NCBI GenBank assembly: GCA_022113835.1
Contig: JAILWY010000018.1
Span: forward strand, 16,453,501 to 16,517,500
Reading direction: 5' to 3'
Length of the DNA: 64,000 nucleotides
Source of the DNA: Atopsyche davidsoni
Taxonomy: Eukaryota; Arthropoda; Insecta; Trichoptera; Hydrobiosidae
Shown: positions 1 through 64,000 of the stretch, in pieces
Layout of the letters: each line of letters begins with the position of its first letter
Position numbering within the stretch: the first letter of the stretch is position 1
The notes under the pieces: generated by a model
Database searches by the model: none
Told to the model about the DNA's origin: nothing
The model's input: only the letters and a program-made list of their open reading frames with translations
Made by a program: the position numbers and the translations under genes

Positions 1-34
1 TGCCCCGACCTGTTCCTGAGCGGAAGCTGTCACC
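1..34 (+). CDS. Possible partial penultimate coding exon of an upstream gene
   Basis: The first bases are GC-rich compared with everything that follows. Read from base 3 they give ten codons (PRPVPERKLS plus a split codon) and stop at a plausible donor, GTGACT, at 35. Joined to the acceptor before 702, the split codon becomes CCG and the frame runs on for 29 codons including the stop. No family is recognisable from so short a stretch. The call rests only on composition, splice-site phase and an open frame, so it is tentative. Confidence 0.28.
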
Positions 35-701
35 GTGACTTACTATCAGAGCTGACGATGTACGCTCGAGCTTTATCCATGTATTCTGCTCGACGTATTA
101 CACATATAAATTTAAAATACAATAGCATTAAGCTTAAAATTTTTGGGTCGTAATGTTATCTTCAGAATTATTAATATGTATTTACTTTTTCGGTAATGTT
201 CTTATTTCCTTCCCCGATTACTCCCTGATTAATAAAAAGCGTTGCGTAACATGTAAAAACATGTGAAGCTTAATTTAATACTTTCTTGTTCTGTATATAT
301 TTTTTCTACTCCGTACAAGCACTCATATTTTTTAAGTTTAAGCTTTACATGTATACTATAATATTTTTGATGATTAATACTTTAAATAAAATAAAAAGAT
401 ACACAAAAGAGTGATTTCAGTAAATAAATAGAAATAAGATATTGTTTGCGCCTCCTCCTCCGGCAAACAAAAAAACACCATACAAAACAAAAATAGCCCT
501 GTGTTTGAACAAAAATCTAGACGAATGAATAAACCCTTGTAACCTTTGAAATAAACACGGAAAAAACTACGGATTTATAAAAACAAAAAATATTTTGGGC
601 GCAATGCTGAGCTGTTTGATTTATTGTTTCTTTTATTTGCTTTGTTGGATTAATAAAAAATATTTTTCAAATTTCATAATCAATATACTTTGTTGTTTCA
701 G
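35..701 (+). other. Putative intron between the two upstream exon candidates
   Basis: AT-rich sequence with several AATAAA-like words near 230-390, so part of it could instead be a 3'UTR if the first exon candidate is terminal. No open frame of note is seen. Confidence 0.2.
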
Positions 702-789
702 GGGAGCTCCGGAAACATCGGTGACCATGATGGGCAACGCAAACCACGCGCTAACTTTTAGTAACGACGTTGTATGCAGTAAAATGTGA
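702..789 (+). CDS. Possible terminal coding exon of the same upstream gene
   Basis: A good acceptor (TTGTTTCAG, ending at 701) precedes a GC-richer stretch. In the phase set by the candidate exon at 1-34 it reads GAPETSVTMMGNANHALTFS and continues to a TGA at 787-789. AT-rich, 3'UTR-like sequence follows. The phase match between the two pieces is the main support. There is no recognised domain. An alternative frame of the same stretch stays open to a TAG at about 760, so the frame is not certain. Confidence 0.3.
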
Positions 790-1242
790 AGTTAAATAGT
801 CCTGCTGTCTTTTTATACTTTATGTCTATTTATATTTTCATATGTTGCAATACTGTAATTCAGCAGCTGCGATATTTTAAAGAATTACATCACCAAAACA
901 TGATTTTTACTAGGGAGTCGGCATTTATAAGAAAGCCAAATAACACTACCGATATTTCAATAAATACAGCGATTACCGAAAACAGTTTGAAAGTTGTTAC
1001 TGATGAAACATTGTACATAAACCTGGGAAATAGCGAAGAAGAAAACTTATTTTTAATTCGTAGCTTAAACATTGCTCTATTTATAACATTGCGTCAAAAT
1101 GTAAAATTTTACAGAAACCTATCATCATTTTAATTTGTTCAAACCAGCACGCCACGTGACAATCACCAGATAACACAAGAAATTATACAAGATAATTTGG
1201 ATGTCAGTGAACGTGTCACGCACACACACAACACACACACAT

Positions 1243-1334
<92 letters not shown>

Positions 1335-4300
1335 GTATATATTTATTATATGGTTAACATGTTTAACAAATAAAATGAAGGTTATCAAATCGTTTCATTT
1401 TAAAGCCCAAAAAAGAAATAAAATAGATATCAAATTGTAAGTGTTTCAATATAAAAAAAATGTATCCTTAAGTAGATGCTAAAAGAAGGAATAAATTATT
1501 GAATTATATTTTATATGGAGTATAATTATTTTTTTAAGTGAAAAATTGATATCTCATTGTATTCCATTTCGAAGATAATTACGGAATGAGCGTTCTGACA
1601 AAAGGTAAGTAATACCAAATATTTTTAGATAAGTAGGGTGTTACCATGGTGATTAATGTATTTTTTTTGTTTTATTTTTAAATCGGAATTGATGAAATAT
1701 TATGTGAGATTATTTATCCTCTGACAATACTGCAATTATAATAAGTCACAGAAAAAAAACCGCAAGTAATGATTCTTATTTGATCAAATTTATGAAATAA
1801 AATTTGTTGTATGAAACTTAATAAATACTTTGTATTTGATATCCGATGATTAACCGATGATTAACAAGGTTATTTTTGATGTAATGCGTTTTCAAAATAA
1901 TACTTGAAATGCTTTAGTTTCGTAGAGTATTTAGTTAAACACAATGCTAATAAATTTAAGTATAGATTTAAATAAAAACTATAGAAGATCTTATAACGAA
2001 TCTTATAAAGAAGATATTTATAGAAGATCTTAAAAAGATTTACTATAGAAAAAAAAATAGCTCTACGTTGGGAATTCGGATTTTTATTTAATATTAAGAG
2101 TAAAATAAATATAGCAAATCATTGTGGCTTATAAATGAGAATACACAAAAACCAATTGTTAATTTTCTACTTGTTTGAAGAACTAATTGATTATTTTTTT
2201 AACATAAAAGGTCATTACTTATAAGTAATTTATTTAACAAGCATTTATAATAACAATTTTAAAAAAAATTATGAAAAAACCAGAATTTGAAAATTGTTGG
2301 CTTCTCTCGTACTCTTTAAATATACCGAGTTTTTTTTCAATAGATGATGTCATCCAGCATCATAGCCTTAGGAACGCTTCAGAATATGTGCTGAATCAGG
2401 GCTGGAAACATGACACCCACAAAGGCGCAATACAGCACTTAAAATCACAAGCAAGTATCACAAGCAAGTATCAAAAAGCATCACTTAAAAAACAATAGAA
2501 AAATATGGCGTTGTTTGTTTGAGTAAATTTGTATTAAAAATAACTAGAAGCCGGGAAGGGTTTTAAATGCGATAGAACCATTTTCAGATTTATTCCACTT
2601 TAAAACACGATGGAGCGAAGGGGTAGAAGGTAGCAGAGAGAGATAATGTTTAGTTTATATGGGGAGAAGTTTCAATACACATAAATATGCTCAACACAAG
2701 CGATAACCTGGGATAAACCCGCGGTGCTGGTGCACAATGCTATATATATTGTATACAATTTGGCAGAAATTTCGAGATAAAGGCGTTTCTATTGTAAAGC
2801 AAGGCTAAATTAAAATGAATTAATAAAAAAGTTCAATAATTATTGTAAATTCAACATTCTCTCCGCCAGTTAACCTCGCGTACAAAAATGACTGTTTTAA
2901 CATATTTAATTTATTTATTCAGATAAAATTAACTGAGAAATAAAAATACAGTACCAAAGAATTCTCGACAGTTTGTTCAGCTTCGTTAAATTATTTTTAT
3001 CGGTCAACAGTTTTTTTAACCATCAATTGAATAAAGTGAATTATTTCATTCTTTCAAAATATATGTTAGTCAGTATATATTCCAAAAGAAATCACATTTC
3101 AAGAAATAAAATTAATAATAACTGTTCTTAAATGTAACAGGCTAAATAATAATCTAAAAGCATTAATCTCCGTAAAATATTATTTTCTTTAAATTGTTTG
3201 TACGGCTGTACAAAAAAAAGTAAATATTAAAAATATAGAAGAGCGGCTCTTATACATTTTATAATCGAGTATGTATATAAAAAAAAATATTATTATAAAT
3301 TTAGTACTTTTACCAATACAATACAATTTGTATTTAAAGTAAAAAAATCACACATATATATAGTATATATATAAATATTTATATAATAACCTTTCAAAAT
3401 AAAGTTCTTTCAAAGACTTGCTATGCTTAAAAAATGTACCCCATAAAATTCACCCTAAAGATCTACTTGAGGGTGTGCGTTTTGTAGTGTAAAATAAAAA
3501 GATTTCCGTGATTTTTTAAACGAAACACCAAGGAAGCACAGTTCTCACAAATAACACATCTAAACTCTTTTATAAAATTTCATCAGAAAAGGTGCGCTGT
3601 GAACACTTTTACCTAGTTTATTTTATTCTACAATATACACTGTCAAGTTGTCACTTCATGAAATAATGAATGTTAGAAAAAATACCGTCGTGTTAGAACA
3701 ACTTAATCGAAAAATCATAAAAAGATTGAAAAGTTAAAACAGTATTATATGCTATACTTATTAAAAAATATAGCATTTGATACACAAGAAAAGTTATTAC
3801 ATGAAGTATAAATTAAATTTTCATGGAAAATGTTTAACTTACTAAGCATTTTCGGCATTTAAAAGTTTAAGAAAGTTCATTACAGATAAGCAAATTGCCT
3901 AAAGCAATAATCTGAAGCAGCCCTCGTCAACTATAATAAAAGTAATCAATTATAATTTTTACAGCTAAATTTTGTTTTATATTAATTAAATACTTATTTT
4001 AATGTGAATGGTGTACTTACTGAAAGATTTGTGCTTAAATAATATAATGACGCTGGTAACATGTATTGGATACACAAAAAAATACAAGTAATATGATGTA
4101 CGTAGCAACTTGGCACATGGAGAAGGAGGTTTTAAACGTTAAGTCCCTGATTGATCCCTATCCTTGAGGGAGGATCCCAAACAAGAGTAATTGGTTTTTT
4201 CAGAAAATATCTATAGAAATATTTATTACTAGATCTTTTCTAAAAAAAAGCGTTGTACAGATAAAATTTGAAATTCATTATTTTACTTCATATTTCAATG

Positions 4301-7300
4301 TTTTTTTATATTAATTAAAAACTCTGTGTATCATACAAATTTAAACAAGCAAAACCTCTAAAATATATTAAGAATAAATTTTAACAATGGATTTAAATGA
4401 AGTAAGTTTACAGTTCATTAAAAACAGATAAAATATTTAGTAATAAGTATTTTAAAAATAAAGTAAGTAAATTACTGCACTGTTGATTCAGAGAAACATA
4501 GCTTTATATGCTGTGAAATAAAACAACATATTTAGATTCAAAGAACGTTGCGTAATTACTGGCTAATGAGAAAAATTATTCAACAAGAATTTTATATTTT
4601 AGGTATCCTGCTTCTTAAAATAATGATTCACTTTAATTAAAAATAACAAAAATGTATATTATATTGTAAGTCGTATATTTGTTAGAATAATATTTGATGT
4701 TCATAAATAATTCTTGAAATAGCATGTTAAGTATACCAGATATGATAAAATCGATTATCGAGTTTATGAAAATCATATATTGGATATATCATATTATTTA
4801 TTAAATTAATTACTATTTAAATTGTAATAATGTAGCAATAAACATCCTAAAATGTAGCATACATTATCAGTTTTTGTTAAAATCGCTCAATAAGCAATGT
4901 TTGTTTTTAAAGTGTTTCATTTATAGAAAATTAATTGGCTCTTTATATACAATCATAGTAGCAGCCGTTAGTCCATAAAATTTTGGGTTACGTCCGAGGA
5001 ACAAATAAAAGTTCACCCTCGAGGGTTCTAGAAGGTTCTACCAAAAAGGAGCTTTTCTCGGTAATCCAAGTTAATAGTAAGATTATTTTCATCGAGTCGG
5101 CACTCGTTTCATAAAAAGATGCGATGCTCTAATATATTCAATCATTGACTTTTTTTTTTTAATAAAAAGATATCATTTCACAAAACACCCAAAAACCAAT
5201 AAAAGTTCCCTCGAAGGTTGTATAGTGAATATCTCAAGCAAATAAAAAAGGACGATATATGAGTTATATGACATAAAAAAACTATTGTTTTAATTATAAG
5301 GGTAGATAAGACAATATAGCCCTGATAAACAGAATGAGGAATCAAAATACCCCATTTAAATACGTTAAGGGTCGGTGAGTGAAAACGCCCATAACGATAT
5401 TCGAGAGAAATACCATTTTAAAATATGGTATTGATTAATAAAAAATTAAATAAACGATATTTTCATTGCTTCAGCCATTTTAATGGGTGGCGAGAATGAA
5501 ATGTGCTTCTCAAAGTGAGTTGGAGTAGGTAAACTTATAAAAGCTGTGATAGACGATTAAATTCTGAATGCCAACACACTTGAAATCTCTTAGTGATCGC
5601 AGGCTCGATTTAAATTATTACTTTTATTATTAGTGAATGTATTAGTGACTATTATTTAGTTTTTTTTCATGTATATTAAAAATGCTGGTTTAGTATTTTT
5701 GGTTTAGTACTGGCTATTATTAATATTATTTAAAAGCATGTGTCATTTCTGCTCATATTTTAAAAATTATCAATATTGATCATCATATCTATAAACATGT
5801 GTCAAAAATGGCAAAGGAATATGTAAAGTATTTTTATCATTGAAAACCTCAAATACGACGCCAAAATATACGCAAGAATTTATTTCGCTCCCTGTTGACT
5901 GTGATATTTATTATTCACATTTCGAATGAACAAAGCTTTCTTCAGCAAAATATTATTTTTTAAAATGGAGTAAAAGTATAATAACTCTATAAAACCATTG
6001 CTACAGCATTTGTACAATATTACCCGTACTGATAAACTTCTCTTTGGTATCATAAAATTCAAATTACATTACTAAAAGTCACGCATCATGTAGAATGTAC
6101 ATTTCTAAAAATAACCAAGTCTACTGCTTCTCTTAATGATAGAAGTCATGAAAACGGTAGATTTTAATTGAGTCTCTTTACTACTTATTGATTGATTCCT
6201 TGTACATGTGTGCTTCTGGAGTGGCGATGAATCAGAGATTAATTGGGAAGTTTGTAGTGCGGCAGCAAGTTTTGGTACATATGAAATTAAACAGACCTCA
6301 TCAATAAACTTTCACATTATAAACACGCACACACACACATCTATATATATATATAAATCACACACACATCTTTTATATATAATATTGGCTATACTTATAA
6401 TAATGCAAAATACTGAAATCGATACATACTGAAAGGTTCATATGTTCTTGTGTATTACGATATGAAATAATCTCCCTCCTAGTATGATTCCCCTGGCTAT
6501 GGATTACATTTACGAAATCAATTTATCGTAAATAAGATTACTCTTTATAGCGAATAAGAGTTGTTATGTTTAAAAAAAATACACGAGGCCCTCTCCAGAA
6601 TCAAAAAAAGCTTACTTATATTATTGAATTATATATATTTTAAATTCTTATTCACCAAAATAACCAAACTCATAAATTGATTATAAAAACGGACTAGTCG
6701 GTACTTACATGTAATTTTTTTAAAAATATATAAGCCTATTATGTTTTATTTATTTATAACGTTTCGATCGTCAAAAGAACAAATAATCCCAGCTGCACAC
6801 GTTAACCTCTGTCCAATATATTTTTCAATGTGTTTATTTATCTAAAAAGTTTCGTTTCTTGCATAAATTTCCAATTGTTTATTCAAAACACTAATTTCAT
6901 TTCTTTTATCGTATTATTGATTACTTTAAAGGTAACTACGATGTTTACCATTCTTGTGATCGACAGGTGCTAGAATTCTTAGTCACATGAAGGTTGATAT
7001 CCTAAATAAACTTCTAGTAATTAATTACTATCAGATCCAAGTCAAGTCTGGGTAGTTAATGGGGGTAGAAGGCAGAGTCTGCAGCAACCGGGGAAGCGGT
7101 ATTAAGCATACTTAACCGCATTTCGTAATGAAGTTGGTTAGAAGATTGTTTCTTCCATAAACTGTTTTTTTGCTTCAGTAAATTAAAATATAGAAAATTC
7201 ATGACAAGAAAATGTTAATGTATCTCGCGATGCTTATTTTCACTTATTGAAATTACAGAGTTTGAGATAAATTGTAGTATCAACATATCCATTACTAAAA

Positions 7301-7810
7301 TAATATTTATAAAATTGAATCTTTTTTTTTGTTTTTATTTATTGCTTTAAAATAATATTTTTTATTTTTGTTAATTGTACAGATGTAAAAAATAATTATA
7401 AAATCGGGTAATAATAAAAATGAAAATTGTGTTTATTTGATATAAAGCTATATTTGAACTTGATAAATGAACTTATATGTTATTGTGAACAACGGTACGT
7501 GCCTTAAGCTTCGTATTTCTTAATGATCTTTAAAATTGAGTTTTTTTTTCGGTTATACGACACCGTACATAAATTTCCGTAGGATCAGAAAACCTTGCTT
7601 TTTTATTAAAATAATTCAGAGGTATATTAACAAAACTATGAAGCTCATTTACATAACCTTTATAAATGCAAATATAAGATTTTTTTACATATTCCGCGAG
7701 TATTTTTAGTATAAGCTTTTATGATTGTGGTTTAAAAAAATATACAAACTAATAAATTTCGAATGATACCAATTAAAATTATTTTTATTAAAAATGACTA
7801 CTATTACTAA
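790..7810. other. AT-rich intergenic DNA, no gene seen
   Basis: Seven kilobases of low-complexity AT-rich sequence. All open frames are short and of random composition. A slightly GC-richer patch at about 2,271-2,500 carries a 75-codon ATG frame with a small internal direct repeat (AGCAAGTATCA twice). It has no recognisable domain and may be conserved non-coding DNA. A short (CA)n tract lies at 6,325-6,370. Nothing else can be supported. Confidence 0.6.
1220..1331. repeat. Compound (CA)n-(TA)n microsatellite
   Basis: An AC-rich tract (about 1220-1273) passes directly into an uninterrupted AT dinucleotide tract (about 1274-1331). The minus-strand open frame over it (poly Ile-Tyr, then Cys-Val) is a trivial product of the repeat. 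Confidence 0.95.
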
Positions 7811-8118
7811 CTAGTAATGTAGCCCGTCACAAAATGACGAATTTGATGAACGATGCGTCTAAATTCTCGCGGTTAACGACATCTCGCGGCGAAGAAGTGA
7901 ATTATATAATTAAAGTTTAGCTAAAGCATATTTTAAAGTTTATGAATGAAAATATTATCCTATCGTCTTGAAATTCGGCACATAGCTGCGGAAAAATTTA
8001 CTTAACTTATGTGCAAAAAATCAGCGTTGTATCTTTTAAGATATTCTATACAGAACGGAAAAATGAAACATACATACAAACATACAAATAAACACACAAT
8101 GGCTATTATTATAGTAGA
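7811..8118 (-). mobile_element. Non-autonomous Helitron, copy 1 (308 bp)
   Basis: Read on the minus strand it begins TCTACTATAATAATAG at 8118, after an A. It ends with a short hairpin (CGTCA-TTTTG-TGACG), a 10-base spacer and CTAG at 7811, followed by T. A 5' TC, a 3' hairpin about 10 bases before CTRR, and insertion between A and T without target duplication are the hallmarks of Helitrons. The left end and the 7,920-8,115 part match the element at 36,450-37,099, including a long shared block around 7,940-8,060. No coding capacity remains. Confidence 0.8.
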
Positions 8119-8343
8119 TATTTTGAATAAAAATACTTGAGTGATTTTCCACATTTTTGTTTTTATTAGTGACCGGTTTCGCCAACCTTTCACGTTGGCA
8201 TTATCAAACAGAGTCTGAAACATGAAAGGTTGGCGAAACCGGTCACTAATAAAAACAAAAATGTGGAAAATCACTCAAGTATTTTTATTCAAAATATTAA
8301 AATGGAATTCCACCAAGTACTCTCTGTCAAAAATATTGAATTT
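8119..8343. mobile_element. Fold-back element HH-B, copy 1
   Basis: Near-perfect inverted repeat: about 75 bases at 8118-8192 are the reverse complement of 8223-8297, with a 30-base loop. A terminal segment at 8302-8343 matches (reversed) the outer end of the copies at 17.8 kb and 50.8 kb (CAATATTTTTGACAGAGAG). The minus-strand loop and arm contain TTGATAA, T, GCCAAC, a loop, GTTGGC, then GAAACCGGTC, the hammerhead-like order discussed in the findings. It abuts the 5' end of the Helitron. No protein is encoded. Confidence 0.85.
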
Positions 8344-8348
8344 ACTAT

Positions 8349-8616
8349 TACTAACATAATAAGCAAATTAGTTCACACATAGAAGATGATTAAAGAAATA
8401 TCGTCGTGATTTGACACATCCCACATCCCCAAGCATACATGGCCTGGGGATGTGGGTTCAAATCCCACACAAATCACGATGATATTTTTCTGAGAATTTC
8501 TTTAATCATCTTCTATGTGTGAAATAATGTGCCTAATCCTATTAGTAATAATATAATAAACCCGTAATGGGTAATAAATACGCATCTGATTGACGTTCAA
8601 TAAAAAAAATAGACAT
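8349..8616 (+). mobile_element. tRNA-derived SINE palindrome, copy 1
   Basis: A tRNA-like T arm (GTGGG-TTCAAAT-CCCAC, 8452-8468, a B-box match) is followed by the family's conserved tail: TATTTTTCTGAGAATTTC, then TCTATGTGTGAA, then a segment ending AATAGACAT. Upstream lies an inverted partial copy of the same sequence, so 8,360-8,530 forms a hairpin. The anticodon-loop position corresponding to U33 is not T and the 5' half is truncated, so this is not a functional tRNA. Confidence 0.8.
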
Positions 8617-9020
8617 AAAAATGACTACATACTTTGAAAATTGTGAAAACTGATAAAACGTAAAAGTTGACATTTAATAAATAATAATGTAAACCGGTGG
8701 CACAATTTCCTTGTAGATATTGATAAATCATAATCACACGTAAAATAAATAAAAAGGGAAGTAAGTGATACAAATGTTCCAGGAAGTGTGGAAGAATGGG
8801 TAATAAATACGCATATGATTGAGGTTCAATCCAAAAAATAGACATAAAAATGACTACATACTTTGAAAATTGTGAAAACTGATAAAACGTAAAAGTTGAC
8901 ATTTAATAAATAATAATATAAACAGGTGGCACAATTTCCTTGTAAATATTGATAAATCATAATCACACGTAAAATAAATAAAAAGGGAAGTAAGTGATAC
9001 AAATGTTCCAGGAAGTGAGG
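8568..9020 (+). repeat. Tandem duplication, two units of about 229 bp
   Basis: The segment starting at 8568 repeats from 8797 with only a handful of substitutions, up to about 9020. The unit begins inside the SINE tail (GGGTAATAAATACGCAT) and includes about 190 bp of flanking DNA. It is therefore a segmental tandem duplication that captured a SINE end, not a transposon unit. Long minus-strand frames across it are mirrored in both copies but have no ATG of note. Confidence 0.9.
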
Positions 9021-9175
9021 ACGCGTCGCTAGGGACGCCCGCAGCCGACGCCGACCGACGCCAGCCGACGACAACCGACGACAACCGACGCCAGCTGTCG
9101 GTGCACAGTGGGTCCCGAGCGTCCGTTATCGGCGGTCGTTTCGGAAGGGAAAGCTCTCTTTTTCAGAAGCTCTAT
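9020..9175 (+). promoter_or_regulatory. GC-rich patch with a 10-bp tandem repeat; candidate promoter/5'UTR region
   Basis: An abrupt GC- and CpG-rich island. 9041-9100 is a 10-bp tandem array of CCGACGCCAG/CCGACGACAA-type units, followed by further GC-rich unique sequence. It is the only such island between the upstream gene and the GPCR start codon 4.6 kb downstream. A usable donor (GAAG|GTACAC) occurs near 9,322 and an acceptor (TTTTCATAG) at about 13,660. A 5' non-coding exon of the receptor starting here is possible but unproven. Confidence 0.35.
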
Positions 9176-12100
9176 AGTATACCTCTTTCTGTGCTAACAA
9201 AACAAACAAGTGCTTTGTTTTTCTTTATAATAGAGTGTAAATATGTGCTGTGATTGTTTACGTGATAAATATATTGCTTTTTAAAATCGAAAGGATAATT
9301 ATTTAATAATGTATGTTTTGAAGGTACACAATATTATGATGTAACTACATAAAACATTCAATGTTTGGTTTACATTTCTTGAATACTTTTTTTATGTTTT
9401 CAAGCTAAAAAATAGGTTTTTTAACTTAAAGATTCAACAGTATGAATGTTTGATATACACGCGTGTTTATATAAACAGTTTAGCTTTTTTTTTTTCTTCT
9501 TATGGTTTAATATTAAAAATACTAGTATGCGGGTAGAGTTGTTTATAAATATATTTGAGTGCTTATTAGTTTCCTGCATGTTTAAGGGTAATAATAAATT
9601 TATTTCTATGACTCTGTTGCTAAGATTTTATAAACGCTTTAAACTACTTTTAGTTGGTTGCTCGCTTTTATTGTACTGACTCAGATCATGATTTCCGATT
9701 TTTTTATAATTAAGACAGTTATTTATAAGCAGGTACACGAGTTGGCCAGTTAGTTGGCTCTCCTTTGTGAAATAGAAAATAAATATCACTTGAAAAGAAA
9801 TATTGATTTGATCAATATATACGGCGCGATAATTATATTTTTTCAAGTTATGAATGGATTTCTAAAGTTATTTTATTCTTGAAAAAAAATTACTGATAAC
9901 TCCACAAAAAAATATTGAAACGGCAAGCTTTTCGGCTTTTAAATTTCCAAACGCAACTTCTGTATAAATAGGGTGAAATCACTACTTCACTAGATCCTTA
10001 TTAGCTTATTTGAATGAGAGACACTAATGATAGACTATACACAAGGTTTATTGTACGCATGTTCATGCGAATCGTAACTGAATAATCTTAATCAACGTAT
10101 TCATTTTATTTACATAAAAAACAAACAAATAATACGAAGAACCTTTGAATATTCATAAGAGTTAAATTAACGTAATATAAAGTTGGTTCAAGAGGAAAGC
10201 TTCAGTGCACCAGATTTTAGCGCAATACTGCCTTGGACATATCATCTTCCAGCTGTATAAGCATTATTTTACCCTCTGAGTTATTTCAGTTCATAAACAT
10301 ATACTTGTTTATATTATTCGATGAAAAGCTTCGATGACTTTATATTTGTTGATATCTAACTGCCTTGGAATGTTTTCAGCTTTTATGTACATTTGTCGAA
10401 TCCGTCTTTTTTGCTTCCGTGTATGGTTGATGGTATTATTTACTTATTAATGACTTTTTCTTTCGAGACACAATTGGAGACTAATTTGATAATAATATTT
10501 AATCGAGCATCGTTCTTATGTGACTACATCTCTTTTGTATTTCACCACTTGAAGATATAAACCCTCCTTTTGTTTGATAATTTAGCCTAGCGTATGCTCT
10601 GATGATCCCTTTTTATAGAGCACATTACAACTACTCTGTTACTAATTGAAATTAAGAGAAAATTACTTTATATATCTACACACTCTTTGTATAATACAAA
10701 ACTGGTTGTTTGTCTGTTTTTGATAATTAACATTTAGTTATTTTTTTTATATAAAATCAATGTAATCGAATTTGGCGGTATCTTAAAATAAAAGCAGTAA
10801 AATCGAATGAAAAAACTATAAAACAACATCAATAAAACAAGACGTTGCAATGAGATTTGTGAGCACGAACAACCCCATGGAACTTTGTCAATGTTGTCCG
10901 CTATAGCCTAGAATCATTTACCCGATAGTCACGTCTCTGATTTTTAAGGGTAGAAGTACTACCAAAATTAAAATAGCGCATTAACTTACAAAATATTTTA
11001 ATATTATCCCTATAATTAAATTTATTATTATGAAAAAATTAATAATTTATATACTGTCCCGATATTGTTACTAAAACTAAACCTCATTAAGATGCCTGTC
11101 TAGTAATGAAAAATGCGGAAAAAGTTTTGTTGGATTGACGCTAAATTACACAATTTTCACTGGAAACACGTGCACGTAATTCATTTCCATAATGGTACGT
11201 GCCGAGGCTTGACTTAGGGTCATTATTTATGATTAGATGAAGATTTAAAAAAATTGGCATAATAACCCAGTTCGGATGTAATTAACAAATAATAACACCA
11301 GAACAAATAAAATCATTAGCCGGGTATACAAAAAATACATACACATATAAATGAGTTTTCGCATTATATTGCATAGCAATATATTTTATAAAATACTGGT
11401 GGATATGAACCACAAAAAACGAAACTTTTAATCAATAATAATAATAGTAACATAAATAGTAATAATTGAATTATTAAATTAAAAAAAAAAACAATATTTA
11501 ATATATTCTAGTAATAATCCAAACCCGGCAAAATGATATGAATTTCAAGATGAATACAATAGTCAGCAGTTTTTTGACACTTCGTTTCGTAAAAATACTG
11601 TTATCCTTTATTAACAAGATGCGACATACAAACGTATTTATTATAAGTATAAAGTTAATTTATGTATCATAGTTTTAAGCTATGGTTGAATAAATATCAC
11701 AATATCATATTTTTTCAAACGACGAAAAACGCGATTTGTTAGAAAAACTAATAACTTTTTGATGTAAAAATTTTTTGAAAGCTTTTTAAACTAACTCGTA
11801 AATCAACACGCTTGCCTGTACTTCTTGGATTCGAGTCCGGACTTATTAATATTTTTTTTCCTTCTGCTTAATTTAAAACTGTATTCAGATTTAAAAAGGA
11901 GAAAGCATTTCTGAAAAAAATAATTCAAAATCTCTACAGTAAGAGTTACATTGAAAGCGTATTGAGTCACAAAACGTTTCTGTCTGTTTATCCAACTGCC
12001 CTTTCCTTTGCGACCTCTTATCTTCACAATGTGGCTGTATATTTACTCAGATTATTTAAACTTGACTGTCTTTTATTTGCAGTGTAAATATTTTTAAAAA

Positions 12101-13660
12101 AAAACAGTGGATTTTATCATCTTTTAGGGCTATTTGATTTGAATATTCGATGACACAGATTACATTTATTATTTAATTTTTGATTGGTTTGAAGCGCCCC
12201 ATTCATGTGAATTGTAATGAAAAATCGCAAACGTTCTTTATTATATTCTAGACAACTCTACAGTGATAGGTAGACGTGATAATGTTCACACAAAAGTAGG
12301 AAAAGCATATATGTACTTATATAAATATTGAAAAATTGCTTCGTGAAAGAGCGAAGATGATTTAAAAAAATATAATTTTATGACGTAACTAGTTTTATGA
12401 AAATAAAATTACTTTGTTGTTTTAAAATTAACAATTTTAGTATAGATTTACAGAATGAAACACGATGAGCATTGGGTTCTTATAAAATCACACTATAAAC
12501 GTGTTAACGATTTCTATCTGTTTGATGAGTCAGTATATCTGGCCTTTGCAGTATATTTATCTATTAGATTGAAATTTGGTAAGTGAGGAATATTTTTGTA
12601 GGAAACGACTCAAAAAAAACTACTTGGCGTAAACTACACATTTAAGAGCTTTATGGCTTCTATGAACTTAAGTATTTTTATAATTAAGGAAAGTGGATAT
12701 TAATAGTGAAGTTGTTCATACGTCACCAATTTTTTATTTACATGCTTTTAGATTTGGCTTAAAGAAAAATAAAAGTAAAATTTTTACTTTATTTTACGTT
12801 TTTTATAAACAAGCCCATAATGATTTTTGTATGTAACATGGTTTTTATTATTGATAAGTAAGAACTCACTGCGATTTTATTTGTATATACAGTATAAAAT
12901 AAATTTTCATCTTGAAAAAAAAAATCTTTTTCAATTTACAAATAAAACTTTTGAAAGCACTTTACTCTAAAAAATAAAGCTTTTATAGGAAAATTTGAAA
13001 TTCAATATAGGCTTATTTGTGAGAGTCGACTACGAACCCTTATGAACATAATACTTATTAATTTCAAGTTTCACGGGGTGACCTTCACACCTTGTCGATG
13101 CAGATAGGCGTGCCTAAGGTGTATTTTCGTTAATTAATTGAGTGTGTTTATTTAGGTGCAAAACAAAATGATTAGAATAAGTTATTTTCATTACTTATAT
13201 TGAAATGATAACATGATATCTATTACATTTTATATTTATATATATTTTTTCATCCTGAAAATAATGTTTGAAGGCTTTAAGAGTCGATTATGTATTTATA
13301 TTTTTATTCTATTTCTCCCCGATGCCTGTTGACTTAAATCCCACAGCATATCTACATTAGTTTATATTATTCAAACCTTTGCCAAAGAATATCCACTGTA
13401 GTACGTACTTATAATCAAAGATTATTTTAACTTAAATATAAAATATCACAGATTTATAGTTATATATATATTTTTTTAAACTTTTGATACGTAATAACAA
13501 TTAATATTACTATTTTCATACATAACCAGTTAATTGAAATCTATTGAGTTTTTAATTTGTATACGCGCTCAAAACTTAACATTAAAATGAAAAGTTAAAA
13601 TATTAATCATTAACAACAAAATGAATTATAAACTAAATATTTTCAAGAAACAATTTTCAT
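9176..13660. other. AT-rich intergenic or 5' intron DNA
   Basis: No coding exon can be supported; open frames are short and unlike protein. The stretch may be intergenic, or the first intron of the receptor if transcription starts at the GC-rich patch near 9.1 kb. A more complex block at about 13,020-13,160 may be regulatory. Confidence 0.5.
13079..13092 (-). promoter_or_regulatory. DR2-like nuclear-receptor site upstream of the receptor gene
   Basis: The minus strand reads AGGTGTGAAGGTCA, two half-sites separated by two bases. Such spacing is bound by Rev-Erb/E75-type nuclear receptors. It sits about 660 bp before the receptor start codon in a non-low-complexity island. A single short match can arise by chance. 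Confidence 0.25.
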
Positions 13661-13752
13661 AGTGTGGTGTGAGTGTTGAAAAATACTTTTTTTAAGTGCC
13701 ATCCAAAATAATTTAATATAATAAAAGTGGATAAAATATAAAGAATATTACT

Positions 13753-13982
13753 ATGGAGATGTTTTTGATGTCGTCCACTCCTTCTGTAATGCTTGAAGAG
13801 TATGAAGACGAATCCAACTATTCTATGGCGGAGGGGGTTGGGTACATCCCATATTCCCAGAGACCCGAGACGTACATCGTGCCCGTGGTGTTTGCCATCA
13901 TCTTCGTGGTGGGGGTGCTGGGCAATGGCACGCTGGTCGTGGTGTTCCTGCGACACCGAGCCATGAGGAACGTGCCCAACAC
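13753..13982 (+). CDS. CCHa1-R: CCHamide receptor coding exon 1 (N terminus and TM1)
   Basis: The ATG at 13753 opens a 76-codon stretch plus two bases. It has an acidic N-terminal tail (residues 1-40), then TM1 with VVGVLGNGTL, then intracellular loop 1 HRAMRNVPN. Donor AC|GTGAGT at 13983. A second Met at residue 3 is also possible. The exon is far more GC-rich than its surroundings. Confidence 0.93.
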
Positions 13983-16900
13983 GTGAGTGACTTATCCACC
14001 TAAGTAGTAACATTATGTAAATATTGATGCAAGTGTAAATCATCATCATGCGACCATCATCGTGACCAACGGCACGCCATCTAGGTGCATAGATCATTTT
14101 GTTCGCCATCACCTTCGAACTTCACTACGATGGTATTCTTGCAACACGGCAAGCGTGCCTTATACGTAAATATTATTTATATGATTAGGCACATAGAAAA
14201 TGACTAAAGAAATTCTCAGAAAAATATAATCGTGATCTGTGTAAGATTTGAACCCACACCCCCTGGCTTACATGGCCGGTGTACTGACTCTTGTACTAAC
14301 GAATCACATCCATTAATCGAGAATTTTTAACAATCATACTCTACATATGAACCAATGTGCCCAGGCCAACCAATATTTAGTGATTTGCGAGCACTGGACT
14401 TTTTAAACAAAGTAACAAGTGAAGCGATTTTAATCCCATCTGGATATTATTTTTTAAATCTATTAATTTAGCCAAGACGCGCACCATCATATACGTATGT
14501 CTATTTTTTGGATTGAACGTCAATCAGATGCGTATTAATTGAGTTTATTATATTGTTACTAATATGAATTACATGTAATGGGTAATAAAGTTACTGTAGT
14601 TTATAGTGTAATATAATTTTGTGCAAGAACGAAAATATGCGAAAATGTCATTACACATCACTTTTAATTACTTACCAGCAGAACTCACGTCCACCAAACT
14701 CTTAAAATAAATAAAGTGTTAGATTTTCAAATTTTTCCTTACAAATACACATACAATGTATATTATAAATTATCTACGATCAAACATAAGCCGGCATAAA
14801 TCTAGTTAAAATAGCATATAAGTCCACTGTCTAACTTTCAAAAAGCTATCTGAGGAATTAATTATACTACACCAAGTAAAATGTGTCTAATAATAATGTT
14901 TTTTGTTAATAAATTACCAGACTTCATAAATAAAAGTTACAAATTTAATAAAACCGGGGAGTCGTATTTTTAAACGACATTAAAATAAGCATTACACTTA
15001 ACATAATTATTTATGAATTTTAACTCAGTGCGTTTTTTAATTTAAATAAATGGTATTTAAAAAAAAAAAACGAATTTTATTAATTATTTTTTGGTTGAAA
15101 AATTTTCGCACTGTAAAATATACGCGGGCGTTTAATCTGAAATTCGTAGACTGTTAAAATATAAATATAAATTTGTATTTACATGTCACATAATATATAC
15201 ACGTTATTACTTCTTCTTGTTAAAAAAAAACTCCCACTTAATATGGCGTGACAATATAATAAGCAACGTGAAATGTAAAACGATTTGTAAAGTGGATAGA
15301 CTCTCTTATATTTTTTTACGTTTATTAATTAATTCTTACGTAGTTCGAGCTTTTTGTTTCAAAGTTTTAATGCACTTTGTGAAAATAAGATACCTATTAT
15401 ATGAACCAATTACAGAAATTTTGAATATTTCTTATCATCTGTAGAATATAATAAATTTATATCCTAAAATATATTTTAGCGAGTATAAGTGCTTTTATAG
15501 ACTCGCATGATCTAATTTAATAATTAAGGCCTTACCCTCCGATATAGTTAAATTTAAATGGTGTGAGTGCGGTTCATACAGACAATAAAGTAATAAAGAT
15601 TAAATAACTAAATATTTTTTTTAAATTTTCATTTTTATTTTCACTGTCTTGAATTTGGGAAAAAAGAATTGATTCTTATTATTGATGTGTCACTGCTTTT
15701 TCACTTGGATGGATCGCAAGTCACTGATGTTTATCATTTATATACATCATGTATGTATTCTATATCAGGTTTGTATATCACGTGTGTGAGTTATATTTAA
15801 ATTATTGTTTATATAAATTAAAACATATTATATAATTGAACGATAACGAAATTCATTTACATATTATTAACTGGATTACATTTTGGCGATTAAAATCCAC
15901 GACATGTTATAATAAAAATAAATATATTTACCAAGTTTAATTAAAATTTATTAATGTTAAAATTTTGAAAGCTTCATAAATATGTATCGACGTACTTTTT
16001 CGTTCTTTCGGATAATAAAGATTTTCTAGCACATTTTGTATAGCCGGAGTATACAGCCGTCTTCTATATTTTATTTGTTTGTAGAAATACATGGTAGTAG
16101 TGTAGTGAAAACAATGTATGTAAAGGATATATGGCACTACATTTCTAATGTTATCATCTAAATTCTTGAGTGAGAGGAAGTACTCTACCTCAAATTTATT
16201 AAGGATGCTTATTCAAGACCTTCACAAAGAGATGCTACGTTGGGACCATATAATGCTAAGTGTGAGGCAGTGTACGCATAAAAATATTTTTATTTTATAT
16301 ATACCATACAGTAGACACAAATATGAAATAAATATAATTAGTAATGTATTAAGGTTCTGGGAAAAATAAAGTTATCTTATAACTTTTCACAATAAATATC
16401 TCTATTTCGTTAAAAATACGAATTTCAATTTGTCGTTTGTGTATATGTATAAAAAATGTATTTATCATTATAACTGTTAGCATGTTTAGTAAAAAGTAAT
16501 TTTCAGTTAAAAATATGCTTTTTTTTAATACTATTGTATAGAATAATAATAACATTTTAAAGAGAAAAGTGTATAAAAGTGCTTTTAGGGGGAGCGTGGA
16601 GGTTCTATAATCGCATTGAAGGTTGCCTAATTTTTGGGTGTTTTTTTAGGTACATTCTCTCGTTGGCCCTGGCCGACCTGCTGGTGGTGACGACGAGCCT
16701 CCCCTTCACGTCCACGGTGTACACGGTGGAGTCCTGGCCATGGGGAGAGCCGCTGTGCAGAATATCTGAGAGTATCAAGGATGTGTCAATCGGGGTCTCG
16801 GTGTTCACCCTCACCGCACTTTCCGCTGATAGATTTTTTGCTGTTGTAGATCCCCTCAGAAGATGGCATGCCAACGGTACGATAAAAAAATATATTTCTA

Positions 16901-19900
16901 TTCATCATTTAATTTATAAATAATATATAACAGAATCCATAGATTCATATATATGTTTTTGTTTTTATAAGTACAGAAATTATGACATATAGACAGTTTG
17001 GAAAAAAATTTAATCCATACCTTATTTTATTAAAATAACAATAAGAAACGATAAAACATAAAATCATAAAAATATATAGTAAGCACATGAATGCTTTTAT
17101 TATTTAAACGAAAAAGTTTCTTGTGTATTTTCAAAAGATCTACTAAAATAATATAATTTAAAAAAACAAGAGAAAAACGTATTTCTATTGATATAACACT
17201 TATTTTATGTTCAAGTTGAAAAATATGTTTTTAAGGTCAAAAAATAATTTATATTAATGTCATTTATAATTTATAAAGCAATAAACGAGCCCTGTAAATT
17301 TCTATAAATATCAAAATTTTATTACATAATTCAGTCCACCTTTAAATATTTATGAAAGACAGGAAAGAAAGAGAGGCAAAAACAACCTTTTCACTCATAT
17401 GTTATCATTTTTAGCATTATATTATTATGTGTAACATCAAAGTTAGTCTTGATGTGTATTATACGGTATTTATATGGGTATTAAAGTATATACCTGTCAT
17501 ACTAATCTCCCTTTTAAAATTAGCTTGAAATGTTAAATTTACTGTTGAATTGGTAATTTAATAAAACATATTTAATGTAATAACTTTAAGATTTATTCGG
17601 GTATGAAATAAGCATTTTTTTAATAATTCACCCAAATAATAAAAAAAAAATAGTTATCGATTCACGTAAAAATCGCAAAAAATATTCCCGGAACATCTCA
17701 TCGTTTTACGTGGGATTAGACTAATACTGTATAATATTTTCGTGTTTTCCAAACTGCTTTCTATTAAATTTTGTCGATGAGATTTTTTCTCATCATTTTG
17801 ATTATATGCTATCCAGAAATTCAATATTTTTGACAGAGAGTACTTGGTGGAATTTCATTTCAATATTTTTGAATAAAATACTTGAGTGATTTTCATATTT
17901 TTTAGTAAAATACATGAGTGATTTTCCACATGTTCGTTTTTATTTGTGACCGGTTTCGCCAACCTTTCACGTTGGCATTATCAAATTTCATTCGCATTTA
18001 TCATTTGCAAATTTTGCATTTTCACTCTGTTTGATAATGCCAACGTGAAAGGTTGGCGAAACCAGTTACAAATAAAAACGAACATGTGGAAAATCACTCA
18101 AGTATTTTACTCAAAAATATGAAAATCACTCAAGTATTTTATTAAAAAAATTATATAATATTTTTGAATCGATAGCATATCGATTGTGATATGCTATCCC
18201 GTATATCACAATCGATTATTACAAATTGTAATGACTCAACGTAGCTGCAGTTGCCCGTGGCACTACTTGCTCAGTAGGGCACGTGTCTCTGACGAGCCAG
18301 CCTGTTTGCAGGGGGAGGAAGTCGCGCCACGTGGGTGACGCTGGCGGCCGTGTGCTGCACGTGGGGGCTGGCAGTGCTGTGTGCTATCCCTGCAGCAGCC
18401 GGGTCTTACGTCAGAGTGTTCGAGGTCAACCCTTCTACAAAGGTATACGCAACCAAATAACGATTACTTAACCTGGGCGCTAGAGTTTGAATTAAAGGGG
18501 TAGGATTTTTACCTCTGTATGTATCGATATTGTAAAAGGTTTCCAAATAAATTATACTCAATAAAGTAGTTGTACATTAGCCCATATTCAATTTAATAAA
18601 ACGTGGAACTCCAACAAACCCAGACGTAATAAAATACTGTTAGCATAAACTTTATTTAATGATCCTATCTAATAGCACAGTTAAGTTAATCTTAAACCAA
18701 TAAAATATTATCAACGAAAATGAAAGCTTCAAAAATAAATTTAAATTAACCACTGACTTTCTATTTACATTGAATTTTCTTTTATTTGATGTTGAAATAA
18801 TTTATAAATAATGATTTAATCATATTATGTATAAATCTGATAAAAGCCTTAGCTCAAAACGTCTTTGAAGTAAATTTAATCCTTTCTATTGTGTTATATA
18901 TGTTAAATATTAAGTTTATTATACTTGATTTAACTGGCCGTTAGCATAATTCAAAAATGAATTGTGTATATTAACCTAAATACCTTTATTGTAAAAAACT
19001 AATAATAAAATATGGTGTTCTGCATTTTAACCATCTTATATTTTTCATCCAAGTTTATGACAGTGATAGGTATCATATGCATGCTACTCACTTTGGAGAT
19101 GAAAAAAATAATATATGATGGTGATATTATTTTTAACGTATGTTTTGAGTCTCAGTTTCGACGGGGTTATCGCTGGCATAAATAATAAATTACTCGTGTT
19201 TTTGTGAAAAGTTTCCTATTTCAGAAAATTCTTCACAAACATTACTATAAATCATTATTGTACCCAAATGCAATCGGAATATTTGATTTTCATCTCTCAC
19301 AGAACTTCATATAAATACGTCTTGATTGTTGGTTATTAGTCGTCACACGTTTGTTTGGGGTAGTTTATTGATTAATTTCCCCTGAGGATCACCACGTCCA
19401 AGTATTATAGAAATGTGTCGACAACTGGTGTGCAGCTAATATTAACTATATTGATTGTAAAATATAGCTGTTAATCATTACAAAACCGTGAGTTGAACAA
19501 TTTTTAAAATGAAAAACAATACAAATATGTATGATTTGTTATGAGTAATTTTGAAAGCGAGCTTTCGACCCAAACAGCGAAAGTGCTCACTACTAAAAAT
19601 TATTTTTGTATTTTATTTAAAATCTATTTTTTTAAAATTTTATTTGGGTATGTATACAAAGCACATAATTTTTATTTTTAGTTTGAGGCGTGCTATCCCT
19701 TCCCAGTGCACTGGGGGGCCGATTACGCCCGAACTATAGTCATGGGACGGTTTCTCATATACTATGCCGTGCCCTTGACGATCATCGCAGTGTTCTACGC
19801 CCTGATGGCGCGGTACCTCGTGCTCAGCGTGCGCAACGTGCCCGGGGAAATGCAATTTGCACGACGACAAGTAGGTCTTAAATTAATTATTAAATTATAA

Positions 19901-22900
19901 CACGATAAGGTTAAGCTGACCCTAAAAAGCGGCATTTTTCTAATTTCCATATAATTATTACTTAATATACCTAAACTAGCTATCTGAATGTCTATCTGAT
20001 ATTTTTGCGTTGGTAAAAGTGAGGAGAAAGCTATTTGAAAGTGTATCTGATATTTTTGCAATAGGACGATAATTAAACAGCGAAATATAACTGAAAATAA
20101 TTATATCGTTATAATTTTCAAAATTATAATTCTTAAATCCAGTGTATCAGATGAGGACTTATGGAATATAGTTGACATAAACAAATTTTCATTCTTGAAA
20201 AAAGCAGCATACAAAATTGAATCGTTTTTCGGTTCTGCGAATCATTGCTTTTATCAATGAATATTAAATCAAAGTACAGATCTTGATTTACAGATGAACA
20301 TATTGATGATTTTTAAAATTAGCCAATAATGACATTCAAATTTAAATTAACTTAGTCTGGACTCTAACTGATATTTTTCGAATTCTTACCTGTTGTTTGC
20401 GATTTTTCGCTATAGATTTTAAACACATTTACACATTACATTTTAAAGTTGTTATTAAAAATAATAATTTGTTGCATTTTTGATCCAATTTGACCCAATT
20501 ACCAGAATTTGTATGCTTTTATTTACTACTTATTATATATTTTACATTAAAATGTAAACAATAATATTTATATTTTATAATGATATTATTGGAATTGAAT
20601 ATTCTTTGTGCATTGTATGTATTATTGACTATGTCCAACTATAAATATACCTTAAAAAAATAAATGGTGCCCGCCACCCGAACGGAATTCTAGAATGTGC
20701 TCTTGGGTGCAAAAAGGTTGGGGACCCTTGCCTTAACCTATAAAAGTATCAATATATTTTATTGTTTTTTTTTGTATATTTCCACAATTTTCTACAGAAA
20801 ATTTAAAAATCTAACATACTAAAGTTGTAAATAATAAGCATTTTCATAATACTCAAAAACTTTTAAAAAATACATAATAGGTTTTTCATTTTAATTTAAA
20901 TAGAAAATAAAAGGATTTTCCACAATAATACAAACAGGTATTGAGAGCTCAGTTTTCGTTTTCATTTTGATCAAGCAAAGAAGCATTTAAACAAAAAAGT
21001 TTAAAATGCCATCCCCTGGAGATTTCCATACTCATGTCAAATACTTATTTAATCATTTATTCAAGTTTTAATCAAACCAGAATATCACTTAGTTTTGGTA
21101 ACAACAGCCCACCTGTCTCATAATTCAGTGTGACATATCATCGCCATAACAGGTTTTCAATATTATTTTTAATTTTTGTTAACAAAATAAATTTAGATCT
21201 TTTAATGTATTTTAAGAATCTTTGTGCATTAGTTACATGGAGATTGAGCAGCAAATCTTCATCACTTGTTGTTATTTCCAGTTGTAGAATACCGCAACTT
21301 AAATTATTCGACAAGTAAATTGGTCCACTCAACCAGTAAAGTAATTTAGTGTCTGTCTCATTTTTTATGGGTAAAATAGCTCCGAGGAGCTTCGTGACGA
21401 GAAATTTAAATAAATAAAAATTACGGACATTTTAAATATATTCAAAAGTTTATCTTTCCTCTTTTTGGTCATTTTGTAAATTATGAATTTATTATATTTA
21501 GGGTAGGCAGCACTGTTCTGGTATATTTATTTACCTCCCACGACCCCTTGCTTTCTATTTGGTCCTGTGAATTCAGTCGCTAATCCATTTTTATTAAAAA
21601 TTTAATCTAATAATTCCTTATATCCATCACCATTAAATATTGTATGGGTATAAGCTATGTAAAGACAGTAAAATGGACTCTTTGTTATTTTTACATGTGA
21701 TATATTTTTTATGGTTAACAATGTATTTTTTTAATGAATGTTTTGAATTTATTAGTGAATTTTCCAACATAAATAATTTTGAAAATATTTTCAGATGTTA
21801 ATGACAGAGTTCTTAATCATCCTCAATCAAATTAAGGTGTAATATATTGTAATATGTAAAATACTTTCAATAAAGTAGACAATTTAAACTGTTTATTAAA
21901 TATTATTTATTGTAATCATTAAAGGCGGTTGCGATTTTTTTTTTTTAATAATTAAAGTTTTGCTGAGAAAAATTGTAAAAAACTAAATAGATTCATAAGA
22001 ATATATATTAAATATACGCTTGTGCTATAGTCAAATTTTAAAAAGTAAATAAAAGGGAAAACTGGTGATGTAACGGATTTCAATCTTACTCGTCTTCCCA
22101 GGTGAAGGCCAGGCGAAAGGTCGCCATCATGGTGCTGGCATTCGTTGTGGTGTTTGCTGTGTGCTTTTTGCCCCATCATATCTTTATGATATGGTTTTAC
22201 TACAGGTCTGTATCGCTTTAATTTACTAACAGCTTTTATATCATTCATAATTATTAAGAAAATGAAAAATCTAATAACCCTTACATTTTTTATTGCAGCG
22301 TTCATATAAAATAACAGTCTCTTATAGCGTTAGATATATTTCTCATATATATGTTATTTCATTATTAAGTTGCTGAAATTTAAGTTTGAAGTTATGTTGA
22401 AGTTATGTATTGTTTAGCAACATTTCGTATATTTATAACTTCAAGTTTATAAATAATTGATAGGGTCACACAAGGTGTAAAAAAAATATAAAATATACAT
22501 GCATACATTTTAATTAGTTTTTTGGACGCAATGTCTACATATAAAACGTTTGTACAAATATAATACCAATGTGAAAATTAAATTTTGGATATATCTCATA
22601 AAAAAAGTATTAAAGATACAATATTATGAAATATATTGGATAACTCCCAGTTTTTAGTTTGTATGTACATATGAACTAATAAATAAACACGTAAACCTTA
22701 TAAATTAACAAGCGAAAAGAAAAACATTCGTCAATTTACTTTTTTGCTTTAAGTTAGTTACCTCAACTAAAAAAGTTATATGATCGATGTATTCCGCTTT
22801 GTTGACCGTAAAAATAAAATAATAAAGGCAAAAAATAAAAAAATTATTATTTTCACAATTCCTTCTTACATAAATTAATAACTTTATAATATGTATAGAT

Positions 22901-25874
22901 GAGTAATATTAATAAAAATATTTTCTTTTAAATAAAATTTCATTCGTCAGATATGTCATGTATGTTTAGGTGGTGGTGATATATTTATAATTTCAACAGA
23001 AATTTAATCTTCACTCAGGTGTTCATGCACTCATTTTAATAACGAAATTCGTATTTTTTATTTTATTTTCAGCGAGAGTGCGGAGGAGGACTATAACGCC
23101 TTCTGGCACGTGTTTCGCATCGTGGGATTTTGCCTCACCTTTATGAACAGCTGCGTCAATCCCGTAGCCCTTTATTGTGTCAGCGGGACCTTTCGTCAGC
23201 ATTTCGACAGGTGAGCATGTAAACGAAACAGCCACTCATACATACTGCTGCTGAGTTCAAACTAATATTTAAATTTTCTATCGCATTTGAGCTCACATAT
23301 TAAGACTTGACTGTACAAAATCGTGAAAGGCGAAATTTCAGTCGCGTGAAAGATGCGAGCGAAAGACTGGTGTGATATTTGTTAGACCGTCTTGATAACT
23401 TATCTAGCAGCTCTATAATTTTGTCTTACTATTCGATTGGCTTGGCTAAATCTTGCCTCAATATTAAATTCTAAGTATGGTAGTCATTTTGAATATATGG
23501 TTCATGAATGATTCTTCCAAAGAATAATAGAAGTCCTCGTTTTCTCTTCGGTATAGCGGAGCGAATAGTTATACGGTTACGAAAAGAAGAATGATAAACA
23601 TGGCAAAATACAACGATTTAAAGATGTGAAAATGTTGTAAAATATTCACATTAAAATTAAAATACTGGTTTCCATCACCTACTTAAATAGTATTTAAACA
23701 ATAGTTATTTTTTTCATTTAAAAAATGCGATAGGTAAATAAATGCATTGAAACAAATTACAATAAAGTAAATCACTTTCAAAACGTCCTTTGAATGCTTA
23801 CAACAACTTGTTGCAAGAATCGCTTGTTTTCAAAACTAAATCAAAACCGATTTAACTAATTTACTCAACAGTAAAAAGTAAATTAAACGGAACAATCAAA
23901 TTGCGTTATCAATTACCAGCTACTCAATATTCTAATCTAATAAAGTTAAGGCGAAAAGGATTACTGTAAGCTCACCGACTGGGCGTAGGCGAATATGGGC
24001 TACGGGCTATTTATACACGCTGAATTCGCAAAAACCCGAGTAACTCTTGGATAAAAATGCAAATAATCTCAAAAAACATACACATGCTTGCAAACAAATT
24101 TATATATGTGTGTGTGTGTGTGTGATATTTTCTTTTATGTTAATACTATACACGCGTTACCGTTTCAAATATATTGAATGGGATGGGATGAATTTGGATA
24201 GGAAGTTGTCATTATTCTTTGTGAATGTTTTGACAGTGGCGGTGTCAGAGGGCAAACTTCTTCGCCGAAGACAAGGGTCAGCCATCGGCGTGGTTTCCCA
24301 TTATGTAACACAATGCTAAGACTGTTCGACTTATTGTTTTTCCTTTTATCTGAGAAACTTTCAGTTACATATGTTTATCTATGCAAAAGATGCGGTATTT
24401 TTTTTGATCAGAAAATAAAATGGATCAGTGGACTGGAAGATTACATATTTCTCACGTCTTCGTAAATTAAATTCTCGCGACAGCGAGGGGTCCATTTGGT
24501 GTAATGATTATTCAGATCGGTGGAATATGCTCACAGTGTTCAAGATTTGCAAGATATGATTTCAAGATGCCATTCAAATATTGACATTATAATTTTCAGA
24601 ATTCGTTACACTAAGAAAACATTTTTTTATTCCAACCCTAAAGAAAAGTTTCACTCTAAACATTTAATATAATTTCATTTAGAAATGCTACACCCAATTA
24701 TATTTTTTAAAAATCTCTCCAAAGCCAATTATTGAATTAATTAAAAAACTCGCGAAATTGTATAACTCGTCGTATTTATTCAACACCGAAAATGTATATT
24801 TAGTATATTTTGAAATTTGCTATCATCAATTATCATTCTCATATTATTTGATCTTCTTTAATACTTGAAAATTTTGATTCACATTTTTTTTACATATTAA
24901 ATCGGAATCCTTAATGTCCTATTAATATTGAAATAAAACAAATATATTTTCACTCTAAGAAGCAAATAAACAGTTTTTACCTTACGAGGTCATGAAATTC
25001 TCCACAGATAATGATATATTGACATAATTATATTACATTTATTAAATAACTTGTGGCCAAATCAAGTGTTTAAGACAACTTACATAATAATTCCTTAACT
25101 ACTCTTTTTATGAAATATTTTTGAATACTTCTCTTACTTTTTTTAATAAAAAAAAAGGCACTTGGGGAAGATTTTTATAATGCTGTATGATTGTATAGAA
25201 ATATTATGGTTTTATCAAATTATTTTATAACTTTTGCTTATTTTCTTTGATAAAATACATTATGGCTTTGGAAAACCATTAATCATTTCTACCAAGGCCG
25301 TTTTTACCCACCAAGAACCCAAGAAAGACGAGATGATCCAATATTTTTTGAAACATGAATATTAGATACACTTATCCAGGATCACGTTCATATTGAAGGT
25401 CTTTTACAATGGGTTATTAGTAACCTTGATGTTGTTTATTTTATTTAGAAAAAAAGTTGAATTTTGCTTACATGTAAAATACGCTTGTTGAAATAAAATT
25501 TTATTATGTTACTAGCTTAATAAATGTCTAAAATTTTATGTTTTGACTAAGATACATACTTTTTTCATTATTGTTTGCAGATACCTGCTGTGTCGAGTTA
25601 AAAGTCGAGCTAAGCATGTTGGCGCCTGCCGAGGGATGTCGCTTTCCTTGTCGGTTCCCAACAAACATAATATCACCCCCATCCGGGGAGTGGCGCTAGC
25701 CAAACTACAAAGGTAATATTTGGCATATGATGATTTTATGTTCAATTTAATTAAAATTATATTCTTTCTTTGCTATCATCATCTTTCAGAAAATCTAAAG
25801 ATCAAGTGATCGCAACCATCAGTAACGATAACGACGGGACTCGTGAGCAGAACAAAACCTCCGGGACCATGTGA
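13753..25874 (+). CDS. CCHa1-R: CCHamide-type neuropeptide G-protein-coupled receptor (whole gene, 8 coding exons)
   Basis: The eight exons join in phase to 1,236 nt, giving 411 residues plus a TGA. The product is a complete class A (rhodopsin-like) receptor of the insect CCHamide receptor group, which is related to vertebrate bombesin receptors. It is expected in the plasma membrane, where it would bind a CCHamide peptide and couple to G proteins. Visible landmarks: N-glycosylation site near residue 22; TM1 with GN (Asn58); TM2 LALAD (Asp86); Cys113 and Cys200 for the TM3-ECL2 disulfide; DRF at 137-139 in place of DRY; Trp170 in TM4; CFLP at 280-283 in TM6; NPVALY at 323-328 in TM7, with a Cys-containing tail start (YLLC) that could be palmitoylated. 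Some stretches recall fly CCHa1-R (HANGGG region, CYPFP loop) and others CCHa2-R (end of TM7), so the paralogue is uncertain. The C-terminal tail (about 70 residues) is shorter than I recall for the fly proteins. Confidence 0.92.
14170..14375 (-). mobile_element. tRNA-derived SINE copy 2 in receptor intron 1
   Basis: Minus-strand copy of the family: the tRNA-like T arm (plus strand TTTGAACCCACA), the GGCTTACATGGCCGGTG anticodon-arm segment, and on its plus-strand left side the CTCAGAAAAATAT tail block. The head block (TTTTTAACAATCATACTC) lies to the right. Confidence 0.75.
14497..14590 (-). mobile_element. SINE tail fragment
   Basis: Reverse-oriented copy of the tail block (GGATTGAACGTCAATCAGAT) that also ends the copies at 8.6, 42.8 and 51.3 kb. 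It is separated from SINE copy 2 by about 120 bases and is probably part of the same or a nested insertion. Confidence 0.7.
16650..16876 (+). CDS. CCHa1-R: CCHamide receptor coding exon 2 (TM2-TM3)
   Basis: Acceptor TTTTTTTAG ends at 16649 and donor G|GTACGA follows 16876. The exon encodes YILSLALADL (TM2), the extracellular Cys113, TM3 (KDVSIGVSVFTLTALS), ADRF and the start of loop 2 (PLRRWHAN). The DRY motif reads Asp-Arg-Phe. Confidence 0.95.
17817..18171. mobile_element. Fold-back element HH-B, copy 2 (longest copy) in receptor intron 2
   Basis: Inverted repeat, about 17,919-17,985 against 18,030-18,097, with a loop of about 45 bases. The arms extend outward with duplicated AAAATCACTCAAGTATTTTA blocks on both sides. 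The left end carries the CAATATTTTTGACAGAGAG terminal segment. Both arms contain the TTGATAA, stem, GAAAC hammerhead-like core; the minus-strand version keeps GAAACCGGTC while the plus-strand one reads GAAACCAGTT. No coding capacity. Confidence 0.85.
18312..18442 (+). CDS. CCHa1-R: CCHamide receptor coding exon 3 (TM4)
   Basis: Acceptor TTTGCAG at 18305-18311 and donor AAG|GTATAC after 18442. With the split Gly codon it reads GGGSRATWVTLAAV and then TM4 with the conserved Trp170, ending PSTK. The phase fits both neighbouring exons exactly. It is the shortest TM-bearing exon and the frame is covered only by splicing, so it is easily missed. Confidence 0.92.
19682..19870 (+). CDS. CCHa1-R: CCHamide receptor coding exon 4 (ECL2-TM5)
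   Basis: Exactly 63 codons between TTTTTAG and CAA|GTAGGT. It encodes the loop-2 cysteine (FEACYPFP), TM5 (FLIYYAVPLTIIAVFYALMA, with the conserved Pro and Tyr) and the start of loop 3 (NVPGEMQFARRQ). Confidence 0.95.
20665..20731. mobile_element. Degenerate hAT-like MITE end
   Basis: A short GC-richer stretch ends AAAGGTTGGGGACCCTTG, which resembles the terminal repeats of hAT-type elements. The partner terminal repeat is not seen, so this is a fragment at best. Confidence 0.3.
22102..22205 (+). CDS. CCHa1-R: CCHamide receptor coding exon 5 (TM6)
   Basis: Acceptor CTTCCCAG ends at 22101; donor AG|GTCTGT follows 22205. It encodes VKARRKVAIMVLAF and the TM6 CFLP motif, then WFYY. The basic KARRK at the inner end of TM6 is typical of the family. 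Confidence 0.95.
23073..23210 (+). CDS. CCHa1-R: CCHamide receptor coding exon 6 (TM7)
   Basis: Acceptor TATTTTCAG ends at 23072; donor AG|GTGAGC follows 23210. It encodes ECL3 (EEDYNAFWHVFRI), TM7 with NSCVNPVALY and the helix-8 start (GTFRQHFD). Confidence 0.95.
25581..25712 (+). CDS. CCHa1-R: CCHamide receptor coding exon 7 (cytoplasmic tail)
   Basis: Acceptor TTGTTTGCAG ends at 25580; donor AG|GTAATA follows 25712. The tail reads YLLCRVKSRAKHVG and then a Ser-rich stretch SLSLSVPNKH. The split Arg codons match on both sides. Confidence 0.9.
25790..25874 (+). CDS. CCHa1-R: CCHamide receptor coding exon 8 (C terminus)
   Basis: A 77-base intron with acceptor ATCTTTCAG precedes this exon. 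It encodes KSKDQVIATI and a polar tail ending KTSGTM, with TGA at 25872-25874. The tail does not end in an obvious PDZ ligand. Confidence 0.87.
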
Positions 25875-26108
25875 AAAGAAGCCTTTTCCTGGCAGGAATA
25901 TGACTAAGTGTGAAAAATGTGTGCTGACTCAAATGAACATATTAATCATAAAAATAGACAAATACTGTTACAATTAAAATATCAACATTTGATATTGTGT
26001 TCTCCTGTTATTTGCTGGCTGTAAAACAGATGAACAAAAAATATTTCCTGTGGATAAGTCACCTGTTTCGTGATATATATCAATTTTATTTTAGAAAATT
26101 AATACTAA

Positions 26109-26114
26109 AATAAA
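26109..26114 (+). terminator. Candidate poly(A) signal of the CCHamide receptor gene
   Basis: AATAAA about 235 bases after the receptor stop codon. It is one of the first good signals in the 3' flank. AT-rich DNA gives many chance matches, so this is only a candidate. Confidence 0.4.
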
Positions 26115-29100
26115 ATATTTTATCATTATGATAATCATTTTGGAAGTAAACATGTAATTTATGTTTTAATGCGATTTTTAAATGATAAAATAAGGCCCTG
26201 GGGCGACGCGGGTCTTATGGAGTATAAGTAGGAGAGGCGCTATTTGTATACAAGTTTTTTTATATTTAATATCTTTGATTAAGGCTTCTGTCAATTTTTT
26301 TAACACGACAATTTAAATGCGCAAAAAGTAATAGAGTTGGACCTATTTTTAATATTATTATATCGATTACTTAAAGCATGTAAATCAAATAAATTTAAGT
26401 AGTTTAAAACTAAACAAATACATTTAAATAGTATAAACGCATGTTTTAATAAAAATCAATAATTTAAATGTTGATTTAATGAAAGCATATAGTTTTTAAA
26501 TGAAATGAAATGTTGATTGGTTCGATAGTTATAGTATACATATCTACTACTTTAAAACTGGTTTATTAATTAATGTACGTACGTGTTTGTAGTATATAAT
26601 AAAAATATTTTTTTCAAAGAGTCTTATTTAAAATACACTTACTTTTCCTTGACGTTATATGCAAATATTTTCTTCTACACTAAAACATGTCAACTAATAT
26701 ATGCGAGAGCGTACTTGAAAATCAATACAATTTAATTTTCTTCGAATCCGAATCATAAATGCGACCCTTGGTTTTCGTTAAGGTCAAAGATATGAACTCA
26801 ATTTGCAAATAAAACTCAAGGTTAAGTAGCTGAAAAATATCCAACGAAGTAATTTCTTTTTGGGGGAATGGCTCTGGCTTTACTGCCGCCGCGGTAGGAA
26901 TATTTGACGCGAAGTTTTCAGCTTCATGGCCAAATGAAAATCGAACGGATCAGAGCGAATCCGAAAAGCATTCCCAACTCAGCCGCACCTTGACCACCCC
27001 CTCATCCCTCCTTGGCACACGAAGGGTCGTCACTTAATTAATTATTATATCATTTTGACACCGCAAAGTACTCACAATGAGGATAGATTTATTATAAACG
27101 GTGGTAATTTTAGATTTCAACGCACACCATATGAAAACTTTTAATCAGGATGTACTATCAATAACAGCAAGGTAGTGTAATCACAAATGGCACGCCTCGT
27201 TTGAAATACAGAATTTTATAGATATACTAAAGTTTCACTGTTAATGTATGACTAAAAATAGTTCACATTTTCTATTAAAAGAGTATACCAGAAGGCATTG
27301 TAATTCAGGAGTGCTCTGTGAAAAAAATCTTATTAACTTTAAGTATAGCATTTCATAAACTATTACTTATTCCACACTCGTGCGTAATATTTCAAATTTG
27401 ATTTAGATCCGATTACTTAACGATATTTTTAGAAACACGAGAGAAATAAAAATATTATTACTCAATATATTTTTTAGATGGGCAGATAAAATTGGTCTGT
27501 TATGACAGAATGATAAAACTACAATACACATATGCAGCGGTTGGTTTAAATAAAATGAATACAAAAGTTTTTTTTTCTTTTATTTAATCATCTCCTGATA
27601 ATCACAATGTGGTTTAGTATCATCTGAAATCAATTTGATCTGAAAAAACACTATACAGTAGAAAAATAATTAATGATTTACATTACTGCAAAATATTATT
27701 TTTGGACAAATTAAATAAAAATGTTACGATATTTACATGAAGATTTTAAATTATTTGTGTCAATATGCTATTTTATATATGATTTGAGATGTGTTCTTCA
27801 TATAATCGATGTTATTAATGTTGAGTTGTAATAATTCATTATCCTATACCTTAGGAAAAATGTATAAAGACATCATAGGCAAAAATTTACGTGTGGCCTA
27901 TTTTTTTATTCGTAGCCTAATTTAGAGAGTAGAAGTCCGTTTCTTTGTAGCAGCATTCCCTTTCCCTTTATAATTTCGTGACTAAAAAGCGAAGCTAATT
28001 TGCATAGTCGAGCGGCCCTGCGCCCCCTCCCCCCACTGGCCTGCGGTCATCTAACCTGCGATTTAAAGAGGGTGAGGAGGGAGGGTGGTCTGACACTGGC
28101 CGAAATAAATGGTAAGGAACCGTAAACATATGGGTCGCAGGATTTAATTGTATTTATTGTTAAAAAACTAACTTTTCTATTTTTTAAAAAAAAAAATTAC
28201 TAGTAATTATCAAATCAATCACTATATACAGGTATTTTTTTTAGTGTGTTATTCATTAAATTAATTTATTCTACCAATTGTTCAATGCATTAAATATATA
28301 CTTTTTAAATTGACCTTATTTTTATAAATAAATTACAGGAGCAAAACATATTTGGTAAACATATTTTAACTACATTATTTGCATTCTTAAAAACGAATGA
28401 CTCGATATTTTTTCAAGTTTACAAAGTATTTCTTAATAATAAAATGTACATATTAAAAACGACTTTTTAATAATTCTGGTTAAAATTTTCAGAACATTTT
28501 TTTATCGGAATATGGAGCAAATCATGTCCTTTTTAAAATTCCTTATTAAATATTTGTTAACATACATAGATGAGAAAACTATTATAGAAAAAAAAACAAA
28601 GATAATATATATTTTTTAATCAAATTTATTTAAACAGATCTTAAATGAATACTTCAGTTGTTTGGTTTTTCGATAAAAAGGGATGGTGAGAACCTGAAAG
28701 CTTTATTGTGATGGAGGAAGTCCTGGCACGTAGAGACCTTGGTAGGATATTGACGAGGTGAGCGTTGTCAAGAAAGTGACGATATTACTTTGCAGAAAAT
28801 CACCAACTGTAAAGATTTCCATCATAGATATCTAAAAAAAGTTTCTCCAACCTTGACACAAATTGAGAATAAATGTTTAAAGATCAATATGTGATTGTAT
28901 TTTTAACTAAAATCAAACCAATATGGACTACGATTCTCAGGTTACGACTTATATTCGCGTTTATAATCTTCAAATGATCCATTAAAATAATTTAAAAAAA
29001 ATGTAAAACAAACCAACACTATTAAATTTGGAGTATTATTGTAAAACAACATTAAAAACAATCAAAAATGGCACTCTAGGGTGTTTTGTTTTTAAAACTT

Positions 29101-31589
29101 TAGAGTGCGTGAATCTTCATCGAAACGAAAAAATTGCACGTAAAGTATTTAACATTAAAAGAAATTAGTATTTTTTAAATGGGAGCTTAATATCCAGGAA
29201 TGCTTGAAATTTATCATGACATATTTGTAGCGACACGCGCATGGTAAAAATGTAAGCTGCTTTGTGCCATAAACCTTTACGCCACTAATCTCATAAAGAG
29301 CAGTTGACTGTAAAAAAGGATTCGTGTTCCACCCTAGGCAGCGGAACGTTACAAACTAGCGAAATGTTTAAAGAACACATTTTACAAAATAAAAATTACC
29401 TGTGGTATATATTTTTCCATATATTTGTCCATCTTAAAAAGGTACTTGAAGGTTTCATCTTACGTACTTTATAGCTTATTAATCATAACTATGATGTTCA
29501 CAAAATATATCTTTGTAATAATTTTATTTCAATTTATTTAAATATTTGGATAACTCTTAGAAAAAATGATATTCAATTAAAAAAATATCTAAGTTATGTC
29601 GTATCGTATTTGTTTAATAATGCATACTATTTTGGAACGCGTTGTAATTTTTTTTAATAGCGTTTTCTCCTATTTTAAGGTTAACGTTCCCGATAAAATA
29701 GTTCTTATTAAAAAAATAATTAATTCATAATTGAAACATTGATGGTTTGAAAAGGTTTAAAAAAGTTTGATCGATTATAAATTTTATTTTATTAACAATA
29801 AAAACTACTCGATGCCTTCGTAGTTTGACAAAATTTCAGCTTTCAGTCCATCTCTACGTATACCATGCTCATGTTACTAGCCTAACACTATTTTTCGTTT
29901 GTAGGTGATGAATATTTTAATAATGCGTCAATATAGTATAAACACAATAAATTAATTAATGTCGGTTAAATATAAATAACTTCATTTTCCTTAAAAAGTT
30001 ATATGGTTTCTCGTAATTTTTTATAAGTTTATGTCTTACAGAATAATGGAAATTTGTAAACGGTCTCATTGGTCTTCATATGTTATTTGAAATGCATAGT
30101 GTTAAAATAATGATTAAATGTAGTCTTGTATTATTAAATTCATTATTCATGTAAAAAATACAGAGATGTAAATAATAATCACCCCATGCATACTTTAATC
30201 CGTCCTTCATCTGGTGCTTTGTGAAAATAATATTTGTGTCAATAGGATGTTTAGAAGTTATGTATCATTTCATTTTTTCTGTTTACATTTGTAGGAAAGG
30301 ATAAAAGGTAAACTATTGAATAATTTGCTATAGTATGGAAGTTTTTATTAAAATATCTATTATAATATATGTATGCACTTACAAATCTAAACAATTTACA
30401 TTTTATTAAGAATACTTTTAATTACAAGCACTTAGTAAGCCTACACATTCCTAATATCAATTATGATATGTTTATATATTTGTTATTGTAAATAAATAAG
30501 ATATGGGTCCAAGTAATCACATGAGATATAGTCAACTGAAAAATATTCTATTGTTAAATGTATTGATTTTGGCAGTCAATTATATTTTATTCTATAGACA
30601 GCAAATTTATTACACAGATATTTGTTATATTGTAATATTATCATTATATTATACTAATTAAATTATATAACAAAAATAAAATCATTCATATTAAGGTATG
30701 TAATGGAAGAAGCTTTCAGTAGTCGAAGGAATAACAACATTTATTCATTTTAATAAAAAATTATAGTAATTGAAACAGTGTTTAATATTATATCATTTCA
30801 AATTTTAACCAATATCATTACGTCATCAGTCAAATGAAATAAAAAGATTACGGTAAGTATTATATTTTCAGAATGATTGCTTCTTTTGTATTAAAATTTT
30901 TGCCATAGTTGATTTTTTAACCTACTTAATATCAGAACATGTATTAATATTAATTTTATTACCATCTTTATCCATTTGTAAAGATAACTTTTTAATATGA
31001 CAAACGTAAAACCTAACATTTTATTTTATCGTTTGAAAATGTTTATTTATTAAAACTTGGTATAACAAATAGAGCGTGTTGGTAAAGAAAATATTTGGAC
31101 ACATAGAGTGATGGTTATAGATTAAGATAAATTTATTATAAATACATATTTAAATATCAAAGAATTAAAACATATTAATATGAATAAAATTATATGGTAT
31201 TTGTATGAAGATATGGCAATAAACATTATTTTCAAGGATTTGTTATAACGAAAATAAAGTTAACCCAAGAATACTTATTTGCTAGAATTTTTTTTGGTAT
31301 ATGATTTGTCTGAAATAAAGATTCAATATTTCAGGTAAGTATGTTGACTGTTAGTTGTACTAACAGAACAAAAACAAACAACTTATTCTACGTTTTACCT
31401 ATAATTATTAAAAATTACATTAAGTTTTCTACGCTTATAACGGCATTTTATAATAAACTTTGTAATAATAACAATCTCGTGAAAAACTATTACGTCCAAT
31501 AAGCGATCATAAATATTTTATCTAAGACACTTTCTAAGGCATCGATACAATGTTGTCAATGGTCATAGTTTCTTTTTCAAAAAAATATT
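26115..31589. other. Intergenic region between the receptor and the esterase-like gene
   Basis: The two genes converge (receptor on plus, esterase on minus). No coding exon is recognisable. Two GC-richer blocks at about 26,860-27,030 and 27,880-28,120 stand out as candidate conserved regulatory DNA; the second contains an octamer-like ATTTGCAT. The rest is AT-rich with nothing supportable. Confidence 0.5.
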
Positions 31590-31595
31590 TTTATT
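31590..31595 (-). terminator. Candidate poly(A) signal of the esterase-like gene
   Basis: Minus-strand AATAAA, 20 bases past the stop codon, in an AT-rich flank. It is very close to the stop, so a more distal signal may be the one used. Confidence 0.35.
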
Positions 31596-31614
31596 TTTTA
31601 TAGAAGTTTTAATT

Positions 31615-32985
31615 TTATTTTCTAAAAACGAATTTCTCAGAAAACTCTTTGCAAATGATCATAACTAGGCAAGTCATGCCAAGAAGTTTGATCGTGTTTG
31701 AGTACGATGAACTATAAGAAAGTGCTGAATTGTTTGTGTCATTGCAACACTGGGTGGATATTTCCATAACCTTCGGGAAGTAATTATTCCAGAACTCGAA
31801 CGACTTGTAATTTATATTTCCCGGACCGCTCATATTAAAGCTTCTGTCTATAATGAGAAAAGCGGGCTCTTCAGGTTTGAAGGCTTCCCAGGTAATATAC
31901 ACCCCCGAATTGGTGGGGTTGGAATACATGGCAAAGTTAGCCCACATTCTCATGATTATATCCGATATCCGCTTGTCCGAAGAGTCCCATTGGCTGAACT
32001 CGGCAGGAGAAGCCAAATACGGCAGACCCAAGACAAAAACCAAATCGTAATTGTGAGCCACTCCCACCCAACTCGGAATATCCACATTTACAGCTGGTGA
32101 CAAAGGTTTTAAATCAAATCTGTAGGCGTACGTGGGAGCGTGCATACTCATGTGCTGTGCGAGCATGTAAGTCGGAGCTCCGTAATTCTTTTCAACGTAA
32201 AACTTTAAAAATAAATCACGAAGCAACGTATCATTATTTTCAGGGGGAATGGGATCAAAGAAGAACGACACGGTATCAAAAATATGGTGATGATTTGTGA
32301 AACAAGATTCATTTGTGCTCTCTATGGCAATCTCTGATTGTACGATATCGTTAATCATATCGCTGTACTCCATCTTGGTGATGCCGGAATTTTCGCTTTC
32401 ACTTTCCTTATTGAGAAACAGAGCATCTTCCATGTCAGTGAATCCTATTAAAATTGGCACTTTTTCAAATTGTCCTCTCTCAATCAACTTGGCGGGGTAG
32501 TCCGGGATAAAAGCATTGCTGGAATTACTCAAGCCGAAGTCGATGATAGGTCCCCACTCCGTCAGTGGCTCGCCTTGCTCGACCATAATTTGCGAGTTGA
32601 CATTTCGAAGGCAAGAAATGAGGGCGTTCGTTGGCGTCCTGAAGCAGCCGAACGCCGAAGCCACTCGGTCCACGGTTCTGATCTCTTTCTTCGCCGGCTT
32701 GACGGCATTGGGTGCGATGATGCTGCCGCTCATGGCGATTATCTTCTGAAAAGTTTTAACAGACCAATCCCCCGACGTGAGGTGCAGGCCGGCGCTGATG
32801 GCTCCAGAGCCCTGCCCGAGGATGCACACGTTGTCCTGATTTCCTCCGAAAGCTTTCGCGTTGTTTCTGATCCACTCCAGAGCTACGGCTTGATCCATCA
32901 ATCCGAAATTTCCCGGAGCCTCTCCGTCGATGGTTGTGAAGAAACCAAAAATATTAAGTCGGTAAGCAAACGTCACCACGATAAC
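31615..32985 (-). CDS. Esterase-like protein coding exon 3 (C-terminal two thirds)
   Basis: Acceptor TTTTCAG precedes 32985; the exon starts VIVVTFAYRLN and runs 456 codons to a TAA at 31615-31617. It contains GQGSGA in place of the nucleophile elbow, PILIGFTDMED, GVAHNYDLVFVLG and the typical PTNSG...W region near the end. It closes with a Cys-Cys pair, a Ser/Tyr-rich linker, the hydrophobic IKLLGMTCLVMIIC and a charged tip. Confidence 0.95.
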   Translation of the reverse strand, partial: VIVVTFAYRLNIFGFFTTIDGEAPGNFGLMDQAVALEWIRNNAKAFGGNQDNVCILGQGSGAISAGLHLTSGDWSVKTFQKIIAMSGSIIAPNAVKPAKKEIRTVDRVASAFGCFRTPTNALISCLRNVNSQIMVEQGEPLTEWGPIIDFGLSNSSNAFIPDYPAKLIERGQFEKVPILIGFTDMEDALFLNKESESENSGITKMEYSDMINDIVQSEIAIESTNESCFTNHHHIFDTVSFFFDPIPPENNDTLLRDLFLKFYVEKNYGAPTYMLAQHMSMHAPTYAYRFDLKPLSPAVNVDIPSWVGVAHNYDLVFVLGLPYLASPAEFSQWDSSDKRISDIIMRMWANFAMYSNPTNSGVYITWEAFKPEEPAFLIIDRSFNMSGPGNINYKSFEFWNNYFPKVMEISTQCCNDTNNSALSYSSSYSNTIKLLGMTCLVMIICKEFSEKFVFRK

Positions 32986-35900
32986 CTGAAAACCACAAAA
33001 GAAAATGAATCATACAGGGGGCAGGCGTGAGGCCATGCAGTGCAGAGCGCTGCCCTACTTTTTTCGCTTATCTGATCCAAGGGGCACATTACGGCCTAAG
33101 GGTCGGTTGTGAGTGGTCATTGGCTATTTCCTAGTAAGGAAAAAAACTGATTACGTAGGTGTGTGTGGACGCCGGCACTCTCGGCGGGCTGCAATATGGT
33201 CGATAGGCAGGTGAGGCTCCATGCACGGCCACACAGTGCAACAAACCAAATACAAACGACAATACAATTCAGTTTGAACTTTTATCAATTAACGTGCAGA
33301 AATTAAAATAATTTTTAAAGTATTTTTAAATTTAATATTTCCAACCCATATAAATTGTAAATTGTTGTATTTTATTAAAGCCACATTACTAGCGTGTCAT
33401 AGATATCCACAGCCTTTTAAAATGCGACACTAAATTATAAATTTTGTTGTTTGTCGAGTTTAAAGAAATTGCATGCAATATAGCGATTACTAGTTCCAAA
33501 TAATTTGAATAAAATTTCATGAGGTCACTTAAATTATTCTTTGTGAATTTTGTGTTATTTAGAAAATACGAAAGTAAGTACCGACCTATTATAATTCGAA
33601 TTAATTAAAAACAAAAATTCCTTTAGATCAGGTGGGTTATAAATAAACGTTATGAACCTTTTGCTTGAAGACGAGTTGAAACGGGTTTATGTCGTAAGGG
33701 GTTCCTCTCATAAAGTCTCCGGGGTGTATCCAGACCATGATGGCGTACCCCCCAGGAGGAGCGGGACCTGAAAATAAACAAAGAAAAAGGTTGGATTTAT
33801 TTTCAATAAAGTGCACTTCCATATCAACACCGTCTCCAAATAACTTTAGAATATATCGAGTCCAGTCATGTCCAAATAATAAAGTATTATGTTTAACAAT
33901 TTATTGTCACGTTTTACATAATATATAAAAGTATTTTAATATAAATGAAGAGTATAAGAAAATGTTGTCCGCTTTTCATCAAATTTAATTAAGTTCGACG
34001 AAATTTTGGTTGACCACAGATTATATGTAATTTAATAGATTTATATAAATCCATTAAAATCGTGTACCTTTTAAAACTTTGTTTGTGAAATTATTTCGAT
34101 TATTATGGTAATTACTTCTGTTTTATTATAATAAAATGGTGAAACGTATATAACACAACGTATATGTAACCATTCATTTGACATTATTATTTTAGGTCAT
34201 GAAAACATATTTTAACATCATCTGGTTAGCATGAGACGTCTTTTGTCCTTGCCATGTAAACTTCAAGATAATAAAACCTTTGTGTGGGACAGAAATAAAC
34301 TCAATATTCAGAGTCTTTTCATTTTAAAATTAACCCAATGGATATATTTCTACTTCGTGCATCATTTTACAAAAGGCGTGCTGGTTACATAAATAAATAT
34401 TTATTATTGTATTGTTGTATGTTCCTTTCTTTTAAAGTAACAATTTCATGTAAGAAATAATACGAGTTTGAATTTATTGAAAAGAACTGGGCTAACTACA
34501 TCTTAAGTAGAATAAATAACTTGTTTCCTATATAATTTGAAAAATATAGAGTGTATATAGACATGTATGAAAATTTAATATTTACGTTATCATATATTTT
34601 GTTGAATGAACCAGAAAATGAAGAATGCTGATGGCAAGTCTGCAGTGCTACAGTTAATTTAAAAACACCGCAAGACTATTTAGAACTTTAAATTATCAAT
34701 GAAATTATGAAAAATAATTATGATCAATGTCTTCGAGATGTAAAAATGGCGTTACATGCTACGCACTCCCAGGGCTGCATATTAATTCAGCGTATTTACT
34801 CTTCAGTAAATTACCATAATTACAGGAGATGTTTCGTTTTCGACAACCTGTCTCTCGTTCAAACTGGTTAAAATACGCTAGCGAAAAAGATATCCAATAG
34901 TAAATGAGAACTACATAAAAAATCAAAAGCATATGAATACCCAGGTCAATTAATATTGACGTATTTGACTGACATTGACCTGGGTACGTTGTTTCATATG
35001 TAGAAGAAGATTGTTAAAAATTCTCGCTAAATGGAAGTGGCTCGCTAGTATAGTTGGCAATGCACCGGCCATGTAAGCCGTGGGGATGCGGGTTTGAATC
35101 CCACGCAAGTCACGATGATATTTTTCTGAGAGTTTCTATAATCGTTTCCATGTATAAAAAAATGTACTTAATACAAATAAAACCTGTATAGGTAAAATCG
35201 CACTTACTGTGACGGTCTTCACAAAAACCAAATTTGTATATGTGAATAATGTAAATATATCTACCACAAATTTTTATATGAATTTTTACATTTAACTTTA
35301 GCATGTTCATAAATATATTATTTTTTTCATTCTTTGTATTTTGAACCTTCAATCGCTTACAAGTGTTGAATAAATAAATCTGAATGAAACAAAAACACGG
35401 TTTCAGTAATAGACGGGACTTTAAATATATGTTTAATATAATATTTGTTACAGGTCTTCAATGTTAACCATACAATACATACTTCAATAAAAAAAGCAAC
35501 ATAATAAAAAAACAATTTGAAAGCATTACAAAAATATAGGTCAGAAACCAAATGACTTCAAAACAATGTTTTCACAAAATTGACGTTACTAATGTGCGTG
35601 TAATTGAAGAAATGACTGAATTTTTAGGTTTCGCTTCATAGGAATTTGATAATTGGCACCAAGAAACACTTGAAACTAAGTTGAGTAACCATTAGACATG
35701 ATGAATAAAACGCAATAATATGATTGACCGGAGAATTCAGTTCAAATGGAGCCCATAAATTGTAAAGCCACCTATACACATTGCGACACAGCCGACAACC
35801 GAACGGTGATTAGCCAACGGGGTGCTCTTATTTCTATTCGTATTATTTTTGTTTTGCCTATATCAACATCACAATAAACTTATCGTCAAGTTATCGTTTG

Positions 35901-38900
35901 GTTGTCGGTTTTGTTACAGCGTGTGTAGGCAGCTTAAGAGCGCGCCCCGTAATGCCCGTGTAGTGAGTTGTGATTGATCATAATCTAAACACGTGACATC
36001 AGCTGGTTTCAGCACATAAACATGACCATTTGAAATGGACATATTAGTTTGAAAATAGCTAATTTTCTCACCGGTAAAAATATTAGATATTAACGCATTA
36101 CAAATATTTTATGGTGATTTGATATAATAAGACATGGTTGAGCTAATTTCTTACAATATTTGTCCCATAATCGATAACGAAAAACACACAAACTTAAATA
36201 TAAGTCTAGACTAGCAATGAACTTCAATATTATACGGAACTGTACTCTTGCAGATAATTAGGGTTTTTGATATTTAAAATTTCTCTTCGTTGACTATAGT
36301 GGAATTCAATACATTTTTATGACTTAAAATAGACGGAAAGGGGTTTACGCGACAGGTAGTTTGCGCTCTAAAAACAAAATACACATGTCTTGATAAAAAT
36401 TCTCTTGACCTCACTGTTTTTTTTTTTCTAAAGCACATTTATTATACAACTAGAAATGTTGCCCGTCACAGAATGACGTATTCCATGAACGATGCAATAG
36501 TGTTTGAACAAATATTTGGCTGACATTTAGATGAATATTTGATTTCATTTTGTACACATATATTTTGAATAACTGGATATTAATTTCGAAAGGATATGAT
36601 ATCACATTTCGTGTCACAAACAACGCATCACTTTCACTGCACTTTTCTTTATTTGATGCAGTCTTTATCACGTTCAATTGTGCAATTCTTTTTGGATTAC
36701 GTTTGCTGTGCGTAGACGGTGCTATTTTTTTAGGAGGCATTTTGAGTTATTAATGATGTGATTCATATTCATATTCTTTCAAACGCAATTTCGATAAAAA
36801 AATAAAATTGGTACTTGTGTCAAGTTGACATAAACTGGAAATTTCTAAGAAGCATCAAAATTTGTTTTTTTTTTGTAAAAATTCTAAATTTGAAATTCTC
36901 GCGGTGAACAACAGAATCCCATATTTCGTACAAATTGAAAGCATATTTTATAGTTTTATTCAATTAGTTTATGAATGAAAATATTATCCTATCGTCTTGA
37001 AGTTCTTACGTGCAAAAAATCAGCGTTGTATCTTTTAAGATATTCTATAAAGAACCAAAAAATGAAACACATACACACAATGGATATTATTATTATAGAT
37101 ACTTCGTAGAAGGCCAAAAAAGTTACCTTTAGATTTTAATTCAATAAGCGACTGTTTTCACCTAACAATGTATCTATAAAGCTTTGTCTATAGTCCATTA
37201 GGGGCACGGAGGACTCGGAGATTGCAGTGTTTGCCCCAGCGTCGGTCGGGCGTCCGCTAACGGCCATTTGTCTCGCCCTCTACGGCGACATGTCACGAAC
37301 CTTCCGACCGGTTACTTTGCTAATTCTCCTGGAAATCGCTAATGTACTGCTTCAAGCCTGAGCGGGACTAATTTCACTTTATGCGCCAGCGACTCGCAAC
37401 TTCCTGAACTTTCGCACCCTTCAATAGTTCTCTGATGCCTTAATTTTCCAATAACACTGATTTATTTGAAATCTATTGAGTTGCCTTGAAACTAAGTTAC
37501 AATCACACAGATAAAGAAATATGTATGGTACATTTATAACATATTTTTTTAGCAGAGTTTATCTGTTTCAGTAAACCTTTCAAGTGAGGTTAGAGAACAA
37601 CACAGCCTTTGATAATGTATTACAATTGTCGTAAGTGACAGCAGAATCACTGATCATATTAAAAAAAATATCACACCAAGTACTGGAAAAGCTCCCAAAT
37701 TGAACCGTTTAGTAGGACGTGGAAAGAAGGTCTTTGCCCCCATTAATATTATACGTTCTCTACTTTTGGTCACAAAACGGATTTTAATCGCGAAGGTCAA
37801 GTTTAACATAACAACATAAAGATAGTGAGCTAAGAAGACATATTTTCTAACGATAACAAAACGGTTTACTATCTACTATTTTTAGTGTATTTACTACTTT
37901 AATTTAAAGGAAAGATTTGTATCTTTTACTTTATAGTTTAAACCGAAAAATAATTGAAATTTCACGTACGTACACATTGATGCTTCTAAAGATATGCATG
38001 TTTGAATACTTTTCTATGTATTGAACAACAACCCTGCGTGATGGAATCATTATTCAATCACTTATAGAATCTCGGTATAGCGCACCTTACAATCAGCGTC
38101 TATTTGCTAATTAAAACATAAAATAAGTACAGGCAGGTGTGGCGTAAAGAGATATTATCCATTACTAATTATTAGTGCATAGACTGCGGGAGGCTAGCAA
38201 TAACTTTCACACCTGATTTCCCAAAAGATCAATACTGCAGTAAACTTCACGTGTGAATATGGTGTTTTGTTATATTGCACGATGTTTTATTAACTCGATT
38301 TATGGTATCTGAATATATTATTGGACTTGAAACATTTTACAACAAAACTAATTTCATTTAAAAGTCTCAATGAGTAAAATATTCCTATTCACCATTCGTC
38401 AATATTACAGGGGAAGCTATTTAGAGATCAAATTATTAGCTCAAATTCATGTTTTATATAGAAATATTAAAATAATGATCCCCTGTAATTGCAAAAGTAA
38501 AAAATAAAAAAGAATGCGTGTAGTAGCTTTATGGGATTCAATTACCTTTATTCAGTTTTTTATTTACTCTATAGCTACGAAGTGTTTCAAATATGTGTTT
38601 GAATAATTTTATAACGAACAACTCAATAATTGTTCGAAAACCCAATAATTAAAGTAAAATATAGGTTATATATAAAACATATTTTTAAAAAATCCTTAAA
38701 AGTCTGTCATGCTGTAGTAAAACTTATATCTAAAAATTTATGATGCTTTAAGAAAAGCTTTCATTATTTTAAAATTTTGCTTAAATAAACAACCTCGTAT
38801 AAAGGGAGGCGCGCCCGTATCCACCAAGAAGTACATAACTGAAAAGAATATCGTTTTCTCAAATGTCAACATTTATAGTGGCCGGCGAGGATCCGCCTGG

Positions 38901-41900
38901 GTGTGTCCTTTACTAGCTTTTCAGAGACATTTGCCTGACCCAAATTCACTCACGTCGTAAATAAAGGTCAAACCCACATTCGCAGCGAAAAATCTGGGCG
39001 AGAATGAAGATAAGTATTGTCAGACGAGAAATCATTAGACCAAAAGTCTGCAAGACACGCGATGTTTCATTTCTCCAAACAGCGGGCCATTGTTTGATGT
39101 TTGTTCACTTTTGGACACGCTTGTCTCGTCTCGATTTAATAAAATTAATTAAAAATTTCGTACATTTTAACCCGAGACGAGTATATATTTCGATCAGAAA
39201 AATTAAGTTACATTCGCGTAAACAACGCAAAAATGTTAATTACTCAATATTAAGTCGTCTGTTCCAATATTAATGCTTCCTTCAAAAACTAGAACACAGA
39301 ATATTAAGATTGGCACTCTTAATTGAGTTGTAATCAATCTCCTGGGATAGTAAAAGCTTTTTAGGAAAATTTACGGCTTTCAGTATCTATTTCTGTGAAA
39401 GACCTATGAAGTATATTGAAAAAAAAACCGTGATGTAATTTCTAAATATAAACAGTATTAGCAAGCTAATTTCAATGATTTTCTAAAAATGAAAAAAACA
39501 TGAAATATAAAACAATAGTTTTGAATTATTTAATTTGTCAAGCTTTGATAATATCACGCTTATTTATTATTGATAATTTTATTACTAGATATTTAAAGGT
39601 TTTATCGTAAAATAGTTTTTATGAAATGCATTTTATTTCATGTATTCAAGTTAAAAAAAAACTTGCGCATAAATAAAATTACTAGTTATGTGTTTTATAA
39701 AAAAAGTTTGAAAAGTATGTATTATATATTTTTTCCGCTTCATACTTTTGAATGTATGCAACTAGTTAGAATAATTCATAAGTTTCAAAGAAATATATCT
39801 GATTTATTAAATTTTTGAAAAATTATTTGTAATCGTTTTATTTAAATATATTTTCTTTAAAAGTTAGCTAAGCCGTTGAGACCGCCGACTTAAAATGAAT
39901 CTCCGTTTCGACGAGGTTTATATTGGAAACAGCAAACCAAAAGAAATGTTTCATTAAATAACTATTTTTTTATTAAGCTATGAAATACTTAAAAATATAA
40001 AAAATACTTTAAAAATGCACTTTATGTAGTTTATTAGATTTTATAGAATTTTGTGAATATTTTACCTGTAAAATTGTAATCCCATATTTTTTAAAATAAT
40101 TTATCTTATACATTCGATTAGTTACTTTCTAATTTTTTTACCATCTTTAAGTAAGGATACGTACGTTATTTTATTCACGTTTGGAAACGTGATATTAATA
40201 CATGTTTAGCTTTATGTTTCGAGTAACATAAAAATCCCATTCAATTAAGGTTTAGTACTTCTGAGTCTGAATGTGTGATTCAGCGCCATTACTCTTTTTC
40301 ACCAAATCATTAATATTCACAAAATATAAAATCGCCAAGAATTATTTCATGTAATATTTTCCATAGCCATATATTACAGTCGATGATATATTGAAGCTTA
40401 AACGAGTAGAGACCGTTCTATTAGTCGCATAACATACGTCACATTATCCAAGCCTTTAAAAGTTTCTTGTTTACCTCTACGTGATATGAAAGTTCTGTCG
40501 CACACGTGTAAATACTTACATCTATCCCCAAAAATAATATAGACGTGTAAAATCTAAATATACTGAACGATATTTTTTTTGATATTTTAACCTTTATTGT
40601 TATAATAATTATCAAGGTTTTATTTAGTCGTAAAGTATTAGAAATCACAAATAAATTACGAATTAAAAACCATTTAGACATGCTGGCCGTATGCTGTTAG
40701 GATTTTTTTTTAAATTATCTGGCTTAAATTAAATATTATAATATATGTTTATTTTATGTTTTGTTTTATTTATATATAATTAACAATTTGTAGTTTCAGG
40801 TGCCTCTCCTCAGAGAAGGTTAGCGTCCATTTCACTGAGATACTCATGCTGAGCCAGTGTTCATGGTTTTCTAAGAAAAATAGTGTAGTGGGCCCTCGGG
40901 TCTTTCTGAACTGCAGTTTTATATTGGAAAGAAAAACATCCGTATTGCTGCTGCTCGATAGCATTATTATATAATCCTTTCCTAACAAAGCTCTAGCGTT
41001 TAGGTCTGATACTCCTTCTGCAGGAAGCTACAAAAATAACAGCAGGAGCCCTCCACCTCGATAAGGATAAGGTACTTCCACAGGGTACAGAATGGCAGCC
41101 ATGCACAAGCAACAGAACGGGGAGAGCGAGAAGGTCCTTTCAAAACAATCAATTTCACAAGCTTTCCTGTAAAAAAATTCAATATGTCAATGATATAATT
41201 TATATATTATAGATTTTTTGTGAAGACCATCTCACAGGTATTACGATTTTGCCTATACAGGTTTTATTAATTGATAATGATTAAGTACATTTTTTCAAAT
41301 ATTGAAAATTTATTAAAGAAAAATATCATCGTGATTTGTGTGGGATTCGAACCCACATCCCCAAGCTTACATGGCCGGTGCATTACCAATTATTCCAACG
41401 AATCACTATAACTTGATAAGAATTTGCCAATCATATCCTATAAATGAAACAACGTACTTATTATGCCAATCAAATGTGGGTTCGAATCCCACAAAAATCA
41501 CGATGATATTTTTCTGAGAGTTTCTTTAATAATTTTTAAATATTTGAAGAAATGTACTTGATCATTATCGATATGTTTTATCTTTTCAAAGCAATGAATT
41601 ACTTAAACTAAGCAAATATGCAAATACTACATTTGTAACCTGTGGTGATCAATTACATATTTATATCTATGTTATGGATTAGTCAATCAGATGCGTATTT
41701 ATTACCCATTACGGGCTTATTATATTTACTAATATGATTAGGCACATTAGTTCATATATAGAAGATGATTTAAAGAAACTCTCAGAAAAATATGATCGTG
41801 ATTTGTGTGGGATTTGAACCCACATCCCCTGGCTTACATGGCCGGTGTATGTAGGTTCATATGTAGAGTATGATTGTTAAAAATTTTCGATAAATGGAAG

Positions 41901-44900
41901 TGATTCGTTAGTACAAAGGTTCGTACACCGGCCATGTAAGCCAGGGGATGTGGGTTCAAATCCCACACAAATCACGATCATATTTTTCTGAGAGTTTCTT
42001 TAAATCATCTTCTATTTATATACATATTAGCAATTTCATATTATTAGTGAAAAACGACGAAAACTTCAGAAGGCTTTGAGATTTTGTAAATATTTTTGTT
42101 TGTAAATTTATACAATTTTAATTGGAAAATCCTTGATGAAGAACGCGCCTGCATTAATTAGAATCTCGGAGGAGCCGCGGGGGTCCCAGCCTGGAGGCAG
42201 CCGAGCACGAGCTGTCATTCAGGGGTTGATCGAGTGCGATTGCACCCGCCCTTCAGGAGGGAGTATTCCCCTGTAATTGATCGCCGGGCTAAGACGCGCG
42301 CCCGTCGCAGCCGCGCGGGGCGAGCGTCCCCGGCAATGCCAACAAATGAATGGCACCGGTCGATACCTCGGATTTATATTATAATGCCCCCCGGCACGCG
42401 ATCTGCAGCCGCGGCATCCTGCCCAAACTGTGACTCACGGAGCCCGACGGGAAATATCACTGCCTCGGTAGTCGGTCTGCGTACAGCCGTGTTTGTCTGA
42501 ACTTCATAGATTTTATCAATAGATTTCTTATCATTGTAACCATTTTTAGTTATTACATACAGTTTTCGTACAGTGATTGCTTTCTTTTAGGGGAGAATTT
42601 CTACTAATGTATTTTCCAACGAGAATATCTTTTCAAATGTTGAAAATTGATTAAAGAAACTCTCATCGTGATTTGTGTGGGATTTGAACCCACACCCCCA
42701 GGCTAACATGACCAGTGTACTGATTCTTGTACCCTTATCATACTCTTCATATGAACCAATGTGCCCAGGTCAAATTATATTAGTAAATAATATAAACTTG
42801 TAACAGGTAATAAATACGCATTTGATTGACGTTCAATCCAAAAATAGACATAATAAATGTTAAGATTAGTACGTTGTTTCATTTATAGGATATGATTGTT
42901 AAAAAGTCTTGCTTAGTACTAGTGATTTGTTGGTATAATTGGTAATGCACCGGCCATGTAAGCTTGGGTTCAAATCCCATTTTTCTGAGAATTTCTTTAA
43001 ATCATCTTCTATGTGTGAACTAATGTGCCTAATTATATTAATAAATAACATTTATTCTCAAATATAAATAAAGCAGGTTAAACGTTATTATAGTATGAAA
43101 AGCTTTATTTATTACGGTTTACAACCCTTTCTTCTTCAATAAACTAGGGAAACTATTTTATTTAGTGAATCTAATCATTAAAAAATTTAAAAAAGGCTTA
43201 TCCAACACACACACTTACTTTTACAAAAAACCTATTAAAGTAATAAAAAATACGATTGAACTGTCCCATTTATCCGTTATATTTATATTAACATTTAAAT
43301 TGTAAACATTTTTATCCTAATACGTACCTTTATTTAAATACGGCGTATTTCTAACGGTTAGTTAATTAATTAATTTTAATACTCTCCTTTTATATTGCAG
43401 CTAAAATGCACCACGAAAATAATACACGAAAGTTCACTATGATGGACGATTTGTAGATATTTCGAGTTTGCATTATAAAAATTACACCTTCCAGCAAGTG
43501 CAAACAAATTTGCGAAAACATGGAAATATATTGCATGGAAATTACTTCTTAAAGGCAAGTTTACTGTGCCCTCATTGCTTATGCAGCGGACGGAGATGTT
43601 AGCATAATCAGCGACAAAAAAGCTAATTGTTTTGGAACATTCTCCATGCACGAGAACTGCCGTTGGAAATGCCGACTATGCAATTTACCATAAAACTGAA
43701 TTAAAGCTAGAAACGATGTTAATTATACTTATTGCTTCATTAAATCAGCATGTTTTTTTAAAAATATCTTCATGTACTCAACATACTATCAGAGTTAAGT
43801 GCGATTTTTTTTGCAGTAATTACTCTTTGAATGTCAAACTATTCTCATATGCAATAAACAAGGTGAAAAATAAGCATATGAACGTATAAATAAGTTATCG
43901 GGCATTTATATGATAACTAAAAAAATTATAAATTAACGATGATAAATTGTAACTGATACAGAATGTAAAAAGGTTTAATAGTAATTTTTTTAAAGTTATT
44001 TATTAAATTTTTAACATCTCTTCTTAAATGATTTCTTTTATATAATAATTTTTTTTCTTTAAATATTGAATTATTGTATTGATCATTATAATAAATTTGT
44101 TATTGTTATTGCGGCTTATTTGATCAATATATTTTCATGCTTTATATTCAGTTATCAAATATTTATTTTTTAATTATATTTTTACTCAGTTTTACTTTAG
44201 TACGTCTCTTTGTCTATTTTCTCATAACACATACAGGTAAATAAGTGTTTGGCTAAGCCAGAGACCTCCTGGTTAATTTTTCTCGGGGTGAGTGTGACTC
44301 ACCTCCCCTTCGTGCCCGCGATAACCTTCTCCATTGATTTCAATCACACGAGCGTTTCATTGCATGTGCTTAATATGTCAAAGCTGAAAGCTGAAACATC
44401 TGAAGGACAATATCGGGTGAACGACTGAGTGCATTAGCGGCTTGTTTGGGGCAATGTCCTGAAGAATGCTTACGATACACGAAGGAAATAAAAGTAACCC
44501 GGACGTACTAATACATAACTAAACGGGAAGATTCATATCTTAATCATCCGATGTCAACAACAACAAAAAAATTTACTAGTTACAGATTTTTGGTTATAAA
44601 TAATTATTTTATAAATCTGGATGAATATAGATCCAGACAAACGATAAAGCACAATTAAACTATTAATATCGATTGTTAAATTATAACTAAACTTATGATT
44701 AAGAAAATTAGGATTAGTAAATCCACAAGATTATCTTTTGCAAACAGTTTAAATGAAAGTGTACGATACGAACAAATTTATTTTTCAACGATAGCAAATA
44801 AAACCTTTACTTCACTATTATTCAAAACCTTAATTTATATTTAATTAAAAGCAATGTGAATTAAAAATATTTTGAAATAAACGATAAATTAAGGAAGGTA

Positions 44901-47900
44901 TATGTTTTTGTATACGTATGGCTTTTCACTGACCCCAATCTAAAATGGCATCTGGCCAAAATACATCGATTTCACACGAAGATACACGATGTAATCAATG
45001 AAAGTAGCAAACTTATATATTATCCAACCACTGCTTTATACATTGCCAAATAAAAAAAGCACTGGGCAGTGGAGGTGCATGTTAATAACACCTGAAAAAA
45101 AAAACGTATCAACTGGATCAATTACACTCAGCTTCGGCGAAAAGATAAACTTATGAAGACTATAATGACGCAGAACGTTAAACAAAAAAAAAAAAAGGTC
45201 CTGTTTTGATACAAATATAAAAAAGTTAAAGTTTTTAGTAAATGTTAAATTTTGTTACAGATCAGTGCCAATTAGTAAGTAAATAATGAACGAAGAGTCG
45301 TTAAAAGTTTTGACTGTTGATGTTAGCGATTTGAGGTTTTGAAGCATCTGTTGCTGGATTTGTAAAATTAGCTAAACAATTTCTTTGTTCAGAAGTTTAA
45401 TTCCGTATATAAGACTTATGCATAAATATGTGCAGCATTATAGCATTGGTACAAATTTACTTCTTCACTGTGCAAAACAAATTGCAATAAAAATATCCCA
45501 TGTCTAAATAGGATCCAAACTGTATTTTTAATGTCAGGTAATATGTAAATAAACGTAAGTTTTGTATGAAACTAAAAGAATACGTAGGCTGTATTGTGAA
45601 TTATTTGTTAAAGTTCAAATGGAAATACGATCTCACCGCTAATGATAGGCCTTTAACCCGTGGCTGATAAGGCCTCCTGTAAATAACGAATGGTGCTGCA
45701 CTTGCCTGATGCAGCCAACATAAAAACAAGCCAGTTTTAATCGATAGTATTGTAAATTTAATAGAAAACCTTGGTTTGTATAAGGGCTTGAGTTACTTAT
45801 AATAATTTTATATAAAAAAAAATATTTTATCATTCCTTGAAACATGGCCTTGTTTAGATTTAAAGATAGAAACAAAACACAATTTTAAAGTTTATTGAAA
45901 TTTATTTCTTGATGTCAATGATATATACCCAAAATATAATAATATATACTTTTAATATTTAAAAAAAAATTCATTGAAATTTGACAGCACAAAAAAAATG
46001 TACAGAAATTAATTGCTCATGGTCAGAATAATCGTTTTTTTTATGTTCATATAATAATGCGGTTTATTTTAAAAACGAGTATCTTAAAAATCTTATTGTA
46101 TATATAAATGTTCATGATTTAAGCTTATAAAGCTTTATTTTTAAATATCATTTTATATGATCGGTAAATAAAGTCAGCCGTTATGTCACGAAGAATTGTT
46201 ATTGATTGTTGATAGATTCAGATTAAAAAATCACTGAGAAATCGTGTATATTTTTAATAGTGTAATAAGCTTTGTTCACTTCAATGAATGAAATCAATGT
46301 GTAATGCTTTTTTAATTATTATTTTGGTTCATCTATTGATGTCAAATCTTCAAATAAATTTAAAGTAAAACCAATCTTGAGTCTAAAATAATTAATGCAT
46401 AAATAAAAAAATACAATAACTTTTCTTTTGATATTTCTTAAGACTTCCTCAAGGTGTTAAGGCATTAAGGCAAAGCTGCCTAATAAAAAGAATTTCAGGT
46501 CTTACACATTTTCAAACCATATTTCATATTAAATTATTGCGCACAGGTGTATAATTAATACATTTTATTCAAATCTGACATGCTGGAAGAAAAACATTAG
46601 AACATTCATAGTTTATAAATTCTATTCGTGTTGAAAGGTGCCGTGAGAAATATATGAATAAATAAGTCGTCTAAGCATTCGGCGGGACATCCCTCGGAGG
46701 GAGCGAACATTAGCTACCTGTGCCCTGATCGATACAACTATAAGGAGTTTCTAAACATGTAGACTTAATAACTTTAGTATCTTCCTACTTATTTGGATAA
46801 ATTCAAAGCAATTAAAAAAGAAAAAAGTCTGTTTTTTTTAATCTAAAGTGTATGTGTAGCGATATTTTAAAGACGACTTTTGAAAATCTTATAAAGGCAT
46901 TTAAAATAAATTATATCTCTCGATGTAAGCCAAACTAATTATTCGGCGATTTCAAATATAAACGTAGATTTTTCGATTGATTTATAATGGTACTGTACGT
47001 TCTGTAAACTTTTTGGTGTTATTTTAAGGTTGCGGATCGAGAGCGCGATAAAGGTTGTGATATTTGGGGCTCATGAAAAGCTTTGTCATAATTTGACAAA
47101 GGTGTATCCATACACGCCGGGACTGCTTTCTCGGAGTGAAAGGTTAATCTATTTTTCGTTCCTCGAAACAGAAGTCGTGAGAATAAACAAAGGCCTTGGG
47201 AGGGATTATAAATGAAATTATAAAACTACAGGTAGATCGGAGAACGGGCGAAGGAAACTGGACGGTGCAAAAAACATCTCAGGGCCACCATATTGCTAAT
47301 GAAGCTTTTTTACGTAAAAAAAAAACATTATGCTTACCTATAACAAATATACATATGAATATTTGCCAATGAAATAAATAATCACACTCACAAACACACA
47401 CACATATTTTTGTTAATATATATTAACAAAAAAGTTATGATTGATCGTTGCCAATTTGAAAAAAAGGTCTCATAAACAAACAAATTATTGTTCAGCGTAA
47501 TATGCTAAATAAAGCATCTCTTTAAATTTAATAATAAGTTTGTAAGGTCATTTTTTTGAATATATGGAGAAATACGTGTCCATCGGGATCTCAATGTATA
47601 ATTTATTATGAAAACAAATCTTGATTGTATTGATTACCATGTAGTTTTAGGTGGTTAGATTATTACTGCATTAGGTATGCTGAAAAAATAGCGTTTTCTC
47701 TTATAATTAACATGTATTAATTTTTTAAACTTAATTACTATTAATTTCTGGAAAATTAGTTATTGTAAAATATTTTAAACTTTGTTGCGTGTTTCAAATA
47801 AATTGGTTGCATGGGTAATTTTGACTTCTTTCGAAGACATTTCATTTCCTGTTTTCAGACAAGTGCTACTGGAGGTATTAATGCAAAGCATTTTTTTTAA

Positions 47901-50485
47901 ATCAATAAACATCTAATCGTGATTTTATATTTGCTACAATAACTTAAAAATTACTCGATTTTTAAAATTTTATAACTTAAATAAACATGTTATAATATTA
48001 TTCGTATTAATCTGTGTTTTTATCAAAGTATTTGTTATGGAGCACAAAGGAAAATGTATATGACGTACCCTCTTATTTTTTTAACGGAAACCTAGTTTTC
48101 CTCTGCATACTTTTCAGGAATCATGACACGCGACTAGAAAGCCAGGAAGAAATTATCAATAATAACTGCACCCTCATAAATATTTATCAAACTTGGGAAG
48201 TTCATAAAAGTGATACATGCATTTCCCAAGATTTTTTTATAGATATAAAACCAACGAACCGTACTTATTTATACAATACTTTGGCTAATTCTTGTTTATT
48301 TTTTTAATTTTAAGTTTAACCATATACCATTTAGTATTATAGAAACGATTTATTACGGTTCTACGAATACGGCGTTACGTTCATGATTCAGGGTTAATAT
48401 TTCGTACATGTCATGCGTTATAACTCAAGAACATAGAAGTTATTACTAAAACATAGAAAATATGATTAGTATATTTTATAATAATTTTATGTATACTACA
48501 TAAACTGAGGGAAGAATCTATAAACGACATTATTTTATGAAAGAAGGAGGCCGCAAATGAAATAACAGTTAAACTATCTGTTCAAGATAATAGGAGGCAA
48601 TTGAAGTAGTATCCGGGTTTTTTTTTTGCAAAACTGGGATTTGCCATACTGTATGTAAGGTAATAACAAAAAACCATTTCTTCAAAGAGATTTAATTTTT
48701 TTTTATTCTAATTTTATGGAGACATTTTAAATTTAAATAGAATTGAAAAAAATATCCCTATGGATTCGTACCCGCAACAAAAGCAAACTCTCCGTTCGAG
48801 CTGCTGAAATACGTGAAAAAGCTTAATTTTGCTACCTTAGATTTTAATTAAATAAAAAAATGTTCGGCATAGCCATAGTAATTAATTTATATTATAAAAT
48901 TCGGTACGGTTGGCCCAGACTAGGTTTAAAGACAGTTTATGCCCGAATTCCGACCAAGAGACAGATATAACTACACTTATTTTCTACCCCAAAATATCGT
49001 TTTCATATTACAGTAACGCTAAATCTTGCCTACACAGGCAATGGGGTGCTCAGCAATAAAAATATAAACAGATGGATATTTGATTTCTTTCGTTATTTTG
49101 TGGGGAGTGCTTGTATTTTTTTTAAAACTATATGAAGGTACATACGTTTCATTATTGGAAAGGTGTGTTTCTTCAAATATATTCATGTGTCTTGTTGAGG
49201 GACAAGGCATTTGATTGGTGAATATCCATTTTTTTATAAATGATAAGGGTAACTTTGTATTCTTTCTTCACTTTGAGTTTATTTAAGTTTTTGCATGACT
49301 AGTTCAGTGTTTGTTCTGCATCTGATGATGACCCGGTGTATAGGGTCGAAACTAGTCATGCAAAAACTATAATAAACTCAAAGTGAAGAAAGAATACAAA
49401 GTTACCCTAATATTTTAATGTATTTTTTATGTTAGGTTACAAGTACTTCTACAATTTAAAAGGTATCTGCGCGTCAAGACTTATTAGAACATTATGAGTG
49501 AAAATAAGAATGCAAGGATTATTCGGTTTGAGAAATGAATTGAAGTTATATAGATAATGATTGAGTACATTTTTTCAAATATTGAAAATTGATAAAAGAA
49601 ACTCTTAGAAAAATATCACCGTGATTTGTGTGGGATTTGAAACCCACATTCCCAAGCTTACGTGGCCGGTGCATTACCAATTATACCAACGAATCACTGG
49701 TACTAAGCGAGAATTTTTAACAATCATATCCTATAAATCAGGGGTGTCTCAATTTGCAGAGGGCCGTATATTAAATTTAGAATGTACTGAATTATTATAA
49801 CATTTTATTTATTTCATTATATACGGTTGTTTAAAATCATATCAAAGTTATAACAGAGGGTAATTATTTTGAGTGTGCGCATTTTAAAATTTCCGTATAG
49901 GAATCGAGTGAAGTCTAAAAGCTCTCAAAAACATTGCGATCGCGGGCCGTATCTTTGACACCCCTGCTATAAATGAAATGCTATGTTGTTTTTATTTTTA
50001 CCCCACTGAAGGTTTACAGTCTCAGTGTTTGCGATCGAGTTTTGCGTATCCGGTTAGTTACCGTCAGGGACGTAGACGTTGAGGAAGAGGCAGTCCTCGT
50101 CGTAGGTGAGCTCCAGGTCGTCGGGCTGCTGCGCCTTGAGGAGCGCGGCGAAGAGCTCGTCGTGCTTGGGCATGGCGCGGCGGCCCGGGGCGGCCTGCAG
50201 GCACGAGGGCGCGGGCAGCGTGGCGTTGCGCGAGCCCTCCCACTGCGGCAGCGGAGACACCTGCGGCGGCGCGAAGCGGAGCGCGCCCAGAGGAGGCTGC
50301 GCGTACGGCACGCCCAGGTACGCGGCGATGCGCTGCGTGCGCTGCAGCGTCTTGTACGCGCCCGACAGCATCCCCTGCCCCGCCACCGTCACCACGGGGG
50401 GCTCCCGCGCCGCCAGCGCCAGCGCCAGCGACCACGCCGCGACCACCACCCTCGCCAGCACCCTCGCCAGCACCCTCGCCAGCAT
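31615..50485 (-). CDS. Catalytically dead carboxylesterase-like protein (whole gene, 3 coding exons)
   Basis: Exons 50485-50062, 33767-33658 and 32985-31615 join in phase to 1,905 nt, giving 634 residues and a stop. The protein has an N-terminal signal peptide (residues 1 to about 26), then an alpha/beta-hydrolase type B esterase domain: GVPYAQPPLGALRF, the EDCLFLNVYVP signature, MVWIHPGDF, VIVVTFAYRLNIFGFF and GNFGLMDQ. The nucleophile elbow, normally GESAG, reads GQGSG, so the serine position is Gly237. The oxyanion-hole HGGG reads HPGD. Triad-like Glu364 (TDMED) and His489 (GVAHNYDL) remain. A short hydrophobic segment lies near the C terminus, followed by a basic tip. Loss of the serine is shared with neuroligin/neurotactin-type adhesion proteins. 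The HPGDF version also recalls an uncharacterised insect esterase clade (clade I), but that assignment is from memory. A binding or adhesion role is inferred, not shown. Confidence 0.88.
33658..33767 (-). CDS. Esterase-like protein coding exon 2
   Basis: Acceptor TTTTCAG precedes 33767 on the minus strand. It reads PAPPGGYAIMVWIHPGDF and ends VFKQK at 33658 before a weak donor, GTTCAT. HPGD replaces the HGGG oxyanion-hole motif. Phase fits exon 1 (split Gly codon) and exon 3 (phase 0). Confidence 0.88.
34983..35228 (+). mobile_element. tRNA-derived SINE copy 3
   Basis: A nearly complete plus-strand copy: head block, A-box-like TAGTATAGTTGGCAATGC, anticodon arm ACCGGCCATGTAAGCCG, B-box-bearing T arm with GGTTTGAATCC, a 3' acceptor strand AAGTCAC pairing with the 5' GTGGCT, then the TATTTTTCTGAGAG tail. 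Its far tail (AAAACCTGTATAGGTAAAAT, then GGTCTTCACAAAAA) matches the copy at 41.2 kb and differs from the tail at 8.6 kb, so two tail subfamilies exist. Confidence 0.85.
36450..37099 (-). mobile_element. Helitron copy 2 (650 bp) with a remnant open frame
   Basis: Minus strand starts TCTATAATAATAATATCC at 37099 after an A and ends with the hairpin CGTCA-TTCTG-TGACG, a short spacer and CTAG at 36450 before T. It shares both ends and an internal block with the element at 7.8-8.1 kb. It is longer because it keeps an ATG frame beginning at 36740 (MPPKKIAPSTHSKRNPKRIA). That basic start resembles the N terminus of Helitron replicase-helicase proteins, but the frame decays soon after. Confidence 0.8.
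36600..36740 (-). pseudogene. Possible remnant of a Helitron replication protein N terminus
   Basis: About 45 basic, Lys/Ser-rich codons from ATG 36740 (MPPKKIAPST, then NPKRIAQLNV), lying inside the Helitron. Beyond that the reading frame becomes random AT-rich sequence, so only a truncated start is left. The assignment rests on location and on a general resemblance to basic N termini of these proteins. Confidence 0.35.
41215..41575. mobile_element. Inverted pair of SINE copies (copy 4)
   Basis: A minus-strand copy (41,215-41,465), complete with tRNA-like arms and the CTGTATAGG-type tail, is followed directly by a plus-strand partial copy starting inside the T arm (GTGGGTTCGAATCCCACA). The two share the TATTTTTCTGAGAGTTTC tail block in opposite orientation and could fold on each other. 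Confidence 0.8.
41690..42020. mobile_element. Inverted pair of SINE copies (copy 5), large hairpin
   Basis: A left minus-strand arm (41,745-41,850) and right plus-strand arm (41,920-42,015) are near-perfect reverse complements over about 95 bases, including T arm, anticodon arm and TTTTTCTGAGAGTTTC. The loop holds the SINE head block and the 5' acceptor strand. The left flank is the reversed far tail (GTCAATCAGATGCGTATTTA). Confidence 0.85.
42150..42500. other. GC-rich island in the esterase intron
   Basis: About 350 bases of GC- and CpG-rich sequence with AT-rich DNA on both sides. It has an 88-codon open frame that starts with a non-ATG codon and has biased Arg/Ala/Ser composition typical of translated GC-rich non-coding DNA, with no splice sites supporting an exon. 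It is best read as candidate regulatory DNA or an unrecognised non-coding exon. Confidence 0.35.
42637..42855 (-). mobile_element. SINE copy 6 with rearranged tail
   Basis: Minus-strand tRNA-like region (TTTGAACCCACACCC, then GACCAGTGTACTGATTCTTG) flanked on the right by a plus-oriented tail block ending CAATCCAAAAATAGACAT. The head was lost by internal deletion. Confidence 0.75.
42868..43048 (+). mobile_element. SINE copy 7 with T-arm deletion
   Basis: Head block, GTGATTTGTTGGTATAATTG A-box region and the GGCCATGTAAGCTTGGG anticodon arm are present. The T arm is shortened (GGTTCAAATCCCA joined straight to TTTTTCTGAGAATTTC). The acceptor 3' strand is missing. Confidence 0.75.
49246..49408. 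mobile_element. Fold-back element HH-A, copy 1
   Basis: Inverted repeat of about 58 bases (49246-49304 against 49350-49408) with a 45-base centre. The arms begin AGGGTAACTTTGTATTC and include CTTCACTTTGAGTTTAT, shared with the copy at 50.8-51.1 kb. The centre carries CTGATGA, stem II and GAAAC. Confidence 0.85.
49317..49362 (+). ncRNA. Hammerhead ribozyme-like motif in HH-A copy 1
   Basis: In order: helix I strand TGCAT (49317-49321), core CTGATGA (49322-49328), one extra T, stem II GACCC/GGGTC (49330-49334 with 49343-49347), GAAAC (49348-49352), TA, the cleavage triplet GTC (49355-49357), then ATGCA (49358-49362), which pairs perfectly with TGCAT. This is the layout of a type I hammerhead with a minimal helix III (ACTAGT, self-complementary), which in known cases works best as a dimer. 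The extra T before stem II is non-canonical, so activity is uncertain. Confidence 0.55.
49553..49738 (-). mobile_element. tRNA-derived SINE copy 8, interrupted by a MITE
   Basis: Minus-strand copy with tail block (TTCAAATATTGAAAATTGAT), T arm, anticodon arm GGCCGGTGCATTACC, acceptor GAATCACT and head block ACAATCATATCCTATAAAT. The head continues (CTATAAATGAAA) after the inserted element at 49,739-49,966. Confidence 0.85.
49739..49966. mobile_element. hAT-like MITE with 8-bp target duplication
   Basis: 228 bp with perfect 10-base terminal inverted repeats, CAGGGGTGTC and GACACCCCTG, flanked by the 8-bp direct repeat CTATAAAT (49731-49738 and 49967-49974). Subterminal GGGCCGTAT words occur near both ends in opposite sense. 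Eight-base duplications and CAGGGGTG-type ends fit hAT transposons. It has no coding capacity, and it lies inside SINE copy 8, so it is younger than the SINE. Confidence 0.9.
50062..50485 (-). CDS. Esterase-like protein coding exon 1
   Basis: The first ATG in frame is at 50485; upstream in-frame sequence lacks ATG, so this start is chosen. It encodes the signal peptide (MLARVLARVL, then VVVAAWSLALALA), the esterase N-terminal region and ends in VYVPDG at donor G|GTAACT. The exon is extremely GC-rich against AT-rich surroundings. The N-terminal Leu-Ala-Arg-Val repeat comes from a 12-bp tandem repeat (CCCTCGCCAGCA) at about 50,445-50,484 that may vary in length. Confidence 0.88.
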
Positions 50486-50790
50486 CGCGCGCTTCCGAAC
50501 TGAAGCAAAGTTTGAAATGTAATAAAGCTCGGGTCGGCCCGCTGCGTGCGGCCGTGGCTGGGGCGCTCGCCGTACTGAGCGCCCGCCGCCCAGACCCCGC
50601 GCCCTCGCGCCCTCGCGCCCTCGCTCCTCCACGCCCCCGCGCCCCCGCCGCGGAGAAACCTCACGAAACGTCCGACAGCTTCTCTTCACTGTAAACCCAT
50701 TTCAGAACGCTTAAATAGTATGCGATCTTGATTGATATAAAAAGTGACGTTGTATGTATGTCTGTCTTCACTTTGAGTTTATTAGAATTA

Positions 50791-50952
50791 AGAAATTCAA
50801 TATTTTTGACAGAGAGTACTATTTTAATATTTTTTAATAAAATACTTGAGTGATTTTACACATTTTCGTTTTTATTAGTGACCGGTTTCGCCAACCTTTT
50901 ACTAATAAAAACGAAAATGTGGAAAATCACTCAAGTATTTTATTCAAAAATA
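50791..50952. mobile_element. Fold-back element HH-B, copy 3, nested in HH-A copy 2
   Basis: 162 bp carrying the HH-B terminal segment (CAATATTTTTGACAGAGAG) and a hairpin of the ACTTGAGTGATTTT and TTTTTATTAGTGACCGGTTT arms. The loop is reduced to a few bases, so the TTGATAA half of the core is deleted while GAAACCGGTC survives. The 13-base sequence TTTATTAGAATTA is present on both sides (50778-50790 and 50953-50965) as an apparent target duplication. Confidence 0.8.
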
Positions 50953-50967
50953 TTTATTAGAATTATT

Positions 50968-51014
50968 TGCATAACTAGTTTCAACCCTATACTCCGGGTC
51001 ATCATCAGATGCAT
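50968..51014 (-). ncRNA. Hammerhead ribozyme-like motif in HH-A copy 2 (minus strand)
   Basis: Minus strand: ATGCAT, CTGATGA (51008-51002), one extra T, stem II GACCC/GGGTT, GAAAC (50982-50978), TA, GTT in place of GTC, then ATGCA pairing with TGCAT. U at the cleavage position is allowed by the hammerhead UH rule but is a poorer substrate. The opposite-strand copy at about 51,033-51,077 has GAT at the cleavage triplet and looks dead. Confidence 0.45.
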
Positions 51015-51277
51015 GACTAAACTGTTTAGTCGTACATCTGATGATGACCCGGTGTATAGGGTTGAAACTAGATATGCAAATAATTCTAATAAACTCAAAG
51101 CGAAGACAAATATACAATGTCATTTTTTATCATTACAATAATGGATCTTCACCAATGAAATGCCTTGTCCCTCAACATGATTAGATATTTATTGTCATTT
51201 ATTATCAAATCTCAATTATCGAAGTCTATTACAATTTTTGATAGCATAAGAGAAATAACACAATTATAAACATACTT

Positions 51278-51515
51278 ATATATATGTCTATTTTGTGGAT
51301 TGAACGTCAATCAAGTGCGTTTTAATTACTTTTTCAGGCTTATATTACTTACTAATATGATTAGGCACACTTTTTCACACCTTGGAAATGATTCAAAGAA
51401 TCTCTCAAACTTTCAAAGAATCCTACACAAGTCACGATGATATTTTTCTGAGAGTTTCTTTGAAATCATTTTCAAGGTGTGAAAAAATGTGCCTTATCAT
51501 ATTAGTAAAAAAAAA
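51278..51515. mobile_element. SINE palindrome (copy 9)
   Basis: Left part is the reversed far tail (GGATTGAACGTCAATCAAGT); then about 60-base arms (TTACTAATATGATTAGGCAC and its reverse complement ending near 51,512) enclose a short remnant of the SINE (AGTCACGATGATATTTTTCT). The tRNA-like part is largely deleted. Confidence 0.75.
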
Positions 51516-54500
51516 ATTAAAATAATATACAAATAATACTAATGTTCTTGAAACTATGTTTTTTTTTAATTAAAATTATTCTTTTGCATTTGAGAATATT
51601 CTATAGTTTTCTAATCGGATGCTCTGAAACTATACGATCAGAGTAAAGATTGCACAGATAATATTTCAAATATTTGATAAAAATTTCAAACACCTTTACT
51701 GGGATCTTAAAATATATTTAATGGTAAATATTAAAAATAGATGTCTTTGCTGTGTAATTACGCAAAGTAAAACGGTATTATCCAAACTTTGCTTAAATGT
51801 TTTATATGTCAAAGGTTTACGTATTTTTAACAAGTACTTGTTATTAAAAAAAAAAACGGTTGAAAAACATACCATCCACGAATTCAAAATGGAAAATAAT
51901 CATAAAAAAATATTTAAATACCAAAAGTCAGTGCAGGTCAAGAGTTAAGGACGGTCACTCTGTTTTTTAGCACGTGCCTTACATGGGAGTGAAGGTCAGG
52001 CCCCGAGTCGATGACTTTGAAATACCGTTTCGTTTTTTTATACATTCCCCCAAGGGTTGCGTGAATTTTTTAGCATTAACGTTCGGGCATTTAAGACAAA
52101 TCACGGCGCAGAATGGCAGGTAGACGGAACATTTTGTGGTTTATTATTCCTTTCCGTTTGCATAATGAAATCGGATATAACACACCCAACGAGTGTACAT
52201 ATTTTTTTTTCTTTTATGCCCCACGATTTGAAGCGTTGATGGCAAGTTTGAAATTTTTAATATGCCATAAAAATCACATTGAATAATAGTGTATTTCTCA
52301 TTAATCATCACACTATTGTTATTACATTCGTCGTTATAAAGTTCGCTACATGTTGTAATATATTTTTACTATCTTCGAAAAAAAGCCTTGTCTTATCGAC
52401 GATTTCTAGTTGATTGTAAGTTAAATGATTTCTTTCTTAATGTTCATGTGTTGTATATTGCACACAAAAATTAAAATTCAACCATCACAAAATATGCGAG
52501 AATCAGTTTACGAGATCGATTTTATTTTTATAATTTTTACTGCATTTATTGTATAAAGTTGTTGAAGATTTAAAAATATAACATTTAGTGACATCTATGC
52601 ATTTCTGTAAACAACTTTATTTGAGAAAGTAAACCATTTAAAAATAGTCATAATTTCAATGAATACCTGGAACTGTGACACTTTCAGTCTATGCTTATAT
52701 ATGATATAGTTTTAAGAACCCAATTTAGTAAAACTATCTAATTATAAACTTCTTGAAATCTACTAAAACTTCATGAAATTGGTGGCATGCGCAAATCTAA
52801 TTTCTATCGCTAGATGGCAATATATTACTTAGAAAATTCTGTTAATAGATGTCACTAGTAATTATTGTATAAAGCTATTGAAGTGAGACCAGGAATTGCA
52901 AACATAGTGCAAAATCTAATAAAAAGTTGTTTTTTTTACTCAAATGATTCCCTACACAAACTCAAAAACAATAATAAAAAAAGAAATCCATGCATGCTAC
53001 CAATTAAACCGCACATTGTAAGCTCCAAAACGTGTGCCAAGATCAGAGAACAGCCACATACCGTATTGTAAGCATAGCTTTTAATTAAGATAAGAAAATA
53101 ATCAATTTTGAAATTTAATATATTTTAGGCTTTATATATCTATTGTAAGCTCATCAAATGAAAAATAAATAATTAATGAAATTCGTAAATTTTGATTTTA
53201 TTGTATTATATTGCCTTTGTATTTTATAAAAGTATCATATTACTCACAAAATGTTAGTCAGTTAATAAAACAGACTGACTCACCTTCATAAAACAAAAAT
53301 CAATCAATAACAAGAATGCTAATTTGATTATAAATAAATATAAGTAAAAATACTCTTCTAAAAAAGATTAAGGCTTCTTTTAGAGAATATAAAATTCTAA
53401 GCTCTATTGTACAAATTATGATATAAACAAAGTAAAAATGTATAATTTGAGCAAGTAGATTATTATGATTGACATCGAGGTATGAGATATATACCTGACA
53501 TCATTAGAGGGAGCAGTACTATTGGCCTGAAAGGGTGAAGTCAACATATTTAGACAGAATAAGGATGGCTGCAGACCGCAACTAAAAAACCCCGGAGAAT
53601 GAACTATGAGCGATCAGATCTCCGCGTCAGACAGGAATGACTTCTCAAAACTATTAACTAAAATTTTCCCATCGGAATAATCAGTTTAAGCAGAAATCTA
53701 GGATTTAATTTATTTGCATGTTTACCATAACCAAACAATGGACTGCATTTTGAATAAAAATTAATATTCGCGGTTTACTGCTTTATTTATTGCCAATGAC
53801 TTGCATTTGATATTTTTTCTAAGTAATTCATCAAATGTAACAATAATTCAAATGTGATTCATAAAAATATTTTCTTTATCATACTTTAAAGTAAAATTTT
53901 CCAAAATAGGTTTATTGTTAATATATGGTTTATTGCTTTGTTTATTACCAATGACTTTTTCCAAGTAGTTTATCAAAGGATATAAAATATTTAATTTACA
54001 TAATATGAATATCAAAGTGTTTTTACGTTAATGTCGTTTTTGGTTACTGAGAAATGGATCGATTATAGGTTTTGCATATTGAAAAATAGTACGGATAAAA
54101 TGAAATTAACATACGTATTTATTTTTAAAATCTGTCTAACACGTATCATTAAAATGTCGTTGTGTTAGTTACAAGGTACAATTTTCCATCAAAACAATTT
54201 GATTTTTTTGTAAGATAAAATATGCTTTTTAAAATTTACATGCGTTTGTGATGGTTTCTCATCTCTTTTTATGTTCTTGATAATATTGTTTAATCGTTGG
54301 AAACAAAGATCGATTGTTTTTTTGCTGCATTATGTATTCGTACTAAAATTACTATGACGTAAAAAAACCAAGAGTTCTGGGAGATAAAAAAATTGTTTGT
54401 CTAAAGAAAATGTCTTTTTCACATAACTGTCAGAGTTTTTACATACTAAAATTTTATAAGCACTTAAAACGAAAAAGATTGTAGAACTTTTGTAGTTTTT

Positions 54501-57213
54501 TTGCTGAAGTTGCTTTTCGGTGATTTTCCTGTTGATAAGCCTTGACAACTGACACTTTATGTTCATTTTGAGATCCTGTCCACCTGTTTTGTGTATTTGA
54601 ACGGTGATTTGTGTTGACGGCCTGGTGATTATAATTCCTATTGTTTCCTTTCTCGGGGGTACTAAAACAACTGAACTAATCTTAGGATCAGAAGACCTCC
54701 AGAAGCAGGTCTTCTAATCTTTTGATCTTATGAAGGAAGAGAAGAAGAAATTTTTTTCATTGAGCCATACACCACAAACATTGAGTATTGAACAATTGTT
54801 TTGAATTAGTACAAATGCATTAACTACACATTATATTTTAAGGTAATATGTATTTTTTTTAAAATAAAATAACACATTACGAAATTTTAGATGTATTCGT
54901 GTTTGTTTTTTACGACAAACCAGAAAGTATTTATTAACATTTAGATAATTTAATAAAAAGAATAAAGTTGATAGGATCTTGTTGAAAAATATGTAATACT
55001 CCTTAAATAAGCCAAATTTTAAAGAAAAGATTTATTTTTATACTGTCCTTCTCTTTCTAATAACTTGCCAAAAAAACAGTATAATTCAACCTAACAGTTT
55101 CAGCTCAACTGCTATTTATATAATTTGATGATTATTTTCACTTGTTCTATATATAATAAAAAATATCTTTGAAAGTAGTTTTTAACTTTTCTAAAGTTTT
55201 TTTCACATATTTTACCGATTAACCTTTTATATTTACGGTGCACATCTCCACCGTTTTGAATGTCACATTTTAATGACACATTTTAAAGATACAAAAATAT
55301 ACCGTCTACGTTTTTCTCCGACGCCGGGTCCGAGTTCTTAAAAGGCTTATCAAAGTAAACAGTGATAACCAAATTCTCAAGAACGTCGCACAGATCGCAC
55401 AAAACACTTTCCTCCAGCAAAGCGTGTGTGATTTAACCGAAAGAACCATGTTTTTCAAATAATTGTTTTAAGTTTTGTCTTTATATCATCATAAAAAAAT
55501 CACCAAGCATAGGAACACAAGACTCACTACTACCCATGTTGTTAATGTGGGCGAATTATGTTAGTATTTTTTCTTCTTCTCAACTTGACTCTATCACACA
55601 AACATCATTCTCCTTGCCTCTTATAAATTTATTGATGGAATACCTTGTACTTATTTTATACTGTACCTTCTTCAATTTGAGAAAACCCATACTAGCCGGT
55701 ACCCATGTCAAGAGTTGTCTGCCAATCAATACCTTTTGATTTTTATACTTTCACCTGGAGTGACTTTTTGTCCCATCAGAAAATGCGAGAAGAATATTAT
55801 TTTGTTAGTTAAATTAAAGCACGATAATAGCTCAATCAAAACCTTGATTGAACAGTCTTTGTAAATAAAAAAAGAATTAAATTTTGTTGCAATTTATATT
55901 TGAACATCTCGAAGTGAAAAGTTTCCGTAAAATGTATGAGGTAGTATTAAATTTTGTGTTGGAAAAACATCTTTGAGTGTTAGATTATTTAAACTTATTG
56001 AATATAATGAGTACTTATATTTATTTTATATGTATTATATGTTTGGAAAGCCATTGTTAATATATTATTAGTTATGAGACTAAAATAACTAGATCAAGAA
56101 TGGTTTTGTGTCTTAAGAGTCTTGTAGAACCAACCTTGGAGAAAAATTCTCTAATGCAAATATTATGCTCGTATTGTACATTTTCTCATCAAACATAATA
56201 CTTAAGACGAAGAATACTTAACTTGCGTTTTTATTATCAGATAATTGGAATTGATATTAAAGTTAAGAAAAAAATATCGAATATTGATATACTACGAATA
56301 TACATTACCCATATTGGTAAGGCGTCTGATCAGAGAATATCTATTCTGCCATAGTTAATACTTAAAGCTCTTAGAGAAAAGCTCTCTAATCAGTTTTCCA
56401 ATTCTGGAATTGTACCTTCACAGGATTAATCCCAAAAAAAACTATCGGCTTTAATTGAAACCTGAAAATACCGTTTAAAAACCTTGCAATTCGAGGGTTC
56501 AACGTAGTTTACAAAATACACAATATAAAAGTTCAATAAAAGAGACTGATTTTTCTTTGTCATATTTTTATTGGTATTTTTTAAAAATAACAATTGTATA
56601 TTCACAGAATTCTTTTTTAAAGGTAATTTATCTTAACAAAACATTAAAAAAACCATTTCAATTGCAAATAAGAGATGAAGAAGAATATTTTCAATAATAT
56701 TTACAATTGATAAGAACGATTAAATTAAATAAACTACCTTATGTTGTGTCTAAAATAAATAATTTAGATTTATACATGTAGAGCCAACGCTTCTGGTTTC
56801 CATCCCATAAAATAACTATTATTAATTTTGACTAATTCATCGCCTAAAAATTCACGAAGAATAACGTAAAGATATTAGGAATTCTTTATTAATAACACAG
56901 GCATAATCCGTGAACTCTTCTACTTAAAACCGTTGTTTTGTTTTTGGCTGTGGAATTACAATACACTTAATAATAATAAAATTTTTAAAATGAATTTGAT
57001 TTTATTTATGATTTACATACTTATTTGAAATGGCTGTTTATTTTTTGAAATGCACGTCTCTGGAATAATCGAGTAAATTATGGTCAGTTTTTTACTGTTC
57101 AGTTCACATTCTAGTAAAACAGGGAAAAATTGTATAAATCTCATTTCTTTTTATTAAAAACATAGGTGATGTAAACATCCCGCAATAATTGATTGTCATT
57201 GGCTTTTTGAAAG
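51516..57213. other. Intergenic region upstream of the esterase-like gene
   Basis: AT-rich with no supportable gene. A more complex block at about 51,960-52,240 (52,111 CACGGCGCAGAATGGCAGG) may be conserved non-coding DNA near the 5' side of the esterase gene. Another at 53,460-53,640 reads partly like a decayed LINE tail on the plus strand. A small hairpin (AGAAGACCT/AGGTCTTCT) lies at about 54,691-54,717. Confidence 0.45.
53500..53640 (+). mobile_element. Possible decayed LINE 3' fragment
   Basis: A GC-richer stretch includes AGGATGGCTGCAGACCGCAA. This recalls the Met-Ala-Ala-Asp-Arg-Asn codons often found near the end of insect non-LTR retrotransposon polyproteins. There is no open frame beyond a few codons, so it is only a hint. 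Confidence 0.2.
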
Positions 57214-57219
57214 TTTATT
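57214..57219 (-). terminator. Candidate poly(A) signal of the secreted-protein gene
   Basis: Minus-strand AATAAA, 23 bases downstream of the stop codon; a second candidate follows near 57,150. Confidence 0.45.
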
Positions 57220-57241
57220 ATTCTAGTATCACATTGATTGT

Positions 57242-57868
57242 TCAGAACCTATTGTTAGCATTGGTGTTGATGTTGGTGTTCCGGTTGGTGTTGCGGCCGT
57301 TGATGTTACGGTTGGTGTTGGGATTTGTGTTGGCTCCGGTGTTTCCGTTGGTATTGGGATTTGTGTTGACTCCGGTGTTTCCGTTGGTATTGGGATTTGT
57401 GTTGACTCCGGTGTTTCCGTTGGTATTGGGATTTGTGTTGGCTCCGGTGTTATCAGTGGTGTCGGGATTGGCACTGGCGGAGACAGGTTGGCGCACGAAG
57501 GATGGCCTGGGGTTGAAGTTGGGGGTCACCACGGGGTTCTGTCGGTGCGCTTCAATCTGCTTCCAGTTGATGTACCAGTAGGGCTGCTTGTCCACCGGCC
57601 ACTTGCTGATGCGGTTCACCAGCTCACGATCACCAAGGGCGTCCACAGGCAGGCGGTCGGTAGTGGTGGTCGGCAGGGGCTGACCGTCTTCTCCTAGACG
57701 GTTGGCGAGGCCGGCAGAAGTGGTGGTGGAAGAAGTGGCATCGTCTTCACTCTGGAAGCGGTTTCCCAGCTCGGGGTAGCCGATGGGCCTCCTGCCTGCG
57801 TAGGGCGGCCTTTGGGCCTCTGCCATGCAGGCCAGAACCACGACCGTTGTCATAATAATGAGTTTCAT
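57242..57868 (-). CDS. Secreted Asn/Thr-rich repeat protein
   Basis: 208 residues from ATG at 57868 to a stop at 57242-57244. A clear signal peptide (MKLIIMTTVVVLACMAEA) is followed by a short region with RPPYAGRRPIGYPELGNRFQ, a Ser/Thr stretch, LPVDALGDRELVNRISKWPV and DKQPYWYINWKQIEAHR, then a low-complexity tail of TNPNTNGNTGVN-type 12-residue repeats ending NANNRF. The N-terminal half looks conserved in style with small secreted lepidopteran proteins I have seen, but I cannot name the family, so no function is assigned. The Asn/Thr tail is encoded by a 36-bp tandem repeat and may vary between individuals. Upstream evidence shows a non-coding first exon and a strong TATA promoter, which suggests a highly or tissue-specifically expressed gene. 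Confidence 0.9.
   Translation of the reverse strand: MKLIIMTTVVVLACMAEAQRPPYAGRRPIGYPELGNRFQSEDDATSSTTTSAGLANRLGEDGQPLPTTTTDRLPVDALGDRELVNRISKWPVDKQPYWYINWKQIEAHRQNPVVTPNFNPRPSFVRQPVSASANPDTTDNTGANTNPNTNGNTGVNTNPNTNGNTGVNTNPNTNGNTGANTNPNTNRNINGRNTNRNTNINTNANNRF
57318..57451 (-). repeat. 36-bp coding tandem repeat
   Basis: Three full units and most of a fourth (57318, 57354, 57390, 57426 starts), nearly identical at the DNA level, encode the NTNGNTGVNTNP-type block. Units differ only at the Val/Ala codon (GAC or GGC on the plus strand). This indicates recent expansion or homogenisation. Confidence 0.93.
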
Positions 57869-57882
57869 TATTTTAGTATTTC

Positions 57883-60021
57883 CTATAAATAAATAAAATA
57901 TTTATTAGATAATTCCTATAAAAAAATATTTAAACTTTTTTTTTATTTTAGATATGTGAGAAATAGTTTTTTTAAAGTATAAAACCAAATTTAATCGGTT
58001 TAGAGTGGCAAAAAATATTGTATAAAACAGACAAGTATTATAAAATTTATTAAAAACACAATACCTTGTTATTCATAGATTTGATAACAAAATAGACCAA
58101 GAAACGTGTCATTAAAAAACAAACGGTTGTAGACATTAAAATTTAAATAAATTATAATTTTAAACTAATCTCTCAGAGATTAATTTTTCTACTCAATATG
58201 ATTAACTCCGCTCAATAGTAGCAGTATTTTGCTTACTTAAAAAAACCTTGTTTTTTTAAGTTTAATTGTTACTTGATCTTATTTATTATATTGATTTAGT
58301 TTGACTAGTAGAGTATTTATGTATTGGCATCAATTAAACACGATTTAGTTAATTCCTATCATTAATTTGTTGTTGCACTGGCGAGACGAACAGATCTTAC
58401 GATTGATAATGGCAATACATTAAATACAGTTTAAGTATTCTAATATTTCCAGAGGGCTCTACTTGCACATCAATATAAATAATGGCTTAGAAGTTATTTG
58501 CATTCCTGAAATCTTTCGACTTTAAAATTGTGTGTTGCTTCGCCAATAAATTTGCATACATTAGACCCGAGACATAAACGATATTTTTTGTCTAAACTTT
58601 TTATAGGGAACGATAAATGTAAATACCAGAGTTTGGATCTAAAGTTTTATTTTTTTAATCTTAAACGTGATCAGGTTTAATAAATAATACTACATTTGAG
58701 GTTAATTATGATTAATATCTATATTTGTATGCAACGGTGTTATATCGACCTAGCAATAGAAACCACAAACATATATGTGCACTCTCCCACTATTGTTGTA
58801 GTCTACAGATTAGTTCATATTGATAAGGGTAATATAAGCATAAGTTCAACTAATGGTGTAGAAAGGTGTGTTTATTTTTATGATTTTAGCTATTTTAAAA
58901 ATAAAAAATATATTGAATACAAACACTTAAAAATTGTTGTTTTTCATTATGTTCAGATATTTGTCATCTCTTTGATCATCGTCTATATTTAATTGCAAAG
59001 TGTTGTAATCGACAGTGCACGTACTGGGTTAACAAATAATGAAATATAGGTTGTCAATGTCAACAGGTTATAGCCACCGATATGTATTACCTTTATAAAA
59101 ACTGACATGAAAAAAATACGCGACAAAATTAGCATAACCGGATATAATGAAAAATTACTGGAGTATACATTTTTTATTTTGCGATTTGATATTTAATATT
59201 TTTTTCGAATATGATGTTGTTAAACATTCAAAATATTTCATATTATAAATAATAAATAACCAAAGTAATAAATACACTTTATTGGTCGTTATTGTTTATA
59301 ATAAAAAAAGGTTGTTACGTAATTTATTATTGCCCAATACATTATTTTTGTTTAAAATGCTCTTTGCTCTATTTAAGATAAATCACTTACACGAGTGAAC
59401 TTATCACGTTTAAGATAAGTTGGTCGAATAAAACTATATTCATTGCTGTTCAAAAATATTTGTAATTGAGGCTTCGTATAATATATATATAATTGAATGT
59501 AACACTTTTTCCTCATTCAAGTAAAATGGTTGTTATTTTAAGGTTAATATATGTAATTGGTCAATTACGAGATATTAAAAATATGAATATCAATGTTATT
59601 AAAAGTACAACTATAACTACTTCAATGAATGATAATACACAGGTTAAAGGCCAAGCGACGTGTTGTAGATTATTAATGGTGTCTATCAACATATATATTA
59701 TGTTCAAACTACAAATTTACTAAGGTTTTAATTCTTACTAAACATTATTGGAACGTTTATGCGTTAATTTCACGCCATCGGAGAATAATGCTACATTTAC
59801 TGGGGATATATTAAAAAATACGCAAACATATAAAAACAAAATATATTTTTATAACCTCAATCTAATGATTTTTTTTCGAAGGTACCCATTATCTGTATTA
59901 CTAGTGTAGAGGTTTGGAATCGAATCACTGTTGTATATTAATTAATTTTTTTTAAATATTTGTAAATAATCAATATTTTTCACAGAGAGTACTTCGAAAA
60001 TATTTGTATAAATAAACTTAC
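57883..60021 (-). other. 5'UTR intron of the secreted-protein gene
   Basis: Minus-strand donor GTAAGT at 60021-60016 and acceptor TTTATAG ending at 57883, leaving 14 untranslated bases before the ATG. It is AT-rich. The only recognisable item inside is a solo HH-B terminal segment at about 59,971-59,994. Plus-strand open frames at 58.7 and 59.5 kb are not protein-like. Confidence 0.65.
59971..59994 (+). mobile_element. Solo HH-B terminal segment
   Basis: CAATATTTTTCACAGAGAG matches the outer end of the three HH-B elements with one change, but no hairpin arms follow. It is a deletion remnant. Confidence 0.6.
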
Positions 60022-60088
60022 GATTATTGTAATCCGAAATGAAACGTGGGCACTGTGGACTGCAAGGCTCGGTTGCAAGCAGAGAACT
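60022..60088 (-). other. Non-coding first exon of the secreted-protein gene
   Basis: Starts at the A of the initiator TCAGTT (60088) and ends at 60022 before a consensus GTAAGT donor. It is GC-richer than its surroundings and contains no ATG on the minus strand, as expected for a short 5'UTR exon. It is the only well-formed promoter-exon-donor unit upstream of the coding exon. Confidence 0.7.
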
Positions 60089-60120
60089 GACGATGTCGCC
60101 TGAGACTTGCTTTTTATATA
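60085..60120 (-). promoter_or_regulatory. TATA box and initiator of the secreted-protein gene
   Basis: Minus strand TATATAAAAA (60120-60111) is followed 28-30 bases downstream by the arthropod initiator TCAGTT (A+1 at 60088). The spacing is canonical for an insect TATA promoter. Confidence 0.75.
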
Positions 60121-63100
60121 TGAGAAAGTGTTAAGCTTGTACGCGTCAAATTCTTAGTATATTATATTTAAACGTAAAAGGTTGCTGATAAAACTCACTA
60201 AAGAAGTTTGACTATTAAAAAATTAATATTGTTCTAAAAACAATGAGTAATTTATTATTTGTTTTACACATAATAAAAATATACAAATATTTAAGATTTA
60301 AAGTAACTATGCAAGGTTTATTTATGTACTAACTAAAACATATATAATATGACATATATTGATACAACATTCAAAAGTATGAATTTAATTACGCGTACTT
60401 TAATGATTACACTGAATAAGTGTAGTGAAATTTTGTTTTATTTGATTATTTTGGCCATTTGTAAATTTTAGGTTCGTGGATTATGGGTTTTTACTATACG
60501 AAAAGCGACATTTGATGAACTAGAATACATGCAACATTCAAAGAGAAAGTTGTATGCAAAAACTAGTCGTTTATTGTTATATTGATGGGTAAAACTACTT
60601 TCAAAATTGAAGAATATTCATTGTGGATTTATACATAGTTCCGAAATTAACAATTAAGAACACATAGAAAGTTAATAGTGATTTAATTTATATATAAGGC
60701 AATGCCCGATGATAAAAAAAACCTATAAATAATTTAACAGGTTTTTTCATAAAAAAATATTTTTAAATAAAATATATTTTTGTGATTTTACAACGTTTTT
60801 ATTTTTATTTATGACCGGATTAGCCAACCTATCACGTTTTGCATCGCATTCTATATTACTAAATGTGGTAACTCCTACTCCGTACCATTAATTACTTATT
60901 GAATTTATTACCAATTATATGTTAAAATTAAAAATATCAAGATGTTTGAAATATGTAAATTTTATTACAATTTTTTTGCCCAGAATTTAACTAAAAACTT
61001 TATAGCACTCTGCGTGTATATTGAAAAAAAAAGAAGCAATCGATATGAAGATTTCGTTTATTGTTTGAATAAAAAAATAGTACAGATACTCCTATATATT
61101 CCTTTTGTTTCTTTGTTGATGTTGCAAACACCCCTCCCCCAAATATTTTTAGCAGTGACAAGGAAATTGGTGACTCCCTTGGGAGCCACTCTGCTCACAT
61201 TCCTGTGTAAAAGTTGCACGTATTCGTTTTTACAGTCTCTAATAGAAAAGTACAGCCTCTAAAAAAAAACCCGAATGATCTATTACGAACACTTTAGTGT
61301 AGAAAAAGTTTTACACTCGAGGGGAAAATAGATTGCTGTGCGAGATAATATAATTTGTAATTAGACGACTTGCTCTATTATAAATTATGAACGGAAATCT
61401 TACACATATTTTCCTTAACGAAAATAATAATTTAAAAAATGTACTCTACCACCCAAGCCACACCTTGTAAGCCCCACAACCTGAGCGCAAGATCATATAT
61501 ATTTTTCTTATTATTAAAAATATTGATAGTTTTATATTTTAGTATTATATTATCAAGTATACGAATAAAATCAAGAATCAGTGGTTCATAGCATATAAAA
61601 TTATTGTGTTGTAGTTTTAATATCAGATGCCTCTTTGCAGCCCGACCGGCCGACCCGACGGCTGTGCTGGGAAATCCCACTCCGGCTGCGTAATAATTAT
61701 TCTGCATTATCCTCAGTTCTTTGAAATATTTGTAAACTGGTCTGCGGTTGCTGTGACACGGTGTGTTGGTCTGTTTTGTTATTTTTTTGTAAACGTGTTT
61801 GTGATTCACCGTCGCATAAAACCCCGCCGTAATCGCCTTTGCGTAATGTAGTAAAGATTCAAATACCTACATACAAATAATATACATGCATTGGGCCGTG
61901 ACACAGTTTTTTATGGCGTTTATTTGAGTCCGTATTGTTTTTGTTGCAACATTTAATAACAATTAAATATAAAAATCGTTTAATACAAAGCGGTGTTACG
62001 AATAACGAAGATGTATGATTCACGGATAGCGAAGTTTGTTTGGGTTTCTTTGGACGCCTCAATAATGTGTGTGTTTGAAATCGACCACGGATTACGACGA
62101 GAGAGAAAAGTTTTGAGGGAATTCTACCAGTAATGACGCGCAGAAGCTAAATTTGGAGTTTCAGCACAAGACAAATACGCAAACTTGGAAAAGGGACAAA
62201 TCCAAAATAAATAAACGAGCTTTATTCAAACCGAAAGGAGTGAAGATAATATAGCTACTTGAAAAGTTAAATGAAGATCGACAGACCACAGAGATTTCTT
62301 GGTAATTATGTGTATGCCTATTAATTAAGAACGCATTAGAATATTCATCGACATGTTCTTGTATCTCTTCTTTTGTCTTTGGATATATATGACGACAAAA
62401 TGTGAGAAGAAATAAAATCTAAGTAGATAAGAATCTGAATTGTATGTTTATGTCCACGTTGAAGTCCATTTAAGAGTACTTAATTACGACGTTTAACTGT
62501 TATTTTCAAAAAAGGACGTACAAATAACATGCAAAGTGATTATACACAAAAGATTACCACCATTTATTTTAGTGTGAGTACGATTCTAGTATTTTATTTA
62601 GTGGTTATTGTAACAATAAAAAAAACCATTAAACTTAGTACATGTGGCATGCTTGGAACATGTTATGTTTTGTATATGATCTACCTAAAATAAGCGTGTA
62701 AAAACTATTTTCAGTATATTAAGATGATAATGGATTTAATAAATAATAAGGGAAAGATATTATTATATATATTAAAATGGTACAATGGTGTGATTAGGTG
62801 CTGTATATGTTAGCTCGAGGATTTTCGCAAGGTAAAGCAACGCGAATTTATACAGTAATGTGAATTTGCTTTTAGGGAAATTTCTATGCTATTTATAAAT
62901 CTGTGGTGCATTTAGTTATTATCACACAAGGTGTATAGTTTTTTTTATATATAAATAAACACATACATATATTATTATGAATAGTGTTAGGTGAATAACA
63001 GTACGGATTTGGGTGTACAGCCATTAGTCATAAAAGACTGGCAAGAGCCAACAATTGGCCGGAAGTAGGATTATTGTCGACAAAATGACAATGACACCAT

Positions 63101-63907
63101 TCGTTTCTACCCGTGGAAATATCGGAAACTACCGTCATTTCTTATCTAAAAAATAAACGGATATGCGGGTGATTTTCCACCATGTTAGGCATTGCATTAA
63201 ATTTTTCTAAAAAGTGATAATGTAGACCCGAAGTTCTCATTCATATATATATATATATAATGATTTATTAATCATTCAAAATGCGCTTTTGTTTCTTTCA
63301 CGTCATGCGCTAAAAGAACTCAGCTGTTTATTGATGTCATCTATTTTTTCATGCAGGTGTTAGTTTGACCTTTTAATATTTATGAGTACAATTTTAAAAA
63401 TGAGTGTAGTCTATAGCATGATGATATTTAAATATATTAAAATAAATAGTGAAACTAAGCTAATGATTGAATAAATTGATAAGTACTTGCAAGGCTGTTG
63501 GCATTAAAATGGGTGTATCCATTACCGAATTTCTGAATAAATATTTTATTTATCAATATAGGTGGCTTGTGGGTAAAAATACAAGCGCGTCATCTAGGCA
63601 CAATGACCTGACACAGTTCAAGTGGTAATAAATTAGTCATGAAATATAGATTTGTACTAACATAACCTGATTTTTACCAAGATGTAGAGTATGTGTGTTG
63701 TGCATTAATGGATCTACATTGCTGAGATATTGAAATATGTGGCACGTAGTGATAGCCGAAAAAAGTGTAAAACCCAACCTTCATATTGCAGCTACTTCCA
63801 CTTGTGATAATTAAACAAATATAAAGTCTCAGTCCTTACAGACATTTCAGATTTGATTTATATTATTAATTATACATTAATTTTCAAAATTAACTCTTAT
63901 CTTTCAG
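60121..63907. other. Intergenic region, no gene supported
   Basis: AT-rich. Frames at 60,942-61,262 (+) and 61,432-61,809 (-) are the longest but have random composition. GC-richer spots at about 61,620-61,700 and 62,040-62,130 may be regulatory. A short (AT)n tract lies at 63,245-63,260. Confidence 0.5.
60781..60845 (-). mobile_element. Degenerate single arm of an HH-B element
   Basis: TTTTTATTTATGACCGG and GCCAACCTATCACGTT align with the HH-B arm, but the GAAAC core has become TAATC and the partner arm is missing. It is the oldest-looking copy in the window. Confidence 0.65.
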
Positions 63908-64000
63908 CTTAGACATCCCGTTGTATCGAGATTAGGCATTCTATTTGAGAAGTTAGGAACGTTGCGGTCGATGCGGAATAAGCGCTATTATAGTCGCATA
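63908..64000 (+). CDS. Possible coding exon of the next gene, cut by the window end
   Basis: Acceptor TTATCTTTCAG ends at 63907. The following 93 bases are open in one frame only (31 codons, LRHPVVSRLGILFEKLGTLR and onward to SRI) and are GC-richer than the flank; the other two frames stop early. No family is recognised. The support is the acceptor, composition and frame alone. Confidence 0.33.

Follow-up and report, generated by a model that had tools for sequence, protein, structure and literature searches.

The palindromic element at positions 49190-49408 of the window (the whole 64,000-nucleotide stretch of Atopsyche davidsoni DNA analysed here) is very probably a product of a Penelope-like retrotransposon (PLE), its core being the small type I hammerhead motif that belongs to the PLE itself. 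The motif is genuine, though largely to be expected, since PLEs are already known to carry small hammerheads; indeed, those in PLE pseudo-LTRs have been published (PMC7761336). A PLE would have generated this short, non-coding insertion, in which two pseudo-LTRs are joined head to head and one of them ends in a tail. It would be flanked by target-site duplications, which are evident family-wide and imperfect in the window copy.

The element consists of two inverted pseudo-LTRs, head to head, with the "tail" on one. This tail (49190-49229, minus strand) corresponds to the first codons of a PLE ORF and reads MDIHQSNALSLNK on the minus strand; the ORF of the PLE L059 starts MDLHHANALSLNN. A PLE tail has been described in the Penelope elements of Adineta vaga (PMC3846280). 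Next come the tailed, inverted pseudo-LTR arm (49230-49304, minus strand; inverted repeat I8), which has no hammerhead core of its own, and a centre or leader 5' of the core (49305-49316, plus strand). The arm without tail, likewise an inverted repeat, occupies 49350-49408 on the plus strand. The core motif is confined to the strand opposite the tail. The unit is bounded by imperfect 14-bp direct repeats matching at 11 of 14 positions, AATATATTCATGTG (49176-49189), which abuts the element and was picked by eye, and AATATTTTAATGTA (49409-49422). The sequence-only reading had proposed a palindromic mobile element at 49246-49408; the palindrome stands, while that span omits the tail on the left. 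The same reading saw a short non-coding fold-back element. Non-coding it is, but as a pseudo-LTR-only PLE product and not as a member of a separate fold-back family. The 163-nt span has a fold energy of -98.9 kcal/mol (z -17.7), as good a value being reached in 0/200 shuffles.

Hammerhead core positions (C3, G8, A9 etc.) are given in the usual numbering. On the plus strand, the 5' strand of helix I, TGCAT (49317-49321), is followed by core box 1, CTGATGA (49322-49328), by an extra U between A9 and stem II (49329) and by stem II (49330-49347), in which GACCC (49330-49334) and GGGTC (49343-49347) enclose an 8-nt loop. Core box 2 is GAA (G12 A13 A14; 49348-49350). Helix III would be formed by the self-complementary ACTAGT (49351-49356), giving 2 bp and a 2-nt loop in the monomer and at most 6 bp in the dimer. 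C17 lies at 49357, cleavage being predicted by analogy between 49357 and 49358, and the 3' strand of helix I, ATGCA, occupies 49358-49362. In terms of boxes, GAA-AC spans 49348-49352, TA 49353-49354 and GTC 49355-49357. The pieces had been claimed in the order TGCAT, CTGATGA, GACCC/GGGTC, GAAAC, TA, GTC, ATGCA, and are found so at 49317-49362, with all 5/5 pairs of the perfect helix I. CUGANGA, GAAA and NUH follow one another as in a type I hammerhead motif, and A9-U-G10.1 spells AUG. CTGATGA..GAAAC is found 3 times in the window versus 0.15 expected. The extra U, earlier regarded as the main caveat, is not a defect of the window copy, because it is present in all three PLE families described below. 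Rfam was less receptive to the motif. The suggested covariance-model check gave RF00163 as the top family for the 58-nt core with a type I score of 13.5 bits, below the gathering cut-off of 34, and the wider Rfam searches returned no hammerhead match. In the type I consensus drawn by Rfam, helix III comprises three pairs and a loop, and A9 is followed by no additional base.

PLEs whose reverse transcriptase/GIY-YIG frame is uninterrupted over 826 aa also occur in this genome, with direct pseudo-LTRs that each bear the motif. The L059 protein (810 aa counted from the first Met) matches RVT_1 (E 1.2e-10) and GIY-YIG (E 3.6e-5). Where relatives of the PLE protein carry a name, they come from insects. 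Among carboxylesterase relatives, the best-scoring named ones belong to moths and butterflies at 50-56%, while unnamed ones reach 72%; this would suggest a host in or near the Lepidoptera. The direct pseudo-LTRs of L059 (2833-3300 and 5757-6224, 98% identical) both contain the motif, and an inverted partial pseudo-LTR is found in addition at 6243-6321. In the open-frame PLEs some 100 nt separate the beginning of the motif from the ORF start downstream. The earlier assignment to the small type I kind known from PLEs is thus borne out by L059, L060 and L061, open-frame PLEs with the motif in both pseudo-LTRs.

The 370.7-Mb genome has 2488 matches to the family-A pattern CTGATGATGN{6,20}GAAACNNGT, versus 2 to the pattern read backward. 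Two further PLE families (protein identity 42-43%) bear altered versions of the core, with 5580 copies in family B (reversed control, 3) and 626 in family C (reversed control, 0). At E 0.001 Pfam reported no GIY-YIG domain for either of these two. At core pair 3-8, family A has C-G, B has U-A and C has U-G, so that the core deviates from the hammerhead at position 3 in B and C and also at position 8 in B. Families A and B share C-G at helix III pair 15.2-16.2, where C has G-C, and the helix III loop is palindromic throughout (ACUAGU in A, ACCGGU in B, AGAGCUCU in C). The ORF start can be read in the tails of families A and B. Viral contigs, searched with the exact pattern, and phage records gave no match.

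The window contains further PLE insertions. A second family-A element (50740-51180, plus strand, left end approximate) is a head-to-head palindrome with both cores (50978-51008, minus; 51038-51068, plus) and a tail at 51141-51180. It is split by a nested family-B mini-element (50790-50953, minus strand) flanked by a perfect 11-bp duplication, TTATTAGAATT, at 50779-50789 and 50954-50964; the site of this insertion is intact in six other family-A copies. Family B is also represented by a mini-element at 8118-8297 (minus strand), with the core TTGATAATG..GAAACCGGTC, and by a palindrome at 17866-18149 with a core on both strands.

Pairing was analysed in 12 representatives of our own choosing, drawn from few independent families. 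In this set 89.7% of the cells are paired, compared with 20.8-43.1% when slid. The covariation score is 0.298 versus 0.120 in shuffles and was reached in 0/500 of them, as was the number of cells with a two-sided change (14 versus 5.3). Shuffling equalled the proportion of pairs with a two-sided change (6/13) in 27/500 cases and the count of pair types in 87/500. The two-sided changes, again from few independent families, are clear in stem II and at core pair 3-8 and also affect a single pair of helix III. In helix I (78.3% paired), where compensatory changes had been anticipated as well, they are nearly absent, with one in 60 cells.

The hammerhead probably works as a pair. This is proposed because its helix III (ACUAGU) is too short alone yet self-complementary. 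Two hammerheads of one tandem PLE transcript could have helix III in common, with cleavage following the NUH triplet. Two tandem motifs in one transcript, as expected of dimeric small hammerheads, are provided in the donor-type L059 by its two direct pseudo-LTRs; in the window copy the arms are inverted and there is one core. Two-strand folding was tried as support for the dimer. It works for families B and C, the best folds having 6/6 and 6/8 pairs of the shared helix III, respectively, and fails for both family-A leaders (0/6 pairs). Among six one-strand family-A folds (55, 75 and 150 nt; two leaders), helices I and II appear together in two, and at 150 nt in neither leader. We consider catalysis by the hammerhead in the donor PLEs rather likely. 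The window copy is probably an inert passenger. According to the predicted fold, both helix I strands and the cleavage site lie inside the long hairpin, which at -98.9 kcal/mol is favoured over the competing ribozyme fold (-73.7 kcal/mol) and is therefore expected to outcompete it. Families B and C may also be inactive, by analogy, because C3 is changed in them and the single changes C3G or G8C abolish cleavage in the Anolis PLE (PMC11167929).

A rather unlikely alternative is that the motif, although hammerhead-derived, is non-catalytic and kept for some other role, such as a hairpin for the PLE protein or a promoter or translation element using the A9-U-G AUG. The PLE origin is the same here as above; only the working differs. 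In its favour, the hammerhead of the Anolis PLE is reported to be dispensable for insertion in vitro, with no RNA-seq ends at its cleavage site (PMC11167929). The altered C3 of families B and C, the absence of the ribozyme from most one- and two-strand family-A folds and the position of the copies' 5' ends just upstream of the motif point the same way. Against it, GAAA is conserved, a NUH triplet is found in 60/67 rows and helix III is self-complementary. GUG, counted on its own, occurs in only 23 copies genome-wide.

The ends of the copies were examined for traces of cleavage. Partner-arm ends (40) range from -11 to +23 relative to the cleavage site without piling up there: 4/40 are at the site, 4/40 at +5 and 6/40 at +9. 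Nothing here therefore demonstrates cleavage. Cleaved RNA as the insertion template was accordingly not retained, on evidence that is weak because the arm-end measure halts at the first poor stretch and ATGCA/ATGCAT leaves position 0 ambiguous. Of 63 intact arms, 37 have their ends clustered 13-15 nt 5' of the core; another 9 stop within 9 nt, and 4 continue into a full pseudo-LTR. This set demands an intact core, so that arms cut at the cleavage site are excluded from it.

These data also bear on the idea of a retrozyme, in which the mini-element would be a circular, non-autonomous RNA that arises through its own hammerheads and relies on PLE proteins for copying. The element is small and non-coding, PLE machinery exists in the same genome and animal examples of about 170-400 nt are known (PMC7229834). 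We hold it to be improbable, given that the copies are inverted and lack tandem motifs, that 42/42 neighbouring core pairs at most 60 nt apart diverge among the matches listed, and that the cleavage site shows no accumulation of arm ends. Finally, a Harbinger-like DNA-transposon MITE with a TAA duplication and a chance likeness to the hammerhead, suggested by near-perfect inverted arms and an apparent TAA/TAA flank beside the arm ends of the window copy, is extremely improbable in view of the tail at one end only, which spells the PLE ORF start, the duplications of 10-19 bp in 18/31 copies, the sequence shared with open-frame PLEs and the differing centres of the copies.

A PLE product being the preferred reading, its mode of insertion may be considered. 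Tails were found in 33/41 copies, the other 8 having none by the search used. A flank duplication of at least 10 bp (10-19 bp) accompanies 18/31 tailed copies, versus 1.4% of 930 mismatched flank pairs; a duplication of 10 bp is lacking in the remaining 13/31. Palindrome centres vary between copies. We tentatively suggest, as a possibility short of even odds, that the short palindromes are complete PLE integration products in which cDNAs were joined at a fixed 5' end near the hammerhead. Both cut target strands would prime reverse transcription on PLE RNA, and the two cDNAs would extend to a fixed 5' end, only a few to 15 nt 5' of the hammerhead, before being joined. If so, the hammerhead lies at the extreme 5' end of the transcript, the templates were mostly uncut, and each palindrome records the RNA start and whether the hammerhead had cut. 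Counting every short PLE copy as decay would then be wrong.

PLE hammerheads are widespread, and their role is called unknown in a review (PMC7761336). In this genome one motif can be compared in three sequence forms, across three PLE families and thousands of insertions whose ends can be mapped. With open-frame PLEs at hand, it can be asked whether ribozyme action precedes reverse transcription and whether nature allows pair 3-8 to be exchanged. Family B (5580 copies), in which C3-G8 is exchanged for U-A, is a natural test of that core pair.

Among the papers listed, the literature search gave nothing closer than the PLE and hammerhead systems cited, and no detail is claimed as a first description. 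The Poseidon PLE of Anolis (PAc) likewise has its hammerhead at the pseudo-LTR/ORF junction, with C3 and G8 before the start codon, a tail ascribed to an internal start of reverse transcription, and cutting and extension of both target strands (PMC11167929). However, the PAc ORF starts at stem II, whereas here the long ORF lies about 100 nt further 3' and, unlike in PAc, the frame opened by the core AUG is only a few codons long. The Penelope elements of Adineta vaga also have an inverted head-to-head pseudo-LTR with a 31-bp tail on one, 8-10 bp duplications and palindromes at inverted junctions (PMC3846280); here, many copies are pseudo-LTR sequence only, with variable centres. The monarch butterfly penelope-1_dPle resembles our PLEs in its intact RT and GIY-YIG and its thousands of copies, few of them above 1 kb (PMC8848866). 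That account treats its short copies as the outcome of truncation or deletion. Those found here look like complete insertions, because many have their own duplications.

In the newt hammerhead, helix III ends in a palindromic loop. Newt and axolotl satellite hammerheads resemble the present ones in a very weak helix III and in dimers that cleave better, but lie in tandem repeats (PMC7229834) instead of inverted pseudo-LTRs. Close similarity is also seen with the small PLE hammerheads (Cervera and de la Pena 2014; Lunse, Weinberg and Breaker 2017), with a type I core in pseudo-LTRs, nearly no helix III, thousands of dispersed copies, a palindromic helix III loop and dimer action (PMC7761336, PMC6155905, PMC6466107). 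The differences are the host, the exact sequences and the altered pair 3-8 of families B and C. The motif of the three PLE families belongs to this already known kind.

The hammerhead-like core proposed from the sequence alone is present base for base at 49317-49362 on the + strand, enclosed in a near-perfect hairpin. That sequence-only reading placed core and hairpin correctly, but the mobile unit is longer, spanning 49190-49408 and starting with a 40-nt tail. Both of its ends adjoin a 14-bp direct repeat, chosen by eye, in which 11 positions match. The tail is the beginning of the ORF of a Penelope-like element (PLE), represented by locus L059: it reads MDIHQSNALSLNK in the window copy and MDLHQSNALSLNK in others, the L059 ORF itself starting with MDLHHANALSLNN. 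A genome search for GIY-YIG found 24 places, of which three lie in 826-aa frames. L059 is a whole PLE, whose protein matches both reverse transcriptase and GIY-YIG in Pfam. Its direct pseudo-LTRs (468 bp, 98% alike) each carry the core, and an inverted partial pseudo-LTR is also present.

With the 163-nt span as query, 40 places, including the window's own, were scored from 2085 candidates in the 370.7-Mb genome, which its protein relatives place among the insects. The 39 others were aligned with one partial match (L048) and the two copies of this family (family A) in the window. The core is visible in all aligned copies except the partial L048, with point changes in some; the outer arms are common to them, and the second arm varies copy by copy in its inner part. 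No tail was found, at the tolerance used, in 8 of the 41 sequences examined. In the 33 tailed copies the core, matched with up to 4 errors allowed, lies on the tail strand only (11), on the opposite strand only (19) or on both (3). Flanks share at least 10 bp in 18 of the 31 copies with both ends found, versus 1.4% of 930 mismatched flank pairs. Several partner arms (inner arms among L009-L047) contain the leader without the core, a pattern that would arise if the core were skipped from one ATGCA repeat of helix I to the other.

The L059-type protein as query yielded 56 scored places from 463 candidates in the genome. Two related PLE families, B (839 aa) and C (845 aa), are 42-43% identical to the family-A protein; Pfam detects reverse transcriptase in both, with no GIY-YIG match in either at E 0.001. 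Family-B pseudo-LTRs carry TTGATAATGCCAACGTGAAAGGTTGGCGAAACCGGTC (L096), and family C carries TTGAAGATGCCGTGTTCGGCGAAAGAGCTCTC at the equivalent position. By exact pattern the genome contains 2488 family-A, 5580 family-B and 626 family-C matches, against 2, 3 and 0 for the same patterns read backwards. Three further elements in the window belong to family B. One of these is nested in the window's second family-A element (about 50740-51180, + strand) with a perfect 11-bp duplication, at a site uninterrupted in six other copies. A weak core look-alike, GCCAAGCATGTTGGCGAAACCGGTA, on the - strand of L095 near 5164, may be a relic of another PLE family.

Also in the window are five tRNA-like heads detected with Rfam (35039-35112 and 41902-41974 on the + strand; 14233-14305, 41332-41404 and 49622-49695 on the - strand), which probably belong to SINEs; two sit inside an inverted-repeat cluster, 41270-43047. 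Carboxylesterase exons lie on the - strand at 31615-32976, where the top-scoring named relatives are from Lepidoptera (50-56%), and at 50057-50689.

The Rfam type I hammerhead model tops the list for the bare core, but at 13.5 bits, far under the cut-off, and does not match when wider stretches around the core are searched. In 12 representatives picked by hand (nine from family A, two from B, one from C), 89.7% of cells in the hammerhead pairing are paired, versus 20.8-43.1% with one side slid. None of 500 shuffles reached the observed covariation score or the count of cells changed on both sides; two-sided change at 6 of 13 pairs was equalled in 27 of the 500 and the number of pair types in 87. 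These shuffles ignore relatedness, and few independent events lie behind the 12-sequence set. The two-sided changes occur in stem II (A-U/C-G, C-G/A-U/G-C and C-G/A-U/U-A), core pair 3-8 (C-G, U-A, U-G) and helix III (C-G, G-C); helix I, 78.3% paired, has only one. Of 67 rows, 60 have GUC, GUA or GUU as the triplet. Position 3 of the core is altered in families B and C, which counts against a hammerhead. The extra T, called unusual in the sequence-only reading, is no peculiarity of the window copy: it follows A9 in all three families and, preceding stem II, makes A9-U-G read AUG.

Cleavage by the window copy is unlikely, since its ribozyme fold is predicted to cost about 25 kcal/mol relative to the hairpin (-73.7 versus -98.9 kcal/mol). 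Helices I and II form together in two of six one-strand family-A folds, and in neither family-A fold at 150 nt. Helix III is self-complementary (ACUAGU and ACCGGU; AGAGCUCU in family C). Double hammerheads require a palindromic stem III loop and, in eukaryotes, arrangement in tandem, according to a review (PMC6466107). In the best two-strand fold the shared helix III has 6 of 6 pairs for family B and 6 of 8 for family C, and is absent for both family-A leaders. The programs behind these one- and two-strand folds leave non-standard pairs of the hammerhead core out of account. Where PLE transcripts are tandem, two hammerheads may act as a pair that shares helix III and cuts.

As to the origin of the palindromes, 37 of 63 intact arms end 13-15 nt upstream of the core. 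Among the matches listed (about the first hundred places per search), all 42 motif pairs within 60 nt are divergent, with median gaps of 30.5 nt in A (n=18), 18 in B (n=7) and 15 in C (n=17); the family-C gaps run from 3 to 36 nt with no clear peak. Arm ends and divergent pairs suit cDNA joining at the RNA's 5' end. The self-priming model outlined in PMC3846280 is a possible alternative to this. By cDNA joining, two cDNAs primed on both cut target strands would meet at the 5' end; in the published account of the Anolis PLE, both target strands are cut and extended (PMC11167929).

Small hammerheads in PLE pseudo-LTRs, dispersed in thousands and acting as dimers, are already described in PMC7761336 and PMC6155905, and the present finding joins them. 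The swap at pair 3-8, the extra U in three families and the mini-palindromes as whole insertions may be new details. The report on the Anolis PLE (PMC11167929) states that its hammerhead cut only with protein present, that insertion was independent of the hammerhead and that no RNA-seq ends were found at the site. There the ORF reportedly begins at stem II, with C3 and G8 ahead of the start codon, a layout that the AUG at A9-U-G would fit by analogy; here, however, the long ORF begins about 100 nt after the core start. The layout itself, inverted pseudo-LTRs head to head, one of them tailed, with short duplications, is the same as that published for Penelope elements of Adineta vaga in PMC3846280.
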